Below, one piece after another: positions 1 to 64,000 of a DNA stretch of 64,000 bases (its first letter is position 1; every line of letters starts with the position of its first letter). The notes beneath the pieces were generated by a model, which was not told the origin of the DNA, did not search any database, and was given only the letters and a program-made list of their open reading frames with translations. Source of the DNA: Bryum argenteum. Lineage: Eukaryota; Streptophyta; Bryopsida; Bryales; Bryaceae. Location: NCBI GenBank assembly GCA_037043015.1, contig CM073326.1, forward strand, positions 14,888,345-14,952,344, read 5' to 3'. Made by a program: the position numbers and the translations under genes.

Positions 1-930
1 CCTATCTTCAATACATCTTCAATTAGGTTAAGGTTTCTACCACTTAAAATAGACTATGATTGGAATCTATCCCAAAGAATAAAGTCGAAATCTAATGGTG
101 GATGAAGGAGATCTAGCTCTTCAAAAATCATCCATTTTTTCACTTTTTTCATTGTAGAAACATCATTGCAAATCCACTAGCAAAGTTATTTGGATCGAAA
201 AACTTGCAACTAGAAAGTTGTTAGAATACATCTAAAGATCATACTTATGTAAAAAAATTCATGAAAAACTATTTTTGGTTTTGCATAATTGGCTTGCAAT
301 GGTGAAACATGCCCAATGTTTGAAATCTCAAAACCAAAAGCTGCTGTCACTAAAATGCATGCCATTAATTCATACTTCATTGTATGGGTCTGCAATTTGT
401 ACCACACAAACTAGACTTAATTCGGGACCCAACCCAAGTGATTTCGTCAAAAACGGAGTCCGGATGAAGAAGTTATGGCTCTTCAAAGTTTCTGCCCTTC
501 ATCCAAAATGTCGTTTTTTGACACTAGGGACGTTTAGGGGTTAAGGAGCTAATCTCCTTCATGCACCCCTATATTTTGATTCTGATTTTTGGGATGGAGT
601 CCAACCATAGTCTATTTTAGTTATAGGAACATTAACGTGATCAAAAATGTGTTGAAGATAGGGCATAGATTTGAGAGCAAAGGGTTTAGTTTTAGTCTAT
701 TTTTCCTTTGAAATACTTTGGGTCAATTTTCACCATTGGAACTTTGGAAGGTAACTATTTAAGAAAAAATCTTTTTTCAATCAATTATTTTGGTACAAAA
801 GTGTTTATGAGATGAGGATGAGCAACTTCTGAGTGTGTGATTTTATTTATTGGTTGAGTTTTGATCCACATGACCTACACTAAGCACATTGTGTTTTTGG
901 CTTATAATACCCCAAGGATGTTAAGGCGTT
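1..930. repeat. Partial copies of the ~973-bp inverted-repeat element, back to back
   Basis: The stretch 1-541 corresponds to the interior and one end of the element (ending GGGACGTTTAGGGG then TTAA). About 546-925 corresponds to its other half in opposite orientation, ending in a degenerate CCCCAAGGATGTTAAGG. No gene is seen. Confidence 0.55.
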
Positions 931-1487
931 GATAATAGTTGTGAATATTTCTCATACAAAATAAACATACTTGTAATCATAAGCATAGGGTGAAATTTCA
1001 TGAATTTCATGCATTTTAAGCTCCTCCATTTTGGTGTATCTCATAAACTCTTTGACTCAATTAAAGGTCTGTTAGCGGTTACAAACCTCATTTTGTGAAT
1101 TCAAATTTTCCAAAGCCCCATCTTCACAATAAGAGAACTACGAGATTCGCTTGGTTTGAAATTGGTTGTCATGTTACAACTACTTCACCAAAGTATGTTC
1201 ATATTGGTTGCCAGTATGGTTCATATTCCAAATTTCTATGAAGGGTCATTCATGGTAAAATGGGGTCAACGATCCCCATAAATAAATGTACAAAGTATCA
1301 ACTTAAAATCATTCAAAGTGCAATAGCATAAAATATTGCCCACCTTCCACCCCTACTTCCAAATCATTCATAGCACAATTCCATAAAGACCATGTGATTG
1401 GATCAAAGAAGCCATGATGGCGAGAAGTCACACTTCACGTTTCATAATTTCACAAAGATTCAAGTTTGGTATACATGAAGACAACTA

Positions 1488-1703
1488 CACTGAATAGGTA
1501 GATTAGTGTTAGATTTTTATAAGATTTGAAAATGCTGTAAGTTTTTACTTTTGATAAAAAAAATTACCAGGAGTATTGACTCCAATACTGTGGAAGGATC
1601 CCCATCTTGACGAATGTAGAAGGTAAATATATTGACCAACAGTAAAAACTTATAAAATGTTTATATAAATTAGTGTATCTAACACTAATCTACCTATTTA
1701 GTG
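1488..1703. mobile_element. 216-bp MITE flanked by TA
   Basis: The 26-bp arms at 1488-1513 and 1678-1703 are inverted copies with one mismatch (CACTGAATAGGTAGATTAGT at the left). TA flanks both ends (1486-1487, 1704-1705). The paralogous blocks around 55750 and 41120 read straight through this site (GACAACTACTATTTC) without the element, confirming the boundaries. A TA target fits Tc1/mariner-type non-autonomous elements; no coding capacity. Confidence 0.8.
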
Positions 1704-2374
1704 TAGTCCTTTTTGTATGGAATGGGGAATTTATGGACCAACAAATGGCAATTCTAAAGACAATGTAAATGAGCTTGGTTGAAGTAAAGTGGTTGAAGTA
1801 GAGTTTGTAAAGTCACTCAAGCACACAAACAAGTACAAGTACTTATAGCTTTTGGGCACTAAAGACTATGCGGTTGTCATTGCTTTTGTGTTCAATGGTT
1901 ATTGGCTCACTCCAAAATTGTCAAGCTAAGACAAGGTTGACAGAGTCTTATATTAGTAGGTTCCTTTTTAGAGCCACGGTTCCTCTTGAATGTTCACGTT
2001 GACTAAGATCACTCTCATGCTAGCGAATTACACCCGCCTAAGCTAAAAGCATAAGGCACACTCATGTCTGTTCAATCCTCTTTGCAATACTAGTGATTAT
2101 CCAACAGAGTCCAAGATTTCTTTACACTTGACATGAAAACATCCTTGAATGTGCTCAAGAAATAAGAATCAACAAAGATCTTGCAAATGGTTTTTGGGGC
2201 CGCTAAGAGCCCTTTCATTATTCCCAATTGACTGGTACATAGAGGTACTACTCGTACTTTGGCAGCCAACCTTACAAAGGAGAAAATTCCTCATAACCAA
2301 CACTCCCCCACTTACACGAACACTCCTGCATACAATTACAATGTTCACAACCCATTCCTTCATTGGAATTTGAC

Positions 2375-3644
2375 TCAAGACAATACCACCTCTTCCGGGA
2401 CAGCCATAGCTACATGCTCCTCCTCCTCACGAGTAGGCACAGGGAGATTGCCGATCATTACCAGAGAGTGCTGGTGAGCAGAAATGAGCCCATCCACGGC
2501 GGACCGAATGCCATCGCTCATGGACAGCATGTCGAGCATGGAGAAAGGCTCCTCGATCAGCACCCCCACTTCCTCGATGTAGAAAAGCGCCAATGCACTC
2601 AAAAACGTCGCCGGAATGGTGAGCCAATGACACAACTTCCACAATGCAAATGGCAGTGTGATGTGCCACAACGACAACATCCTTGACGTCATCCGCGTAT
2701 ACGCCACCGGAATGGGCGTCTTGAATATCCGCTCACACGCCCCAACATTGTCGTGCAATTGCGTCAAATTCTTGTCCACCCCACTTGTCTCGATGTCGGA
2801 TACCTCACAGTGGCTCACCAGCTCCGAAATCACCTACAAGAAAGGGCATGTATTCATCGATCAGCCTAACCCCAACATCTCGATCTCCCACCAACAAAAA
2901 TCACCAACAAGAAAACATCTTCAATTAATGATCGACCACCCCCACTTCTTCGTATAGATCACAATTGAAACAAGAATACATCTACAGCAATGGAAAATAG
3001 ATTGGTCAAGCACTTACTTGGAGCACATAGTTTGGTTTGTGGCTGAAGCTCAGGAGGGCATCAAGCTCTTGCGGATGGAGAATGGGGAGTAAAGTCTCCT
3101 GCAGGTTGCAATCTTGAGTCAAGTGGTCTTTGAGGCAGTATGGGAAGGCTTTGACATGGCGCAGGATGCTGTCAAGCTTGTGTTGATCGCCAGGGCGACG
3201 AATCCACGTGAGTGTCTGCCGCGCCAAGTCACGAGTTCGGTTCACGTTGGATCCCCACGCTTTGCGAGCTTCGTCAAAGCGGTTGTAGGAGGAGTTTGTG
3301 TGGAAGACGAGGAGCAACGACATCACAGCAGATGTGAGCAGAAAGGGCAACTCGGCGATGTCCAAGATTGGCACCCAATGAGGCATGTCGCTCCATGTGA
3401 GGACTAAATGGTTGAAGACCGTAACGCAAACTGCAATCAAGGTAGACACGGCCACGGGCGGACCGACTGCTACCACCACCCCCGACGTGAATGTCGATCC
3501 GAGATGGCGTGCGTGCCGCCATGAGGACTTGTGTTGTGCCCATTCCTCATGGCCGTAGTTAGAAATCCTCTCATTCTCACAATCCTTGCAGGAGCTTACA
3601 AGATAAGTGATGATGATGAGAGTTTGGTGTATGAAATCGAGCAA
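2375..3644 (-). pseudogene. Bestrophin-like (VCCN/UPF0187 type) chloride channel gene copy A
   Basis: There are two coding exons. Exon 1 ends at 3018 (CTCCAA|GTAAGT) and exon 2 runs 2833-2375 after TCTTGTAG, keeping frame (YVLQ-VISELVSH). Exon 1 carries the plant bestrophin signature SSYNRFDEARKAWGSNVNRT and the following ARQTLTWIRRPGDQHKLD; exon 2 supplies the C-terminal channel half with FYIEEVGVLIEEPFSMLD. Plant members are thylakoid voltage-dependent chloride channels. The body is open for about 360 codons. However, the ATG that copies C and D use is out of frame here by one missing base, and no other in-frame ATG lies before the conserved region. Unless an unseen upstream exon supplies the start, it is broken. 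It is the least damaged copy, with a 3' flank that is also conserved in copies B and D. Confidence 0.75.
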
Positions 3645-6600
3645 ATGACATACTTATGAAGGGCAGAACGGGGGGCGGTTCTTGGTTAACTAAAAGGCTA
3701 TTCACGAGGCGATTGTATTTTTACAATGGTTCAATTTTGTTGAAGAGATTCCTCGACATAGATGAATTTCATCTGAAATGTCAATTTAGCTTCATTCAAG
3801 TACACTAACAAAAGGTGGCAATTCCCATCACCCTCAACACGTGAGCTCAAGTTCTTTTAGGCGTTACTTTTGCTTGCTTTTGATTGTTTGGTCGGACTGT
3901 CGGTTGGCTACGTTGAATGCTAACATACTTCTAAACCAAAAGATGTGGTTGTTTGGAGGTTGGTATGTGGTCATGGTGAAAATGAATGATGATGGTTCGC
4001 TTTTGCTGAGCCACTCAATCTGAAATACGTGTTCCAATTTCTTTTTTATTGGATTTCTGAGGAGCCAGTTGAGGTAAATTAGATGTTATCTATATATGTT
4101 GAGATTCAATCAGATGAAGAGTTCAAACCGTGAAGAGTTCTAACTCCTTTGTTCAATGTCCTCTTCTAGTGAAACTTTAGTGGGGTGTAATCCAAATGGA
4201 GTTTAGCTTCGGTAAGAGAAATTGTAAATTGAGCTTAGATAGTTTGAAATCATAGCATGAAATTTAAGAGGAGGTGATGTTGTTCTATGGATTTGGAAAT
4301 GAGACATGTATTGCCACTGCAAGCCAATTTTATGCATCAAGTTTATCTTCCTTTCATTTTCTTTTTATAAGAGTAAATTTAGCCCATGAATGCTCTTTTG
4401 TATTGTGTGAACATCGTTGTAGCTTAAGAGTTATTAGTAGAATTGAAAGTAAGAGTTAGCTTTTTCAAACTTATAACCTTGTGTTTACTTGTCAAAATAT
4501 GAATTGGTTCAAATTTGGAGCCTTGAGGCCTCATAGTTGGCAAGAGTTGTATGTATTTGTGCTTAACCCCCACATGTCCAAGCCTATTTTTGGCAAAAGA
4601 AAATACTATTCCAAAAAGGATGTCATAAATGGAAATGGAGGTAAATCATTCACATCTTAACCACACCATCTTAGAGTAAACCTATAGTAAACTTGTTACT
4701 CACTTTCATCCTTAAATTAGTCTTATCTAAAATATAGATGTGATTCAAATAATTGGCTTGCATTAGCAAATCATGCCCCAAGTTTCAAAACCCATAAACA
4801 AAAGCCTGTGCACTAGAATGCATGCCATAAACTCATACTATCTTGGATGGTTTACCACTAAAATTAGACTTGAATTGGGGTTGAATTAAACACAATTTGC
4901 CTTACACAGAATACAAAGTACGATCCTAAGACGCTACAATCCTTCAAACTCCTAGCTTATCCTCCAAATTAACGTATCTGGACATCTTGGTGCACTTAAA
5001 GGTTAAGATGAAGCCCAATAACTTTCTAGTTAGAAGATTTGTATTGACATTGGCTTGAAAAGTCATAATATTCAAAAAATTGAAATAATGGATGGTGCTT
5101 GAGATGCTATATCCTCCTCATCCAATGTTGGATTTCAAGCTTTAGTTGTTGAAATAGACTCCGGTCGAAATGGGAGTTGATTTTTGTGGTAGAAAGCTTA
5201 GTTTGATCCAAGTTGAATCTTGCATTTTAGGTAAGGAGGTTTTGCTTTGGACTATTACTCTACTAGACACTTTGAGGTGGTTTACATCATGTGGACCCAA
5301 AAGTTTTTGAATTTTTTCTTTTGTTAAAAGAGTGTATTTGAGATGAAGATGAACACCTGCTTAGTTGGTGATGCAACTATTTTGTTGAATAGTTTCTAAA
5401 GTTTTCACCTCAAAGTGAGAATTTATGATGGTTAAAAAGGTCTCTATGGTCCAAGAGTCTCATTTAAACAAAAATAAGAAAGGTTTTTGTAACAAGCTTT
5501 TTCAGTAAAAGTTGAACAATCGAGTATACTTAAATAAAAAAGGTTCCAAGGTATTGAACCGTCAAATATGGATTTTAGTCTTCCTAATGAAACTAAAAAC
5601 CAAATGGATATACTAATTCGAATATGGTAAACAAAAAAGAGTCAAAATTTAGTACTTCTTTGGTCACAAAACAAGTCTCTCATTTGCCCTCCAAACCTTG
5701 GGCCAAATTAGTGTCTCATTTGGTTTTATAGTTATATTTCACCATCTTCTTATTTTTCACATCCTCAGTGTATTGTAAGCAAGCACTCTACATTTACCTA
5801 TGAGGAAAAACGACTTACAGTGAGATTTATGGCCTCCTATGGGATTTTTATTTACGAATTTTGGGTTGATATTTTTACCTTTGATCTACACCATTTATGA
5901 GATCATCACATTCATAGTTGATGCAAAACTTTTTTTGGGAAGCATTGAGGGGACATTGTCTACTTTGTGCTAAGGAGAATTTAATTTCTAATACCACATA
6001 GATGACTAGGTTGAATACACGGAGCCATGATTTTAGAGACTCATCAGCCTTTTTGAATCTTCATGCAATTTATTAGAAGAAGGTATAAAATCAATAATTT
6101 TGTAAAATCTTGATCACATTGAATCATTTAGGTTATAAAACATAAAGAATAGTCACCTTGTACCTCTATGAGTTTGTGAAATTCAAACAATGTAATTAAT
6201 TTGGAAAATTTGGAACTCTCAAAGTTTGACATATTCTCAGCAAAAATTTTAATACTACAAAAAATATAAAGCTTGATGCTCTAAACTTTGAAAGTTGCTC
6301 ATATAGAATTTGTAACACAGTCAACTCAGGTCACTTAAGAAAAGAGTATAAGTTTGGTCAGGAACGAACTTCTCTAGAAAAATTTTCAGAAAACACTTTT
6401 GAGACAATAAGATTTTTTTTGGTCCCATTTCGGCCTGAAAGCTAAAGTTTGTGTTAAAGAAATCAAGTATTGAGATTTGACTTTGCAATCATTACCACAT
6501 ACACTTTGTATGTGATACCACACTACTTCTCAGATATATCGCAAAAAACTTGCCAATGGACCTTTCATCTAAGGTGTCCAAAGTAGCAAGAGGCCATTTT

Positions 6601-7299
6601 AGCGTTCTTGGATCGTTGGGGATCAAATTGTAGCTTGGAGATCAAGCTACCCACTTGGCATGTTGGTTAGAGCTATGCTAATTGTATTAGCTTTCATACA
6701 ATGGATACTCTCTAACCAAGTGATAATAACTAGGCTAGTAGAATACAACACTTTTTAGTACAAAAGTTAAACAACTTTGTGGTGGAGGTTTCAATCTTCT
6801 ATAACTTTCCTAGCTAGTTTCAAGTGATAATATGATACCTATTTGTCTTGAACTCCTCATACAAGAGGTAAGTCACGTTCTACAGGTTGTGTGTACGTCA
6901 ACATACATTTTCTTGGAATTGTCTGGCGCTACTTTTCCTCATATGCTTGAGATATTTGTAGAAATAGTTATTGAGCACTCAATTAAAAATGACAACTTTA
7001 CCAAGTTTATGTAAGTAGATTACATATATCTACGATGTTCTTGGAATGGTCAATAATTGTACATGACAAGCTCAAAGTTACTTAAAATTTCTCATTCAAA
7101 ACGAGAAGGAAAAGTATGTTGTTTTCTTGTTTACCAAAGTTTCAATCTTTCTCAAGCTATGATATGTAAAGGGTGAGAGCCAAGGAATTTTTTGCCATGA
7201 ATTTGTTGAGTCTCTTATCAATATGTGGTACAAAATGCTTTTGGAAGTGAAAATCTACAGAGGGCAAGGGTTTTAACTTTTGCACTTCAAATCTCTACA

Positions 7300-10200
7300 A
7301 GAAGTTTCTTAATGCTCCGTGTACATTCATGGGGAGCTTTGAAGGGTAGTTGACATGTATGCGGCAATGATAACACATGGACAACATACTTGTAAAATTC
7401 CCATCTTAATTCTTAAGTTTCTTGAGAAATGAGGTTATAGATTACTGCTTGGAGAATGAGTACCTTGGTCAACTTCCCCCTATGCACTATGTTCCTTGTC
7501 ATGTGTGTTAGAAATATGTGACTTTTTTAGTATCACAATTTGATCATGAGTGCTAAACGTGACTTGCAGATAGAATAGCACTTATTTAGATTGTTCTTCA
7601 CAAGTAAAGCTACTATGTCATATATTGAGTTTTGTTAGCAACAATTTCTAACTATTGAGAGTGCAAAAATTCTCACTATAATGGATTTTGCGTTTGACTT
7701 ATTTTCAAGAGGTATTGCAAGTTGTGTGAAAACTTAGACCAATGTACATGGCTAGTAGCAATCTACATTGAAGGCCAATTATATTGGCTAGTTTGCAACA
7801 CAATGAGGTTTTAACAATAGTGGGTTTTGATGTTTTTGATGGTCTAATTACTCCTTGATATAGTTGACATGGTTTGGATGGCATAGATGGTCTAAATTAC
7901 TTATTAATATCATATCTTGGTGTTGTTGTGAGAAAAGTGTTTGAACCAAATCATGGTGTTTTTATGAGATAAAGGGAGTATTTCATTTGAGAAACATTGA
8001 TCTGAACATACTTAATTCTTTGTTGATTATGAATATTTTCCATATACAATAACTTTACTTGAGATTTTAAGTTTTTGTTGTAGTTCCTCCTCAATAGGTG
8101 GAAATTCACGTTTAGCAAGGTGGAGAGATAGTTATAAATCAAATGATCATTTTCAATCTTATAAAATAGTATAACTTATTGTTTGTTCAAACATTGTGTA
8201 CATTGAAGAATTGAACCTTATTTCTTTGTTTCTACAAATTGGAGAAATTATGCTTCCTACATCTTAGGGTTGTTTCACATTAAAATGACTCATATCCCAA
8301 ATTTCAATGAAGGGTCATTTATGGTAAAATGGTGTCGAAGATCTTCACTAATGAATTGAAGTATCAACTTGGAGAAATTTAGATTGCAAAAGCAAGAAAA
8401 TTGCCCTCCCTACATTTCTTCTTCAAGAACCAGTTGTAGTACATCATAGGAAGGGTCTCTAATTGTGATTGAATACAAAAGCCATGGCAAGAAATTACCT
8501 AGTTGTCACTATTTGTGTCACATAGCTTCACACTGACTCAAGTTTGGTAAATGGAGAAACATCCTACTAATCCTTTTTGTATTGAATAGGAGATTCTAAG
8601 TAACAATCAAATCATTACAAAGAAACCTATGTACAATTATTTACCATTCCAAGAACATGATAGCTATGTCTATGTTGAATGCACAAAATGAGAGAAGATG
8701 TCATTTCAATCCAAAGAATCAATGACTAGTTTTACAATAGTTTCAAATACATGTAAGAAACACTAGTAGGAAATGGTACAAAAAAGAGTTGGGACCAAAA
8801 TGACAAATAGTTTTATGGATGATGTGTGAAAGACTAGTTCAAAATTGGAGGGAAATGAATTGTAGTCAGGGTTAGAAGTAGGGCACTTGTTAGATATACA
8901 GAATCTATGGAGATTGAGTTTTCTTGTACTAGTCTTCACTGGACTTACACCATCAAGTTTATGTACCTTGTGTATAGATCGTCTCGCATGTTTGGGGTGT
9001 GTTGATGGGCAATGGTAAGCTTGGAGTATCACTTTTTGGACACACTAATTAGGTTATTTTTATTGAAAGCCTCCAAAGTTTGTCTAATTTGTCCATTTTA
9101 ATCAAGTTAAAAGACCCTAAAATGGAAAATAAAATATCATACACCTCAATGAAATCAAAGTATATATGCCTACAGAGTTTCTCTTAGATTTTTTATTTTT
9201 TTTGGATCCATTCATAGATGAGGGAAAAAATGCTGAATTTGGGGATTTGCAGGCATTATAGTGCACAATGAATTAATTTTTATAATTAAATAAATTATTT
9301 TGTATTCTATACAAGAAGATGTAGGTCATATTAAAAAATTATATTAAAATAAAAATAGTTGATATTCCATTTGCTTAATTCTATGGATTTTAGGTTATTG
9401 GGACATGACTTACTTTTTCAACTAAAAAATCAAATAAAATTACTTCAAAATATATTTTATAACTTTTAATTTTTTTTGTTGATACATCATAAGTATAGAC
9501 AACTAAAACCACATCTAATGAAGTCTTATTGTACTACAAATTAAAAATGGATATGTTGACACACCAGCATAGAGTGCAATTGTTCATGGGACAACCTTTT
9601 TGGGTACCCTAACCAGACCATGACCCTGATTGTTTTCCATTTGTCAAGTAGATTAATTTGCCCAATATGTACATTCTATGTCAATGATTAAAGTATGGAG
9701 CACATGTATGTCTTGTTTTAGATTGTGAAATTTACAGGCTAACATCGAAGACATTTAGAATTGAAATCAACATAACTATACATTAATTTTTATTTTAGAT
9801 TTTTATTTTTGGTCTTACTTCTCCGAATTCATTGGGCATATATACTTACAAAGACCTTTTTACAAGATGTGCCATAAATGCTTTTGGAAGTAGGATTCCA
9901 AGGAGGGCAAGGTTTTTTCCTTTTGCACTTTGAATCTCTCCGAGTGGTTTTTAGATACTTTGTATTTGATAATGTAGATCTATGACCCACTTTTCCTTAA
10001 ACTATTTGCTTTCAATAGGGCAATATATTTTCACCAAGAATTCGCTTAAGAACCAATCAAGGTTGGTGAAATACAACACTTTTTAGCAATTTTTGTGCAA
10101 CTTTGTTGGTAGAAATAGTTTTCTCTTCTAGTGATGTTACAATCTTGTGCATTTTGCATTGGAATGAGTTGTAGCTAGTTCCAAGTGCAAATAAGGTGTA

Positions 10201-11500
10201 CACATATTTGATCTCTCATTCATGATGTAACATTCAATATAGGTTGCATATATTGATACACACTTTTTGAGCAATGTTTGCCTACTCTCTTATATATATG
10301 AAACCTTTGTGGAGCAAGCTATTAATCTTTCAAATTGAAATGATCTCTTGTCGAATTTTGTGCATGAAAAGTATGAATATCTATTTTGATCTTCAATGGT
10401 AAATGGTTGTACAATGTATTTCCCCACAAAAAAGGTCACTTTTACTTACAATCTCCTATTTTATACAAAAAATTTAGTATGTTGTCTCCCCGAATACCAT
10501 TCTTGACTCCTCCTCAAGCTATGTGATATAAGTACTAACAGCCAGGTGATTCTTTGCCAATGCATTTTCGATCCAATTGTCAAAGGATCTCAAAATGTTC
10601 TACAAACACTTTCCAAAGTAGGTGTACAATGTACTAGGGTTTGAGGGAGGCCATTTATTTTGTTGTTGCAATTTATAACTTGAAATTGAGGATCTTTTAC
10701 CCCTTTTCTCTGTCAAAAGAACCTTCATAGATGGAATAGGAACTATTAATGCCATTTTGTTTAGTAGTTGTTGTAAAGCATTGTCTGGAGTTTAGGGATT
10801 GAGTGGGTTTGAAAGCACTTTTTTCTTTGCCATTTAAGTTTTTGTGGTCTTTGAAAAACATGAAGAGTAACCCCTTTCTCTTAGTCCCACTTTATTCTAC
10901 TCAAATAATGCTTTTAAAGTAGTGCAGAACTACATTCCAACTAATGTGGCAAATATTTTTGGGTGTACTACTTGTCGTGTAGTTTGGGTTATTATACATG
11001 TAAGTGAGACCAACTGGAGAAACACATTATAAAAGAGCGCTTTTTTTCACTAAACTTTCTAAGACACTAAACTTTGGCCGTGCTCTTATGAGTTGTATTT
11101 GCAAACATTGTAGACAATGGTGCTTAAAAACATATCATTGATTTTGAGGATGGACGTTAGAATATTTGTGAAAGGGCATTATTTTGGTAAAGGTGGTGGA
11201 ACCATCAAACAAGACAATGGAAGAAGTTGAATGGGTGTTCATTATTCACACCTGACTCTCTCTTGTCACCAACTCCTAATCCTTTTTAGAGTCTTACTCG
11301 CCTACCTCCTATATTCCCTATGAAGCCAAAAATTGAAAAATTATGATTTTTGCATTTTTGGAAGCATTTTACTATTTTATTGAAGTTTAAAGTTTATACT
11401 TTGAGGGTCCTTGTTGGCCCTATAGTTGACATCAACTCTTTTGAATTGGGGGGAGGGTTATTATAAATAGTTTTTGCGGGGCGAGGATTTTTAGTGGCGA
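7300..11500. repeat. AT-rich degenerate repeats
   Basis: Parts recur elsewhere: 7830-8420 resembles 47140-47560 inverted and 51930-52560 direct, and 9840-10700 resembles 33000-33200 and 60480-60920 inverted. Open frames are short and unconvincing. I see no gene or RNA here. Confidence 0.55.
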
Positions 11501-13870
11501 GGTTTACGATGGTGATGGTGTTCTCTATGGGCTAGGGTTTAGGGACAAGGGTGACCTTCTTACTCTTTTTGCCCATATTTCAACTTTGGTGGTGTACACT
11601 TTGAGGAGCAATCCATGAAATCTAAATAATGCTTAAACTCCACTAGATTAGCCCCTAAAAGTCCCTAGTGTCGAAAAACAACATTTTGGATGAAGGGCAG
11701 AAACTTTGAAGAGCCACAACTTCTTCATCCAAACTCTGTTTTTGACGAAATCACTTGGCTTAGGTCACAAATCAAGTCTAGTTTATGTGGTAAAAATTGC
11801 AGACTCATAAAATAAAGTATGAATAAATGGCATGGATTTTAGTGAAGGCAACTTTTGTTTTGGGTTTTCAAACATCTAGCATGTTTTACCATTGCAAGCC
11901 AATTATGTGAAATCAAAAATAGTTTTTCATGAATTTTTTTTCATAGGTTCGATATTTAGATGCATCCCAACAACTTTGTAGTTGGAGGTTTTTTGATCTA
12001 GATAACTTTGGTATTGGCTTTGCAATGATGTTTCTACGATGAAAAAAGTGAAAAAATGGATGATTTTTGAAGAGCTAGATCTCCTTCATCCACCGTTAGA
12101 TTTTGACTTTATTTTTTGGGATGGATTCCAATTATAGTCTATTTTTAGTGGTAGAAACCTTGACCAAATCGAGGATATATTGAAGAAAAGGCATGGAATT
12201 TGAGTGCGAGGGGTCTAGTTTTGGATTATTTTTCCTTTGTAAAATTTTTGGCAATTTTCATGACTACAAGGCTACTATTTGAGCCAAGATTTTTTTTTGA
12301 TGAAATTTTTTAGTACAAGAGTGCTTTTGAGATGAAGATGAACAACTTTCCAGTTGCTGATTTTTTGATTGCAAATTTCATGTTGGTAGTATTTTCACTT
12401 CAAAGTGGAAATAATGGTATTTTGTAGCCTGTTTTGCGCACTAATATGTTATGATCTCGCAATCTATGAGGTCCCGTGAGTCAAGTTTTGGTCCACATGA
12501 TCTACTACAAGTCTATTACAAGTTTGTACGGTTGAGATCTGAATAGCTTATCTTTATTTTCATCTATATCACTTGTTTTGAAAATGAGTTTTTGGCTAAA
12601 AATACCCCAAGGACGTTTAGGGGTTAGAGGGCGGTTTGCAATGTTTTTTGCAACGATCTTTTATTAATGTAACGCAAGTGTGGCAATGTTTAGGAACTTG
12701 CGCAAGCAATGTTTAGGAACTTGCACAAGCAATGTTTCCAACTTCAAATATATGAGACTATAAATAGCAATTTTTACCATCCTCAAAACATTGCTACTTT
12801 ACCGATAACATGTAAAAGCGTAGCTTTTCTTTAGGAAAATTGACAATAAAAAATTTCTAAACCCTAGTAGACAAGAATGTTTGGTGCATGCAAGGGCCTC
12901 ACAAATCCCTATAAAGGAATCTTCTCTTGTTTGAATTGCTTACACCAAGCAAGTACACACTACTCAAATATCATTAAAATGGCATGTTTTGGCCTTAAAG
13001 GGTGCTCAAAACGAAACAAATAAGATAGGAATTTGTTGGTCCTTAACCTTCAAAGACTAATGAACTGCCAAAATTTCCAAACTTGTTTAAAAGTAAAATT
13101 GATTCTGAGTGGCGATTCGAGAATATTTGCCCTTCAATCCATCAAAATGACAGAATAAGGAAGAATTTGGTGATATTAGAAAGTTGAGTTCAAGTTATAA
13201 AGAACGTTTCTGGTAGTGAAGAACATTTCTGGTAGTAATGAACGTGCCATTTTAGAGCCTTTTTAGAGAGAGAACTAAATATGCCTCTAAAATTTCGCAT
13301 TTTAGAACACGGGCCACAGTGGCACATTATGTTTTGCAAAAATGGCACAGAGAATAATGCCATCTCAACGGAATTGATGTTATGAGGTGCTCACCAAGTG
13401 ATTCTTATCTGAGTTCCTTGCTAAGGAGACTTGAGGACTTGTTCCCATAGTACAATCGTTGAGTTTTTTTGACGAGATTTCTATTCAACTAGACAAATTG
13501 CATTTCACATGGTAATCAACTTCAATCATTCAAGTACACTAAGAACTAGTGGCAATTCGCATCAACGTCGACATGTGAGCTTTGCTTCAATTGAACGTTG
13601 CGTTGCTTTTGCTTGTTTGTCGGTTAGGTGTTTCAAAAGCACGCAATCATTTTTCGAAAACAAAACATGTGGTTGCTTGGAGGCAAGCCTGAGGTACTAA
13701 TGGTGAAATTTGATTATGATGTGTTGCTATTGTGAGCCACTCATTCTTATTTGAGTTGCAATTTTTGTTGTTGGATTTTCTATTGAGCCAGTCGAGATCA
13801 ATTAAAAGTTCATACATGTTGAGATTCAATAGGATGAAGAATTGAAAGTTTGAGGATTTCTAACTTCTTC
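11500..13870 (+). repeat. Block directly duplicated at 49340-50800
   Basis: The stretch 11510-11648 matches 49345-49484, 12640-13430 matches 49500-50215 and 13440-13870 matches 50222-50700, in the same order and strand. The only large difference is the inverted-repeat element at 11652-12623. The part 13440-13870 is an orphan copy of the sequence that elsewhere lies just upstream of the bestrophin genes. No gene is present. Confidence 0.75.
11652..12623 (+). mobile_element. 972-bp terminal-inverted-repeat element with TTAG target duplication
   Basis: It begins CCCCTAAAAGTCC and ends in the inverse, GGACGTTTAGGGG; TTAG lies on both sides (11648-11651, 12624-12627). The paralogous stretch at 49484-49500 lacks the insert. 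The interior has no credible open frame. Its partner at 33207-34180 is the same length within 2 bp and inverted. Four-base TTAN duplications with CCC ends recall piggyBac-like elements, but the superfamily assignment is tentative. Confidence 0.75.
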
Positions 13871-13899
13871 AATAAACCATTAGAAAATTTACAGGATGC

Positions 13900-15224
13900 T
13901 TATTAGAAGCTTGTCTAGAGTACCACTACCTTGTGTAATTCTATAAGAGAACGCCTTGTAAGGGAGTATATTGCAACTCAGATTCAAGGACGAAATTTGT
14001 GTTCGTGGACTGCCAGGATGTTAATACATGGTTCGTTCATGATGGATACGAGTGGAGTGCAGCTGAGATATGCATAAATGTCCAAGACTTGCTTTTGACT
14101 TAAAAGTCATCGAACGGCATCTTCTCTCATGATGTACGCTATCGTCTTCATTGCAAGTTATGCCTTTAAGTAAATGCCAAGTTCGTATAAGGTGGGTACA
14201 AGCATCGATGTTATACTTTTACCTGTATTGTAGGGAATTCGTGAAAGTCGAGGTCCAGATTGTATCAGAATTGTACAACTGAAAACATGAGACACCCAAC
14301 CCATTGCATATAACAATCTTTGAATTCTTCTATACGAGCAACTTTCACACCCATTTCACAATTGGGGCCAAAACTATACAAAACTAAAGAGATTCAAGTT
14401 CCAAGGAGAACACTGAGAAGAGACTTTTGTGTGAAGATGTTTGTTATGTAAGCGCTTTTAAAGATCTTCCTTGTGTATCAATAACCTGTACCATTCTCAT
14501 TCTACTTAAATTGAGCAAAAGTAGTCAGTTGCCATTCTGACAAAAGTGAAGAACAATATTCAGTTGCAACAGTAACGTACTTAAACAACAAGATTCAGTT
14601 CCAAATAATTCGAGGCACATGCATGAAAAGCAAAGTTCCTGTTCGTGCAAAAGGGTGTTCTAAAGATGAGGATACATACAAGTACCGTATGATTGCGCGT
14701 GCAAGAAATAATGCTAGAAAGAAATTCGAACTTAGATATGATATTTCCAATTAGCCACCAATGACAACCTTTCCTTCATCCCGCCTAAAAAATTTTCAAA
14801 ACAATATATGAAAGCCTTAGAATGTCTACATTTAACCAATCTACATATCTGCATACCCATTTTTATCAAACTTCAACTAACACACAACTTCCTCAAAAGC
14901 TTATCAGAGGAGTTATTTGAGCTCATCTTAGAGCATCTCAACGTGGCATAAATGAAACTCTAAAACAATGAGCATAATTCAATAATAAGCACACCTTGTT
15001 TGTTTGCCCGAGTCAAAACAATGAAGAAAATCCAGGCATTGGTCCAATAGGAACGTAATGTACTATTCAGAAGGTGAAATGGAGCTCAAAGTCCCCCTTT
15101 CACATCCAAAGTAAATACACACCATAGACATCACAGCTGAAAGAAGAGAAATTCAGCTCAGTGCATGACATAACTCTGTTCGAAGTACCAATTCCTACTG
15201 CAGTCAGTAGAAATGATCGCAAAC
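13900..15224. other. Unique sequence downstream of the C2-repeat gene
   Basis: This stretch has no convincing open frame and does not resemble the repeat families in the window. Because the gene is on the minus strand, the part next to 15225 should hold its 3'UTR and polyadenylation signals, but I cannot pick the cleavage site. Confidence 0.5.
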
Positions 15225-15745
15225 TCAATAAGCTACTGAAGGAGGCCGAGGTGGCCCTCGCGGGGGTCCTCGAGGAGGCCCACCTACCATAGGTGGTGGC
15301 CCTCTAGGAGGTCCGCCGGGGTGCATTCCCATGGGAGGAGGACCCCTCGGGGGTCCTGGATATGGAGCCCTCATCGAAGGACCCCTCGGCGGCCCACCCA
15401 TCCCTGGAGGGCCTCTAGGCGGTCCTCCCATCCTTGGAGGGCCTCTGGGCGGTCCTCCCATAGGCCGAAGAGGACCTCTGGGCGGTCCTTCCATAGGCCG
15501 AAGAGGACCTCTTGGACCTAGTGGCCCTCCCATGGGCCGAGGAGGACCTCTTGGACCTGGCGGTCCTCCCATGGGCCTTGGGCTTCTAGGCCCTCCTCTC
15601 CCGCGAGCAACGGGGCCCATTCTAGGGCCTCGTCCTCGCCCTCGACCCCTGCCTTGAGGTCCGTATTGACCTTGTGGATCTACTGATGCTACCACTGTTG
15701 TCGCCACTGCTCCTATAAGAGCATTTGTCAAAATGTCTTCAACTC
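15225..15745 (-). other. Gly/Pro/Arg-rich C-terminal exon 8 of the C2-repeat gene
   Basis: The acceptor CTGTGCAG precedes GAGTTGAAGAC, and the frame continues from the donor GATGCAG|GTGAGA at 16082. The exon starts with VEDILTNALIGAVATTVV, a short hydrophobic segment. An RGRGRGRG stretch and many GGPPRGPPRMGGPP-like units follow, ending PPSVAY-stop. The RG and GPP repeats resemble disordered phase-separating or RNA-binding tails. The complementary strand is also open here because of composition and is not taken as a gene. Confidence 0.8.
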
Positions 15746-18700
15746 CTGCACAGACCACATCCATCAAAATTCAAAAACGGTGCCACATTTTTGGAGAAAT
15801 TGGTACTACTAAAAGTTGCGCAATGTACTATGTGCTGATTGATAGTTAACTTCGATGATCCAAATAATTGTACATCAAGTTATTCCGATGAAACTTTCTA
15901 GAATGTATGTATTTTGTTCAGAGATCCCAGTAATCTATCTCTGCTTTCTAAAAGCCCAGACATCAGCTAAGTATGTCAACAAGAACCAGCATCGCGTAAA
16001 TTATGAAGAGTACTGCAACATTTTTGCTTGAGAGTATGACACAAAGTGAACTCATTTAGAGGGGCAAACAAGAGTTCTCACCTGCATCTTCACCATACCC
16101 ATTGTACTGACCATAGTGATCGTTGACAGTGACCAATTGAGCAGTCTGCCTTGCTGCCTCTCCTGCGACGGCTGCCCCAATTGGCGCCATATTGCGTCCA
16201 ACACTAGTTAATCCCCTCATGAAGCCCTTCATAGCGTTTTGGACACTCTTCACTACTTTCTTGCCTGAAGTCTCTGGATTCCCAGGTGCATTGTACATGG
16301 TGGGCATGGCCTGCTCAGGTCCATTGACGTTGTACCCAAGCGCTGGACGTCTTGGCCTCGAATACTCTGGGTTGCTGAAATCAGAAGCTACAGCTGGATT
16401 TCTGGACCTTGGTTGGCGGGGCAATTGATTGCCATACGAAGCTTTGGCAGCGTAGTTATCTTCACATGTGTAGTTTTCAACATCATAAGATGTATCGGAT
16501 ACGCGAGCGGGAGGTGGCCTTTGTGGCCTTGCAGTACGAGGAGGAGGTCTCCGGACTAGATGAGGATGGACAAGTATGCTTCCGTCCGAAACTGTATCCT
16601 CCAGCCAGTTGGAAACACGATCGTTGTGCGACACCCCTCCACCGTAATTGGACTCGTAGTGTGTTGGAGGACCGCGTAGCCTGTCTGGATCGTATTTCGG
16701 AGGAGAAAGATCAAGATCGTCCAGAGACTTCTGCTTCTGTTTACCGCCATCATCGCCCTCGGAGTCAGATCCTGATGAATTCGAACTTGATTGGGAACTG
16801 GATTTGGAGGAGCCCTTGGACTTCTTAGAGCTTGATTTGGAGAAGCCTTTGGATTTGGGCTTCTGAGGGCCTTGGTGTTCCACTAGCACAACGTCCTCTT
16901 TGATCTGATTTCCGCCATCATCCCTAGGATCATCCCCCGCCTGTGCATCGTAGGTTAGCTCCAGCGCCAAACCAAAACCTCCAACAGAGGATTCCTCCTG
17001 GTCCACATTCACATTCTCTTCGTATGTCACGTGCTCTGTGACTGTCGTGGTCTCTTCATAGGAAGTGGTCACGTTCTCCTGGTATGAGACTTCCACATTT
17101 TGTGTTTCTTCGTAGGAGACTTCGACATCCTGTGTCTCAATGTAAGAGACTTCCACTTCTTGTGTCTCAATGTAAGAAACATCGACGCCGTAATTCTCCT
17201 CATAAGAAACGTTGGTGGTCATATTTTCATCGTACGAAACTTCTGCTTCATAAGTCTCCTTGTACGAAGTCTCCACTTTGGCACTCTCCTCATACGACGT
17301 CTGTACTTCCACATTCTCCTCATAGGATGCATCCGCTTCATAATTCTCCTCGTATGACACCTCTACTTGGAGATTTTCTTCGTGCAACACCTCCGTTTCG
17401 TACTTCTCTTCATATGACGCCTTCACTTCACGATCCTCATCATAGGATACTGCTGCCTTGTATTCCTCTTCATAAGAGGCCTCCAGTGCACGTTCCTCCT
17501 CATATGACTCATCCGCCTTGTAGTTCTCTTCATAAGAAGCCTCCACTTCACATTCCTCCTCATATGATTCCTCCGCCTCATAGTTCTCTTCGTAGGAGGC
17601 CTCCACTTCGACGTTTTCTTCGTAAGAAACCTCTGCCTCATGATTCTCTTCATAAGAGGCCTCGACTTTGCATTCCTCCTCATATGATACCTCCGCTTCG
17701 TAGTTCTCTTCGTAGGAGGCCTCCACTTCGGCGTTTTCTTCGTAAGAAACCTCTGCCTCATGATTCTCTTCATAAGAGGCCTCGACTTTGCATTCCTCCT
17801 CATATGATACCTCCGCTTCGTAGTTCTCTTCGTAGGAGGCCTCCACTTCGACGTTTTCTTCGTAAGAAACCTCTGCCTCATGATTCTCTTCATAAGAGGC
17901 CTCGACTTTGCATTCCTCCTCATATGATACCTCCGCTTCGTAGTTCTCTTCGTAGGAGGCCTCCACTTCGACGTTATCTTCGTAAGTGGCCTCCACTTCG
18001 ACATCCTCTTCATAGGAGGCCTCCACTTCGACATCCTCTTCATAGGAGGCCTCCACTTCGACATCCTCTTCATAGGAGGCCTCCACTTCGACGTTCTCTT
18101 CGTAAGAAACCTCTGCCTCATGGTTCTCTTCATAAGAGGCCTCGACTTTGCATTCCTCCTCATATGATACCTCCGCTTCGTAGTTCTCTTCGTAGGAGGC
18201 CTCCACTTCGACGTTATCTTCGTAAGTGGCCTCCACTTCGACATCCTCTTCATAGGAGGCCTCCACTTCGACATCCTCTTCATAGGAGGCCTCCACTTCG
18301 ACATCCTCTTCATAGGAGGCCTCCACTTCGACGTTCTCTTCGTAAGAAACCTCTGCCTCATGGTTCTCTTCGTACGAAGCCTCGACTTCACGTTCCTCCT
18401 CATATGATACCTCCACTGTTTCGTAGTTCTCTTCGTAAGAAACCTCCACTTCGTAGTTCTCTTCGTAAGAAACCTCCACTTCGTAGTTCTCTTCGTAGGA
18501 GGCCTCGACTTCGACGTTCTCTTCGTAGGACACTTCTGCTTCGTAATTCTCTTTGTAAGAGGCTTGCACCTCAACATTCTGCTCATATGAAGCCTCCACC
18601 TCATACGAAGTTTCCACTTCTACACTTTGTTGGGTCTCGTACGATGCCTCAATCTCAACGCTGTGCTCGACTTCATACGAAGCCTCATACGAGGATTCCA

Positions 18701-21700
18701 CTTCCGTCGTTTGCTGGTACGATTGATCCACCTCAACACTTCGCTCAATCTCATACGAAGTTTCTACTTCAACACTTTCAGTGTACGAAGCCTCCACCTC
18801 GCGCGATGTTTGCACTTCCACCAACTGTTGGTACGAAGTCTCCACCTGAATACTCTGCTCAATCTCGACGCTTTGCTGCACAGAAACATTTTGCTCCACA
18901 GAGACAGTTCTCTCAACAGTGACAATTTGCTGCACACTAGAATCACCTCCATTGTCGCCTGAATCACCATTATTAGCTTGAATGCCAAGAATGATTGAGA
19001 ATCCCCCAGCAGGTTGAGAATCGTCATTCCCCGCGTCCCTATCATCTCCATCATCTTGCGCAATTGGTTGTGGAGCACCATGTCGAGGACCTTGAGCATT
19101 ATCTTCCTCAGAACTGCTCTCTCCTTCATCTGGTACAAATGCAGGCTGTGGTGCGGCTCGAGACACAAATGCGGGTTGTGGAGTGTGTCGGGACTCAGAT
19201 GCAAGTTCTAAAGGACCTCGAAGGGCATCAATCTCTTCCTCGCTGCTGCTGCTTTCTCCTTTATCAGGCACAAACTCAGGTTGGGGTAGAGTTCGGGGTG
19301 GAGTGCGCTGCGGTGTGGAGTCCTGACTAACGCCACGGCTTGCTAAAAGTGGTCTTGGAGGCCCACCAATGATCGATGACACGTTAGACTTCTTAGACTT
19401 CTTTGAGTCCTGTGACTCCGCGTCGGAATCAGAATCGGAATTGTCTGAACTTTGCAGTTTTGGAGGTGGAAAAGCTGCTGGAGGTTTACCTTCGCACTGA
19501 GATACTCCAGGCTGCAACACATCAAACTTCACACCTTAATAAAATGAAAGACAATAGTAATGGCACCCGCGTCTCCACCATTGTCTAAGCGACAACCGCA
19601 ATGGAGGTAAATACACCACACAATGACCACAATGCAATAGTTCAGCATTCTTGTGAGAACCTGTAAAGGCTCGCCTTGTTCATTTCTTCCAAATCGAGCA
19701 GCTCTTTTTGCTCCCAAAGTCCGTGTCTGCACAAGTGGAACTTCTGTTGGTTGCTGCAGTTGCTTTTGCAGTCGAACATGTAATTGCCCTAGTTGATTTG
19801 GGGTCACAGGCCTGTAATGAGCGTTCCCAGGTGGATACGTCAAGCCAACGTGCACTGGTCGAGGACCAGGACGTGGTCCAGGTTGAGGTTGAGGACCCGG
19901 CCTATAAGCACAGCCTCCACTAGACATCTCGTGGACATTCTGTACACGTTGCCCTGGTGGACGGATCATCTGTGCAGTCGGAATGTTGCATGGTGGACCA
20001 TGAAAAGCAAGTCCAGGTCTAGGTCCAGGTCCAGGTCTTGGTCCAGCAATGTGCACAAGCTGAATCCCTTGAGATCTTTCACCATTCTGATGCACGGGGC
20101 GCTGATGACCGAGGTGAGGACCGTAGCTTCCGTAGTTTGGCCCTGGTGCAAGCGCATACTGGGTATGCTCATCGAGCTCCTGAATTTGTCCACGACTTTG
20201 ATTTTCCATCTCTGGTTTCGACAATATTGGTGGCCTCGAGTCCCGTGAGCCTTCTGATTCAGAGTCCGAATCGCCCTTGACCGTCACCTCCCTCGAGTTT
20301 CGGTGCTCATGATGTCGTGATGCTCGTGTCACGCTGGGGTGAGAAACGCTTGATCGCCTGGAGCCTTCATCGGATTCAGTCTCTGTTCTCCCCGATTGCC
20401 CAGGCGAAGCGGTTCTTGATGACTGTGACATTCTTCTGCTTACATACAAGGGCTTGTCATCATCCAGCGCTGGAGCCACATTCGCTGCATCAGGGGCGGC
20501 AGCTGACTGCTGAGGGAAACCCTTTTGTCCATGAGCATACTCCAAGGCATCTAAACTCGGAATTGTGGGCATCTCCGGCAACATGGACAAGGTAGAAGGT
20601 GAAGGCACGTCAGCAAGTTGGGGAACATCTGCAAATGAGAAGTCTCCTAGATGAACCCCTCGCGTAGCCACTACAGGCTCCACTTGATTGGGAGTCTTTA
20701 GACACGACGATGCCGATGGTGCGACAACGGGAACATTGTGGGCAGGTCCAGGACCCACAATAGCACCTGGAACATTGTTAACAAGTTCAGGATGCCGCGA
20801 TGGAGGGGACCTAGCAGCAACAGGAGCATTGTAGACAGGTCCAGGTTGCCATGTTGGAGGAGGCCCAGCAGCAATGGGAGCATTGTAGATAGGTCCGGGC
20901 TGCCGTGATGGAGAGGGCATGGCAGTACCGGGACCATTGTTCGGACGACGAACGTATTCAGGAGCTGGAGCCGGATGGCCACCACGCCTTGGATGTCCGT
21001 GCCTTGAACCTCCATAGCTTGAACCTCCATGGCCTGAACCTCCGTGGCTAGAACCTCCATGGCTTGAACCATCTCGTGAGGGCGGACCTCCTCGTCGAGG
21101 AGGCCAAACTGGTGCATCGTATTCCTCGACATGAAGGACTGGACGCCTTTGGTCGTCTTGGAAAGGAGGTGGTGCCAAAGGCAGCTGTTGTTGTTGCGCA
21201 TGCGCTGGTGTGGGTGCCGACTGAGCGTGTCGAAGGGGATGTGTTGGAGGAGGATGAGGATCAAGGGGCAACGAATTCCTTCGACCCGGTCCATCAAAAT
21301 CATAAGCTGCACAAAACCAGGAGAGATCAACCAAACCGATAATGTGATTTCGCTATTGTTTCAATCCCTACACAATTTGATAACATGAAATACTTAGCTT
21401 CGTGCAGTTTACAGACAAAGAAGTTGGCCTATGTGCCAACGTGGGCTTGGGTGGAGATACACGTACATGGATGACGAGAACTTTGAGGAGATGGAGCATC
21501 ATCAGCGGTTCCTCCAAATCCTGACCTCCGGCTTGACCCACCATTAGAGGAACTGTCTTCATCATTATCTGCAACCGGGTCCAAGCTCGGAACAGGGCTT
21601 AAGACTGGTCGCCGCGGTTGAAACAAAGGTCCGGGCGTTGGATCAAGATGAGCCGGCCTCTGGCAAGCACACCACATAGCACTAATTTAGACTATCATCA

Positions 21701-23518
21701 TGTAGACCATGTCTATAGACCTACCACTTCAGAACATGTCTGCACGTAATGTTCTCAGAAAGCCTATGCAGATTTCTATACCCACGAGTATTGAACACAA
21801 GGAGCTCAACGTTGACTGAAGCACCGACAATCATGGCATTGTTCACATTCACTAGAACGAGATTAGTGCTCCAAAATTTAAGTGACTAAGCTCATACTCT
21901 ACTACTTGAGAGCACATTAGAACGAACCCTCTTTGCATGGAAGTTTAGGCCAAGTCTGATGTCGCCGTAGTGCTTCCCACCCCGAGTTACTGGATATGCT
22001 GTAACACCAACGCTGTGCTTTTCCCGAAACACTTCAACAAAAGCAAGACTGAAAATCAACAATTGCAAGTGAATTAGCAATCGAATCCCACAATACAATC
22101 TCACAATACAATCTAATTGCAATTATAATCTCACATGTTGGCTAGTATTACTAGTACTAATCATTGCCCTAGTGATGAGCATTAAACATGTACAAAGTGA
22201 CGCAATCTAAACTGCAAGCTCTCCAAAAATTTCAAGATGCATTTAGCTCAGGTTTGGGCATATCATTACTTGCATTCTCCAACTTGATCATCGTCCCGTA
22301 AAGAATTCTTTGCCATGATCTTGATCATCAAGTGATTCGTACTCCTGTCAATTTTGTATTCAAATGTCTGGTTCCAGTATGGCCTACTTCCTCCATCTGC
22401 GTCTCCAAAATCTCAAAGATCAAAACGAGCAAGCTTCATTGCACTTGCGCCTAAATGCTAGACATGCTAGACGTAAGCAGAAGCAAAAGCGAGAATTAAT
22501 GGCTCCATTTGTGGGAAGTGAAGTGAATTACCTATGGCAACTTTGGTTTTGAAAACCTGCGTCCCAACCGTAAGAATGCAATACGGGCTGCACTTGCCTA
22601 CACAGCACCAAGACCGAATGAATCACAGCACATGGATACCACCTCACCTTGGTGCGGCACATTAAATGAAACGACATAGATTGATTAGGGCGACAGTGGC
22701 AAATACTCCACAGCCAAAAGCCAATGAAGGACCCATAGATTGATTAGGACGACAATGGCAAATACTCCACAGCCAAAAACCGATAAAGGACCCAGAGATT
22801 GATTAGGACAACAATGGCAAATACTCCACAGCCAAAAACCAATAAAGGATGGACTGGAACACTCCTGGTAAGTAGTACTCCATTTCCGCCCTCCATAAAC
22901 CCACTCTAGAAGTCTGGAACCCTAATTTGCAAACCCTTCTCTCTCATGGCTTTGTAGACTAACATTAATTTCCATCGGATCCGCATATAATTGCCAGTAC
23001 AGTGGCCTGAAAATAATAGAATTCCGGGTTCTCTCGAGTGGTACACCCTGTCTCCACGATCTGAACCTCTTACCAAACTTCCAAGCAGTAATTTAACATT
23101 CTCAAACTGGCCTAGAATGATTGGGTGCTGCAGCCCTTGCAAGCAAATACTACTACCTTGTACTCTCTTATCAATAGGGACTACCGGAATTTGAACCTCA
23201 CAGCTGGAGACTAGCTACCGAAGATACTGATTATCACCCCAGAAACCGCTTCATCTTGAAAGGTTGAAGTTTATGCAGGGTCATTTCAAAGGCAGAATGG
23301 TGAGAAATGCCGGTTTCCAACTTACGTTACAATCTAAGTCTGTACACAACCTGCTTCAGAATTCAGATGGTGGAAATTCATTGGCGGTAAGAGCTCGTTC
23401 GATAGTTCTAACCTAAATTGCAAAACAAAAAACAGGGATGAGACTACGTACCTAGTAAGGCGGTGTTCTTAATGTTGAGGGCACCCTCAACATACACATG
23501 CAAGTCCCCGTGAGGCAT
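15225..23518 (-). CDS. Giant C2-domain protein with ~50 tandem SYEE-type decapeptide repeats (2058 aa, 8 exons)
   Basis: Exons read on the minus strand: 23518-23452, 22597-22532, 22402-22270, 22048-21928, 21659-21467, 21306-19661, 19511-16082 and 15745-15225. Every junction is GT-AG and the phases join without a stop; the total is 6177 nt. The start is the ATG at 23518 (MPHGDLHVYVEGALNIKN), typical for the first strand of a plant C2 domain. Residues 1-129 form the C2 domain. Residues 130-1050 are Pro/Gly/Ser/His-rich and look disordered. Residues ~1050-1576 are decapeptide repeats. Then come a Ser/Lys/Asp-rich stretch, a short helical stretch (KSVQNAMKGFMRGLTS) and an RG- and GPPRGPP-rich end. 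I see no signal peptide or membrane span. Small plant C2 proteins such as SRC2 share the C2-plus-low-complexity plan but are far shorter. The function is unknown; membrane-associated scaffolding is only an inference. Confidence 0.85.
16990..18590 (-). repeat. Decapeptide repeat array inside exon 7 (about 50 units, 30-bp period)
   Basis: Units run SYEENVEVEA, SYEENYEAEV, SYEEECKVEA, SYEENHEAEV and close variants, with Tyr at position 2 of nearly every unit and a run of acidic residues. I count about 50 units between residues ~1050 and ~1576; less regular VE/SY motifs extend the array upstream to about 18930. A higher-order 120-bp (40-residue) block recurs at 17641, 17761 and 17881 with few changes. 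A 240-bp block at 17941 is repeated almost exactly at 18181. The near identity at DNA level shows recent expansion or gene conversion. The alternating hydrophobic and acidic residues suggest beta-strand or solenoid propensity, but that is inference. Confidence 0.95.
21928..23518 (-). other. C2 domain encoded by exons 1-4 (residues 1-129)
   Basis: Four small exons, three of them too short or oddly phased to show as long open frames, join into one C2 fold. In order: MPHGDLHVYVEGALNIKN, then GKCSPYCILTVGTQVFKTKV, then RPYWNQTFEYKID, then LMIKIMAKNSLRDDDQVGEC, then a closing strand with GGKHYGDIRLGLNF. This follows the plant C2 pattern of GKSDPY, W-N-x-x-F and D-D-x-V-G-E. The usual Asp of the first calcium loop (GKSDPY) is Ser here (GKCSPY), and the D-x-D of the third loop reads KN. 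Only the late Asp cluster (RDDD) remains, so classical calcium binding looks weakened. C2 domains normally bind membranes or proteins; which applies here cannot be told from sequence. Confidence 0.85.
22676..22850. repeat. 59-bp minisatellite, three copies, in intron 1 of the C2-repeat gene
   Basis: The motif TTGATTAGG...GGCAAATACTCCACAGCC recurs at 22681, 22740 and 22799, a 59-bp period, with a few substitutions. It lies between exon 2 and exon 1 of the C2 gene. I see no coding or regulatory role. Confidence 0.85.
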
Positions 23519-24810
23519 TTTGAACTTCTGGATCTCCGCACGCGCCTAGCAGCAGCTCAGTCGATCACCCTCAAGCCCCAATCACTCTCACGTGAATTCC
23601 AGAAAACCGGCTTCACCAGTAGCTATTCACCATCGTCACATTCTCACCGCCTTCACCCATATTTAGCACCACTCAGAACCATCGCAACTAGCTCTTGAAT
23701 CACACACAGGCCCTCCTAGACCAAGTACGAATTCACTTCAGAACGTGCCTCCTGCTCCGAATCAATGCCAATCACCAAATCATCACCGCGCCAGTGAGGA
23801 GGAATGTCACTCACCTGGCGAAACGGATCATCAGCACCAGTCGAAGAAACAAGAGCCACGGTCCAAACCTACGAGATGGCGAATCTCCGACAAGAGCGCC
23901 GAAAAGTACCAGCGTTGACAGAGAAACTAGCAGGGATGGGAAGAGACTGGTAAGAATTGTACTCCAGACCGCATCCCTACCAAACAGGAAAATGTCTCCT
24001 GCACACTTCAACGACACCGCTGATATACCGACCGGTGCAACTCACGGTAACACTGGAAGCAAGCAACGAACGATTTGCAGATTTGAAAAATACCTCGTCC
24101 TCGTCATGGTGAGAACTGCTACTCATCACAGAATTCATCAGCAAACATCATCGAAAGAGTATTACGATTCCATTAATCGTATTACTACTACGGAGACATC
24201 TAGCAGATGTTACGGATTAGTCTTCTTGTCGGTACCCAACGCTCTGGAACTCGTGAAGATCGAATTGCTCTTCACTATTCCACTTGCACTCCTGCCTACA
24301 GTACTCGATGCTTCGGAGCTTGAACGCACGTCTACAAGCACGATATCGGTTACACCAAATTTGTCTGCTCTAACTCTCCGTTGTAGCAAAGTGACCCTCA
24401 CTCCCTGGGTTTCCTATCGCCTCGTTACATGAAACGGATGAAATCACTACACTGAATCAAGATATGGTACACCACACATGTATGCAAGATGTGACCTAAA
24501 CTACACGATCTAGTGCTTACCGATAGCTTCCAACAACAAAGCGTACCACGATGCCTGCATTCTCCTCAGCATATGAAAGAGGACGCATACATGAAACATA
24601 CAATCTGAAGTAGGCTCTGGCGCAATTTATTACCTGAACGCAGTGTCGGGGATCTGAAAACGCCGCTCCTCGCTCCTGGGCACCGCCCAGAGATATAGAT
24701 TCCACACCCCAGCACTTCAAACAAGCGCATACGTCGAACTCGATGCGCACGCCAGTTTCGCACATCCACGAGGCCGGCAGCGAGGTTTCGAGGACTTAGG
24801 GTTTAGGTGA
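23519..24810 (-). promoter_or_regulatory. 5' leader, probable 5'UTR intron and promoter of the C2-repeat gene
   Basis: A strong donor (CGCCAG|GTGAGTGAC, last exon base 23815) and an acceptor (GCTGCTAG|GCGCG, first base 23545) would remove a 269-bp intron just upstream of the ATG. Further out, the minus strand reads CTCTCACCTAAACCCTAAGT, which contains the plant telobox AAACCCTAA at 24804-24796, next to a pyrimidine-rich initiator-like patch. Teloboxes are common near transcription starts of plant housekeeping genes. The exact transcription start is not visible. Short open frames here are not convincing genes. Confidence 0.45.
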
Positions 24811-24899
24811 GAGAAGGCTTGCAACAAGGGGTCAAAGCTGTGTTAGGAGGGTAACGTGTGCAAAGGGCCCGGTCTGCTACAGTGGAGTGACGACCTCGA

Positions 24900-27800
24900 A
24901 GTCGGACCACTCTTGAGGGACGGGTTTGGAAGGAATCTAAATTACCAAATATGTAAATGCATAGCACTGAATAAATATCTCTCTGAAAGCACAATACTAA
25001 CCCACAACATGTCATACGTCGTCTAATTAAATTCATGCTTTGTGTGAAAATTGGTTAACTAAAGAATTCCCAGACATTAGTATTACACCAAACAAACACC
25101 AACAGAAGGAATATCATGCGTAGTAGCAACAACTGAAAGTGCAGGAAAATTCAAAACAGGCTGCGAATGTGGGTGATTATGTGCAAAAGGCACTGGATAA
25201 TTTCTGAGCGGATGGAACTCCTGCCGAAGTGAAGAAGAAGAAGAATTTAGATACAACCATGGTCTCTACAATTAAATGCTGCGATGGTGATTCTAAGTAG
25301 AGGTTGGTGTTATGATGTCAATCATGTTGAATTTCTGCATCCCCAGATATGAATAATTATTACATCAAACAAATGCAAAATGAAGAAAATAGTCTGCGTA
25401 GTAGCTGGATGACTAAAAAGTGCAAAACATTCTCAGCTGTCCTTTGCTAGAGACATGAAAATCAGATGTTGTGGGTTTTTCAATCTTAAAGGTGGATTGT
25501 GATGTAGTGTTAATGAGCTATATCTTAGATAGTGAACTCTGCAAAATTGAGAAGGTCTGTGGTGACTTCGCAATTAGAGTTATTCTCGTTGATAAAAATT
25601 TTATTACACTTTGAATAACTATTTTTTTGAAATGCCAAAATGTATCACAATGTGAATGTGTGTTTTTCTTTATACAATAGTACGTCATGAGCACATAAAG
25701 AAAAACTCCTCATAGTACTTGCATTCAACTTATGAAATAAGAGGTCAAAAAGGAGACAACCTCTTAATATTTGGTTGAAAACATATTGCTAAAATGAGAA
25801 ACTTTTTAATTTTGTTGATTTTGTACCATACAAAAATCACACAAAACGTGGAGAACTTCTCATACTAAGGCTGGGCACCATTTGACATGAAGGTTGGACA
25901 ATTTCTGACACTTATATTGTAAAGCACACTTTCTAAAAATGAGTGTTGAAAGACCATACTACAACTTTTGATAAGACGTTTCTGGTAGACTTCTATGACA
26001 GAACCTCCCATACTGCTAAAGTGAGCATAATTTAGCAAGGAGTCTATCATGTTGTTCACTATATAGAATGTAGTTGAATAGTAAAATGTACACACAAAGC
26101 TGACCTGGTTTTGGACATGTTGCCCAACCTTTCTGTATGATTGATGTAAAGGTTGCGTGAGTTCTCAACAAGCTCAATGATTTCCTTCTAGAGAACACTA
26201 CTCAATAATGGTTTGAATTCCCATTATAAGGCTATCATTCTTCCCGTTCTTCTATTTAGTATGAGAAGGTGAGATACAAAGGCTAAAGGAGGGCAGAGAA
26301 GCAAGTGTGACAGGTGGGAGATAGTAGATTAGAGGATATGAGAAGATGAGAGGCGGAGGTGAGAAGAGGGGAGAGAAGTAGGTGAGATCGAGAAAGAATG
26401 AGCGGAGGAGGTGAGTGTGTGAGGGAGGAGGTGAGATGGGAGCACACGTTCTCTTTTGTGTTGGGTTTGCAGGTCATACTTTCTAAAGTGTTTTGTTTTT
26501 CTCTTGGAAAATACTCAAACAATGATATGATTGTTGAGAATTGGTGACGGAACTTCTCGATATGCAGGAGACTACTACAAGTTTAGTGATTTATATGAGA
26601 TCTCAATCTTGTAGAAGTCTCTCTGCAGGTCGAAGAGTTCCATTACCACATTGAATACACTATTTATTACAACTACTATCAACAATCTCAGGAGAGCCTG
26701 ATTCAAACTTAGATTTGATATCTTGTTGGAGTTCTTCTCATGATCAAAAGTTGAATCAGAAGTATCATTAATTTTGGTGATATCATTGAAAAATGAGCTC
26801 CATAACATTCCATCATCTCTTGCTTCACTACTAACAGGGTAAATAGTTCCCGCAATCGTAAGTTCACTGAATACTGTATCTTATTCTGTAGTGACCACTC
26901 TTCAGTCTTCATTCCTGAGATACTCAATCCACTTCAAAAACTACCTCAATTAAGTTATTTCATTACGATAAGTAACTTCTGTACTCAGTTCCTATTTTCT
27001 CTCATGCTTTTTTCAATGCTGTTCAGACTAACAGATTATCTTACAGAAGATATCTAAACCGCTTACTGAGACTGAGAGAAGATAAGCCACAATTAGCGAC
27101 ACTTCATCTTCACATTCCTAGTTTCGAATTCTCAGCAGTACTCGTGACCAACAATGACATTTATCCTCTAAAGTAAGTGTACTTACATCTTCCATTGCCT
27201 TTGCATTGAAAGCATTTGAGAGTTTGACATCCCTCCGAATGATCAAGCATGTTGCTGCACAGTCGAACTGTTCTCTCCACTGCAGCAACACCTCAGTCTC
27301 TGAAAGCAATTCTGCTACCATCCATTTCGCTTGCAAATGAGGACTTACCAGGGCTCGTAGCGATCCGGCCTGGAGTCACTCCATTGGCATTCACCTCAGC
27401 CAGGAAATTTGTCCACTCTTGAGGGACGGGCTTGGAAGGAATCTAAATCACCAAATATGTAAATGCATAGCACTGAATAAATATCTCTCTGAAAGCATGT
27501 TGAGAAGTTACCATTATTGCACACTTTCCACCAAGACACTGTACGTCCAATTTTCTATCCGGAAAGAGTTCATGGGTGAAAGACTTGGAAGTCCTTTTTT
27601 GTCTTACTAGTACTTTCAGGTCCCCAAACAGGATGATTGAGCTCATTTCTGTTTAATACATCACTCATTTTGCAGTTTTTTGAGGATCTCATTTTCAGAT
27701 CAAGCATCATGGTGTGTCATTTGTGAGCCAATCCACAGCACATGCTTTGTCTGAAGAAGAGCAGTTTCACAATCATTAGATAATGATCAGTAACATACCA

Positions 27801-28650
27801 ATCAAAGGTGAAAGTGAATAGTGTGCGCAGTAGCTAAATGACTGAAAATGCAGAAAGATCAAAACAGGCTGTCTTCGAATCTGGATGATTATATTCAAAA
27901 TGTACACACGAGATAATATCTGAGCGGATGAAACTCCTACCGAAGTGAAGAAGATTTTAGATTCAACTGTGGTCTCTACATATGAAAAGAAGAAATTATC
28001 ATATTGATTCTTATATTTCTTCATAGAATACAAATTTAGTGATTTTAGATTGGATTGCCATGTCATGCATTCACTTAAATAGCTCTGTCAAGTATCACAT
28101 AGTGAGGTTTTACCATTTCCAGTAGTATGGAGGGATATGCCAATATGGTTCCTCTATCTTACTTACTAGCAAGAATCAAACCTCATATTCATGGAAGTAG
28201 GCGGATCATCCATGTGAAAAAAGGATGGGAATAAAATAAAAGAACATTTTTGCACACAATCATGGAGTTTTCTCTAAAAGTAGAGCTCATGGTGAAGGCT
28301 TTGAACTTAGCTCTCTTTTTCAATTTTCAAATTATTCAATAAGATGGAGGTCAATCTGAAAATTCCAAAACACATCATTCACTCATTAGCAGTTCATTGG
28401 AATCCCAGCTCCAGATCATAGCACCATGCTGTGTCATTGGTAATGGAAAGCACATCACTAAATGCACCATGAGAAAACGTTAGATCATTCGATTACATGA
28501 TGCTTCTGACTCTCTCTCCACTGCAGCAACTTACACCTCAGTCTCTGAAAGCAATTCTTCCATAGAAACATCTGCTACCACCCACTTCGCTTGGCATTTC
28601 GGATTCCTGTAGTTGGCATCCACCGTAGCCACGAAAGTCGTTCATTCTTC
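24900..28650 (-). pseudogene. Scattered repeated fragments of an unrecognised gene
   Basis: Coding-like pieces lie on the minus strand at 27410-27118 (PVPQEWTNFLAEVNANGVTP; QAKWMVAELLSETEVLLQW) and 28635-28535 (ATVDANYRNPKCQAKWVVAD), sharing the AKW(M/V)VA and ELLSETEV motifs. The start of the same exon recurs at 24955-24907 (PVPQEW), just outside the C2 gene promoter. The intron-like flanks are also shared (25090-25300 with 27775-27990). Frames shift between the pieces, so they look like decayed duplicates. I do not recognise the family. Another open stretch (26927-26575, minus) may belong but has no known motif. Confidence 0.35.
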
Positions 28651-28699
28651 ATGGACTAATTAACTGGAAGAAAATCAATTCTAATATATGTGTCGAATT

Positions 28700-29400
28700 C
28701 CCAGAGGGTATCAATCTCCCCATGCAAGAGAAGGTGAGAGACAAAGGTGGAAGGCAAAATAAAAGTTAAAGTTGGTGATTGAACTTCAATCTTGACATCC
28801 AACGGACTTCTACACTATGATTTTATCATCAATCTTGTAGAAATCACGTTGCACTGGTTACTGTACCGACTGAATAGGAGAGAATCGGTAGAGGAAATTA
28901 AGTACTGGCGATGGAGTGGAGCATGATTTGTGATGGCTACGCGAGTAGGGGACGGGACGGAGAAGGCAACTTGAGGAAGGAACGCATCAAGCGCTGTTGA
29001 CTTTTGTGCCTCCCCAGTCCCCACTCTCCAACTCCAGCTGGTCCGCAGCCGAGTTGCTGCTGGTGGGACTGGGACGACTTTGAGAAGTACTGACTACGAT
29101 AGTGTGGCCCACAGCCTGCCATTGCCAGATTGCCAGCCTCGGCGGCCCTACCGACGAGCCTCCATGGCCGCCGAATGGTCGGCTACCACTCCGGATGCCC
29201 CGTTTCCACACCTTCTGGCAGTCGGCCCTTCTTATTTTCTTCTCTTTCGAATCAGTCAATGCATTGTTGATTGAGGAACAGTACATTCTGGTCCGTAGCA
29301 TCACATGGCTGGTGAATCAACAACCACTTTTACATAGGGTGTCAAGGCCAACAAATCTCCAAGCCAATTCTCTTACAATTTAAGCCCAATTGACTCCAGG
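28700..29400. other. GC-richer segment without an assignable gene
   Basis: About 28880-29270 is clearly GC-richer than its surroundings and open in several frames on both strands (minus strand: RPFGGHGGSSVGPP-like). Composition alone could explain the openness. It could be the first exon or CpG-rich start of the fragmented gene to its left, but no splice or motif evidence settles it. Confidence 0.3.
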
Positions 29401-30865
29401 GTCACTTGGAGAATACATTAACCAATTAATAAAGTGAGGGCCAATTCCCACATGTGGAAAGCCCTTGGAGTCGATTTCTTAGAAGAAAAATAAGGCCATG
29501 AGGCCAATTCATATTATTATATCTGAATTGCAAGCTTTTGATTTGTTCACATTAGAGTATGTTAGTGTAATAATGAATTTGTATTACCTCCATGTGAATA
29601 ATCCAACATTTCTATAGGTGGCATAGGTCCAATAAGGGTAGAAATTATATAGATGTAATTGTAACTCGCTTAGAAATAAGGATTTGACGAGCCTCAATTC
29701 AAATCTACTCTTGAAATTGGTTATTTTGGCTCACAAAATACATCAAACCTATTTTACATCAAGGGAAAACAAACTTTGTTCTCAACTTTGAACATTATGA
29801 TCTCACAATTGGTGAGGAATTTGAATCTAAGATGTCACACGCACATATGTGTACAAGTTAGGTACTAAATCCTACGGTCACATAACTGCTCATTTTCTTT
29901 ATAAAGTTAAAAATTTGCACCTTGCAATGACCGAGGGTGTTTTGGGCTTATTGGCAGTTTTGAGGCCTCACAATATTAGGGATAACGTCAATATTTAGTA
30001 CCATAATGCGGTGCTAACAAATCCTAAAACAACTTCCTCCATTTTTAGATTTTAACTTCTTTTTTTCTTTGAATGGATTCCAATTAGAGTTTAGTTTTAG
30101 TAATAGAAACCTTCACTTAATCAAAGATATTGGGAAGATAAGGCATGGCTTTGAGTGCAAAGGGGGTCGCGTCTTGGAAGTCCTAATTGTAAACTTTTTC
30201 GTAGTATTTATCATTGCAAAGCTATACTTTGAGCCAAAGAATCATTTTGATGGATTCCTTTTGGGACAAGCGTGTTATTGAGATAAAGATGAACAACTAC
30301 CTTCTTGAATTTTTTTATATTGTAGCAACTTTTTTGGTGGATTTTTCTTCTAACACGTATTAAACGATAAAATTTTGTGGTTTAATTTGACATTTGATGA
30401 CTCCTATGTTATGATGTGGCATTCTATAGGGCTTTGCGACTCAAAGTTTGAAAAAGCTAATACTTATTTTCAATTCTACCAATCACTCTTAAGATACACA
30501 TTATTCAAAACCGAAGGGCATTCATGCGCTCAATTTACTCTTATAGAAAAAAAAATGAAGAAAAGATAAATATGATTCATAAAATTAGCCTACAATGGCA
30601 AAACTTGTGCTCATGTTTCAAAACCATAAAACGACGTATCCACCTTCTAAATTTCATGCCAAGTATGAGTTCAAACTATCTTAGCTCAATTTACAATTTC
30701 TATCATTAAAGCTAATCTTCATTTGAGTTCTAATCTAATAAGTTTGAACAAAAGAGGACTTGAGGACATTGAACGAAGAAGTCAGAACTCTTCAAAGTTT
30801 CAACTCTTCATCCTATTGAATCTCAATATGTGTAGAAATTGTTGAATTGACCACATCTAGCTCCA

Positions 30866-30930
30866 CACCAAGCTCCACATCTAGCTCCACACCAAGCTCC
30901 ACATCTAGCTCACCACCTAGCTCCACACAA
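30866..30930. repeat. Short tandem repeat (~24 bp unit)
   Basis: Units of CTAGCTCCACACCAAGCTCC plus ACAT repeat about two and a half times, with a degenerate last copy. Confidence 0.8.
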
Positions 30931-32434
30931 GATCCAACATCGAAATCATCCATTTTTTCACCTTTTTAATTGTAGAAACATCATTGGAATTCCAATACCA
31001 AAGTTATTTGGATCAGAAATCTTATAGCTTGAAAGTTGTTAGTATGCATCTAAAGATCATATGTGTCCAAGAAAATTACATGAGATACTATTTGATTTCA
31101 CATAATTTGCTTGCAATGGTTAAAAAATGAAGTCTATCTGAATCAAGGTTTCTTGAAAAACTATCGAATGAATCCTTCAATTGTTAAAAACTCAATTAGC
31201 GTAGGAGGTTCACAAAGCCCCAAAACCACATCATGTTGCCGTCTTAAGAATATATAGCCATGCACACTAGTTCAAGTTTCAACTCAAATCACTGAGAACT
31301 ACTTACAATTCTCAAAGATGTACTGTTCATAGAACAAAGGAAGGAATTTGGAAGAATGAACACTTATTCTCCGATCCACAATAAATGACCTCATTCTGCA
31401 ATCAATAACAATGAACATCATTCTTCAGCAAAGAATTAAAAGGAGGATATAAGGAGATTGTTAGATGTCTCGTGTGTCTCCATGGCCGCATGTCGACTAC
31501 CCTAGAGAGCATGGAGTAGCTATGTTTAGAAAGTAAGAGCAAAGAGACAAGAGAGCACATGCCCAAATGAAGCAATGTTGCAGCTCTCATGTCTATGTCA
31601 CTAAAGTACAACCTCATGTACTTGAATTCAATGCTTACGAATGCAATTTTCCCAACCAACATTTCCTCAAGATAATCACAGTGACATTTAACTTTGATGT
31701 TGTACATTCATGAGCAATCCTGCAAGTCTTCTCCAAAAAGAATGTAAAAGCCCATGCCCCATCCATCTACAAGTATCTCTCTTGTAAAATCAATTGACAA
31801 AATATCCATTTGCTTGAGAAAAATCCACAAACTCAATTGAATCGAATTGAGTGATCACTAGAGTATTTTGGAGATGCATAATATTCCTGCATATAAGATT
31901 TTTGGCTGACTTCAAAATGAATAACAAAGAAGAAGCTACCATAAATATTTTGCAGTTCCTTGTTTTTTCAAGCTCTAAAAGCTGACGAATATCTTTGTAT
32001 ATTGGAGTAAAGCTTGTTATTGACATGCTCTACAGGTATGATTGTACTCCCACAATTGACTCATCAGCAGCTCCCCCAAGAATGACTCCATGCACAAAAT
32101 ACAAAATGTTTGAAGATCCACTAAGACGCACAAAACCAATATTAGCTTAGATCCCTTGCACAATAATATGTAACGCACTTGTCCAAAATTTCATCCGCAC
32201 TTAGTTATATGTGGCATCACCACCTAGTGTATGTTGGTCGTGTGGGCGGGCCTTTCAATAAGCAATTGTACACTTGTATGTGCCGAAACGTGCACCACGG
32301 GGACATGCCTCTCCTCAACTAACAATGGAAATTCATTTGACTCCAATCAATCGGCAATCAAACCTCACTTGGAATCATCAGAAAGAGTACAAGAGGATCC
32401 GTTTGAGAAGCTGCCACACCATTAAGTCATCGTA

Positions 32435-32797
32435 AGGCACCACAAGCCTTGGCTTGGTGGTTAGGGCTTAGGCCCCCAATGAGGAGGTCGTGGGTTCTAT
32501 TCCCCATGTCGGCGTGGTGCTCACCACTATAGTCCACCCAACTATTGTGGGGGGTCTTTGGACCTTGTTGTATGGGTACCTCAAAGGCCTTTGGGGGGAT
32601 ACTATGTCAAGTATCTTCAAGGCATTAGTAACTAGGCTAGAAACTAGCGTAGTTATAGTGTCCACCCTCGAGAGGGGGAAGTAGTATTGTTCCAATTTCC
32701 CCTTGTCCGGTGGCCATCGGGATATTAGCATTACGAACGAACACTTCATTCACGCCGGCCCCTTAGAAAGGGACCGGAGTTTCTATCTATCTATCTA
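32435..32797 (+). mobile_element. tRNA-derived SINE, full length (363 bp)
   Basis: It carries an RNA polymerase III promoter-like head: box A-like TGGCTTGGTGG at 32450-32460 and box B-like GGTTCTATTCC at 32493-32503. Near the 3' end lies a hairpin (CCGGCCCCTTAGAAAGGGACCGG type, 32755-32777), then a TCTA-repeat tail. Direct repeats TCATCGTA at 32427-32434 and 32798-32805 are the target duplication. No coding capacity. Confidence 0.85.
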
Positions 32798-33206
32798 TCA
32801 TCGTATGATTCTAATCATCGTTCTGGTATTCTAACCATGCCACTGCTTGGGCACTTTAACTTCCTTGAGGTGCAATTCACAACAACATCCAACGTTACTT
32901 ACCTCTTGAATTAGGAGTTAAATACACATATACCTTATTTTCACTGGAAACTAGCTAAGAATCATTTCTAATCTTACATGAAGATTAAATCTTTTATAGG
33001 AAATATTTCTACTACACACTGACACAAATAGTGCTAAAAATGTTGTATTTCACTCCTCAGCTTGATTAGTTCTTGAGCAAAATCTTGGTGAGAATATATT
33101 ACCTTATTGAAAGCATGAAGTATATGGTAAATTAGGGGAAAAATCCCAATTAATAAACATAGAGTATTGAAACCTAATTGGAGAGATTCAAAGTGCAAAA
33201 GTTTAA

Positions 33207-34180
33207 CCCCTAAACGTCCCAACCTATTTTTAGCCAAAAATCACATTGTCAAAAAAGTGTCATAGATGAAAATTAAGATAAGCTTTTTAGATCTCAACCA
33301 TAAAAACTTGTAATAGACTTGTTGTAGGTCATGTGGACCAAAATTTGAGTCATGAGGCCTTACAGATTGCAAGACCATAACATATTAGTGCGCAAAAGAA
33401 GCTACAAAATTTCATCATTTTCACTTTAGAGTGGAAAATCTACCAAAAAAGCTACTCCAATGAAAAAATCTCAAACTAGAAAGATGTTCATCTTCATCTC
33501 AATAGTACACCTGTGTAAAAAAACTCATCAAAATAATTACTTGGCTCAAAAAATACCCTTGCAATGGTGAAAACTACCCAAAAATTGACAAAGGGAAAAT
33601 AGTCCAAAACTAGTCCCTATGCACTCAAATCTACGCCTTATCTACGAAACATCTTCGATTTGGTCCAGATTTGTACTATTGGGAGTAGACTCTAATTAGA
33701 ATCCATCCAAAAAATTAAAGTTGAAATCTAACAGTGGATGAAAAAGATGTAGTAGTTCAAAAATCATCTATTTTTTCACTTTTTTCATTGTGGAAACATC
33801 ATTGAAAATGTAATACCAAATTAAAGTATTTGGATCAAAAATCTTCCAAGTAGAAAATTGTTAGATATCATCTAAAGACCATGTTCATGTGAAAAATTCC
33901 ATCAAAAACTATTTTTGGTTTCACATAATTGGCTTGGAATGATAAAACATGCCTAATATCTGAAAACCCAAAAACCAAAAGCTGCCTTCACTAAAATGCA
34001 TGCCATTAATTCATAGCCGATTGTATGGCTCTGAAAGTTTTACCATACACAATAAACTTGATTAAGGACTCAACCCAAGTGATTCATCCAAAACGGAGTT
34101 TGGATGAAGGCGTTATGGCTCTTCAAAGTTTCTGCCCTCCATCCAAAATGTAGAAAAACGACATTGGGGACGTTTAGGAG
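33207..34180 (-). mobile_element. 974-bp terminal-inverted-repeat element with TTAA target duplication
   Basis: It begins CCCCTAAACGTCCC and ends GGGGACGTTTAGGAG, flanked by TTAA at 33203-33206 and 34181-34184. It is the inverted partner of 11652-12623, sharing the internal CATCCAAAATGT and GATGGATTCCAAT-type blocks. The inverted paralogue at 7265-7285 reads TTAA once with no insert. No coding capacity. Confidence 0.75.
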
Positions 34181-34199
34181 TTAAACCCTTACCTTGTGT

Positions 34200-37100
34200 A
34201 GATCCGTTATTTCAAAAGCATTTGTACCACATTTTGATAAGAGGCTCAACAAAGCCATGGCAAGATTACTTCGCTCTTACCCCTTACATATCATACCTTG
34301 AGGAAGATTGGAACTTTGGTAAACGAGAAAACAATATACTATTTTTTCTTTTCTTGAATAAGAGATTTTAGGTAAATTTGAGCTTGTCATAGAGCAACTT
34401 GTTATACAGTTTTTGACCATTCCAAGAACATCATAGATATATGTTATTTACATGCACAAACTTGGTAAAGATGTCATTCTAAATTGAATGCTCAATAACT
34501 GTTTCTACAAGCATTTGAGGGAAAGTAGCTTCAAACGATTCCAAGAAAATGTATGTTGATGTAGACAATCTGTAGAATGTCACTTCCCTCTTGTATGAGG
34601 AGTCCAAGACAGATATGTATCCTATTACCACTTGAAACTAGCTAGGAAAAAATTATAGAAGATTGAAACCTCCACCACAAAGTTGTACAAATTTTGTACT
34701 AAAAAGTGTTGTATTCCACTAGCCTTGTTATTATCACTTAGAGAGAATCCATTGTATGGAAGCTAATAAGATTAGCATAGCTCTAATCAACATGCCCTGT
34801 GGGTAGCTTATCTCCAAGCTACAATATAATCCGCAATGATCCAAGAAAGCTAAGATGGCCTCTTGCTATTTTGGGCACCTTAGATGAAAGGTCCATTGCC
34901 AACTTTCTTGCGCTATAATTTCGAAGTGGTGTGGTGATACATACAAAGTGTATGTGGTAATGATTGCAAATTCAAATCTCAATATTTGATTTCTTCAAGA
35001 CAAACTTTAGTTTCAAGCCGAAATGGGACAAAAAAGGAACTCTTAATCTTGAAAAAATAATTGAATTTATTATGGAGAAGCTTGTTTGTGACCGATTTCT
35101 ACTCTTTTCTTGAATTACCTGTGTTGAAACTCTTACACATTCTACATGAACAACCTTCAAAGTTTAAAGCATCAAGCTTTATATTTTTTGTAGTATTAAA
35201 TTTTTTGCTGAGAATATGTCAAAATTTGAGAGTTCCAAATTTTCCAAAATGATTACATTGTTTGAACTTCACAAACTCATAGAGGTACAAGGTGACTATT
35301 CTTTAAAACCTAAATGATTCAACGTGATCCATATTCTACAAAATCATTGATTTTATACCTTCGTCTAATGAATTGCACGAAGATTCTAAAAGACTAACGA
35401 GTCCCTAAAATCATGGGTCCGTGTATTATACCTAGTCATCTATGTGGAAATTGTTTGTGAACGAAAACTTTGTGGTATTAGAAATTAAGTTCTCCTTAGC
35501 ACTAAGTAGACTATGTCCCCTAAGTGCTGCCCAAAAAATAATTTGCATTAACTATGAATGTGATGATCTCATAAATGGTGTAGATCCAAAGGTAAAAATA
35601 TCAACCCAAAATTAGTAAATAAGGAACTCCCATAGGAGGCCATAAATCTCAATGTAAGTTGTTTTTTCTCATACGTAGATGTAGAGTGCTTGCGTATGAT
35701 AAGTTGAGGATGTGAAAAAATAGGATGGTGCAAAATAACTATAAAATCAAATGAGACACTAATTTGGCCCAAGGATTGGAGGGCCCTGCAATGAGAGACT
35801 TGTTTTGCGACCAAAAAAGTACTACATTTTGACTCTTTCTTGTTTATCATATTCAAATTAGTATATCATTTGGTTTCTTAGTTTCATTACGAAGACTTAA
35901 TATCCATATTTGACGATTCAATCTTTTGGAACCATTTTTATTTAAGAATACTAGATTGTTCAACTTTTACTGAAAAATCTTGTTTCAAAGACCTTTCTTA
36001 TTGTCGTTTGGATGAGACTCTTGGAACATAGAGACCTTTTTAACCATCATTAATTTTCACTTTGAGGTGAAAACTTTAGAAACTATCCAACAAACTAGTT
36101 GCATCACAAAAATCACCAACTAAGCACTTGTTCATCTTCATCTCAAATACACTCTTTTAACAAAAGAAAAAACTCAAAAACTTTTGGGTCCACATGATGT
36201 AAACCACCTCAAAGTGTGCAGTGGAATAATAGTCCAAAGCAAAACCTCCATAACTAAAATGCAAGATTCAACTTGGATCAAACTAAGCTGTCTACCACAA
36301 AAATTAACTCGGATTTGGACTGGAGTCTATTTCAACACCTAAGGCTTGAAATCCAACATTAGATGAGGAGGATATATCATCTCAAGTACCATCCATTATT
36401 TCAATTTTTCTAATAATATGACTTTTCAAGCCAATTTCAATACAAATCTTCTAACTAGGAAGTTATTGGGCTTCATCATAACCTTCAAGTGCTCCAAGAT
36501 GTCAAATTACATTAATTTGGATGATAAGCTAGGAGTTTGAAGGATTGTAGCGTCTTACTTTGTATTCTGTGTAAGGCAAATTGTGTTTAATTCAACCGCA
36601 ATTCAAGTCTAGTTGTAGTGGTAGACCATCCAAGATGGTATAAGCTTATGGCATGCATTCTAGTGCACAGGCTTTTGTTTATGGGTTTTAAAACTTGGGG
36701 CATGTTTTGCTATTTCAAGCCAATTATTTGGATCACATCTATATTTTAGATAAGACTAATGTAAGGATGAAACCCAGTAACAACTTTCTGTTAGTTGGAA
36801 GTAATTTTTGTTGGTATTAATTTGGGATTCTTTATTTTATGATGTTTTTACATTGGAAAAGATGAAGAAACGCATGGTGTAATTGGTGTTTGAGGAGTTG
36901 TATCTCCTCATCGATCATTATATTGCAACTTTATATGTTGAATTGAATTATAATTCAAGTCTATTTGTAGTAGTAGGAAATTTAATTCAATCAAAGACGC
37001 TTGGAAGACATGGCATGCATTTCATTGATTTTAGTTCATAAGGTCTAGCTTTGAAATATTTATAAATTTGAAGAAATTTTCAATGTTGCAAGATAATTAT

Positions 37101-40100
37101 CTGAACCTTTTTATAATTTACTATATAGTGTTCTTTTGGTACAAGCGTGTTTTTGAGATAAATGGGAACAACATTATAGAGTTATGATAGTTGATAATCT
37201 CTATGTTGGCAAGTGGTTTATATATAGAATTTCCACTTTAAAGTAAAAATGATAGAATTTTTTAACCTTCTATACATCCCATTTGGCTATACGACCCTAG
37301 TGTTGAAAAACAATATTTTGGATGAATTTGCACTTGCCGAAAGCCTCCTATCTTCCCTGTGCAATACAGGTCTAGTTTGTATAGTAAGTATTGAAAACCC
37401 ATGCACTAATGTATGAATTTACAATATGCATCTTAGTGAAGGCAGATTTGGGTTTTGAGTTTTAAATATAAAGCATGTTTTACCATTGCAAGCCAATCAT
37501 GTGGAATCAAGAATAGCTTTTTAGGATTTATTTTTACATAAGTATGATATCAAGAAATAGCCAAAACCTTTTTAGTTCGAAGCTTCTTGATCGAGGTAAT
37601 TGTGAAATTAGATTCACATTAATGCTCCTACAATGAAAAGGTGAAAACATGTATGAATTTAGAAAAGCTTTATCTCCTTCCCCAGTTCCTATATTTATGA
37701 TATCAACCTTTTTTTTTGGGCCCAGATTCCAATTAGAGTCTAGTTTCAGTGGTAGAAACCTTCACTTAGTCCACGATGTTTGGAAGATAAGGCATGGCTT
37801 CGAGTGCAAAGGGTCCCGTTTTTGAAGTCCTATTGTAACCTTTCTCGTACTTTTGACCATTGCAAAGCTATGCTTTGAGCCAAAAATAAAATAAAATTTG
37901 ATAGATTATTTTTTAGACAAGCGTGTTATTGAGATAAAGGTGAACAACAACCTCATTGAATTATTTTCAGTCTAGCAACTTTATTGGTGGAATTTCCCCT
38001 CTAATGTGTAAACAATGAAACTTTGTGGTTTGTTTTGACTTTTGAGGAATCCTATGTTATGAAAGGCTTTTCTGACACACATTTTGCCCTAGGTGATTGA
38101 CAATAATTCTACAATAGGATGGTGTGGATAAGATGTGAATGATTTACCTCCATTTTCATTTATGACAGCCTTTTTGAAATATTGCTTTTCTTTTGCCAAA
38201 CATAGGCTTGGACGTGTGTGGGTTAAGCACAAGTACATACAACTCTTGCCAACTATGACGCCTCAAGGCTCCAATTTGACCCAATTCATATTTTGACAAG
38301 TCTACACAAGATTAGAAGTTTGAAAAAGCTAACTCTTACTTTCATTCTACTATTAACTCTTAAGCTACAACGATGTTCACACAATACAAAAATTGAAGGA
38401 CATTCGTGGGCTGAATTAACTGTTATAAAAAGAAAATGATGAGAAGATAAACTTGATGCATAAAATTGGCTTGCAGTGGCAATACATGTCTCATGTTTCA
38501 AAACCATAGAACAACATCACCTACTCCTAAATTTCATGCTCTGATTTCAAACTATCTAACCTCAATTTACAATTTCTTTTACTGAAGCTAAACTCCATTC
38601 GGGTTACAACCCAATAAGCTTCACTAGAAGAAGACATTGAACAAAGAAGTTAAAACTCTTCATAGTTTCCACTCTTCATCTAATTGAATCTCAACATGTA
38701 TGGATAACATCTAATTTACCTCAACTGGCTCTTCAGGAAATCCAATAAAAAAAATTGGAACACGTATTTAAGATTGAGTGGCTGAGCAAAAGCTAACCAT
38801 CATCATTCACTTTCACCATGACCACAGATTGGCCTCCAAACAGCCACATCTTTTGGTTTAGAAATAGGTTAGCATTCAACATAGCCAACCGACAGTCCGA
38901 CAAACAATCAAAAGCAAGCAAAAGGAACATCTAAAAGAAGTTGAGCTCACGTGTTGAGGGTGATGGGAATAACCACCTTTAGTTAGTGTACTTGAATGAA
39001 GCTAATTGACATTTTAGATGTAATTCGTCTATGTTGAGGAATCTCCTCAAGAAAATTGAACCATTGTAAGATACAATCGCCTCGCGAATGGCCTTTTAGT
39101 TAGCGGAGAATCGCCCCCCCCTTCTGCCCTTCATAAGTATGCCATTTGCCCGATTTTATACACCAAACTCTCATCCTCATCACTCATCTCGTAAGCTCTT
39201 GCGCGGATTGTGAGAATGAGAATCCTCAAACTACAGCCATGAGGATTGGGCACAACTCAAGTCCTCATGGCGGCACGCACGCCATCTTCGAACGACATTC
39301 AAGTCGGGGGTGGTGGTAGAAGTCGGTCCGCCCGTGGCGGTGTCTACGTTTATTGCAGTTTGCGTTACACTCTTCAATCACTTAGTCCTCACATAGAGCC
39401 GCATGCCTCACTGGGTGCCAATCTTGGACATCGCTGAGTTGCCCTTTGTGCTTACATCTGCGGTGATGTCGTTGCTCCTTGTCTTCCGCACAAACTCCTC
39501 CTACAACCGCTTTGACGAAGCTCGCAAAGCCTCGGGATCCAACGTGAACCGAACTCATGACTTGGCGCGGCAGACACTCACATGGATTCGTCGCCCTAGT
39601 GATCAACACAAGCTTGACAACATCCTCCGCCATGTCAAAGCCTTCCCCTACTGCCTCAAGGACCACTTGACTCGAGATTGCAATCTCCAGGAGACTTTGC
39701 TCCCCATTCTCCATGCGCAGGAGCTTCAAGATGCCCTCCTGAGCTTCAGTCACAAACCAAACTATGTGCTCCAAGTAAGTGCTCGACCAACCTATCTTCC
39801 GTTGCTGTAGACGAATTCATGTTTGAAATCTATACAAAGAAGTGGGTGTGATTGATCATTTACTGCTGAAGATGTTTTCTTGTTGGTGATTTCTTTTTGT
39901 GGGAGACTGGGAGATGGAGATGGTGAGCTCGGCTGATCGATGAATACCCGCTCTTCCTTGCAGATAATTTTGGAGCTGGTGAGTCACTGTGAGGTATCCG
40001 ACATTGAGACAAGTGGGGTGGACAAGAATTTGACGCAGCTGCACGACAATGTTGGGGCGTGTGAGCGGATATTCAAGACGCCATTCCGGTGGCGTACACG

Positions 40101-41400
40101 CGGATGACGTCTAGGATGTTGTCGTTGTGGCACATGACGCTGCCATTTGCATTGTGGAAGTTGTGTCATTGGCTCACCATTCCATCGACGTTTCTAAGCG
40201 CGTTGGCGCTTTTCTACATTGAGGAAGTGGGGGTGCTAATCGAGGAGCCTTTCTCCATGCTGGACCTGCTATCTGTGAGCGATGGCATTCGGTCGGCCGT
40301 AGATGGGCTCATTTCTGCTCACTAGCACTCCCTGGTAATGATAGGCAATCTCCATGTGCCTACTTGTGAGCAGGAGGAGCATGTGGCCATGGCTATCCCG
40401 GAAGAGGTGGTATTGTCCTAAGTCAAATTCCAATTCTAGGGAATGAATGGACGTTGTGTCGTAATTGTATCAGGGAGTGTTCGTGTAAGTGCAGCTGATA
40501 TGAAAGAGTGTTGTTTCTGGAGAAATTTCTCATTCGTTATATTGGCTGCCAAATCTCTGTAATAGTAGTGCCTCTATGTATAAGGCAATTCAGTCTAAAT
40601 TGGGAATAATCAAAGGGCTCTTAGCAGCCCCAAGAACCATTTGCAAGATCTTTGTTGGTTCTTATTTCTTGAGCACATTCAAGGATGTTTTCATGACAAG
40701 TATAAAGAAATCTTGGACTTTGTTGGATGATGACTAGTATTGCAGAGAGGATTGAGTAGATATGAGTGTGCCTTATGTTCTTAGCTTAGGGAGGTGTAAT
40801 TGGCTAGCGTGAGAGTAATCTTAGTCGACCTGAATATTCAAGAACAACCCTCTAAGAAGAGTCACTGTGATATTAGACTCAAGCCTGTCTTAGCATTACA
40901 ATTGTGGTGGAGTCAGCCAATAACCATAGGGCAGACAAGCAAGCGACAACAACATAGTCTTTAGTGTCCAAAAGCAATATGTACTTGTACTTGTTTGTGT
41001 ACTTGGGTGACTTTACAAACTCCACTCCAACCACTTTACTTCACTCAGGCTCATTCACATTGTCCTCGAAATCGTCATTTACCAGTCCATAACTTTCCTA
41101 TTCAATACAAAAAGAAATAGTAGTTGTCTCCACGTAAACCAGACTTGAATCTCAGTGAAACTATGTAACGTGAAGATTGAGTTCCTGCCGTCATGGCTTC
41201 TTTGATCCAATCACATAGTCTTTCGAAAATTGTGCGACAAATGCTTTTGGAAGTAGGGGTGGAGGGTCGGAACGATTTTATGCTATTGCAATTTGAGTGG
41301 TTTTGAATTGATACTTTCTCTTATATATGGGGATCTATGACCACACTTTACCATGAATGACCCTTCATAGAAATGTGGAATATGATACATATGGACAACA
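34200..41400 (-). repeat. Large duplicated block, right copy (inverted)
   Basis: Reverse-orientation partner of 1200-7300. It contains bestrophin copy B and an extra ~1.3 kb (36800-38090) of inverted-repeat-element-like sequence. A related stretch also lies upstream of copy D (about 58860-60030), which suggests that blocks B and D are more closely related to each other than to A. Apart from copy B and short coding-like shadows I find no gene here. Confidence 0.7.
39190..40421 (+). pseudogene. Bestrophin-like chloride channel gene copy B
   Basis: This is the same two-exon structure in the opposite orientation: exon 1 ends at 39774 (CTCCAA|GTAAGT), exon 2 is 39964-40421 after CTTGCAG. Exon 1 keeps SSYNRFDEARKASGSNVNRT. 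Lesions seen: the Trp codon of the conserved LTW motif is TAG (about 39397), one C is missing in the KTPIP codons (about 40082) and shifts the frame, and the Gln of SAHQHS is TAG (about 40324). The start region is also scrambled relative to copies C and D. It lies in the inverted duplicate of the block holding copy A. Confidence 0.85.
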
Positions 41401-41762
41401 AATATGATAAATGTTTATACCAAAACCCATCACATATTTATAATACACAACACAAAGAACATACTAGTGCAAAGGGGGAAGTTGAACAGATTGATTGCGG
41501 CTTCTGCACGCAACTACCAATAACATCATTTGTGATATTTCTATGCAGAAGTCTTGATCGGCAACTAATGATTTCTGCTCACAGATTGATTGTTAGTGAC
41601 CGGTGCTCTTCATAAGTAACATTAGTAATTGCCGAGATGTGAACATTCTGAATAAAGAGGGTTATAAAATGGGGTTGAGAAGAAGTGTTTTCCATTGTCC
41701 TGATTTCTATGGTGTGCAGGGTTTGTGACAACAATTGGATGATGTCTTCTTCTTCTGTGCAA

Positions 41763-41903
41763 GATTTATGTAGAGCTCTGATGACAACAATCGAGAGGCT
41801 CCTGGGGGTGCTCGATATCAAGAGTCTGGTCCTTCCCGTACCAATCACCAGCGAGGCCATTTGGATCAACAAGTTTGGGTTCAAAGCTTTGGAGGATCAG
41901 CAG
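41763..41903 (+). pseudogene. IDM1-like PHD/GNAT acetyltransferase exon, copy 1
   Basis: A 141-bp exon encodes 47 residues beginning DLCRALMTTIERLLGVLDIK and containing SLVLPVPI and WINKFGFKALEDQQ, followed by the donor CAG|GTATTTG. This matches the conserved stretch of plant PHD-finger acetyltransferases of the IDM1 type (Q-G-M-C-R-R-L...L-V-I-P-A...W-T-x-x-F-G-F). The acceptor reads GTGCAAG, against GTGCAG in the other copy. I find no flanking exons that complete the GNAT fold or a PHD finger, so it is a fragment. It lies about 1.3 kb past bestrophin copy B, on the same strand. Confidence 0.65.
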
Positions 41904-42499
41904 GTATTTGACTTTCATCGATCCATATCCATTATAGTTATCACTCCCAATTAAGAAGCTGGTACACAATATAATAAGAGTTTGAAGAAGCATATAGTAA
42001 GTTCATTTAGTAAGTTCATTACTAACAAGTCTATAGTATGTTGTTGAACCACCTAATCAATAATGGTTAAATCATAAACAAGTGTACTCTATGTTCCACG
42101 AATGGTCGTAACTAGTTAGCATTTGGTTCTCCATTTCGCTCATTTGGTTATGTATTTTGCTCAACTACACACCTCAAAACTCTTTCCTCAAAGAATAAAC
42201 ACATGTTTAACTTGCTCTAATTTTAATTAGTTAACTCTACCCAAAATGGTTTGATAATCAATCCCCATTCTTGCTTATAAATATATACAAAAAATGTATC
42301 ATTGCCACTTGAAGGTCCATAACTAGGTACACCAATAACTTTAGGTTCTACATTATGATGAAACAAGTAATTATGTTTAGTATCTCTATATATAAAAGAA
42401 CACGATTACCTGCTAGCGATCCTTTGCAGGTTGCCCGACCTGATGCAACCGGTTTTCTTTGTTTGCCCTTGGTGATCCTTCCCGGTAGTAGGGTGGTTT

Positions 42500-43660
42500 G
42501 CCCATGAGAGTATACATGGTATGAAGAGTTTTAAAGATTTTGAAGGATTTCCGTAGGTGGTACTTGATTGTTATTAAGAATTTATGAAATCTCATTAACA
42601 TGACAAGAGTCGAACGGACAAGGAATGTGGAACATGTAAAATGGAGCAAAGTAAGGAGTAAAGAGGAGATCAACGGAACATGGAACAAGAACTAGTAATT
42701 GGGCACGGAGAATGGGAACAAAAACAAATAATGAGAACCACATGTCAATGTATGATACGAACTGGGAACAAATTATGGAAATCGGGGACAAATGATGAAA
42801 CCAAGAAGGGAAATTGGGGGATGGCCGGATGGGGGAGCCGGAATCGGGAACAAAGGATGGAAACCAGGAATGGGAAATTAGAGGTTGGAGTGATTAGTAA
42901 AGAAAAAGAGAATGGGGAACCAGAATAGAACAGAGGACAGTTGGGAAGTAGGGATCCATGGAATGAAGGATATCCTAAAATTCTTATAAAGCAAGGAGAT
43001 ACAATCAACGAGAGCATCAAGGATAGGGGTCAGTTCTTGAGGAACACCAAATAAAAAGCTCATCCATCGGGATAAGGGGGAGAAATTAATCAAAGACATG
43101 CATGGTCATGGCCATTATCAGTTGGTCATGTATACACGACATAAAGAGTAACTGTTCTAAAGATTTTGAAGGGTTCTCTAAATGGTATGTGGTTGTTATT
43201 AAGAGTTTATTAGATCCCAATAATAAAAATACAAGGAGTTAAAGAGACAAGGAATATGGAACATAAAAATGGGAGCAAAGAAAGAGTCACTTAAGGGGAG
43301 ATCAAGGGAACATCAGAGGGGAACCTGGGATTCGAGATTAAAGGATAAGAATTACGAAAGGACGGTGAGAACTACTAACAAATAATGAGAACCAAGAACA
43401 AATGATGGAAACTACATACAAATGATGGAAACTAGGAACAAATGACGGAAACCAAAAAGGAAAGTTGTTGAAACACAAAAGAAATGATGAGAACGGGGAA
43501 CGGGCCAAAGCATGGGTAACCTAGAAAAAGGGAACGCAGGACATGCTATAAATCTTAAAAAGTAGGAAGTTCATTTACGAGGGAACCGAGGATAGGGTGT
43601 AGTTTTTGAAGAGCACCAAATAAAGTGCTTACCCATGGGACGAGGGGAACTTACTCACTA
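42500..43660 (+). repeat. Direct duplication, two ~0.55-0.63 kb copies
   Basis: Sequence from about 42506 (TATACATGGTATGAAGAG, AAGATTTTGAAGG) recurs from about 43126 in the same order, through GACAAGGAAT(G/A)TGGAACAT and AGATCAA(C/G)GGAACAT to CACCAAATAAA near 43045 and 43615. Inside, purine-rich GGGAACAAATGATGGAAACC-like short units are themselves repeated irregularly. I see no convincing gene. Confidence 0.7.
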
Positions 43661-43715
43661 ATTAATTGAATACTATTTATTTATTTATTTTTGTCCAAAG
43701 GACATCGGTATATAG

Positions 43716-43949
43716 AAGTCCTAACCTATATCCTTTGGACTAGGACATCAAAAAGGGCCGATCAAATTTTTTTTAAAACACGTAAAAAACTAAAAATTTA
43801 AACTCAGGTATAAAAAGTAATACGTAGTTGGAGGATTCTCAATAGGGTATAATTATTTTTTATACCTAGGTTTGAATTTTTTACATGTTTTCATAAATTT
43901 TGATCTTACCTTTTTGATGTCCGTGTCCGGAGGACACGGGTTAGGACTT
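43716..43949. mobile_element. Hairpin MITE (~234 bp)
   Basis: The arms at 43716-43756 and 43909-43949 are inverted copies: AAGTCCTAACC...GGACATCAAAAAGG against its complement, with a few transitions. Inner parts (GTATAAAAAG / CTTTTTATAC-like, AAACTCAGG / CCTAGGTTT) are also roughly symmetric, so the unit could fold on itself. No clear target duplication was found, so the ends are approximate. Confidence 0.6.
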
Positions 43950-44236
43950 GTTCAAAATAAAATGAAATTGATTATTTTCCTTCTCCATCAAAAAAAAGTT
44001 GCATGTAACATATTGAATGCATCAATAGAAGAGAACCGTACTCCATGTTGTAATGTACATAACCAAGAATTTTCTTGGAACCTAATCAAGTTTGGTGGAA
44101 TACAACACCTGTAAGCAATTTTTAAAGTGATAATATACATCCTTTTTAGTAAGTTATGGTCTTCTATATTAACATTAGATTGAACTTGTCTTAGCTAATT
44201 TGTGTGATTAGCTAGTTCATATGACTTAGACCCACA

Positions 44237-44530
44237 TTATACAGAGGCTGGGGCTGGCCGAAGAGCAGGGCGGATCCAACAGCGAGAACTTGCGCCCAAG
44301 TTGGGGAGTTCGGGCCGGGGTAGACCTTGTTCCAATTGCACCACTAAGGCCCGAACATTTTGGCACCAAAACTGTGCTACATAGGATGCCACATAGGATA
44401 AAGTGAAGTTCTCATCAAGCCCTAGTATAAAGTCCTTGGGGCCCCATTTGAAGTATGAAGCCATCCTATAGTTCAAAATTTGAAGGATTTGGGCCGGCCC
44501 TTAATCCAGCCCCAAGTATAAAGTGGCCCT
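44237..44530 (-). mobile_element. Possible small GC-rich non-autonomous element
   Basis: A GC-rich patch in AT-rich DNA. Read on the minus strand, TGGTGCAATTGG resembles a box A, and TTATAC...GGGGCTGG occurs inverted near both ends. No target duplication was found. It could be a SINE relative or a short inverted-repeat element. Confidence 0.3.
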
Positions 44531-44559
44531 TAGAGTCATGACCTAAGTCATGTTCAATA

Positions 44560-47500
44560 GGGGATGCATGTATTAACAAACAATTTTTGAGAGATGGTTG
44601 ATGTTCGACTACTTTACTAGTAGAGAAATGCTAAAAAATGATGACCATACTGTCACGCCATGGAGTCATTTTGGACAAGTTATGGTTGTATTGAGAGGAC
44701 TTTTGGCCTATTATAAGGGACGAGTCATTAAGGACATCTTGTCATTACAAACGCAATTGTGAATTGTGACCAATGTTATTTAGAAACCGTGAAAACTTAC
44801 ATGTTTGCATTGCTTACATTGTTATATCTTTATATATAGTTGGTTTTTCTTTGTTCTTTTGTAAATGTGCCCATGAACTTATTGTCTGGTCTCGCATAGT
44901 GTCAATTATTCATGTGAATATTTTTGGATTATGTACATTTGCTAAAAATTTGAGAAACTTTTGTTCATACGAGGCCGACTTTGAACTAGTTTGCATTTGT
45001 TACGAAACATATTCATGTTTTCCATTGGAGGAATCTCTTTGAGGCGACACGTGTTTCTTTCAGAAGAATAAAAATAATATCTACTATAGACCAATTGCAG
45101 GATTGGTGTTTGCAGTTACAAAAGATTTTCTAACCACAACAATCACATAACTATGTACTGTCGTTTTTTTGCATATACGGTGCATGTTCATATTAACTAC
45201 TTAGCGCATGTTTAGATGATCAACTGAAAGAATATGAATAGAAACGCAACGAACCTATTCTGAAATGTGTATTTTTTAGCCAAAGCATAGTCTCTCCTTT
45301 TGCATCAACAAGGGTGAACTAGTCTTCCTCCTCTACGGGCACTATGAAGTCTAGATTCTTGACAAAATACTTCAGTTGTCATCTAAACAAAATTAATAGT
45401 AATCTGTGAGTTATAAAAGGTTTTCTTAACTAGGAATATAGTACCAATTGCAATTTGAATCTCAGCATTATCAACCTTGGACAAGGAAACCCTATCCCCA
45501 ACATTATAATGTACAAATTTGAGCAACAATGAGACATTATGTTGTAAGCTCTCGAAGAATTTGATAATTATTCCAAGATTTTGAATTACTATAATCCGAA
45601 TTTTAGCAAAAACATGCAACATATCTTGCATAGTAATGATAATTTGTACTTTACCTTTGATGTAGTGCCTGCATCTAATGTAGCCTTTTTTGCCCTTGAT
45701 TTTTTATTTCGCCCTTGATTTTTTATTTCGCCCTTGATTTTTAAAAACAAATTACTTCTTATTGGCCTCCAAGCAAACCTTCTGCTACACTAGTTGAGTT
45801 CTACAGCGAGGTTATTGCATCCGCATCTACCACACGGTTCCTTAAACGCGTTCACAAGCCAAATGCAAAAGCTACCAAGAGTTAGCTCCTTAGGGTTAGG
45901 ACTTAGTTGCAAAACCTACCTAGGGTTAGATCTTTAGCATTAGGGTTTAGTTTAAACTTTATAATATAGAAATTGAAAGCTTACTAGTAGATTTAGGAAT
46001 GCCTTATTTTCATTTAGGCTTGCAGACTATAAATGGAAATATAAACATCTATAATCTATCAATTTCTTTAAACCAAGGTCGACCTATAAAACAAACTTGT
46101 TGAAAGGTCCATGTAAGTAGATGGACCCGATGAATTTGAAGAAGTAAAATAAAAAATTTAATTCTAAAATAAATGATAAGAATAGTTATTCTTAACTCTT
46201 AGAATTCTTACAAAATGGACTTGTAAGAAAGGTTATGTAGGTAAATATGCCAATCCAATATTGGTAAAGTAAATTAAATCTTTAAAATAAACTAAAGAAG
46301 GTGTTGATTTTAATCCTAAATGCCTTTGATGTCAACATGTAGATTTCACAATTTGAAACAAGACATACATGTGCTACATACTTCATACCTACACAAGGAA
46401 TATACATATTGGGCATATAATGCTACTGGACAAAGGGAAGAAAAATTACACCACAAACATGCCAGTCAAGCCAAAGTACATAAGCTTGATGGAGTAAACT
46501 AGCAAAACCCAATAAAAGTAAAACTCAATCTCCCTATTTTCCGTATATCCAATCCGTGCGGCCGTGCCCTACATCTAGCCGTGGCCACAAGCCATTTCCC
46601 TCCAATTTTGAACTAGTATTTCATACATTCATCACTATCATTTTGGACGTCCAAAAGAGTACTTGTCACTTAAGAAAATTGGCCCTAATTTTTTTTTGTA
46701 CCATTTCCTTCAAGTGTTTCTCACATATATTTGAGACTATTACCAAATATTATAACTGGTTATAGATTTTCAGGATTGAATGACATCTTGACTAATTTTG
46801 TGCATTGAACGTAGACATATCTATAATGTTCTTGGAATGGTAAATGATTGTACATAGGTTTTTTTGTGATGATTAGATTGTTACTTGGAATCTCCTATTC
46901 ATTACAAAAATGATTAGTAGGATGTTTCCCTATTTACCAAACTTGAATCTTTGTGAAGCTATGTGACACAAATGGTGAGAGCCATGTGATTTCTTGCCAC
47001 GGCTTTTGTATCCAATCACAATCACATAATCTTCCGAAGATGTGCTACAAATGGTTCTCAAAGTAGGGATCTAAGGAGGGCAATTTTCTTGCTTTTGCAA
47101 TTTAAATTTCTCTAGGTTGATACCTGAATTCATTAGTGAAGAATTTTGACCCTATTTTACCATGAATGAACCTTGATAGAAATTTGGAATATGAGCCCTT
47201 TTAATGTGAAACAACCTTAAGATGTACGAAGCATAATTTCTCCAATTTGTAGAAACAAAGAAATAAGGGTCAATTCTTCAATGTACACAATGTTTGAACA
47301 TACAATAAGTTACATTATTTTTTAAGATTGGAAATGAGCATTTGGTTTATGACTCTCTTACTCTTGTAATCCTTATCAAATCAAATACCTCCTCCGTCTG
47401 AGAAACACCATGCTTTGGTTCAAACACCCGCCTTACAATGATATCAAGATTTGATATTGATAAGTAATCCAGACCATCCGTACTATCCAAAGCATATCCA

Positions 47501-48700
47501 ACTATATCAAGGAGTAATCTGACCATAAGAATAATCAAACCTTACTTTTGTTAAAATGATATTATTCGAGTAAAATGGCACGTTTCAACCTTTGGAATTG
47601 GCGTTCAAGAACCATGTGATATAACAAAATTAGAAGGTGATATTAGAAAACGTGAGTGCCAATGTATATAAAGGAGTGATGTTACAAAGGAAATTGTGAT
47701 ACCACAGACTACACCACTCTGTATGAGTACAAATGTAAGACTCGGTGTGACAAAATGGCACGTGGCATAGTGCCATTTTAACCAAGGTTGTCATACTGGG
47801 CGGGCACGCCGCCCGCCCGTCCGTCCGCTTTGTCCGTCCGATTGAGTTGTGGCTCGCCTGATAGGGTCAAACGACTGATGACTTTTAGTTTAGGTAAAAA
47901 AACAACGACGTGGCAAGGGTTTAGGTGAAAACTAAGCCACTTGGCCGCCGCGTACGGGCCGCGTGGAACGCCACACACGCTTTTTACTGCAAAGTTTGTT
48001 ATCCATGAAAAATTACACACCCCCTACAATCAAGGTGGGCGGGCACGCTCGTCCGTCCCGGACAACTTGTACGCCCGTTTTGCCCGCCCGATTACCTCAA
48101 TACGCCCGATATGACAACCTTGATTTTAACAAAATTGAGGTTATCAACCATTTTTAGCAAATCAAGGTGTTGTTCTAAGATAAAACAAATAAGATTGGAT
48201 TTTGTTGGTATTTAACCTTGAAATACCTTTGAACTGCAAAATTTTCTAATCTTGTTGAAAAGTAAAAACATTTTTGAGTGGTCATTCAAGAATATTTGCC
48301 CTCCAATGGCCATTCAAAAACAACTATGTTTTAAACTCCAATTCTTAGATATTGACCATAGTCAAAACTATCAAAATGTCCGAATAAGGAAGAATTTATT
48401 AAAAAGAAAAAAAAAAAAGAAGATTTGGTGATATTAAAAAGTTGAGTTAATGCTATAAAGAACGTTTGTGGTAATGAAATCAAACCATCAACATCCAATC
48501 AAACAGAAGCAAATAAAAGCACTAGTACAAAACGACACTCATTGAGACAAATGTAATGACCTGACTTTAATAACACAAAGTGTCAACTTTAATTGTGCTT
48601 CTTATAACATCAACTTAAATTATGCGATTTGTCTCTTTTTTCTTAGATTGTTTTTCTTAGGTTCTAATAAGCATACAAAATTAAGTACAAAAATTAAGTA
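44560..48700. repeat. AT-rich repeat region around the hAT element
   Basis: The stretch 44640-44850 is inverted at 52690-52990, and 46700-48200 is inverted at 51600-52640. A 19-bp tandem repeat (CGCCCTTGATTTTTTATTT) lies at 45691-45740. No gene is seen apart from the element at 47783-48122. Confidence 0.5.
47783..48122. mobile_element. 340-bp non-autonomous hAT-type element with 8-bp target duplication
   Basis: The termini are CAAGGTTGTCATACTGGGCG at the left and the inverse of CAAGGTTGTCATATCGGGCG at the right. The perfect direct repeat ATTTTAAC flanks it at 47775-47782 and 48123-48130. Eight-base duplications and CA-starting short inverted ends are diagnostic of hAT transposons. The inside is GC-rich (CGCCCGCCCGTCCGTCCG-like) and non-coding. 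A paralogous unoccupied site lies, inverted, near 51655-51680. Confidence 0.9.
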
Positions 48701-48747
48701 CAAAAATTCTAAGAAGTAAAAAAATTCTTATAAGTAAAAAATTAAGT

Positions 48748-49231
48748 CTCTTGCAGGTTCATTGCAATCTTGAGTCAAGTGGTCCTTGAGGCAATAGGGG
48801 TAGGCTTTGACATGGCGCAGGATGCTCTCAAGCTTGTGTTGATCGCTAGTGCGACGAATCCACGCGAGTGTCTGCCGCGCCAAGTCACGAGTTCTGTTCA
48901 CGTTCGATCTCCAGGCTTTGCGAGCTTCGTCAAAGCGGTTTTAGAAGGAGTGTGTGCGGAAGACGAGGAGCAACGACATCACCGCACATGTGAGCATAAA
49001 GGGCAATTGGGCGATGTCCAAGATTGGCACCCACTGAGGCATGCCGCTCCATGTGAGGACTAAATGGTTGAAGACTGTAACGCAAATTGCAATCAACGTA
49101 GACACGGCCACGGGCAGACCGACTGCTACCACCATCCCCGACGTGAATGTCGATCCGAGATGGCGTGCGTGCCGCCATGAGGACTTGTGTTGTGCCCATT
49201 CCTCATGGTCGTAGTTAGAAAATTTTCTCAT
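48748..49231 (-). pseudogene. Bestrophin-like chloride channel gene copy C, exon 1 fragment
   Basis: An in-frame ATG (MRKFSNYDHEEWAQHKSSW) starts at 49231 and the frame stays open to FRTHSF, where TAA replaces the Tyr codon of the SSYNRF signature. Homology goes on to the ARQTL and KAFPYCLKDHL region and stops abruptly at about 48748, in AT-rich DNA. Exon 2 is absent. So the copy is truncated and carries a stop in the most conserved motif. Upstream it shares the leader with copy D up to about 49310, where it is interrupted by another repeat block. Confidence 0.85.
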
Positions 49232-49309
49232 TCTCACAACCCTTGCACTAGCTTAGAAGATGGGTGAGTGCGGTGTGGGATTGTAATCAAAATACATAGA
49301 GGAGAAGGG

Positions 49310-50800
49310 GGCCGGAAGAACGTTTATGGTAGTGAAGAATGTGCCATGGTGATGGTATTCCCTATGGGCTAGGATTGAAGGACAAGGGTGACCTTCTTAC
49401 TCTTTTTGCTCATATTTCAACTTTAGTGGTGTACACTTTGAGGAGCAACCCATGAGTTCTAAATAATGCTTTAACTCTACTAGAAAAGAGGGAGTTAGCA
49501 ATGTTTTCCAGCAACGTTTGTTAAGTAATGTAATGCAAGTGTGGCAATGTTTGGGAAATTGCACAAGCAATGCTTTCAACTTCAAATATATGACATTATA
49601 AACAGCAATGTTTACTATCGTCAAACATTGCTACTTTTCCGATAACATGTAAAAGCCTTGCTTCTCTTTAGGAATATTGACAATAAAAAAGTTCTAAACA
49701 GTAGAAGTCAAAAATATTTGGCCCAGGCAAGGGACTAAAAAATCCCTATAAAAGAATCTTCTCTTGTTTGAATTGCTTATACCAAGCAATTACACACAAC
49801 TCAAATACCATTAAAACAGCCCATCCCATTAAAATGGCATGTCTTGGCCTCTAAGGGAGCTCAAAAAAGAACAAATAAGATAGGATTTTGTTGGTATTTA
49901 ACCTTCAAACGGCAAAAATTTCCAAACTTGTTAAAAGTAAAAACGTTTTTGAGTGGCAATTGAAGAATATTTGCCCTTTAAACCATCAAAATGATTGAAT
50001 AAGGAAGAATTTGGTGATACTAGAAAGTTGAGTTCATGTTATAAAGAAGGTTTGTGGTAGTAATGAACGTGCCATTTTAGAGCCATTCTAGAGGGAGAAC
50101 TAAATATGCCTCTCAAATAACGCATTTTAGAACACAAGCCACACCTGCACATTATGTTTTGGAAAAATGACACATGGAATAACGCCATTTTAACGGAATT
50201 GAGATTACCAAGTGCTCACCAAGTGATTCTTTTTTGAGTTCCTTGTTGGGACGATTTGAGGACTTGTTCCCATAGTACAATTGTTCAGTTTTCTTGAGGA
50301 GATTCCTATTCAAACTAGACAAATTGCATTTCACATGGTAATCAACCTGATCCAAGTACACTAAGGACTAGTGGCAATTCGCATCACACTCGACATGTAA
50401 GTATTGCTTCATTTGAACGTTGCATTGTTTTTGCTTGCTTGTCGGTTAGGTGTCTCACATGCATACAATTATTTTTTTAAATAAAACATGTGGCTAGTTT
50501 GAGGCCGCCATGGGGTAATGGTCAAGTTTGATTATGACGGGTTGCTATTGTTGAGACACCTTGTCAGATCATTTGAGTTGCAAATTCTATTGTTAGATTT
50601 CCTATGGAACTAGGTGACATCAATTAAACGTTTCATTTTACGTTGAGATTCAATAGGATGAAGAATTGAGACTTTGAGGATTTCGAACTTCTTTGTTCAA
50701 TATCATCTTCTCGTAAACCTTATAGGGTTGGAACTCAAATGCAGTTTAGCTTCAATGATAGAAATTGTAAATTGAGCTGAGATAGTTTGAATTCCTAGCA
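49310..50800 (+). repeat. Second copy of the 11500-13870 block, next to bestrophin copy C
   Basis: Partner of 11500-13870 without the 972-bp element. It separates the leader of bestrophin copy C (ending about 49310) from the upstream flank (50220 onward) that directly adjoins the gene in copies A and D, so about 0.9 kb was inserted or rearranged here. No gene is seen. Confidence 0.65.
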
Positions 50801-52690
50801 AGGTAATTACAATGTTATACTTTTCCATCATCATAAATTCATGGTAATTATACTGTTAACCATTCACAAAATGCATCTTTTAAGTAATAACATATATTAG
50901 TGTCATGTCGCAATACTAATGACAACTGGAACCAAAGAAAACTCGTATGCAAACTGCATGATTCTATCAATGTTGCTAACGTTTCATCTATGGCATGGGT
51001 TTAGTGAAGGCAGTAACGTGCATGTGGTTCCAGCTACGTTTCATTAGGATCCGATAGAAATTTAAGATTTTCAGTGTATATTGCTATTAATAGGGGTGTT
51101 AGTAGTGTTTACACAATAGATGGATGGGGCATGGGCTTCCGACGTTCCTTAAGGAGAAGACTTGCAGGATTGCTCATGAATGTACTAACATCAATGTAGA
51201 ACGTCACTCAGATTACCTTGAGAAAATTTTGGTTGGGCAAATTGCATTCTTGCTGAATTCAAGTAGAGGAGGTATCAATTTAGTAACATAGACATGAGAG
51301 CTCCAACATTGCTTCATATGGAGTTTTACTTTCTTGTTTCTTTACTCTCACTTTGTAAGTGTAGGTACTCCATTTACCAACTTTGTAGGGTAGTTGACAT
51401 GTATGCACCAATGATGACACATGTATGCGGCAACATACTCGTAAAATTTTCATTTTAAAATCTTTGTTCTAAATGAGGTTATTGATTACTATGCCTGTCT
51501 AGTTGCCATCCGCATTAAAGGCAAATTATATTGGTTGGATTGGCATACAATGAGTTTTTGGGGCTTGATAAACCTCCTAGGTCAACTAGGTACATACTTG
51601 TCACATACTCTCTTTGTCTTGAAAAAACACCATGATTCGTTAAAAATGGTTGGTAACCTTGATTTCGTTAAGTTGGTACTATACTACTATACCATGTGCC
51701 ATTTTGTCACACTAAATCTTGCAATTGTGCTCACACGGAGTGGTGTATTCTGTACTATCATAATTTCCTTTGTAACATCACTCTTTTATAATCATTGTCA
51801 CTCATTTTTCTAATATCACCTTCAAATTTTGTTATATCACATGGTTTTTGAACTGCGATTCCAAACGTTGAAATGTGCCATTATACACAAATAATACCAA
51901 TTTAACAAAAGTGGGGTTTGATTGTTTTGATGGTGTGATTTCTCCTTAATATAGTTGGATATGGTTAGGATTGTATGGTGGTCCAGATTACCTACTACTA
52001 TCAAATCTTGATATCATCAAAAGGCGGGTGTTTGAACCAAATCATGGTGTTTTTCTCAGACAGAGGGGGTATTTGATTTCAGAAACATTGATGTGAACAA
52101 ACCTAGTTCTTAATTGACTATGAATATCTTCCATACACTCTAAATTTTCTTCTGATTTTGAGTTTTTGTTGTAATTCCTCCTCAATAGGATAAGAAGATT
52201 TTGTATTATTGATACTTTTGTATACGGTTTGTCCTAGTTATATTTATGCGTATGAAAGATTTTTATGAGATTTTTTCAAGTATTGCAAGGTTATGAGATA
52301 ATCATAAACCAAATGCTCATTTCCAATCTTATGAAGTGATGTAACTTATTGTTTGTTCAAACATTGTGTACACTAAAGAATTAACTCTTATTTTTTGTTT
52401 CTACAAATTGGAGAAATTTTGCTTCTTAAATTTAAGGTTGTTTCACATTAGATAGCTCATATCCCAAGTTTCTATGAAGGTTAATTTATGGTAAAATGGG
52501 GTCGAAAATCTTCACTAATGAATTTAGGAATCAACCTAGAGTAATTTTAATTGCAAAAACAATAAAATTGCCCTCCTTAGATCCCTATTTCCAGAACCAT
52601 TTGTAGCACATCTTGGGAAGACTCACATAATCGGAACATGTTCACATTAATAGTCGGCACTACAAAAAACCACACAATACATTCATGTAT
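50800..52690. repeat. Repeat-derived sequence
   Basis: The stretch 51600-52640 is the inverted paralogue of 46700-48200 and holds the unoccupied hAT target. The part 51120-51330 is paralogous to 31440-31740. Open frames are short and unconvincing. Confidence 0.5.
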
Positions 52691-52769
52691 GTGCATGTTT
52701 ACAATAGAACAAAGTAAAACCAACTATATATAAAGATATAACAATGTAGACAATGCAAACATGTGAAAA

Positions 52770-52772
<3 letters not shown>

Positions 52773-52826
<54 letters not shown>
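52773..52826. repeat. (CT)n(TA)n microsatellite with duplicated flank
   Basis: About fifteen CT units are followed by about twelve TA units. The sequence ATAACAATGTAGACAATGCAAACATGT stands on both sides of the array, whereas the paralogue at 44800-44850 has it once, so the flank duplicated as the array arose. Confidence 0.9.
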
Positions 52827-52986
52827 ACAATGTAGACAATGCAAACATGTAAGTTTTCACGGTTTCTACATAACATTGGTAATAAATGCATCTGTAATAA
52901 CAACATGTCTTTAGTGACTAGTCCCTTTTGATAAGCCAAAAGTCCTGTCATTACAACCATAACTTGTCCAAAATTACTCCGTGGCA

Positions 52987-53900
52987 TGTTACTGCTTGTT
53001 ACCCGCCACGGCACGCGGGTATTATTACCGAAGACCAAGCCACGGGGAGACCACGGAGTAACAGCAGCCACGGGGCTCGAGGCCGAAGGTGCAGAGACAC
53101 AGAGCCACGAGGATCGAGACCGCGGACGCAGAAGCAGTTAAGGCAAAGCCAACGCAATAGGATTAGGTTTTATTATAAATAGTGATAGAATTACACAAGA
53201 GCTAGTCGCAGTATCACACGAGTAGTGATAGCCGTGAGTGCATTATCGCAAACCCCTTGTAGCCATTCGGCATTCCACTAATGCAATGCAATACGGACTC
53301 AGTCCAATTCTTTGCTACCCTGTCTAGTCTCTAAACCCCCTTCCTCTATCCTCCCGCTCTAACGCCTGTGCACGCCGAGACCCCGCGGAAATCCTCGGAT
53401 CAATTGTGTCTCAGGTGGACGAACATACCATGGTTGTGCGTAGTCATCTCCACAGCCCCCTGCTGCGCCATGGAGTTGTTGTGCCACCGACCAGGACGCG
53501 GACTGGATACACAGACCAGAGAAGTCCCGCCGCGAGCTTGTAACCCTGGGTCTCAGTCGGTGCAAGACAACCCCTCGGCCCCCTAGGTCGACACACCCCG
53601 ATCGACACTAATCACCGAAGTGATTACGAGTGCAGTCAACGGCTACAGTAGCCCGTCCGGACCCGGGGATAACCAGTCCGTAATACCCACGGGCTTCCCG
53701 ACATCTGTTCCTTAGTATACCCTGCCCCCCCTCGGGTTAACAGTGGTAAAGGGCCACGCACCCGGTCTTCTGACACTCCCTGTTCCTTGCTTCCCCTTCC
53801 CTCATACCTCGGACACCTCCATACCTTGACCCCGGCTAACAACCACCTACACTCACAACACTATTTGAACGGCTACGATGCGACTTTCAATACGATCTGA
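52987..53900. mobile_element. GC-rich insertion, possibly an LTR-type remnant
   Basis: Similarity to the inverted paralogue at 44640-44690 stops sharply at about 52987, where GC-rich sequence begins TGTTAC. Inside lies a TATA-like TTATAAATAG (about 53173) followed by a transcription-start-like region, as in LTRs. The right end is not certain. No protein domain was recognised; if it is an LTR element it is a remnant or solo LTR of unknown age. Confidence 0.35.
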
Positions 53901-53943
53901 CGGTTAAAAAATTTACTACATGCATAGTAATTCCGATGTACCC

Positions 53944-54030
53944 CCTGGACGGACGTCCGGACGGTCCTGGACGGACGTCCGGACGGTCCTGGACGGACGT
54001 CCGGACGAACGGACGTCCGTCCGACCAAAA
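53944..54030. repeat. 22-bp palindrome-containing tandem repeat
   Basis: The unit CCTGGACGGACGTCCGGACGGT repeats almost three times from 53944, and a further GGACGTCCGTCC follows. Each unit contains the palindrome GGACGTCC. Confidence 0.85.
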
Positions 54031-54099
54031 AAACCCAAAAGACGTCCGAATTGACATCCCTGATTGTATTGCGAGGGAATCATTATTTAAAATGAAGAA

Positions 54100-54960
54100 C
54101 TAAGGCTTCAAAATGAAATAGACTAGGAAAATCATAACTCAAGAATCAACTTGTATGATGATTCTACATACAAACCTTGTAAATATACCTTTGTTCCCTC
54201 AAATTTCACTATTATATATTGATTCCAAACATAAGAAGTGACACATGTCATTTTATGATAAGCTTCAACTCTCAAAATTCAACTCTAACTACTAAATAAT
54301 CAACAAACCTTATGTACGTTTATGACATTCACTGAAGTAAAAAAAAACTAATGTTATCATTTCTCAAGAACAATGAAGCAACCAAAATTGTTGCCTTCAA
54401 TCCACATTCTAACAATATCCAACAAAAAGAAAAACATCGGTCTTTGGTCCGTGGCACTCATTCAAATACGGTACCAAATGTTTTTGAGTATATCCCAAGT
54501 TCAAGTCATCAAAACTAGTACCACCCCAAATGAGTCCTTTGAGAAGGCACTACTAAGAAAACACCAAAGTCCATCCTTCCGATGCTCATAAAAACAAAAG
54601 GATGTGCTTTCCTCTTGGAAAGAGCTCCAATAGCGACTTAATGATTTCCAACAGTCAAGGCGCCAATCGGCTTACGAGTTACGAAGCATTCTGGAGTCTG
54701 TAAATGTCCACAAACGTATCGCCGAACAAATCTTCGCCACCTACAAATCAAGAATTTACATTTTCAACAGAATACAACATTCACAACAATTATGAGAATT
54801 TAAGAAACTGACACTTTTCTGGAGTCTAAAATCTACACTTAAGTCCTAGTTTTTGGAGCTCAATGCACATGATTGATGGTAACAGTATCGATGCCACAAA
54901 AGAACGGTTTTGTGTACGAGCTTCTTAACTGAGATTGAAAACTGTGAGTGGATATGGATC
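54100..54960. other. AT-rich sequence, nothing recognised
   Basis: No convincing gene, RNA or element. The stretch next to 54976 is intron-like sequence downstream of the acetyltransferase exon. Confidence 0.4.
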
Positions 54961-54975
54961 AAAGTCAAATTATAC

Positions 54976-55116
54976 CTGTTGATCCTCCAAAGCTTTGAAC
55001 CCAAACTTGTTGATCCAAATGGCCTCGTTATTGATCGGTACGGGAAGAACCAGACTCTTGACATCGAGCACCCCCAGGAGCCTCTTAATTGTTGTCATCA
55101 GAGCTCTACACAAACC
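54976..55116 (-). pseudogene. IDM1-like PHD/GNAT acetyltransferase exon, copy 2
   Basis: This is the counterpart of 41763-41903: GLCRALMTTIKRLLGVLDVK, SLVLPVPINNEAIWINKFGF, then KALEDQQ, bounded by GTGTGCAG and CAG|GTATAA. The Gly-Leu-Cys-Arg start fits the family better than copy 1. It lies about 1.3 kb downstream of bestrophin copy D on the same strand, so the two fragments travelled together with the channel gene. No other exon of the acetyltransferase was recognised. Confidence 0.65.
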
Positions 55117-55479
55117 CTGCACACAAGAAGACGAAATCATCCAATTGTTGTCAAATACCCTGCACAAGATAGAAATCACGACAATGGAAAACACTTCTAC
55201 TTAACCCATTTTAGACACTTTTTATTCACAATGTCCACATTTCGGCAATTACTAATGTTACTTTGTAGAGCACCGGTCACTATCATTCTGTGAGCAGATA
55301 TCAATAGTTTCCGATCAAGACTTCTGCATAGAAAAAATCACAAATGAGGTTATTGGTAAGTGCCTGTAGAAGCGGCGTTCAATCTGTTCAACTTCCCCCT
55401 TTGTACTATGTTCTTTGTGTTGTATGTTATAAATATGTGATGGGTTTTAGTATACACATTTATCATATTTGTTGTCCAT

Positions 55480-58400
55480 ATGGTTCAAATTCCATATTTC
55501 TATGAAGGGTCATTCAAGGTAAAATGGGGTCAAAGATCCCCATACATAAATGTACTAAGTACCAACTAAAAATCATTCAAAGTGCAATAGCATAAAATCT
55601 TTCCCACCCTCCACCCCTACTTCCAAAAGCATTTGTCGCACAATTTCTGAAAGACTATGTCATTGGATCAAAAAAGCCATGATGGCAAGAAGTCACTCTT
55701 CATATTACATATTTTCAAAAAGCTTCAAGTTTGGTATACATGGAGACAACTACTATTTCTTTTCGCTGCACTCAATAGGAAATCTATGGACCATTTGATT
55801 TTGACGACAATGTGAATGAGCCTGGTTGAAGTAAAGTGGTTGGAGTAGAGTTTGTAAAGTCACCCAAGCACACAAACAAGTACAAGTACAAATTGCTTCT
55901 GGGCACTAAAAACAATGCAGTTGTCGCTGCTTTTGTGCCCAATGATTATTGGCTTACTCCACCACAATTGTGATGCTAAGAGAGGCTTGAGTCTGATATC
56001 ATAGTGACTCTTAGAGGGTTGTTCTTAAATATTTAGGTTGACCAAGATAACTCTCACGCTAGCCAATTACACCTCCCTAAGCTAAGAACATTAGGCACAC
56101 TCATGTCTACTCAATCCTCTCTGCATTACTAGTGATCATCCACCAAAGTCCAAGATTTCTTTACACTTGACATGAAAACATCCTTGAATGTGCTGAACAA
56201 ATAAGAATCAGCAAAAATCTTGCAAATGGTTTCTGGGGCCGCTAAGAGCCCTTTGATTATTCCCAATTTAGACTGAATTGCCTAATACATAGAGGCACTA
56301 CTTGTACAGAGAGTTGGAAGCCAACATAACAAATGAGAAATTTCTCCGGAAACAACACACCTGCATATCAGCTGCACTTACACAAACGCTCCCTGATCTA
56401 ATTACAACACAACCTCCATTCTTTCCCTGGAATTGGAATTTGACTTACGACAATACCACCTCTTCCGGGACAGCCATGGCCACATGTTCCTCCTGCTCAC
56501 AAGTAGGCACAGGGAGATTGTTGATCATTACCAAGGAGTGCTGGTGAGCTGAAATGAGCCCATCTACGGCCGACCGAATGCCGTCGCTCATGGACAGCAG
56601 ATCCAACATGGAGAAAGGCTCCTCGATCAGCACCCCTACTTCCTCGATGTAGAAAAGCGCCAACGCGCTAAAAAACGTCGGTGGAATGGTGAGCCAATGA
56701 CACAACTTCCACAATGCAAATGGCAGTGTGATGTGCCACAACGACAACACCCTCGACGTCATCCGCGTGTACGCCACCGGAATGGGCGTCTTGAATATCC
56801 GCTCACACGCCCCAACATTGTCGTGCAGCTGTGTCAAATTTTTGTCGACCCCACTTGTCTCGATGTCGGATACCTCACGGTGGCTCACCAGCTCCGAAAT
56901 CACCTGCAAATGCAAAGGCAGGTATTCATCGATCACCTTGACTTACCATCTCGATCGATCTCCCACCAACAGAAATCACCAACAGGAAAACATATTCACC
57001 AATAAATGATCGATCAGTGCCCCCACTTCTTTGTATAGATTACAATTGAAACAGGAGAATTCATCTACAGCAATGGAAGATAGATTGGTCGAGCACGTAC
57101 TTGAAGCACATAGTTTGGTTTGTGACTGAAGCTCAGGAGGGCATCAAGCTCCTGCGGATGGAGAATGGGGAGCAAAGTCTCTTGCGCAGTTGCAATCTCG
57201 AGTCAAGTGGTCCTTGAGGCAGGAGGGGAAGGCTTTGACATGGCGGAGGATGCTGTCAAGCTTGTGTTGATCGCCAGGGCGACGAATCCATGTAAGTGTC
57301 TGCCGCGCCAAGTCACGAGTTCGGTTCACGTTGGATCCCCAAGCTTTGCGAGCTTCATCAAAGCGATTGTAGGAGGAGTTTGTGCGAAAAACAAGGAGCA
57401 ATGACATCACCGCAGATGTAAGGACAAAGGGCAACTGGGCAATGTCTAAGACTGGCACCGAGTGAGGGAGGTAGCTCCGTGTGACTAAATGGTTGAAGAT
57501 TGTAACGCAAATTGCAATCAACGTGCAGAATGTCACGGGTGGACCGACTGCTACCACCACCCCCGACGTGAATGTCGAACCGAGATGGCGTGCGTGCCGC
57601 CATGAGGACTTGTGCTTTGCCCAATCCTCATGGCCGTAGTTAGAGAACCCCTTCATGATCCTCACAACCCTCAGCACTAGCTTAGAAGAATGATAGCAAG
57701 ATGATGAATGATGAGTGAGTGCGGTGTGTGATTGAAATCAAAATACATAGAGGAGAAGGGGGGTGGTTCCTGGGCTATCTAGAAGCTATTCTGGGTGCAC
57801 ACCAAGTGCTCAAGTTCTTCTCTCAGAATCTTCTCTGAGTTCTTCCCTGAGGAAATTTGAGGACTTGTTCCCATAGTACAATTGTTCACTTTTCTTCCGG
57901 AGATTCCTATTCAAAGTAGACAGATTGCATTTCACATGGTAATCAACCCAATTCAAGTACACTAAGGACTAGCGGAAATTCGCATCACTCTCGACATGTG
58001 AAGTTTGCTTCATTTGAACGTTGCGTTGCTTTTGCTTCTTTGTCGGTTAGGTGTCTCAAATGCACGCAATCATTTTTCCAAAACAAAATATGTGGTTGCT
58101 TGGAGGCTTGGCATGAGGTACTAATGGTGAAGTTTGATTGTAATGGGTTGCAATTGTTGAGCCGGTCAGTCACATTAGTTGAGTTGCAAATTGTAATGTT
58201 GGATTTTCTATGGAGCAAGTTGAGATCAGATGAGTGTTTTCCATACATGTTGAGATCCAATAGGATGAAGAGTTCAAACTTTGAGGAGTTCCAACTTCTT
58301 TGTTCAATGTCCCCTTTTGGTGAAAATTAGTGGGTTGGAACTCAAAATAATGGAGGATAGCTTCAGTGATAGAAATTGTAAATTGAGCTAAGATATTTTG

Positions 58401-58700
58401 AATCCATAGCGTAAAATTTAGGAGGAGGTGATGTTGTTTAATGATTTTGAAAAATGAGGACAGGTATTGCCATTGCTCGCCAATTTTATGAATCTTATTT
58501 ATCTGCCCTTCATTTTCTTTTTATAATAGTAAATTTAATCCATTTATGTCCATCGATTTTTGTATTGTGTGTATATCTTTGTATCTTAAGGGTTATTAGT
58601 AGAATTGAAAGTAGGAAGTGGCTCTCTCAAACTTATAATCTTGTATGAAGTTGCCAAAATATCATTTGGATCAAATTTGAAGCTCTGAGGTCTCATGGAT
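55480..58700 (+). repeat. Third copy of the bestrophin-bearing block
   Basis: The stretch 55480-56440 matches the downstream flank of copy A (1230-2370), 56445-57720 is bestrophin copy D, and 57830-58700 matches the upstream flanks at 3680-4500, 38290-39100, 13440-13870 and 50220-50800. It has the same orientation as 1200-7300 and extends, with insertions, to about 60900. Confidence 0.75.
56445..57656 (-). pseudogene. Bestrophin-like chloride channel gene copy D
   Basis: The ATG at 57656 opens MKGFSNYGHEDWAKHKSSW in frame; exon 1 runs to 57101 and exon 2 is 56903-56445 after TTTGCAG. The SSYNRFDEARKAWGSNVNRT signature is intact and exon 2 is fully open to VPEEVVLS-stop. One extra base next to codons DCN (near 57190) shifts the frame, so exon 1 ends early and never reaches the donor in phase. 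Apart from that one lesion, and one region (VTRSYLPHSVPVLD) differing from the other copies, it is nearly whole. Confidence 0.8.
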
Positions 58701-60930
58701 TGTAAGAGTCTTGAAGATGTATTTTTGCTTAACCTACACACGTCCAAGCCTACTTTCAACAAAGAAAAACACCATTTTGAAAAAGATGTCATAAATGAAA
58801 ATGGAGGTAAACCATTCACATTGTAACCACACCATCTCATAGTACACTTGTTGTAAGTCAATGAGCCATCATTTGAGTCACAAAGCCCAAGAGTTTGCCA
58901 AATCATTACCTAGGAGTCCTTAGAAGTCAAACAGACTACAAAATTTCATTATTTGCCCATTAGGGTGGAAATTCCACCAATATAGTTGCTCTATTGAAAA
59001 AATATGAACAGGGAAGTTGTTCACGGTTATCTCAAGAACATGCTTGTCTCAAAAGTAATCCATCAGAATTATTCTTTGGCTCAAAGTATAGCTTTGCAAT
59101 GGTAAAACTACCAAAAAGTTGACAATTGGAACTTCCTAGACGCGACCCCCTTTGCATCCAAAGCCATGCCTTATCTTCCAAACATCTTTGACTTAGTGAA
59201 GGTTTCTATCACTAAAACTAGACTCTTATTGGAATCTATCCCAATAAGAAAAATAGTTGAAATCTAAAAGTGGAGGAACTGGGGAAGGAAATAAAGCTTT
59301 CCCAAATTCATACAATTTTTCACTATTTCCATTGTAGAAAAATCAATGTGAATCTAGTTTCACATTACCTTGATCAAAAAGCTTTGAGCTAGAGAGTTTT
59401 AGACTTTGTCTTAACATCATTCTTATGTAATTTTCTTTTCTTCTCAATGAAAAACTATATTTGAGACCACATGATTCGCTTGCAATTGTGAAACATGCTT
59501 AATGTTTTAAAACTCAAAACTCAAAGCTCGCTTCACTAAAATGCATGTTGTTCATTACTTCTTCAATGCATGGGTCTTCAATACTTACCCCCACAAACAA
59601 GAGTTGATTTGAGTCCGAATCCAAATAATTTTGACAAAAACAAACTCGACATGAAGAAGTTACTTGGGCTCTTCAAAGTTTCAACCTCTTCATCCAAAAA
59701 GTTGTCTTTCAATAGTGGGGTCATATAGCCAAATAGCGGTTAAAAAAGGTTAACAATTCCATCATATGTAATGTAAAGTGGAAATTCTATCTAGAGATCA
59801 ATTGCCAAGATAAAAATCATCAACTTTAAATAACTCTATAAGGTTGTTGGCTTTCATCTCAAAAGCACACTTGTACCAAACATTCACTATATAGTAAATG
59901 ATAAAATTGTTCAAATAATTATCATGCAACATTGAGGATTTCTCCAAATTTTCAAATAAATTATTAAAGCTAGACCTCATGGACTAAAATCAGTGAAATG
60001 CATGCCATGTCTTTAAAATATGGATAGTATCCCAAAAATCGGCTTGCAGTAGCAAAACATGTCCAAAGTTTGATACTAGAACCCATAGACAAATGTGTGT
60101 GCACTAGAATGCATGCCATGTACTTATACCATCTTGCTCACCACCATGGTCCACTAAACCATGGTGGAGGGTCCTTGGACCTTGTTGAATGGGTATCTGA
60201 AAGCCCTTTGGGGGATGCTATGTCAAGTATATTCAAGGCACTAGTAACTAGGCTAGAAACTGGCGTAGTTATAGTATCCACCTTCAAAAGGAGGAAGTAG
60301 TTTTGTCCCAATTTCCTCTTGTCCCGTGGGAATCGGGTTATTAGCATTACAAACGGACAATTCATTCATGCCGGCCCTTTAGAAAGGGACCGGAGATTCT
60401 ATCTATCTACAACCATGTACTATACCAAGATCATAAGAGATATTTGTACTTTACATGCACAAAAATAGACAAGAGGACATTTCAATTTGAAATATTAATA
60501 GCTTGCTCCACAAAGGTTTTATATTTATAGGAGAGTAAGCAAACATTGCTCAAAAAGTGTATATCAATATATGCAACTTGTATTGAATGTTACTTAAGTC
60601 ATGAATGGGAAGTCAAAGATGTGTATACCTTATTTCCACTTGGAACTAGCTACGACTCATTCTGATGCCAAATGTAGAAGATTGTAACTTCAATGAAAGA
60701 GAATAATATTTCCACCAATACAGTTGCACAAAAATTGCTAAAAGGTGTTGTATTTCACCAACTTTGATTGGTTCTTGAGCAAATTCTTGGTGAAAATTTA
60801 TTACCATATTGAAAGCAAAAGATTAAGGAAAACATGGTCATAGATCTCTATTATCAAATACAAAGAATCTTAAACCCACTTGTAGAGATTCAAAGTGTAA
60901 AAGGAAAAAGCATTGCCCTCCTTGGATCCC
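58700..60930. repeat. Repeat-derived sequence upstream of bestrophin copy D
   Basis: The stretch 58860-60030 parallels 36800-38090 (inverted), 60480-60930 parallels 10000-10250 and 33000-33200. Apart from the truncated SINE, no gene is seen. Confidence 0.5.
60132..60412 (+). mobile_element. 5'-truncated copy of the same SINE
   Basis: It matches 32510-32797, including the 3' hairpin (60371-60393) and the TCTA tail, but lacks the tRNA-like head. The flanks CCATGTACTTATACCA (60116-60131) and CCATGTACTATACCA (60413-60427) are a 15-16 bp target duplication with one base difference. Loss of the 5' end with an intact 3' end and a target duplication is what target-primed insertion by a partner LINE produces. 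Confidence 0.85.
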
Positions 60931-60936
60931 TACTTC

Positions 60937-63900
60937 CTGTCGTGAGTTACCAAACCGAGAAGACCAAAAATAGCCCAATTTTACTTATACAACCTAGCAA
61001 AATGGTCCACCTTCCGGGTAACGTTCCACGGAGATTCTGTGAAGTGTGAAAGCAAGATAAAATCCGGTTTGGCTACCGGTTTGACGCTACAACGACCAAC
61101 CCAACCTGAGTACACCGGGTCAGCAGGCTCGGTGGTTTAGACCTCTTTGTTTCCTTGACCCAAAACCCCAGGGTGACCTATTTGGTGCTGATCCGGTTTC
61201 CCCTTTCAGCTCAAATGGTACCCCATCCGGTTAGGACCTAGTAACCAGGGGTGATTTAGTTTAACTTCCGTAAATCCTCGGAGGGATCCTTCCTATTAGT
61301 TTGGAAAAGCGCGGAATGTCGCTCTCTACCGGATGTTCCAGGTGACCGGAGTTTCACCTTTGTACATTCTATTATCCTCACTTCTCCTGGAGTTAGTCCC
61401 TTATTACAACTGCCACTTTCCGGGTTCCATTCCCGAACGGTGGGTCACACAGCTGACAATCCGGTTCTCTCCTCTTACTTAATCCAAGAAGGGGGGGGTT
61501 TTTACTTGCCACTCGGAGTTCAGTGAGTGGCATCCCACCACTAGACCTGTGAAGTCCCCACTAACGGATCCGGGAAGGGTTTGTCAATACCCAAGGCTGC
61601 GTACACCTCCGGGGTGGGGCTCCCTCAGCCGAATATCCCGTCCGGGAGGTTGACGGTTAGAGCGGCTTTACTCGCCAGCTGCGACGTCTCTGCCCACTCC
61701 GGATGATGTAGCAATTCTCACTAACTGACTAAACACGCTCTCGGGACTATTCGGGTTCTCTCACTCGGACTTCTCCCTAACCGTACTACCCCTTCAACAC
61801 TCCTTCACCGAGTGCTAAAATGGCGACTACCGAATCAGCAAGGGACTCTCTGTGCCCACTCCAGCGTCCAGACCTTACTTACATGCACACAACCCCGGAA
61901 TCCCCAGACTCACAACAAATACAACAGGGGTATGAGTTTATGGGACGCAAGTTCAACCTTTACTTACAATTGTGGAAATCACAGAAAGACCCGAAGTGCT
62001 CCGCAGAGCCTTCGCTAAGTACAGGGGGGTTCCGGATTTCCCGGAAACCCTATCAGATCCGGAATTCCCGGGCCTCCGAGATTCCCGGGTGAGTGGCCAA
62101 AAAGGCATCTACTATTCCTATCCAATCTAACCTAACTAATTACTAACTAACATCTTCCTCCGGCGGCGTGGGGCGGCTCGAGGTGTCTGGCGGCGGGGGG
62201 TAATCCTCCTGGAAGCACTTTTCCATTCACGGGGGGGGGGTCGACTTCTTGGTCGGCCCGAGCGTCGATGTAAAATCTCGGGTTTTACTGTGTCCTCCGG
62301 CTCTTCCACCTGTTCCGGAGTGCCTTCAACTTTGATGGAGGGGGGATGGGTTGGACTTCCGCTTCTTCCTGAGGGGCCACGGGCTCCTCCTGCTGTTCCT
62401 GTTCGCCCGGTACTTCCACCTCGTTAACTTGGGCCTCCGGGTGAGGTACTACGTCCTCAACTTGCCCGGGGAGTTCTGCCCCTTCTCCTGTGATACCGTC
62501 CACCGGGTTCCCATCCGGTCGTTGAGAGGGGTTAACCTATCCTTCCACCAACGCTTCCACCTCGGAGGGACCGGGGAGTCCTGGTTCACTCGGGATATCA
62601 TCTCTCCGAGGGGGAGTTGCAACTCGATCTCCCTCCCTGTTCTCCGGGATGCCTCCATCAACTGGAAGCTCATGCTCCTCCGAAACGGGCAGGGACTTCT
62701 CCTCGATCTCCATGGGCACTGGCACCTCCGTGGGCACCTCTGAGGGTGCGAGCGTCTCCTCCTCCGGAAGGGCTGTTTCCTTCATTTCCACGTGGGGGAG
62801 GGCCCCCAGCAACCTACCCGTGAGGGTTCGGAACTCCTTGAGGCACTGGTTGATACCTGTTGTGTGCCTCCTGAGCAACTCCAGGGATTGGGGTGACTCG
62901 CTGATCCCAATCCGGGCATCATAGAAGGCCGCCTTCGTCTGCGCCTCAGCATCCGGTTGCAACACCTTCAGGATGGAGTGCAACACCGTCCTGTCGATGT
63001 TCTGCAACTTCCGGAGTGCAGCCTCCTGCTCCTGCACAACCCTCCTGAGGGCTTCCACCTCCGGATTTACCTCTATGTCCGAGGGATCCGATCCACATTG
63101 GACTCCCACGGATGCCTGCACCTTCGGCCGTGCCTTCAACACCAACTCCACCTTCTCCCTCCTTAGCCGGGTTGTCTCTCGCTGCATCTCCTCGGCCAAC
63201 TCTGGATACCTCTCCACGTTGGGGGTCTGGAAGACCCGCTCGAGTCGCGCCAGGGAGGTGAACAATTGTTCATTCTCCCGATCCACCTCCTCCATGGCTA
63301 GCCGGATGGGGTGGAGGATACCCTCGCTGGGTATCCGGTAGTAGGGACGGGGGAGCACCGGGGTGGTGTTGCCCGTTCCGGGTGTCACAACCCCTCTGTG
63401 GGACGACTCCGGGGCTGCCACTGATGCTGGGGTGGCCGGGGCTGGGTCACTCCTCTGCTTCGGTAACTCCAGCCGGGGAGGTGTGGTCCTCTCCGGAGTG
63501 TCCTCCTCCTCTGAAATGAGCAGCCTTCTCTTCACCTTGGGCTGGCTCTCAGGGATTGGCTCTTCTACCGGGTTAGGAGCCGGATCCTGTATCGGTGCGG
63601 GGTCCGGACTTGGGGCCCGCTCCTCCTCGATGGCCCTTCGCTGTACTACCGGACTCGCTGACCTCTTCCTCTTCTTGGCCTTGCGCTTCAGGTTGGGTAC
63701 CCTCCCTCCTGGGGGTCTCTCTCCGGGTGGAAGCACCTCCGCATTGGCCTCTGCTGCAGCCACCTCCTCGTCCGGGGCTCCCTGTTCTACCGGGGAGGAA
63801 GTCGGACGAGAGAACGTCTCCTCCCAAAACCCGTCGTGTCCTTCCTCCTCACCCCTCGGGATGGTCTTGCCTGTCGAGGTGGGGCTTCCTCTTCTTCCTC

Positions 63901-64000
63901 TTCCTCGTCGTCTTCGTCCTGGTCGTCCTCCTCTGCGGACTGGTCTCCACCCGCCTCGGCTATCTCCTCGGCCCTTCTCTGTTGGGCTCTTGTCCTCCGG
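60937..64000. mobile_element. GC-rich element entering from the right edge, LTR-like terminus
   Basis: The flank GATCCCTACTTCC, shared with the paralogue at 52585-52600, ends abruptly at 60936; the new sequence starts TGTCGTGAGTTACC and stays GC-rich to the window edge. A TG start fits an LTR, but the other end, any target duplication and any polymerase domain lie outside or are not recognisable, so the family is open. G-runs at 61491-61498 and 62231-62240 may affect sequence accuracy. Confidence 0.45.
62537..64000 (-). CDS. Long open frame in the GC-rich element, product unknown, cut by the window edge
   Basis: The frame is open from the window edge (64000) to a stop at 62537, 487 codons, with no ATG near the edge, so the true start is outside. 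The product is Pro/Glu/Arg-rich: an Arg/Gly-rich stretch, then a basic KRKAKKRKR cluster that could act in nuclear import, then acidic and Pro-rich parts. Two likely helical or coiled segments follow (PELAEEMQRETTRLRREKVE; EVEALRRVVQEQEAALRKLQ). I see no reverse transcriptase, protease, integrase or zinc knuckle. A structural or accessory protein of the surrounding element is the simplest guess; the family is not recognised. Confidence 0.45.
   Translation of the reverse strand, partial: PEDKSPTEKGRGDSRGGWRPVRRGGRPGRRRRGRGRRGSPTSTGKTIPRGEEEGHDGFWEETFSRPTSSPVEQGAPDEEVAAAEANAEVLPPGERPPGGRVPNLKRKAKKRKRSASPVVQRRAIEEERAPSPDPAPIQDPAPNPVEEPIPESQPKVKRRLLISEEEDTPERTTPPRLELPKQRSDPAPATPASVAAPESSHRGVVTPGTGNTTPVLPRPYYRIPSEGILHPIRLAMEEVDRENEQLFTSLARLERVFQTPNVERYPELAEEMQRETTRLRREKVELVLKARPKVQASVGVQCGSDPSDIEVNPEVEALRRVVQEQEAALRKLQNIDRTVLHSILKVLQPDAEAQTKAAFYDARIGISESPQSLELLRRHTTGINQCLKEFRTLTGRLLGALPHVEMKETALPEEETLAPSEVPTEVPVPMEIEEKSLPVSEEHELPVDGGIPENREGDRVATPPRRDDIPSEPGLPGPSEVEALVEG

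Follow-up and report, generated by a model that had tools for sequence, protein, structure and literature searches.

A gene on the minus strand of the window (64,000 nucleotides of Bryum argenteum contig CM073326.1) is predicted to join a C2 domain to a very long, largely disordered tail that contains an array of acidic, Tyr-bearing decapeptides. The array is a protein feature under purifying selection, not a chance product, because the peptide is conserved while synonymous sites between its units are near saturation. Its edges are old and its centre has recently been re-duplicated in 40- and 80-residue blocks. As for function, we tentatively favour the reading in which this protein works like CaLB1, as an oversized C2 plus disordered-tail protein that would form a membrane-attached condensate scaffold. 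This reading is favoured because the protein shares the plan of CaLB1, here with a tail of ~1,900 residues.

Gene model and C2 domain

The gene extends from 23518 to 15225 on the minus strand and comprises eight exons (23518-23452, 22597-22532, 22411-22270, 22048-21928, 21659-21467, 21306-19661, 19511-16082 and 15745-15225), whose predicted splicing in phase yields 6186 nt and 2061 aa with a single terminal stop. Re-splicing thus bore out the preliminary description, in which eight exons join in phase into one protein, and all seven introns are GT-AG (7/7; lengths 854, 120, 221, 268, 160, 149 and 336 nt). An alternative exon 3 acceptor (CAG) at 22396 keeps the frame and the single terminal stop and gives 2056 aa; it is preferred over the acceptor at 22411 because the C2 matches to Pfam and to the PDB chain 1wfj improve. 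The earlier length of 2058 residues was right in its size range, with the models giving 2056 or 2061 depending on the exon 3 acceptor. Residue numbering follows the 2061-aa model throughout; for the preferred 2056-aa model, 5 is to be subtracted beyond aa 44.

The C2 domain (aa 1-132) is encoded by exons 1-4 (21928..23518, minus strand) and scores 54.5 bits in the 2061 model and 61.1 bits in the 2056 model against the Pfam profile PF00168, above the cut-off of 22. Its best PDB match is Arabidopsis At1g63220 (1wfj; E 2.3e-14 in the 2061 model and 1.3e-16 in the 2056 model), and At3g55470 (AtPP16-1, 5yq3) is matched at E 2.2e-5 and 2.3e-6, respectively. In the 2061 model, query residues 2-129 align to 1wfj and 4-100 to 5yq3. 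The 1wfj alignment crosses all three junctions of exons 1-4, with a five-residue insertion directly after the second one, whereas the 2056 model aligns ungapped at every junction. In the PDB search with the 2056 model, extended synaptotagmin-2 (E-Syt2) stands level with At3g55470 and behind At1g63220, which would weaken a little the tie of the domain to the CaLB1 group, a tie that now appears to rest mainly on At1g63220. Among the matches listed for the C2 domain, all of them PDB chains, none is labelled CaLB1 or SRC2.

Ca2+-binding C2 domains have five loop aspartates (PKC/synaptotagmin). With the ligand positions read off the alignment to 1wfj, four of the five Asp positions are replaced in this domain (A20, S26, A78 and N80) and one Asp (D85/D86) is kept, identically under either exon 3 model; the aligned chains of At1g63220 and At3g55470 keep their loop Asp residues. 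Because these four positions are replaced, Ca2+ binding is predicted to be weak or absent, which makes the earlier suggestion that the C2 domain holds the protein at a membrane less safe than had been implied. The substitution D32A is by itself enough to lower the Ca2+ affinity of CaLB1 (PMC11187125), and we infer from the spacing to Y34 that D32 of CaLB1 corresponds to S26 here.

Tail layout and selection on the decapeptide array

Following the C2 domain, the chain passes through a Pro/Gly/Ser/Arg-rich stretch (aa 133-745), an acidic Ser-rich stretch (746-937), a hexapeptide-like zone (938-1057) and the array (1058-1578), and then through a GGFGLALEL segment, a second Ser/Lys/Pro stretch, a predicted helix (1829-1846), a hydrophobic segment (1892-1910) and a Pro-Arg-Gly tail. 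The first of these stretches (exons 5-6, 19661..21659, minus strand) holds 102 Pro among 613 residues together with 51 Arg and 14 Tyr, and exon 5 already opens this Pro/Ser/Arg-rich type of tail. By charge-hydropathy it is disordered, as are six of the eight protein segments overall and six of the seven in the tail alone; the two segments placed on the ordered side of the line are the C2 domain and aa 1828-1912. The zone that enters the array is built on a degenerate V-x-V-E-x-S hexapeptide (18576..18935, minus strand), with an 18-nt period at 18872-18936. On its N-terminal side and within the acidic Ser-rich stretch, the array is preceded by a GGFSIILGI..GDSGDNGGD segment (18942..19007), and it is followed by the GGFGLALEL..GDDPRDDGG segment (16911..16982), both on the minus strand. 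These two GGF flanks, which might stem from an ancient duplication, align only weakly (21.9 bits, E 0.036, against three short subjects and with filters off).

The chain ends in the Pro-Arg-Gly/Met tail and stop codon (15225..15674, minus strand), which accounts for 149 residues with 25 Arg and 3 Tyr; the whole protein has 112 Tyr and 117 Arg. The earlier claim of about 1900 residues of low-complexity and repeat sequence holds, exons 6-8 having no Pfam match above cut-off and exon 6 none at E up to 1. Two Pfam candidates in the low-complexity part, SR-25 and MRI, were rejected as far below their cut-offs. The motifs YPxL (YP, 1-3 residues, L) and P[TS]AP are absent from the protein.

Translation and repeat counts place the array at 17013..18575 on the minus strand, with the consensus [VY]-E-V-E-[AV]-S-Y-E-E-N. 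The protein contains 48 [ST]Y[EDK][EDK] motifs, 41 SYEE motifs and, in the part searched, 61 [ST]Y, which are spaced by exactly ten residues in 48 of 60 successive pairs; these counts match the earlier figure of about fifty SYEE-type decapeptides. Across aa 951-1590 (640 residues), the composition is 33% Glu and 11.7% Tyr, for a net charge of -214, and over aa 1061-1590 there are 66 Tyr versus 3 Arg. The region aa 951-1590 also holds 60 of the 89 S/T-x-x-D/E sites of the protein, a pattern that is the CK2 consensus, and the S-Y-E-E core is a CK2-type site (S-x-x-E). Fixed ten-residue steps over aa 1119-1558, a reading that avoids the circularity of Tyr-anchored units, give 44 units, 27 of them unique at the nucleotide level. 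Among these unique units in fixed register, S6 is found in 25/27, Y7 in 26/27 and E9 in 26/27, and position 1 is variable.

Selection was assessed on 54 units with a Tyr neighbour exactly ten residues off, seven of the 61 [ST]Y sites being dropped; 36 of the 54 differ in DNA. Between these 36 different units, the coding frame shows pS 0.82, pN 0.27 and pN/pS 0.33, compared with pN/pS values of 1.22, 1.36, 1.21, 1.61 and 0.49 in the five other frames. The frame with 0.49 is antisense, and 23 of its different units are interrupted by stops. In the coding frame, pS is too high for distance correction. Since the unit pairs are non-independent, it is the contrast between frames that is used here, without a p-value. 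An antisense ORF (17042-18922, plus strand, 626 codons) was considered as a gene and rejected, the open antisense frame having a pN/pS of about 1.6.

Codon usage records the history of the array. At its edges (11 + 16 units), codons for the same residue match at 0.45 and 0.46 versus 0.41 expected, which is near random, and in its centre (27 units) they match at 0.69 versus 0.43 expected. The N edge compared with the units from 1439 onward has a residue identity of 0.54 and a codon identity of 0.46 versus 0.40. Of the six block comparisons, the four within the centre show 0-2 base differences, and the two that involve the copy at 1379 show 21 and 22 per 120 bases. Random codons at the edges, together with near-identical blocks in the centre, thus indicate a motif that is old and has been kept, with recent re-duplication of the centre.

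Possible membrane attachment and physical state of the tail

A basic amphipathic helix, KKVVKSVQNAMKGFMRGL, is predicted at aa 1829-1846 (16209..16262, minus strand). When the 41-residue segment that contains it was shuffled 2000 times, its helical moment of 0.75 was reached once, a figure that is optimistic given that the segment was picked post hoc. The AlphaFold model of exon 7 places a low-confidence helix at aa 1830-1865, and aa 1829-1846 may be regarded as an additional candidate membrane anchor. The most hydrophobic segment, DILTNALIGAVATTVVASV, occupies aa 1892-1910 (15681..15737, minus strand; top 19-residue hydropathy, mean 1.59). Secretion is not indicated by the hydropathy profile because this stretch lies away from the N terminus.

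Under the condensate reading that we favour, the C2 domain, probably independent of Ca2+, and the C-terminal basic amphipathic helix would fix both ends of the chain to membrane, leaving ~1,700 residues between them as a multivalent scaffold. The Ca2+-dependent membrane binding of CaLB1 is probably not transferable, because four of the five ligand Asp are missing. Tyr and Arg act as stickers in condensates, and the Tyr of the array, evenly spaced in an acidic setting, could pair with Arg in the Pro/Arg-rich stretches; condensates, lying on a membrane or between membranes, would then concentrate the protein together with its partners. Phosphorylation of the S-Y-E-E core by CK2 could tune the charge. 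Membrane binding, condensation, Tyr-Arg pairing and CK2 control are all steps that we infer, and a consideration against condensation is that, with its large net negative charge, the array may remain soluble as a charged brush.

The preliminary description had proposed a fibrous or phase-separating material, and the alternation V-E-V-E-A/V-S-Y bears on both. Its beta-angle hydrophobic moment is 0.430 versus 0.238 +/- 0.012 in 200 shuffles, and the helical moment of the array falls below that of shuffles (0.182 versus 0.248). The pattern is strongly beta-amphipathic, which keeps either state possible. It would suit an array that assembles into beta-rich fibres, each decapeptide forming an amphipathic strand of at most seven residues and a short turn, with V, V, A/V and Y on one face and E, E and S on the other. 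Stacking would set in once Glu is neutralised, whether by low pH or by Ca2+ or other cations. Modelled by itself from one sequence, exon 7 (1143 residues) is indeed given 34 regular strands of 4-7 residues by AlphaFold, one every ~10 residues, over aa 1049-1385. The pLDDT of the blocks concerned is only 33-54, however, and the mean for the model 37.3; over aa 1386-1578 a single strand attains a length of at least three residues, and a 100-residue piece of the array, modelled from 12 aligned blocks, has a mean pLDDT of 44.6 and zero secondary structure. AlphaFold also reportedly tends to predict too much beta structure for near-perfect repeats, and the strong negative charge would counter stacking at neutral pH. 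Structure prediction of the repeats thus returns low confidence throughout, with strands in the exon 7 model only and no confident fibre, and we consider assembly into fibres unlikely.

The same net charge of -214 per 640 residues, the lack of a confident predicted fold and the candidate anchors at both ends would also fit an extended charged brush or spacer, a tether between membrane-binding ends whose repeat unit is kept for charge and length and which does not condense. A plain spacer leaves unexplained the retention of Tyr in 26/27 and Ser in 25/27 unique units, as well as the hydrophobic alternation, and we hold this arrangement, too, to be improbable.

Both these possibilities, like condensation, presuppose that the C2 domain and the array belong to one protein. 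The joining of exons 1-5 to exons 6-8 is predicted from splice sites, phase and the open frame, as are all the junctions after the C2 exons. Read-through of intron 5, 6 or 7 would stop the protein at 208, 788 or 1896 aa, and the 208-residue C2 form produced by retention of intron 5 is a real alternative. CaLB1 is about 250 aa long, and such a form would be close to CaLB1-type size. The reading in which this short protein (by intron 5 retention or an early end) is the main product, with the repeat exons expressed in a minor isoform or as a transcript of their own, gains from the fact that the joining of exon 5 to exon 6 is read from sequence alone. Against it, splice sites and phases fit, exon 5 has begun the tail before the intron is reached, no Met follows the C2 domain until aa 326, well within exon 6, and the array is selected as protein; we give this reading little credence. 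A minisatellite that drifts neutrally and stays open by chance is a very improbable explanation of the repeat: its near-identical 40- and 80-residue central duplicates are what recent slippage or unequal exchange typically leaves, but the in-frame pN/pS is 0.33 at a pS of 0.82 and the edges hold the peptide despite near-random codons.

Comparison with known systems

Searches beyond the gene returned little. The whole protein against the rest of the window (tblastn, low-complexity filter off) gave a best E of 0.002, the strongest matches being Pro/Gly-rich at 62-64 kb, and the window contains no Rfam family at the gathering threshold and no tRNA by tRNA scan. Eighty residues of the array had no match in phages (tblastn). 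Among genome contigs, the array gave 18 pattern matches and 0 confirmed, and among viral contigs the C2 domain gave 3 and 0 confirmed; all these collections are viral and prokaryotic, so the lack of matches carries little weight. Matches of the array to designed toroids in the PDB (4yxz, E 8e-11; 4yxy, E 0.28) were rejected as compositional, with alignment accuracies of 0.55 and 0.43. No plant protein of the C2 plus decapeptide-array kind was found in searches of open-licence papers, and an annotated plant orthologue may well exist.

The closest system in plan is CaLB1 (AT4G34150), for which the available text describes a type II C2 domain followed by a Pro-rich disordered tail, with At1g63220 and At3g55470 as its closest Arabidopsis homologues (PMC11187125). 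These homologues are among the best PDB matches of the C2 domain studied here, and the order of N-terminal C2 domain and Pro-rich disordered tail is shared. The same source reports that without its tail CaLB1 neither condenses in vitro nor binds ALIX, and that the protein is found with ALIX on salt-induced autophagosomes (PMC11187125). Binding of PI(3)P by the C2 domain is a further trait of the CaLB1/SRC2 type. The tail of CaLB1 is, however, far shorter (fragments to residue 220 are named), the available text mentions no decapeptide array (PMC11187125), and CaLB1 binds Ca2+, whereas most ligand Asp positions are lost here. We describe the likeness as one of plan and make no claim of orthology with CaLB1 or SRC2. 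At1g63220 (1wfj) and AtPP16-1/At3g55470 (5yq3), of the ERG/PP16 family (PMC10931576), have C2 domains that can be aligned to this one. Each is a short protein with one C2 domain, the chains being 136 and 162 aa long, in contrast to the 2056 or 2061 aa predicted here. Soybean SRC2-like proteins consist of a C2 domain and a short Pro/Gly/Tyr-rich tail; compared by description only, they resemble this protein in having a C2 domain with a low-complexity tail and differ in the shortness of that tail.

The preliminary description knew of no plant SRC2-like protein with such an array. In plants none was found in the papers searched, and outside plants there is a precedent with a different repeat, PfCERLI2 of Plasmodium, which has a C2 domain and a C-terminal decapeptide array of variable number (PMC8828742). 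PfCERLI2 sits at the periphery of an organelle membrane, on its cytosolic side, and the function of its repeats is stated to be unclear (PMC8828742). The likeness, drawn from the description, is one of layout only, a C2 domain plus tandem decapeptides: PfCERLI2 has 579 aa and a different repeat consensus (PMC8828742), and its PHIS motif is absent from the present protein. Its repeats show a Ka/Ks of 1.43 between species (PMC8828742), compared with 0.33 between units here, which is not the same measure. We take the resemblance as probable convergence.

That the tail of a plant C2 protein can condense is already known from CaLB1 (PMC11187125, 2024). If the condensate reading is true, the Bryum protein would be an extreme natural version of that tail with an ordered, countable sticker array, in which copy number, Tyr spacing and phosphorylation could each be varied within one protein. 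It seems doubtful to us that it represents a new class of intracellular repeat material, in which a green-lineage, Ca2+-independent C2 domain is joined to a selected, still-expanding Tyr array that is tunable by phosphorylation, assembles as beta structure or condenses, is held at membrane by both ends and converges in layout with PfCERLI2. By this comparison, the combination of a C2 domain with decapeptides is known once, in a distant lineage and with a different repeat. Given the likeness in layout to PfCERLI2 (PMC8828742), the role of such an array beside a C2 domain could be tested in two distant lineages.

Dispersed Bestrophin_2-type copies

A Bestrophin_2-type gene occurs in the window as four dispersed copies or pieces, at 2378-3653 (-), 39137-40418 (+), 48761-49252 (-) and 56448-57647 (-). 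Five ORFs, coming from three of the four, match the Pfam Bestrophin_2 family, and the fourth was detected by tblastn. Protein identity among the pieces is 82-97%, except for one short N-terminal piece (53%). These copies sit within larger duplicated blocks, exemplified by the inverted pairs 1709-4673 and 41114-38115 (87.5% identity) and 39225-41969 and 57645-54910 (88% identity).

The GC-rich window end

GC content reaches 61% at 62001-64000, compared with 31-52% in the other 2-kb stretches of the window. An open frame of 487 codons (62540-64000, minus strand), which continues past the window end and matches no Pfam family at E ≤ 0.01, is perhaps a mobile-element gene.

Array flanks and introns of the C2 gene

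Two similar GGF...GD...DGG segments (18942-19007 and 16911-16982) flank the acidic Tyr-decapeptide array of the C2 gene product (17013-18575, minus strand); their sequence similarity is weak (21.9 bits), and they may represent a duplicated cap. Intron 1 of this gene contains a minisatellite with three copies of a 59-bp unit (22675-22849). Retention of intron 5 (21307-21466), which separates the exons for the C2 domain and the start of the tail from exon 6, would yield a predicted C2 protein of ordinary size, at 208 residues.
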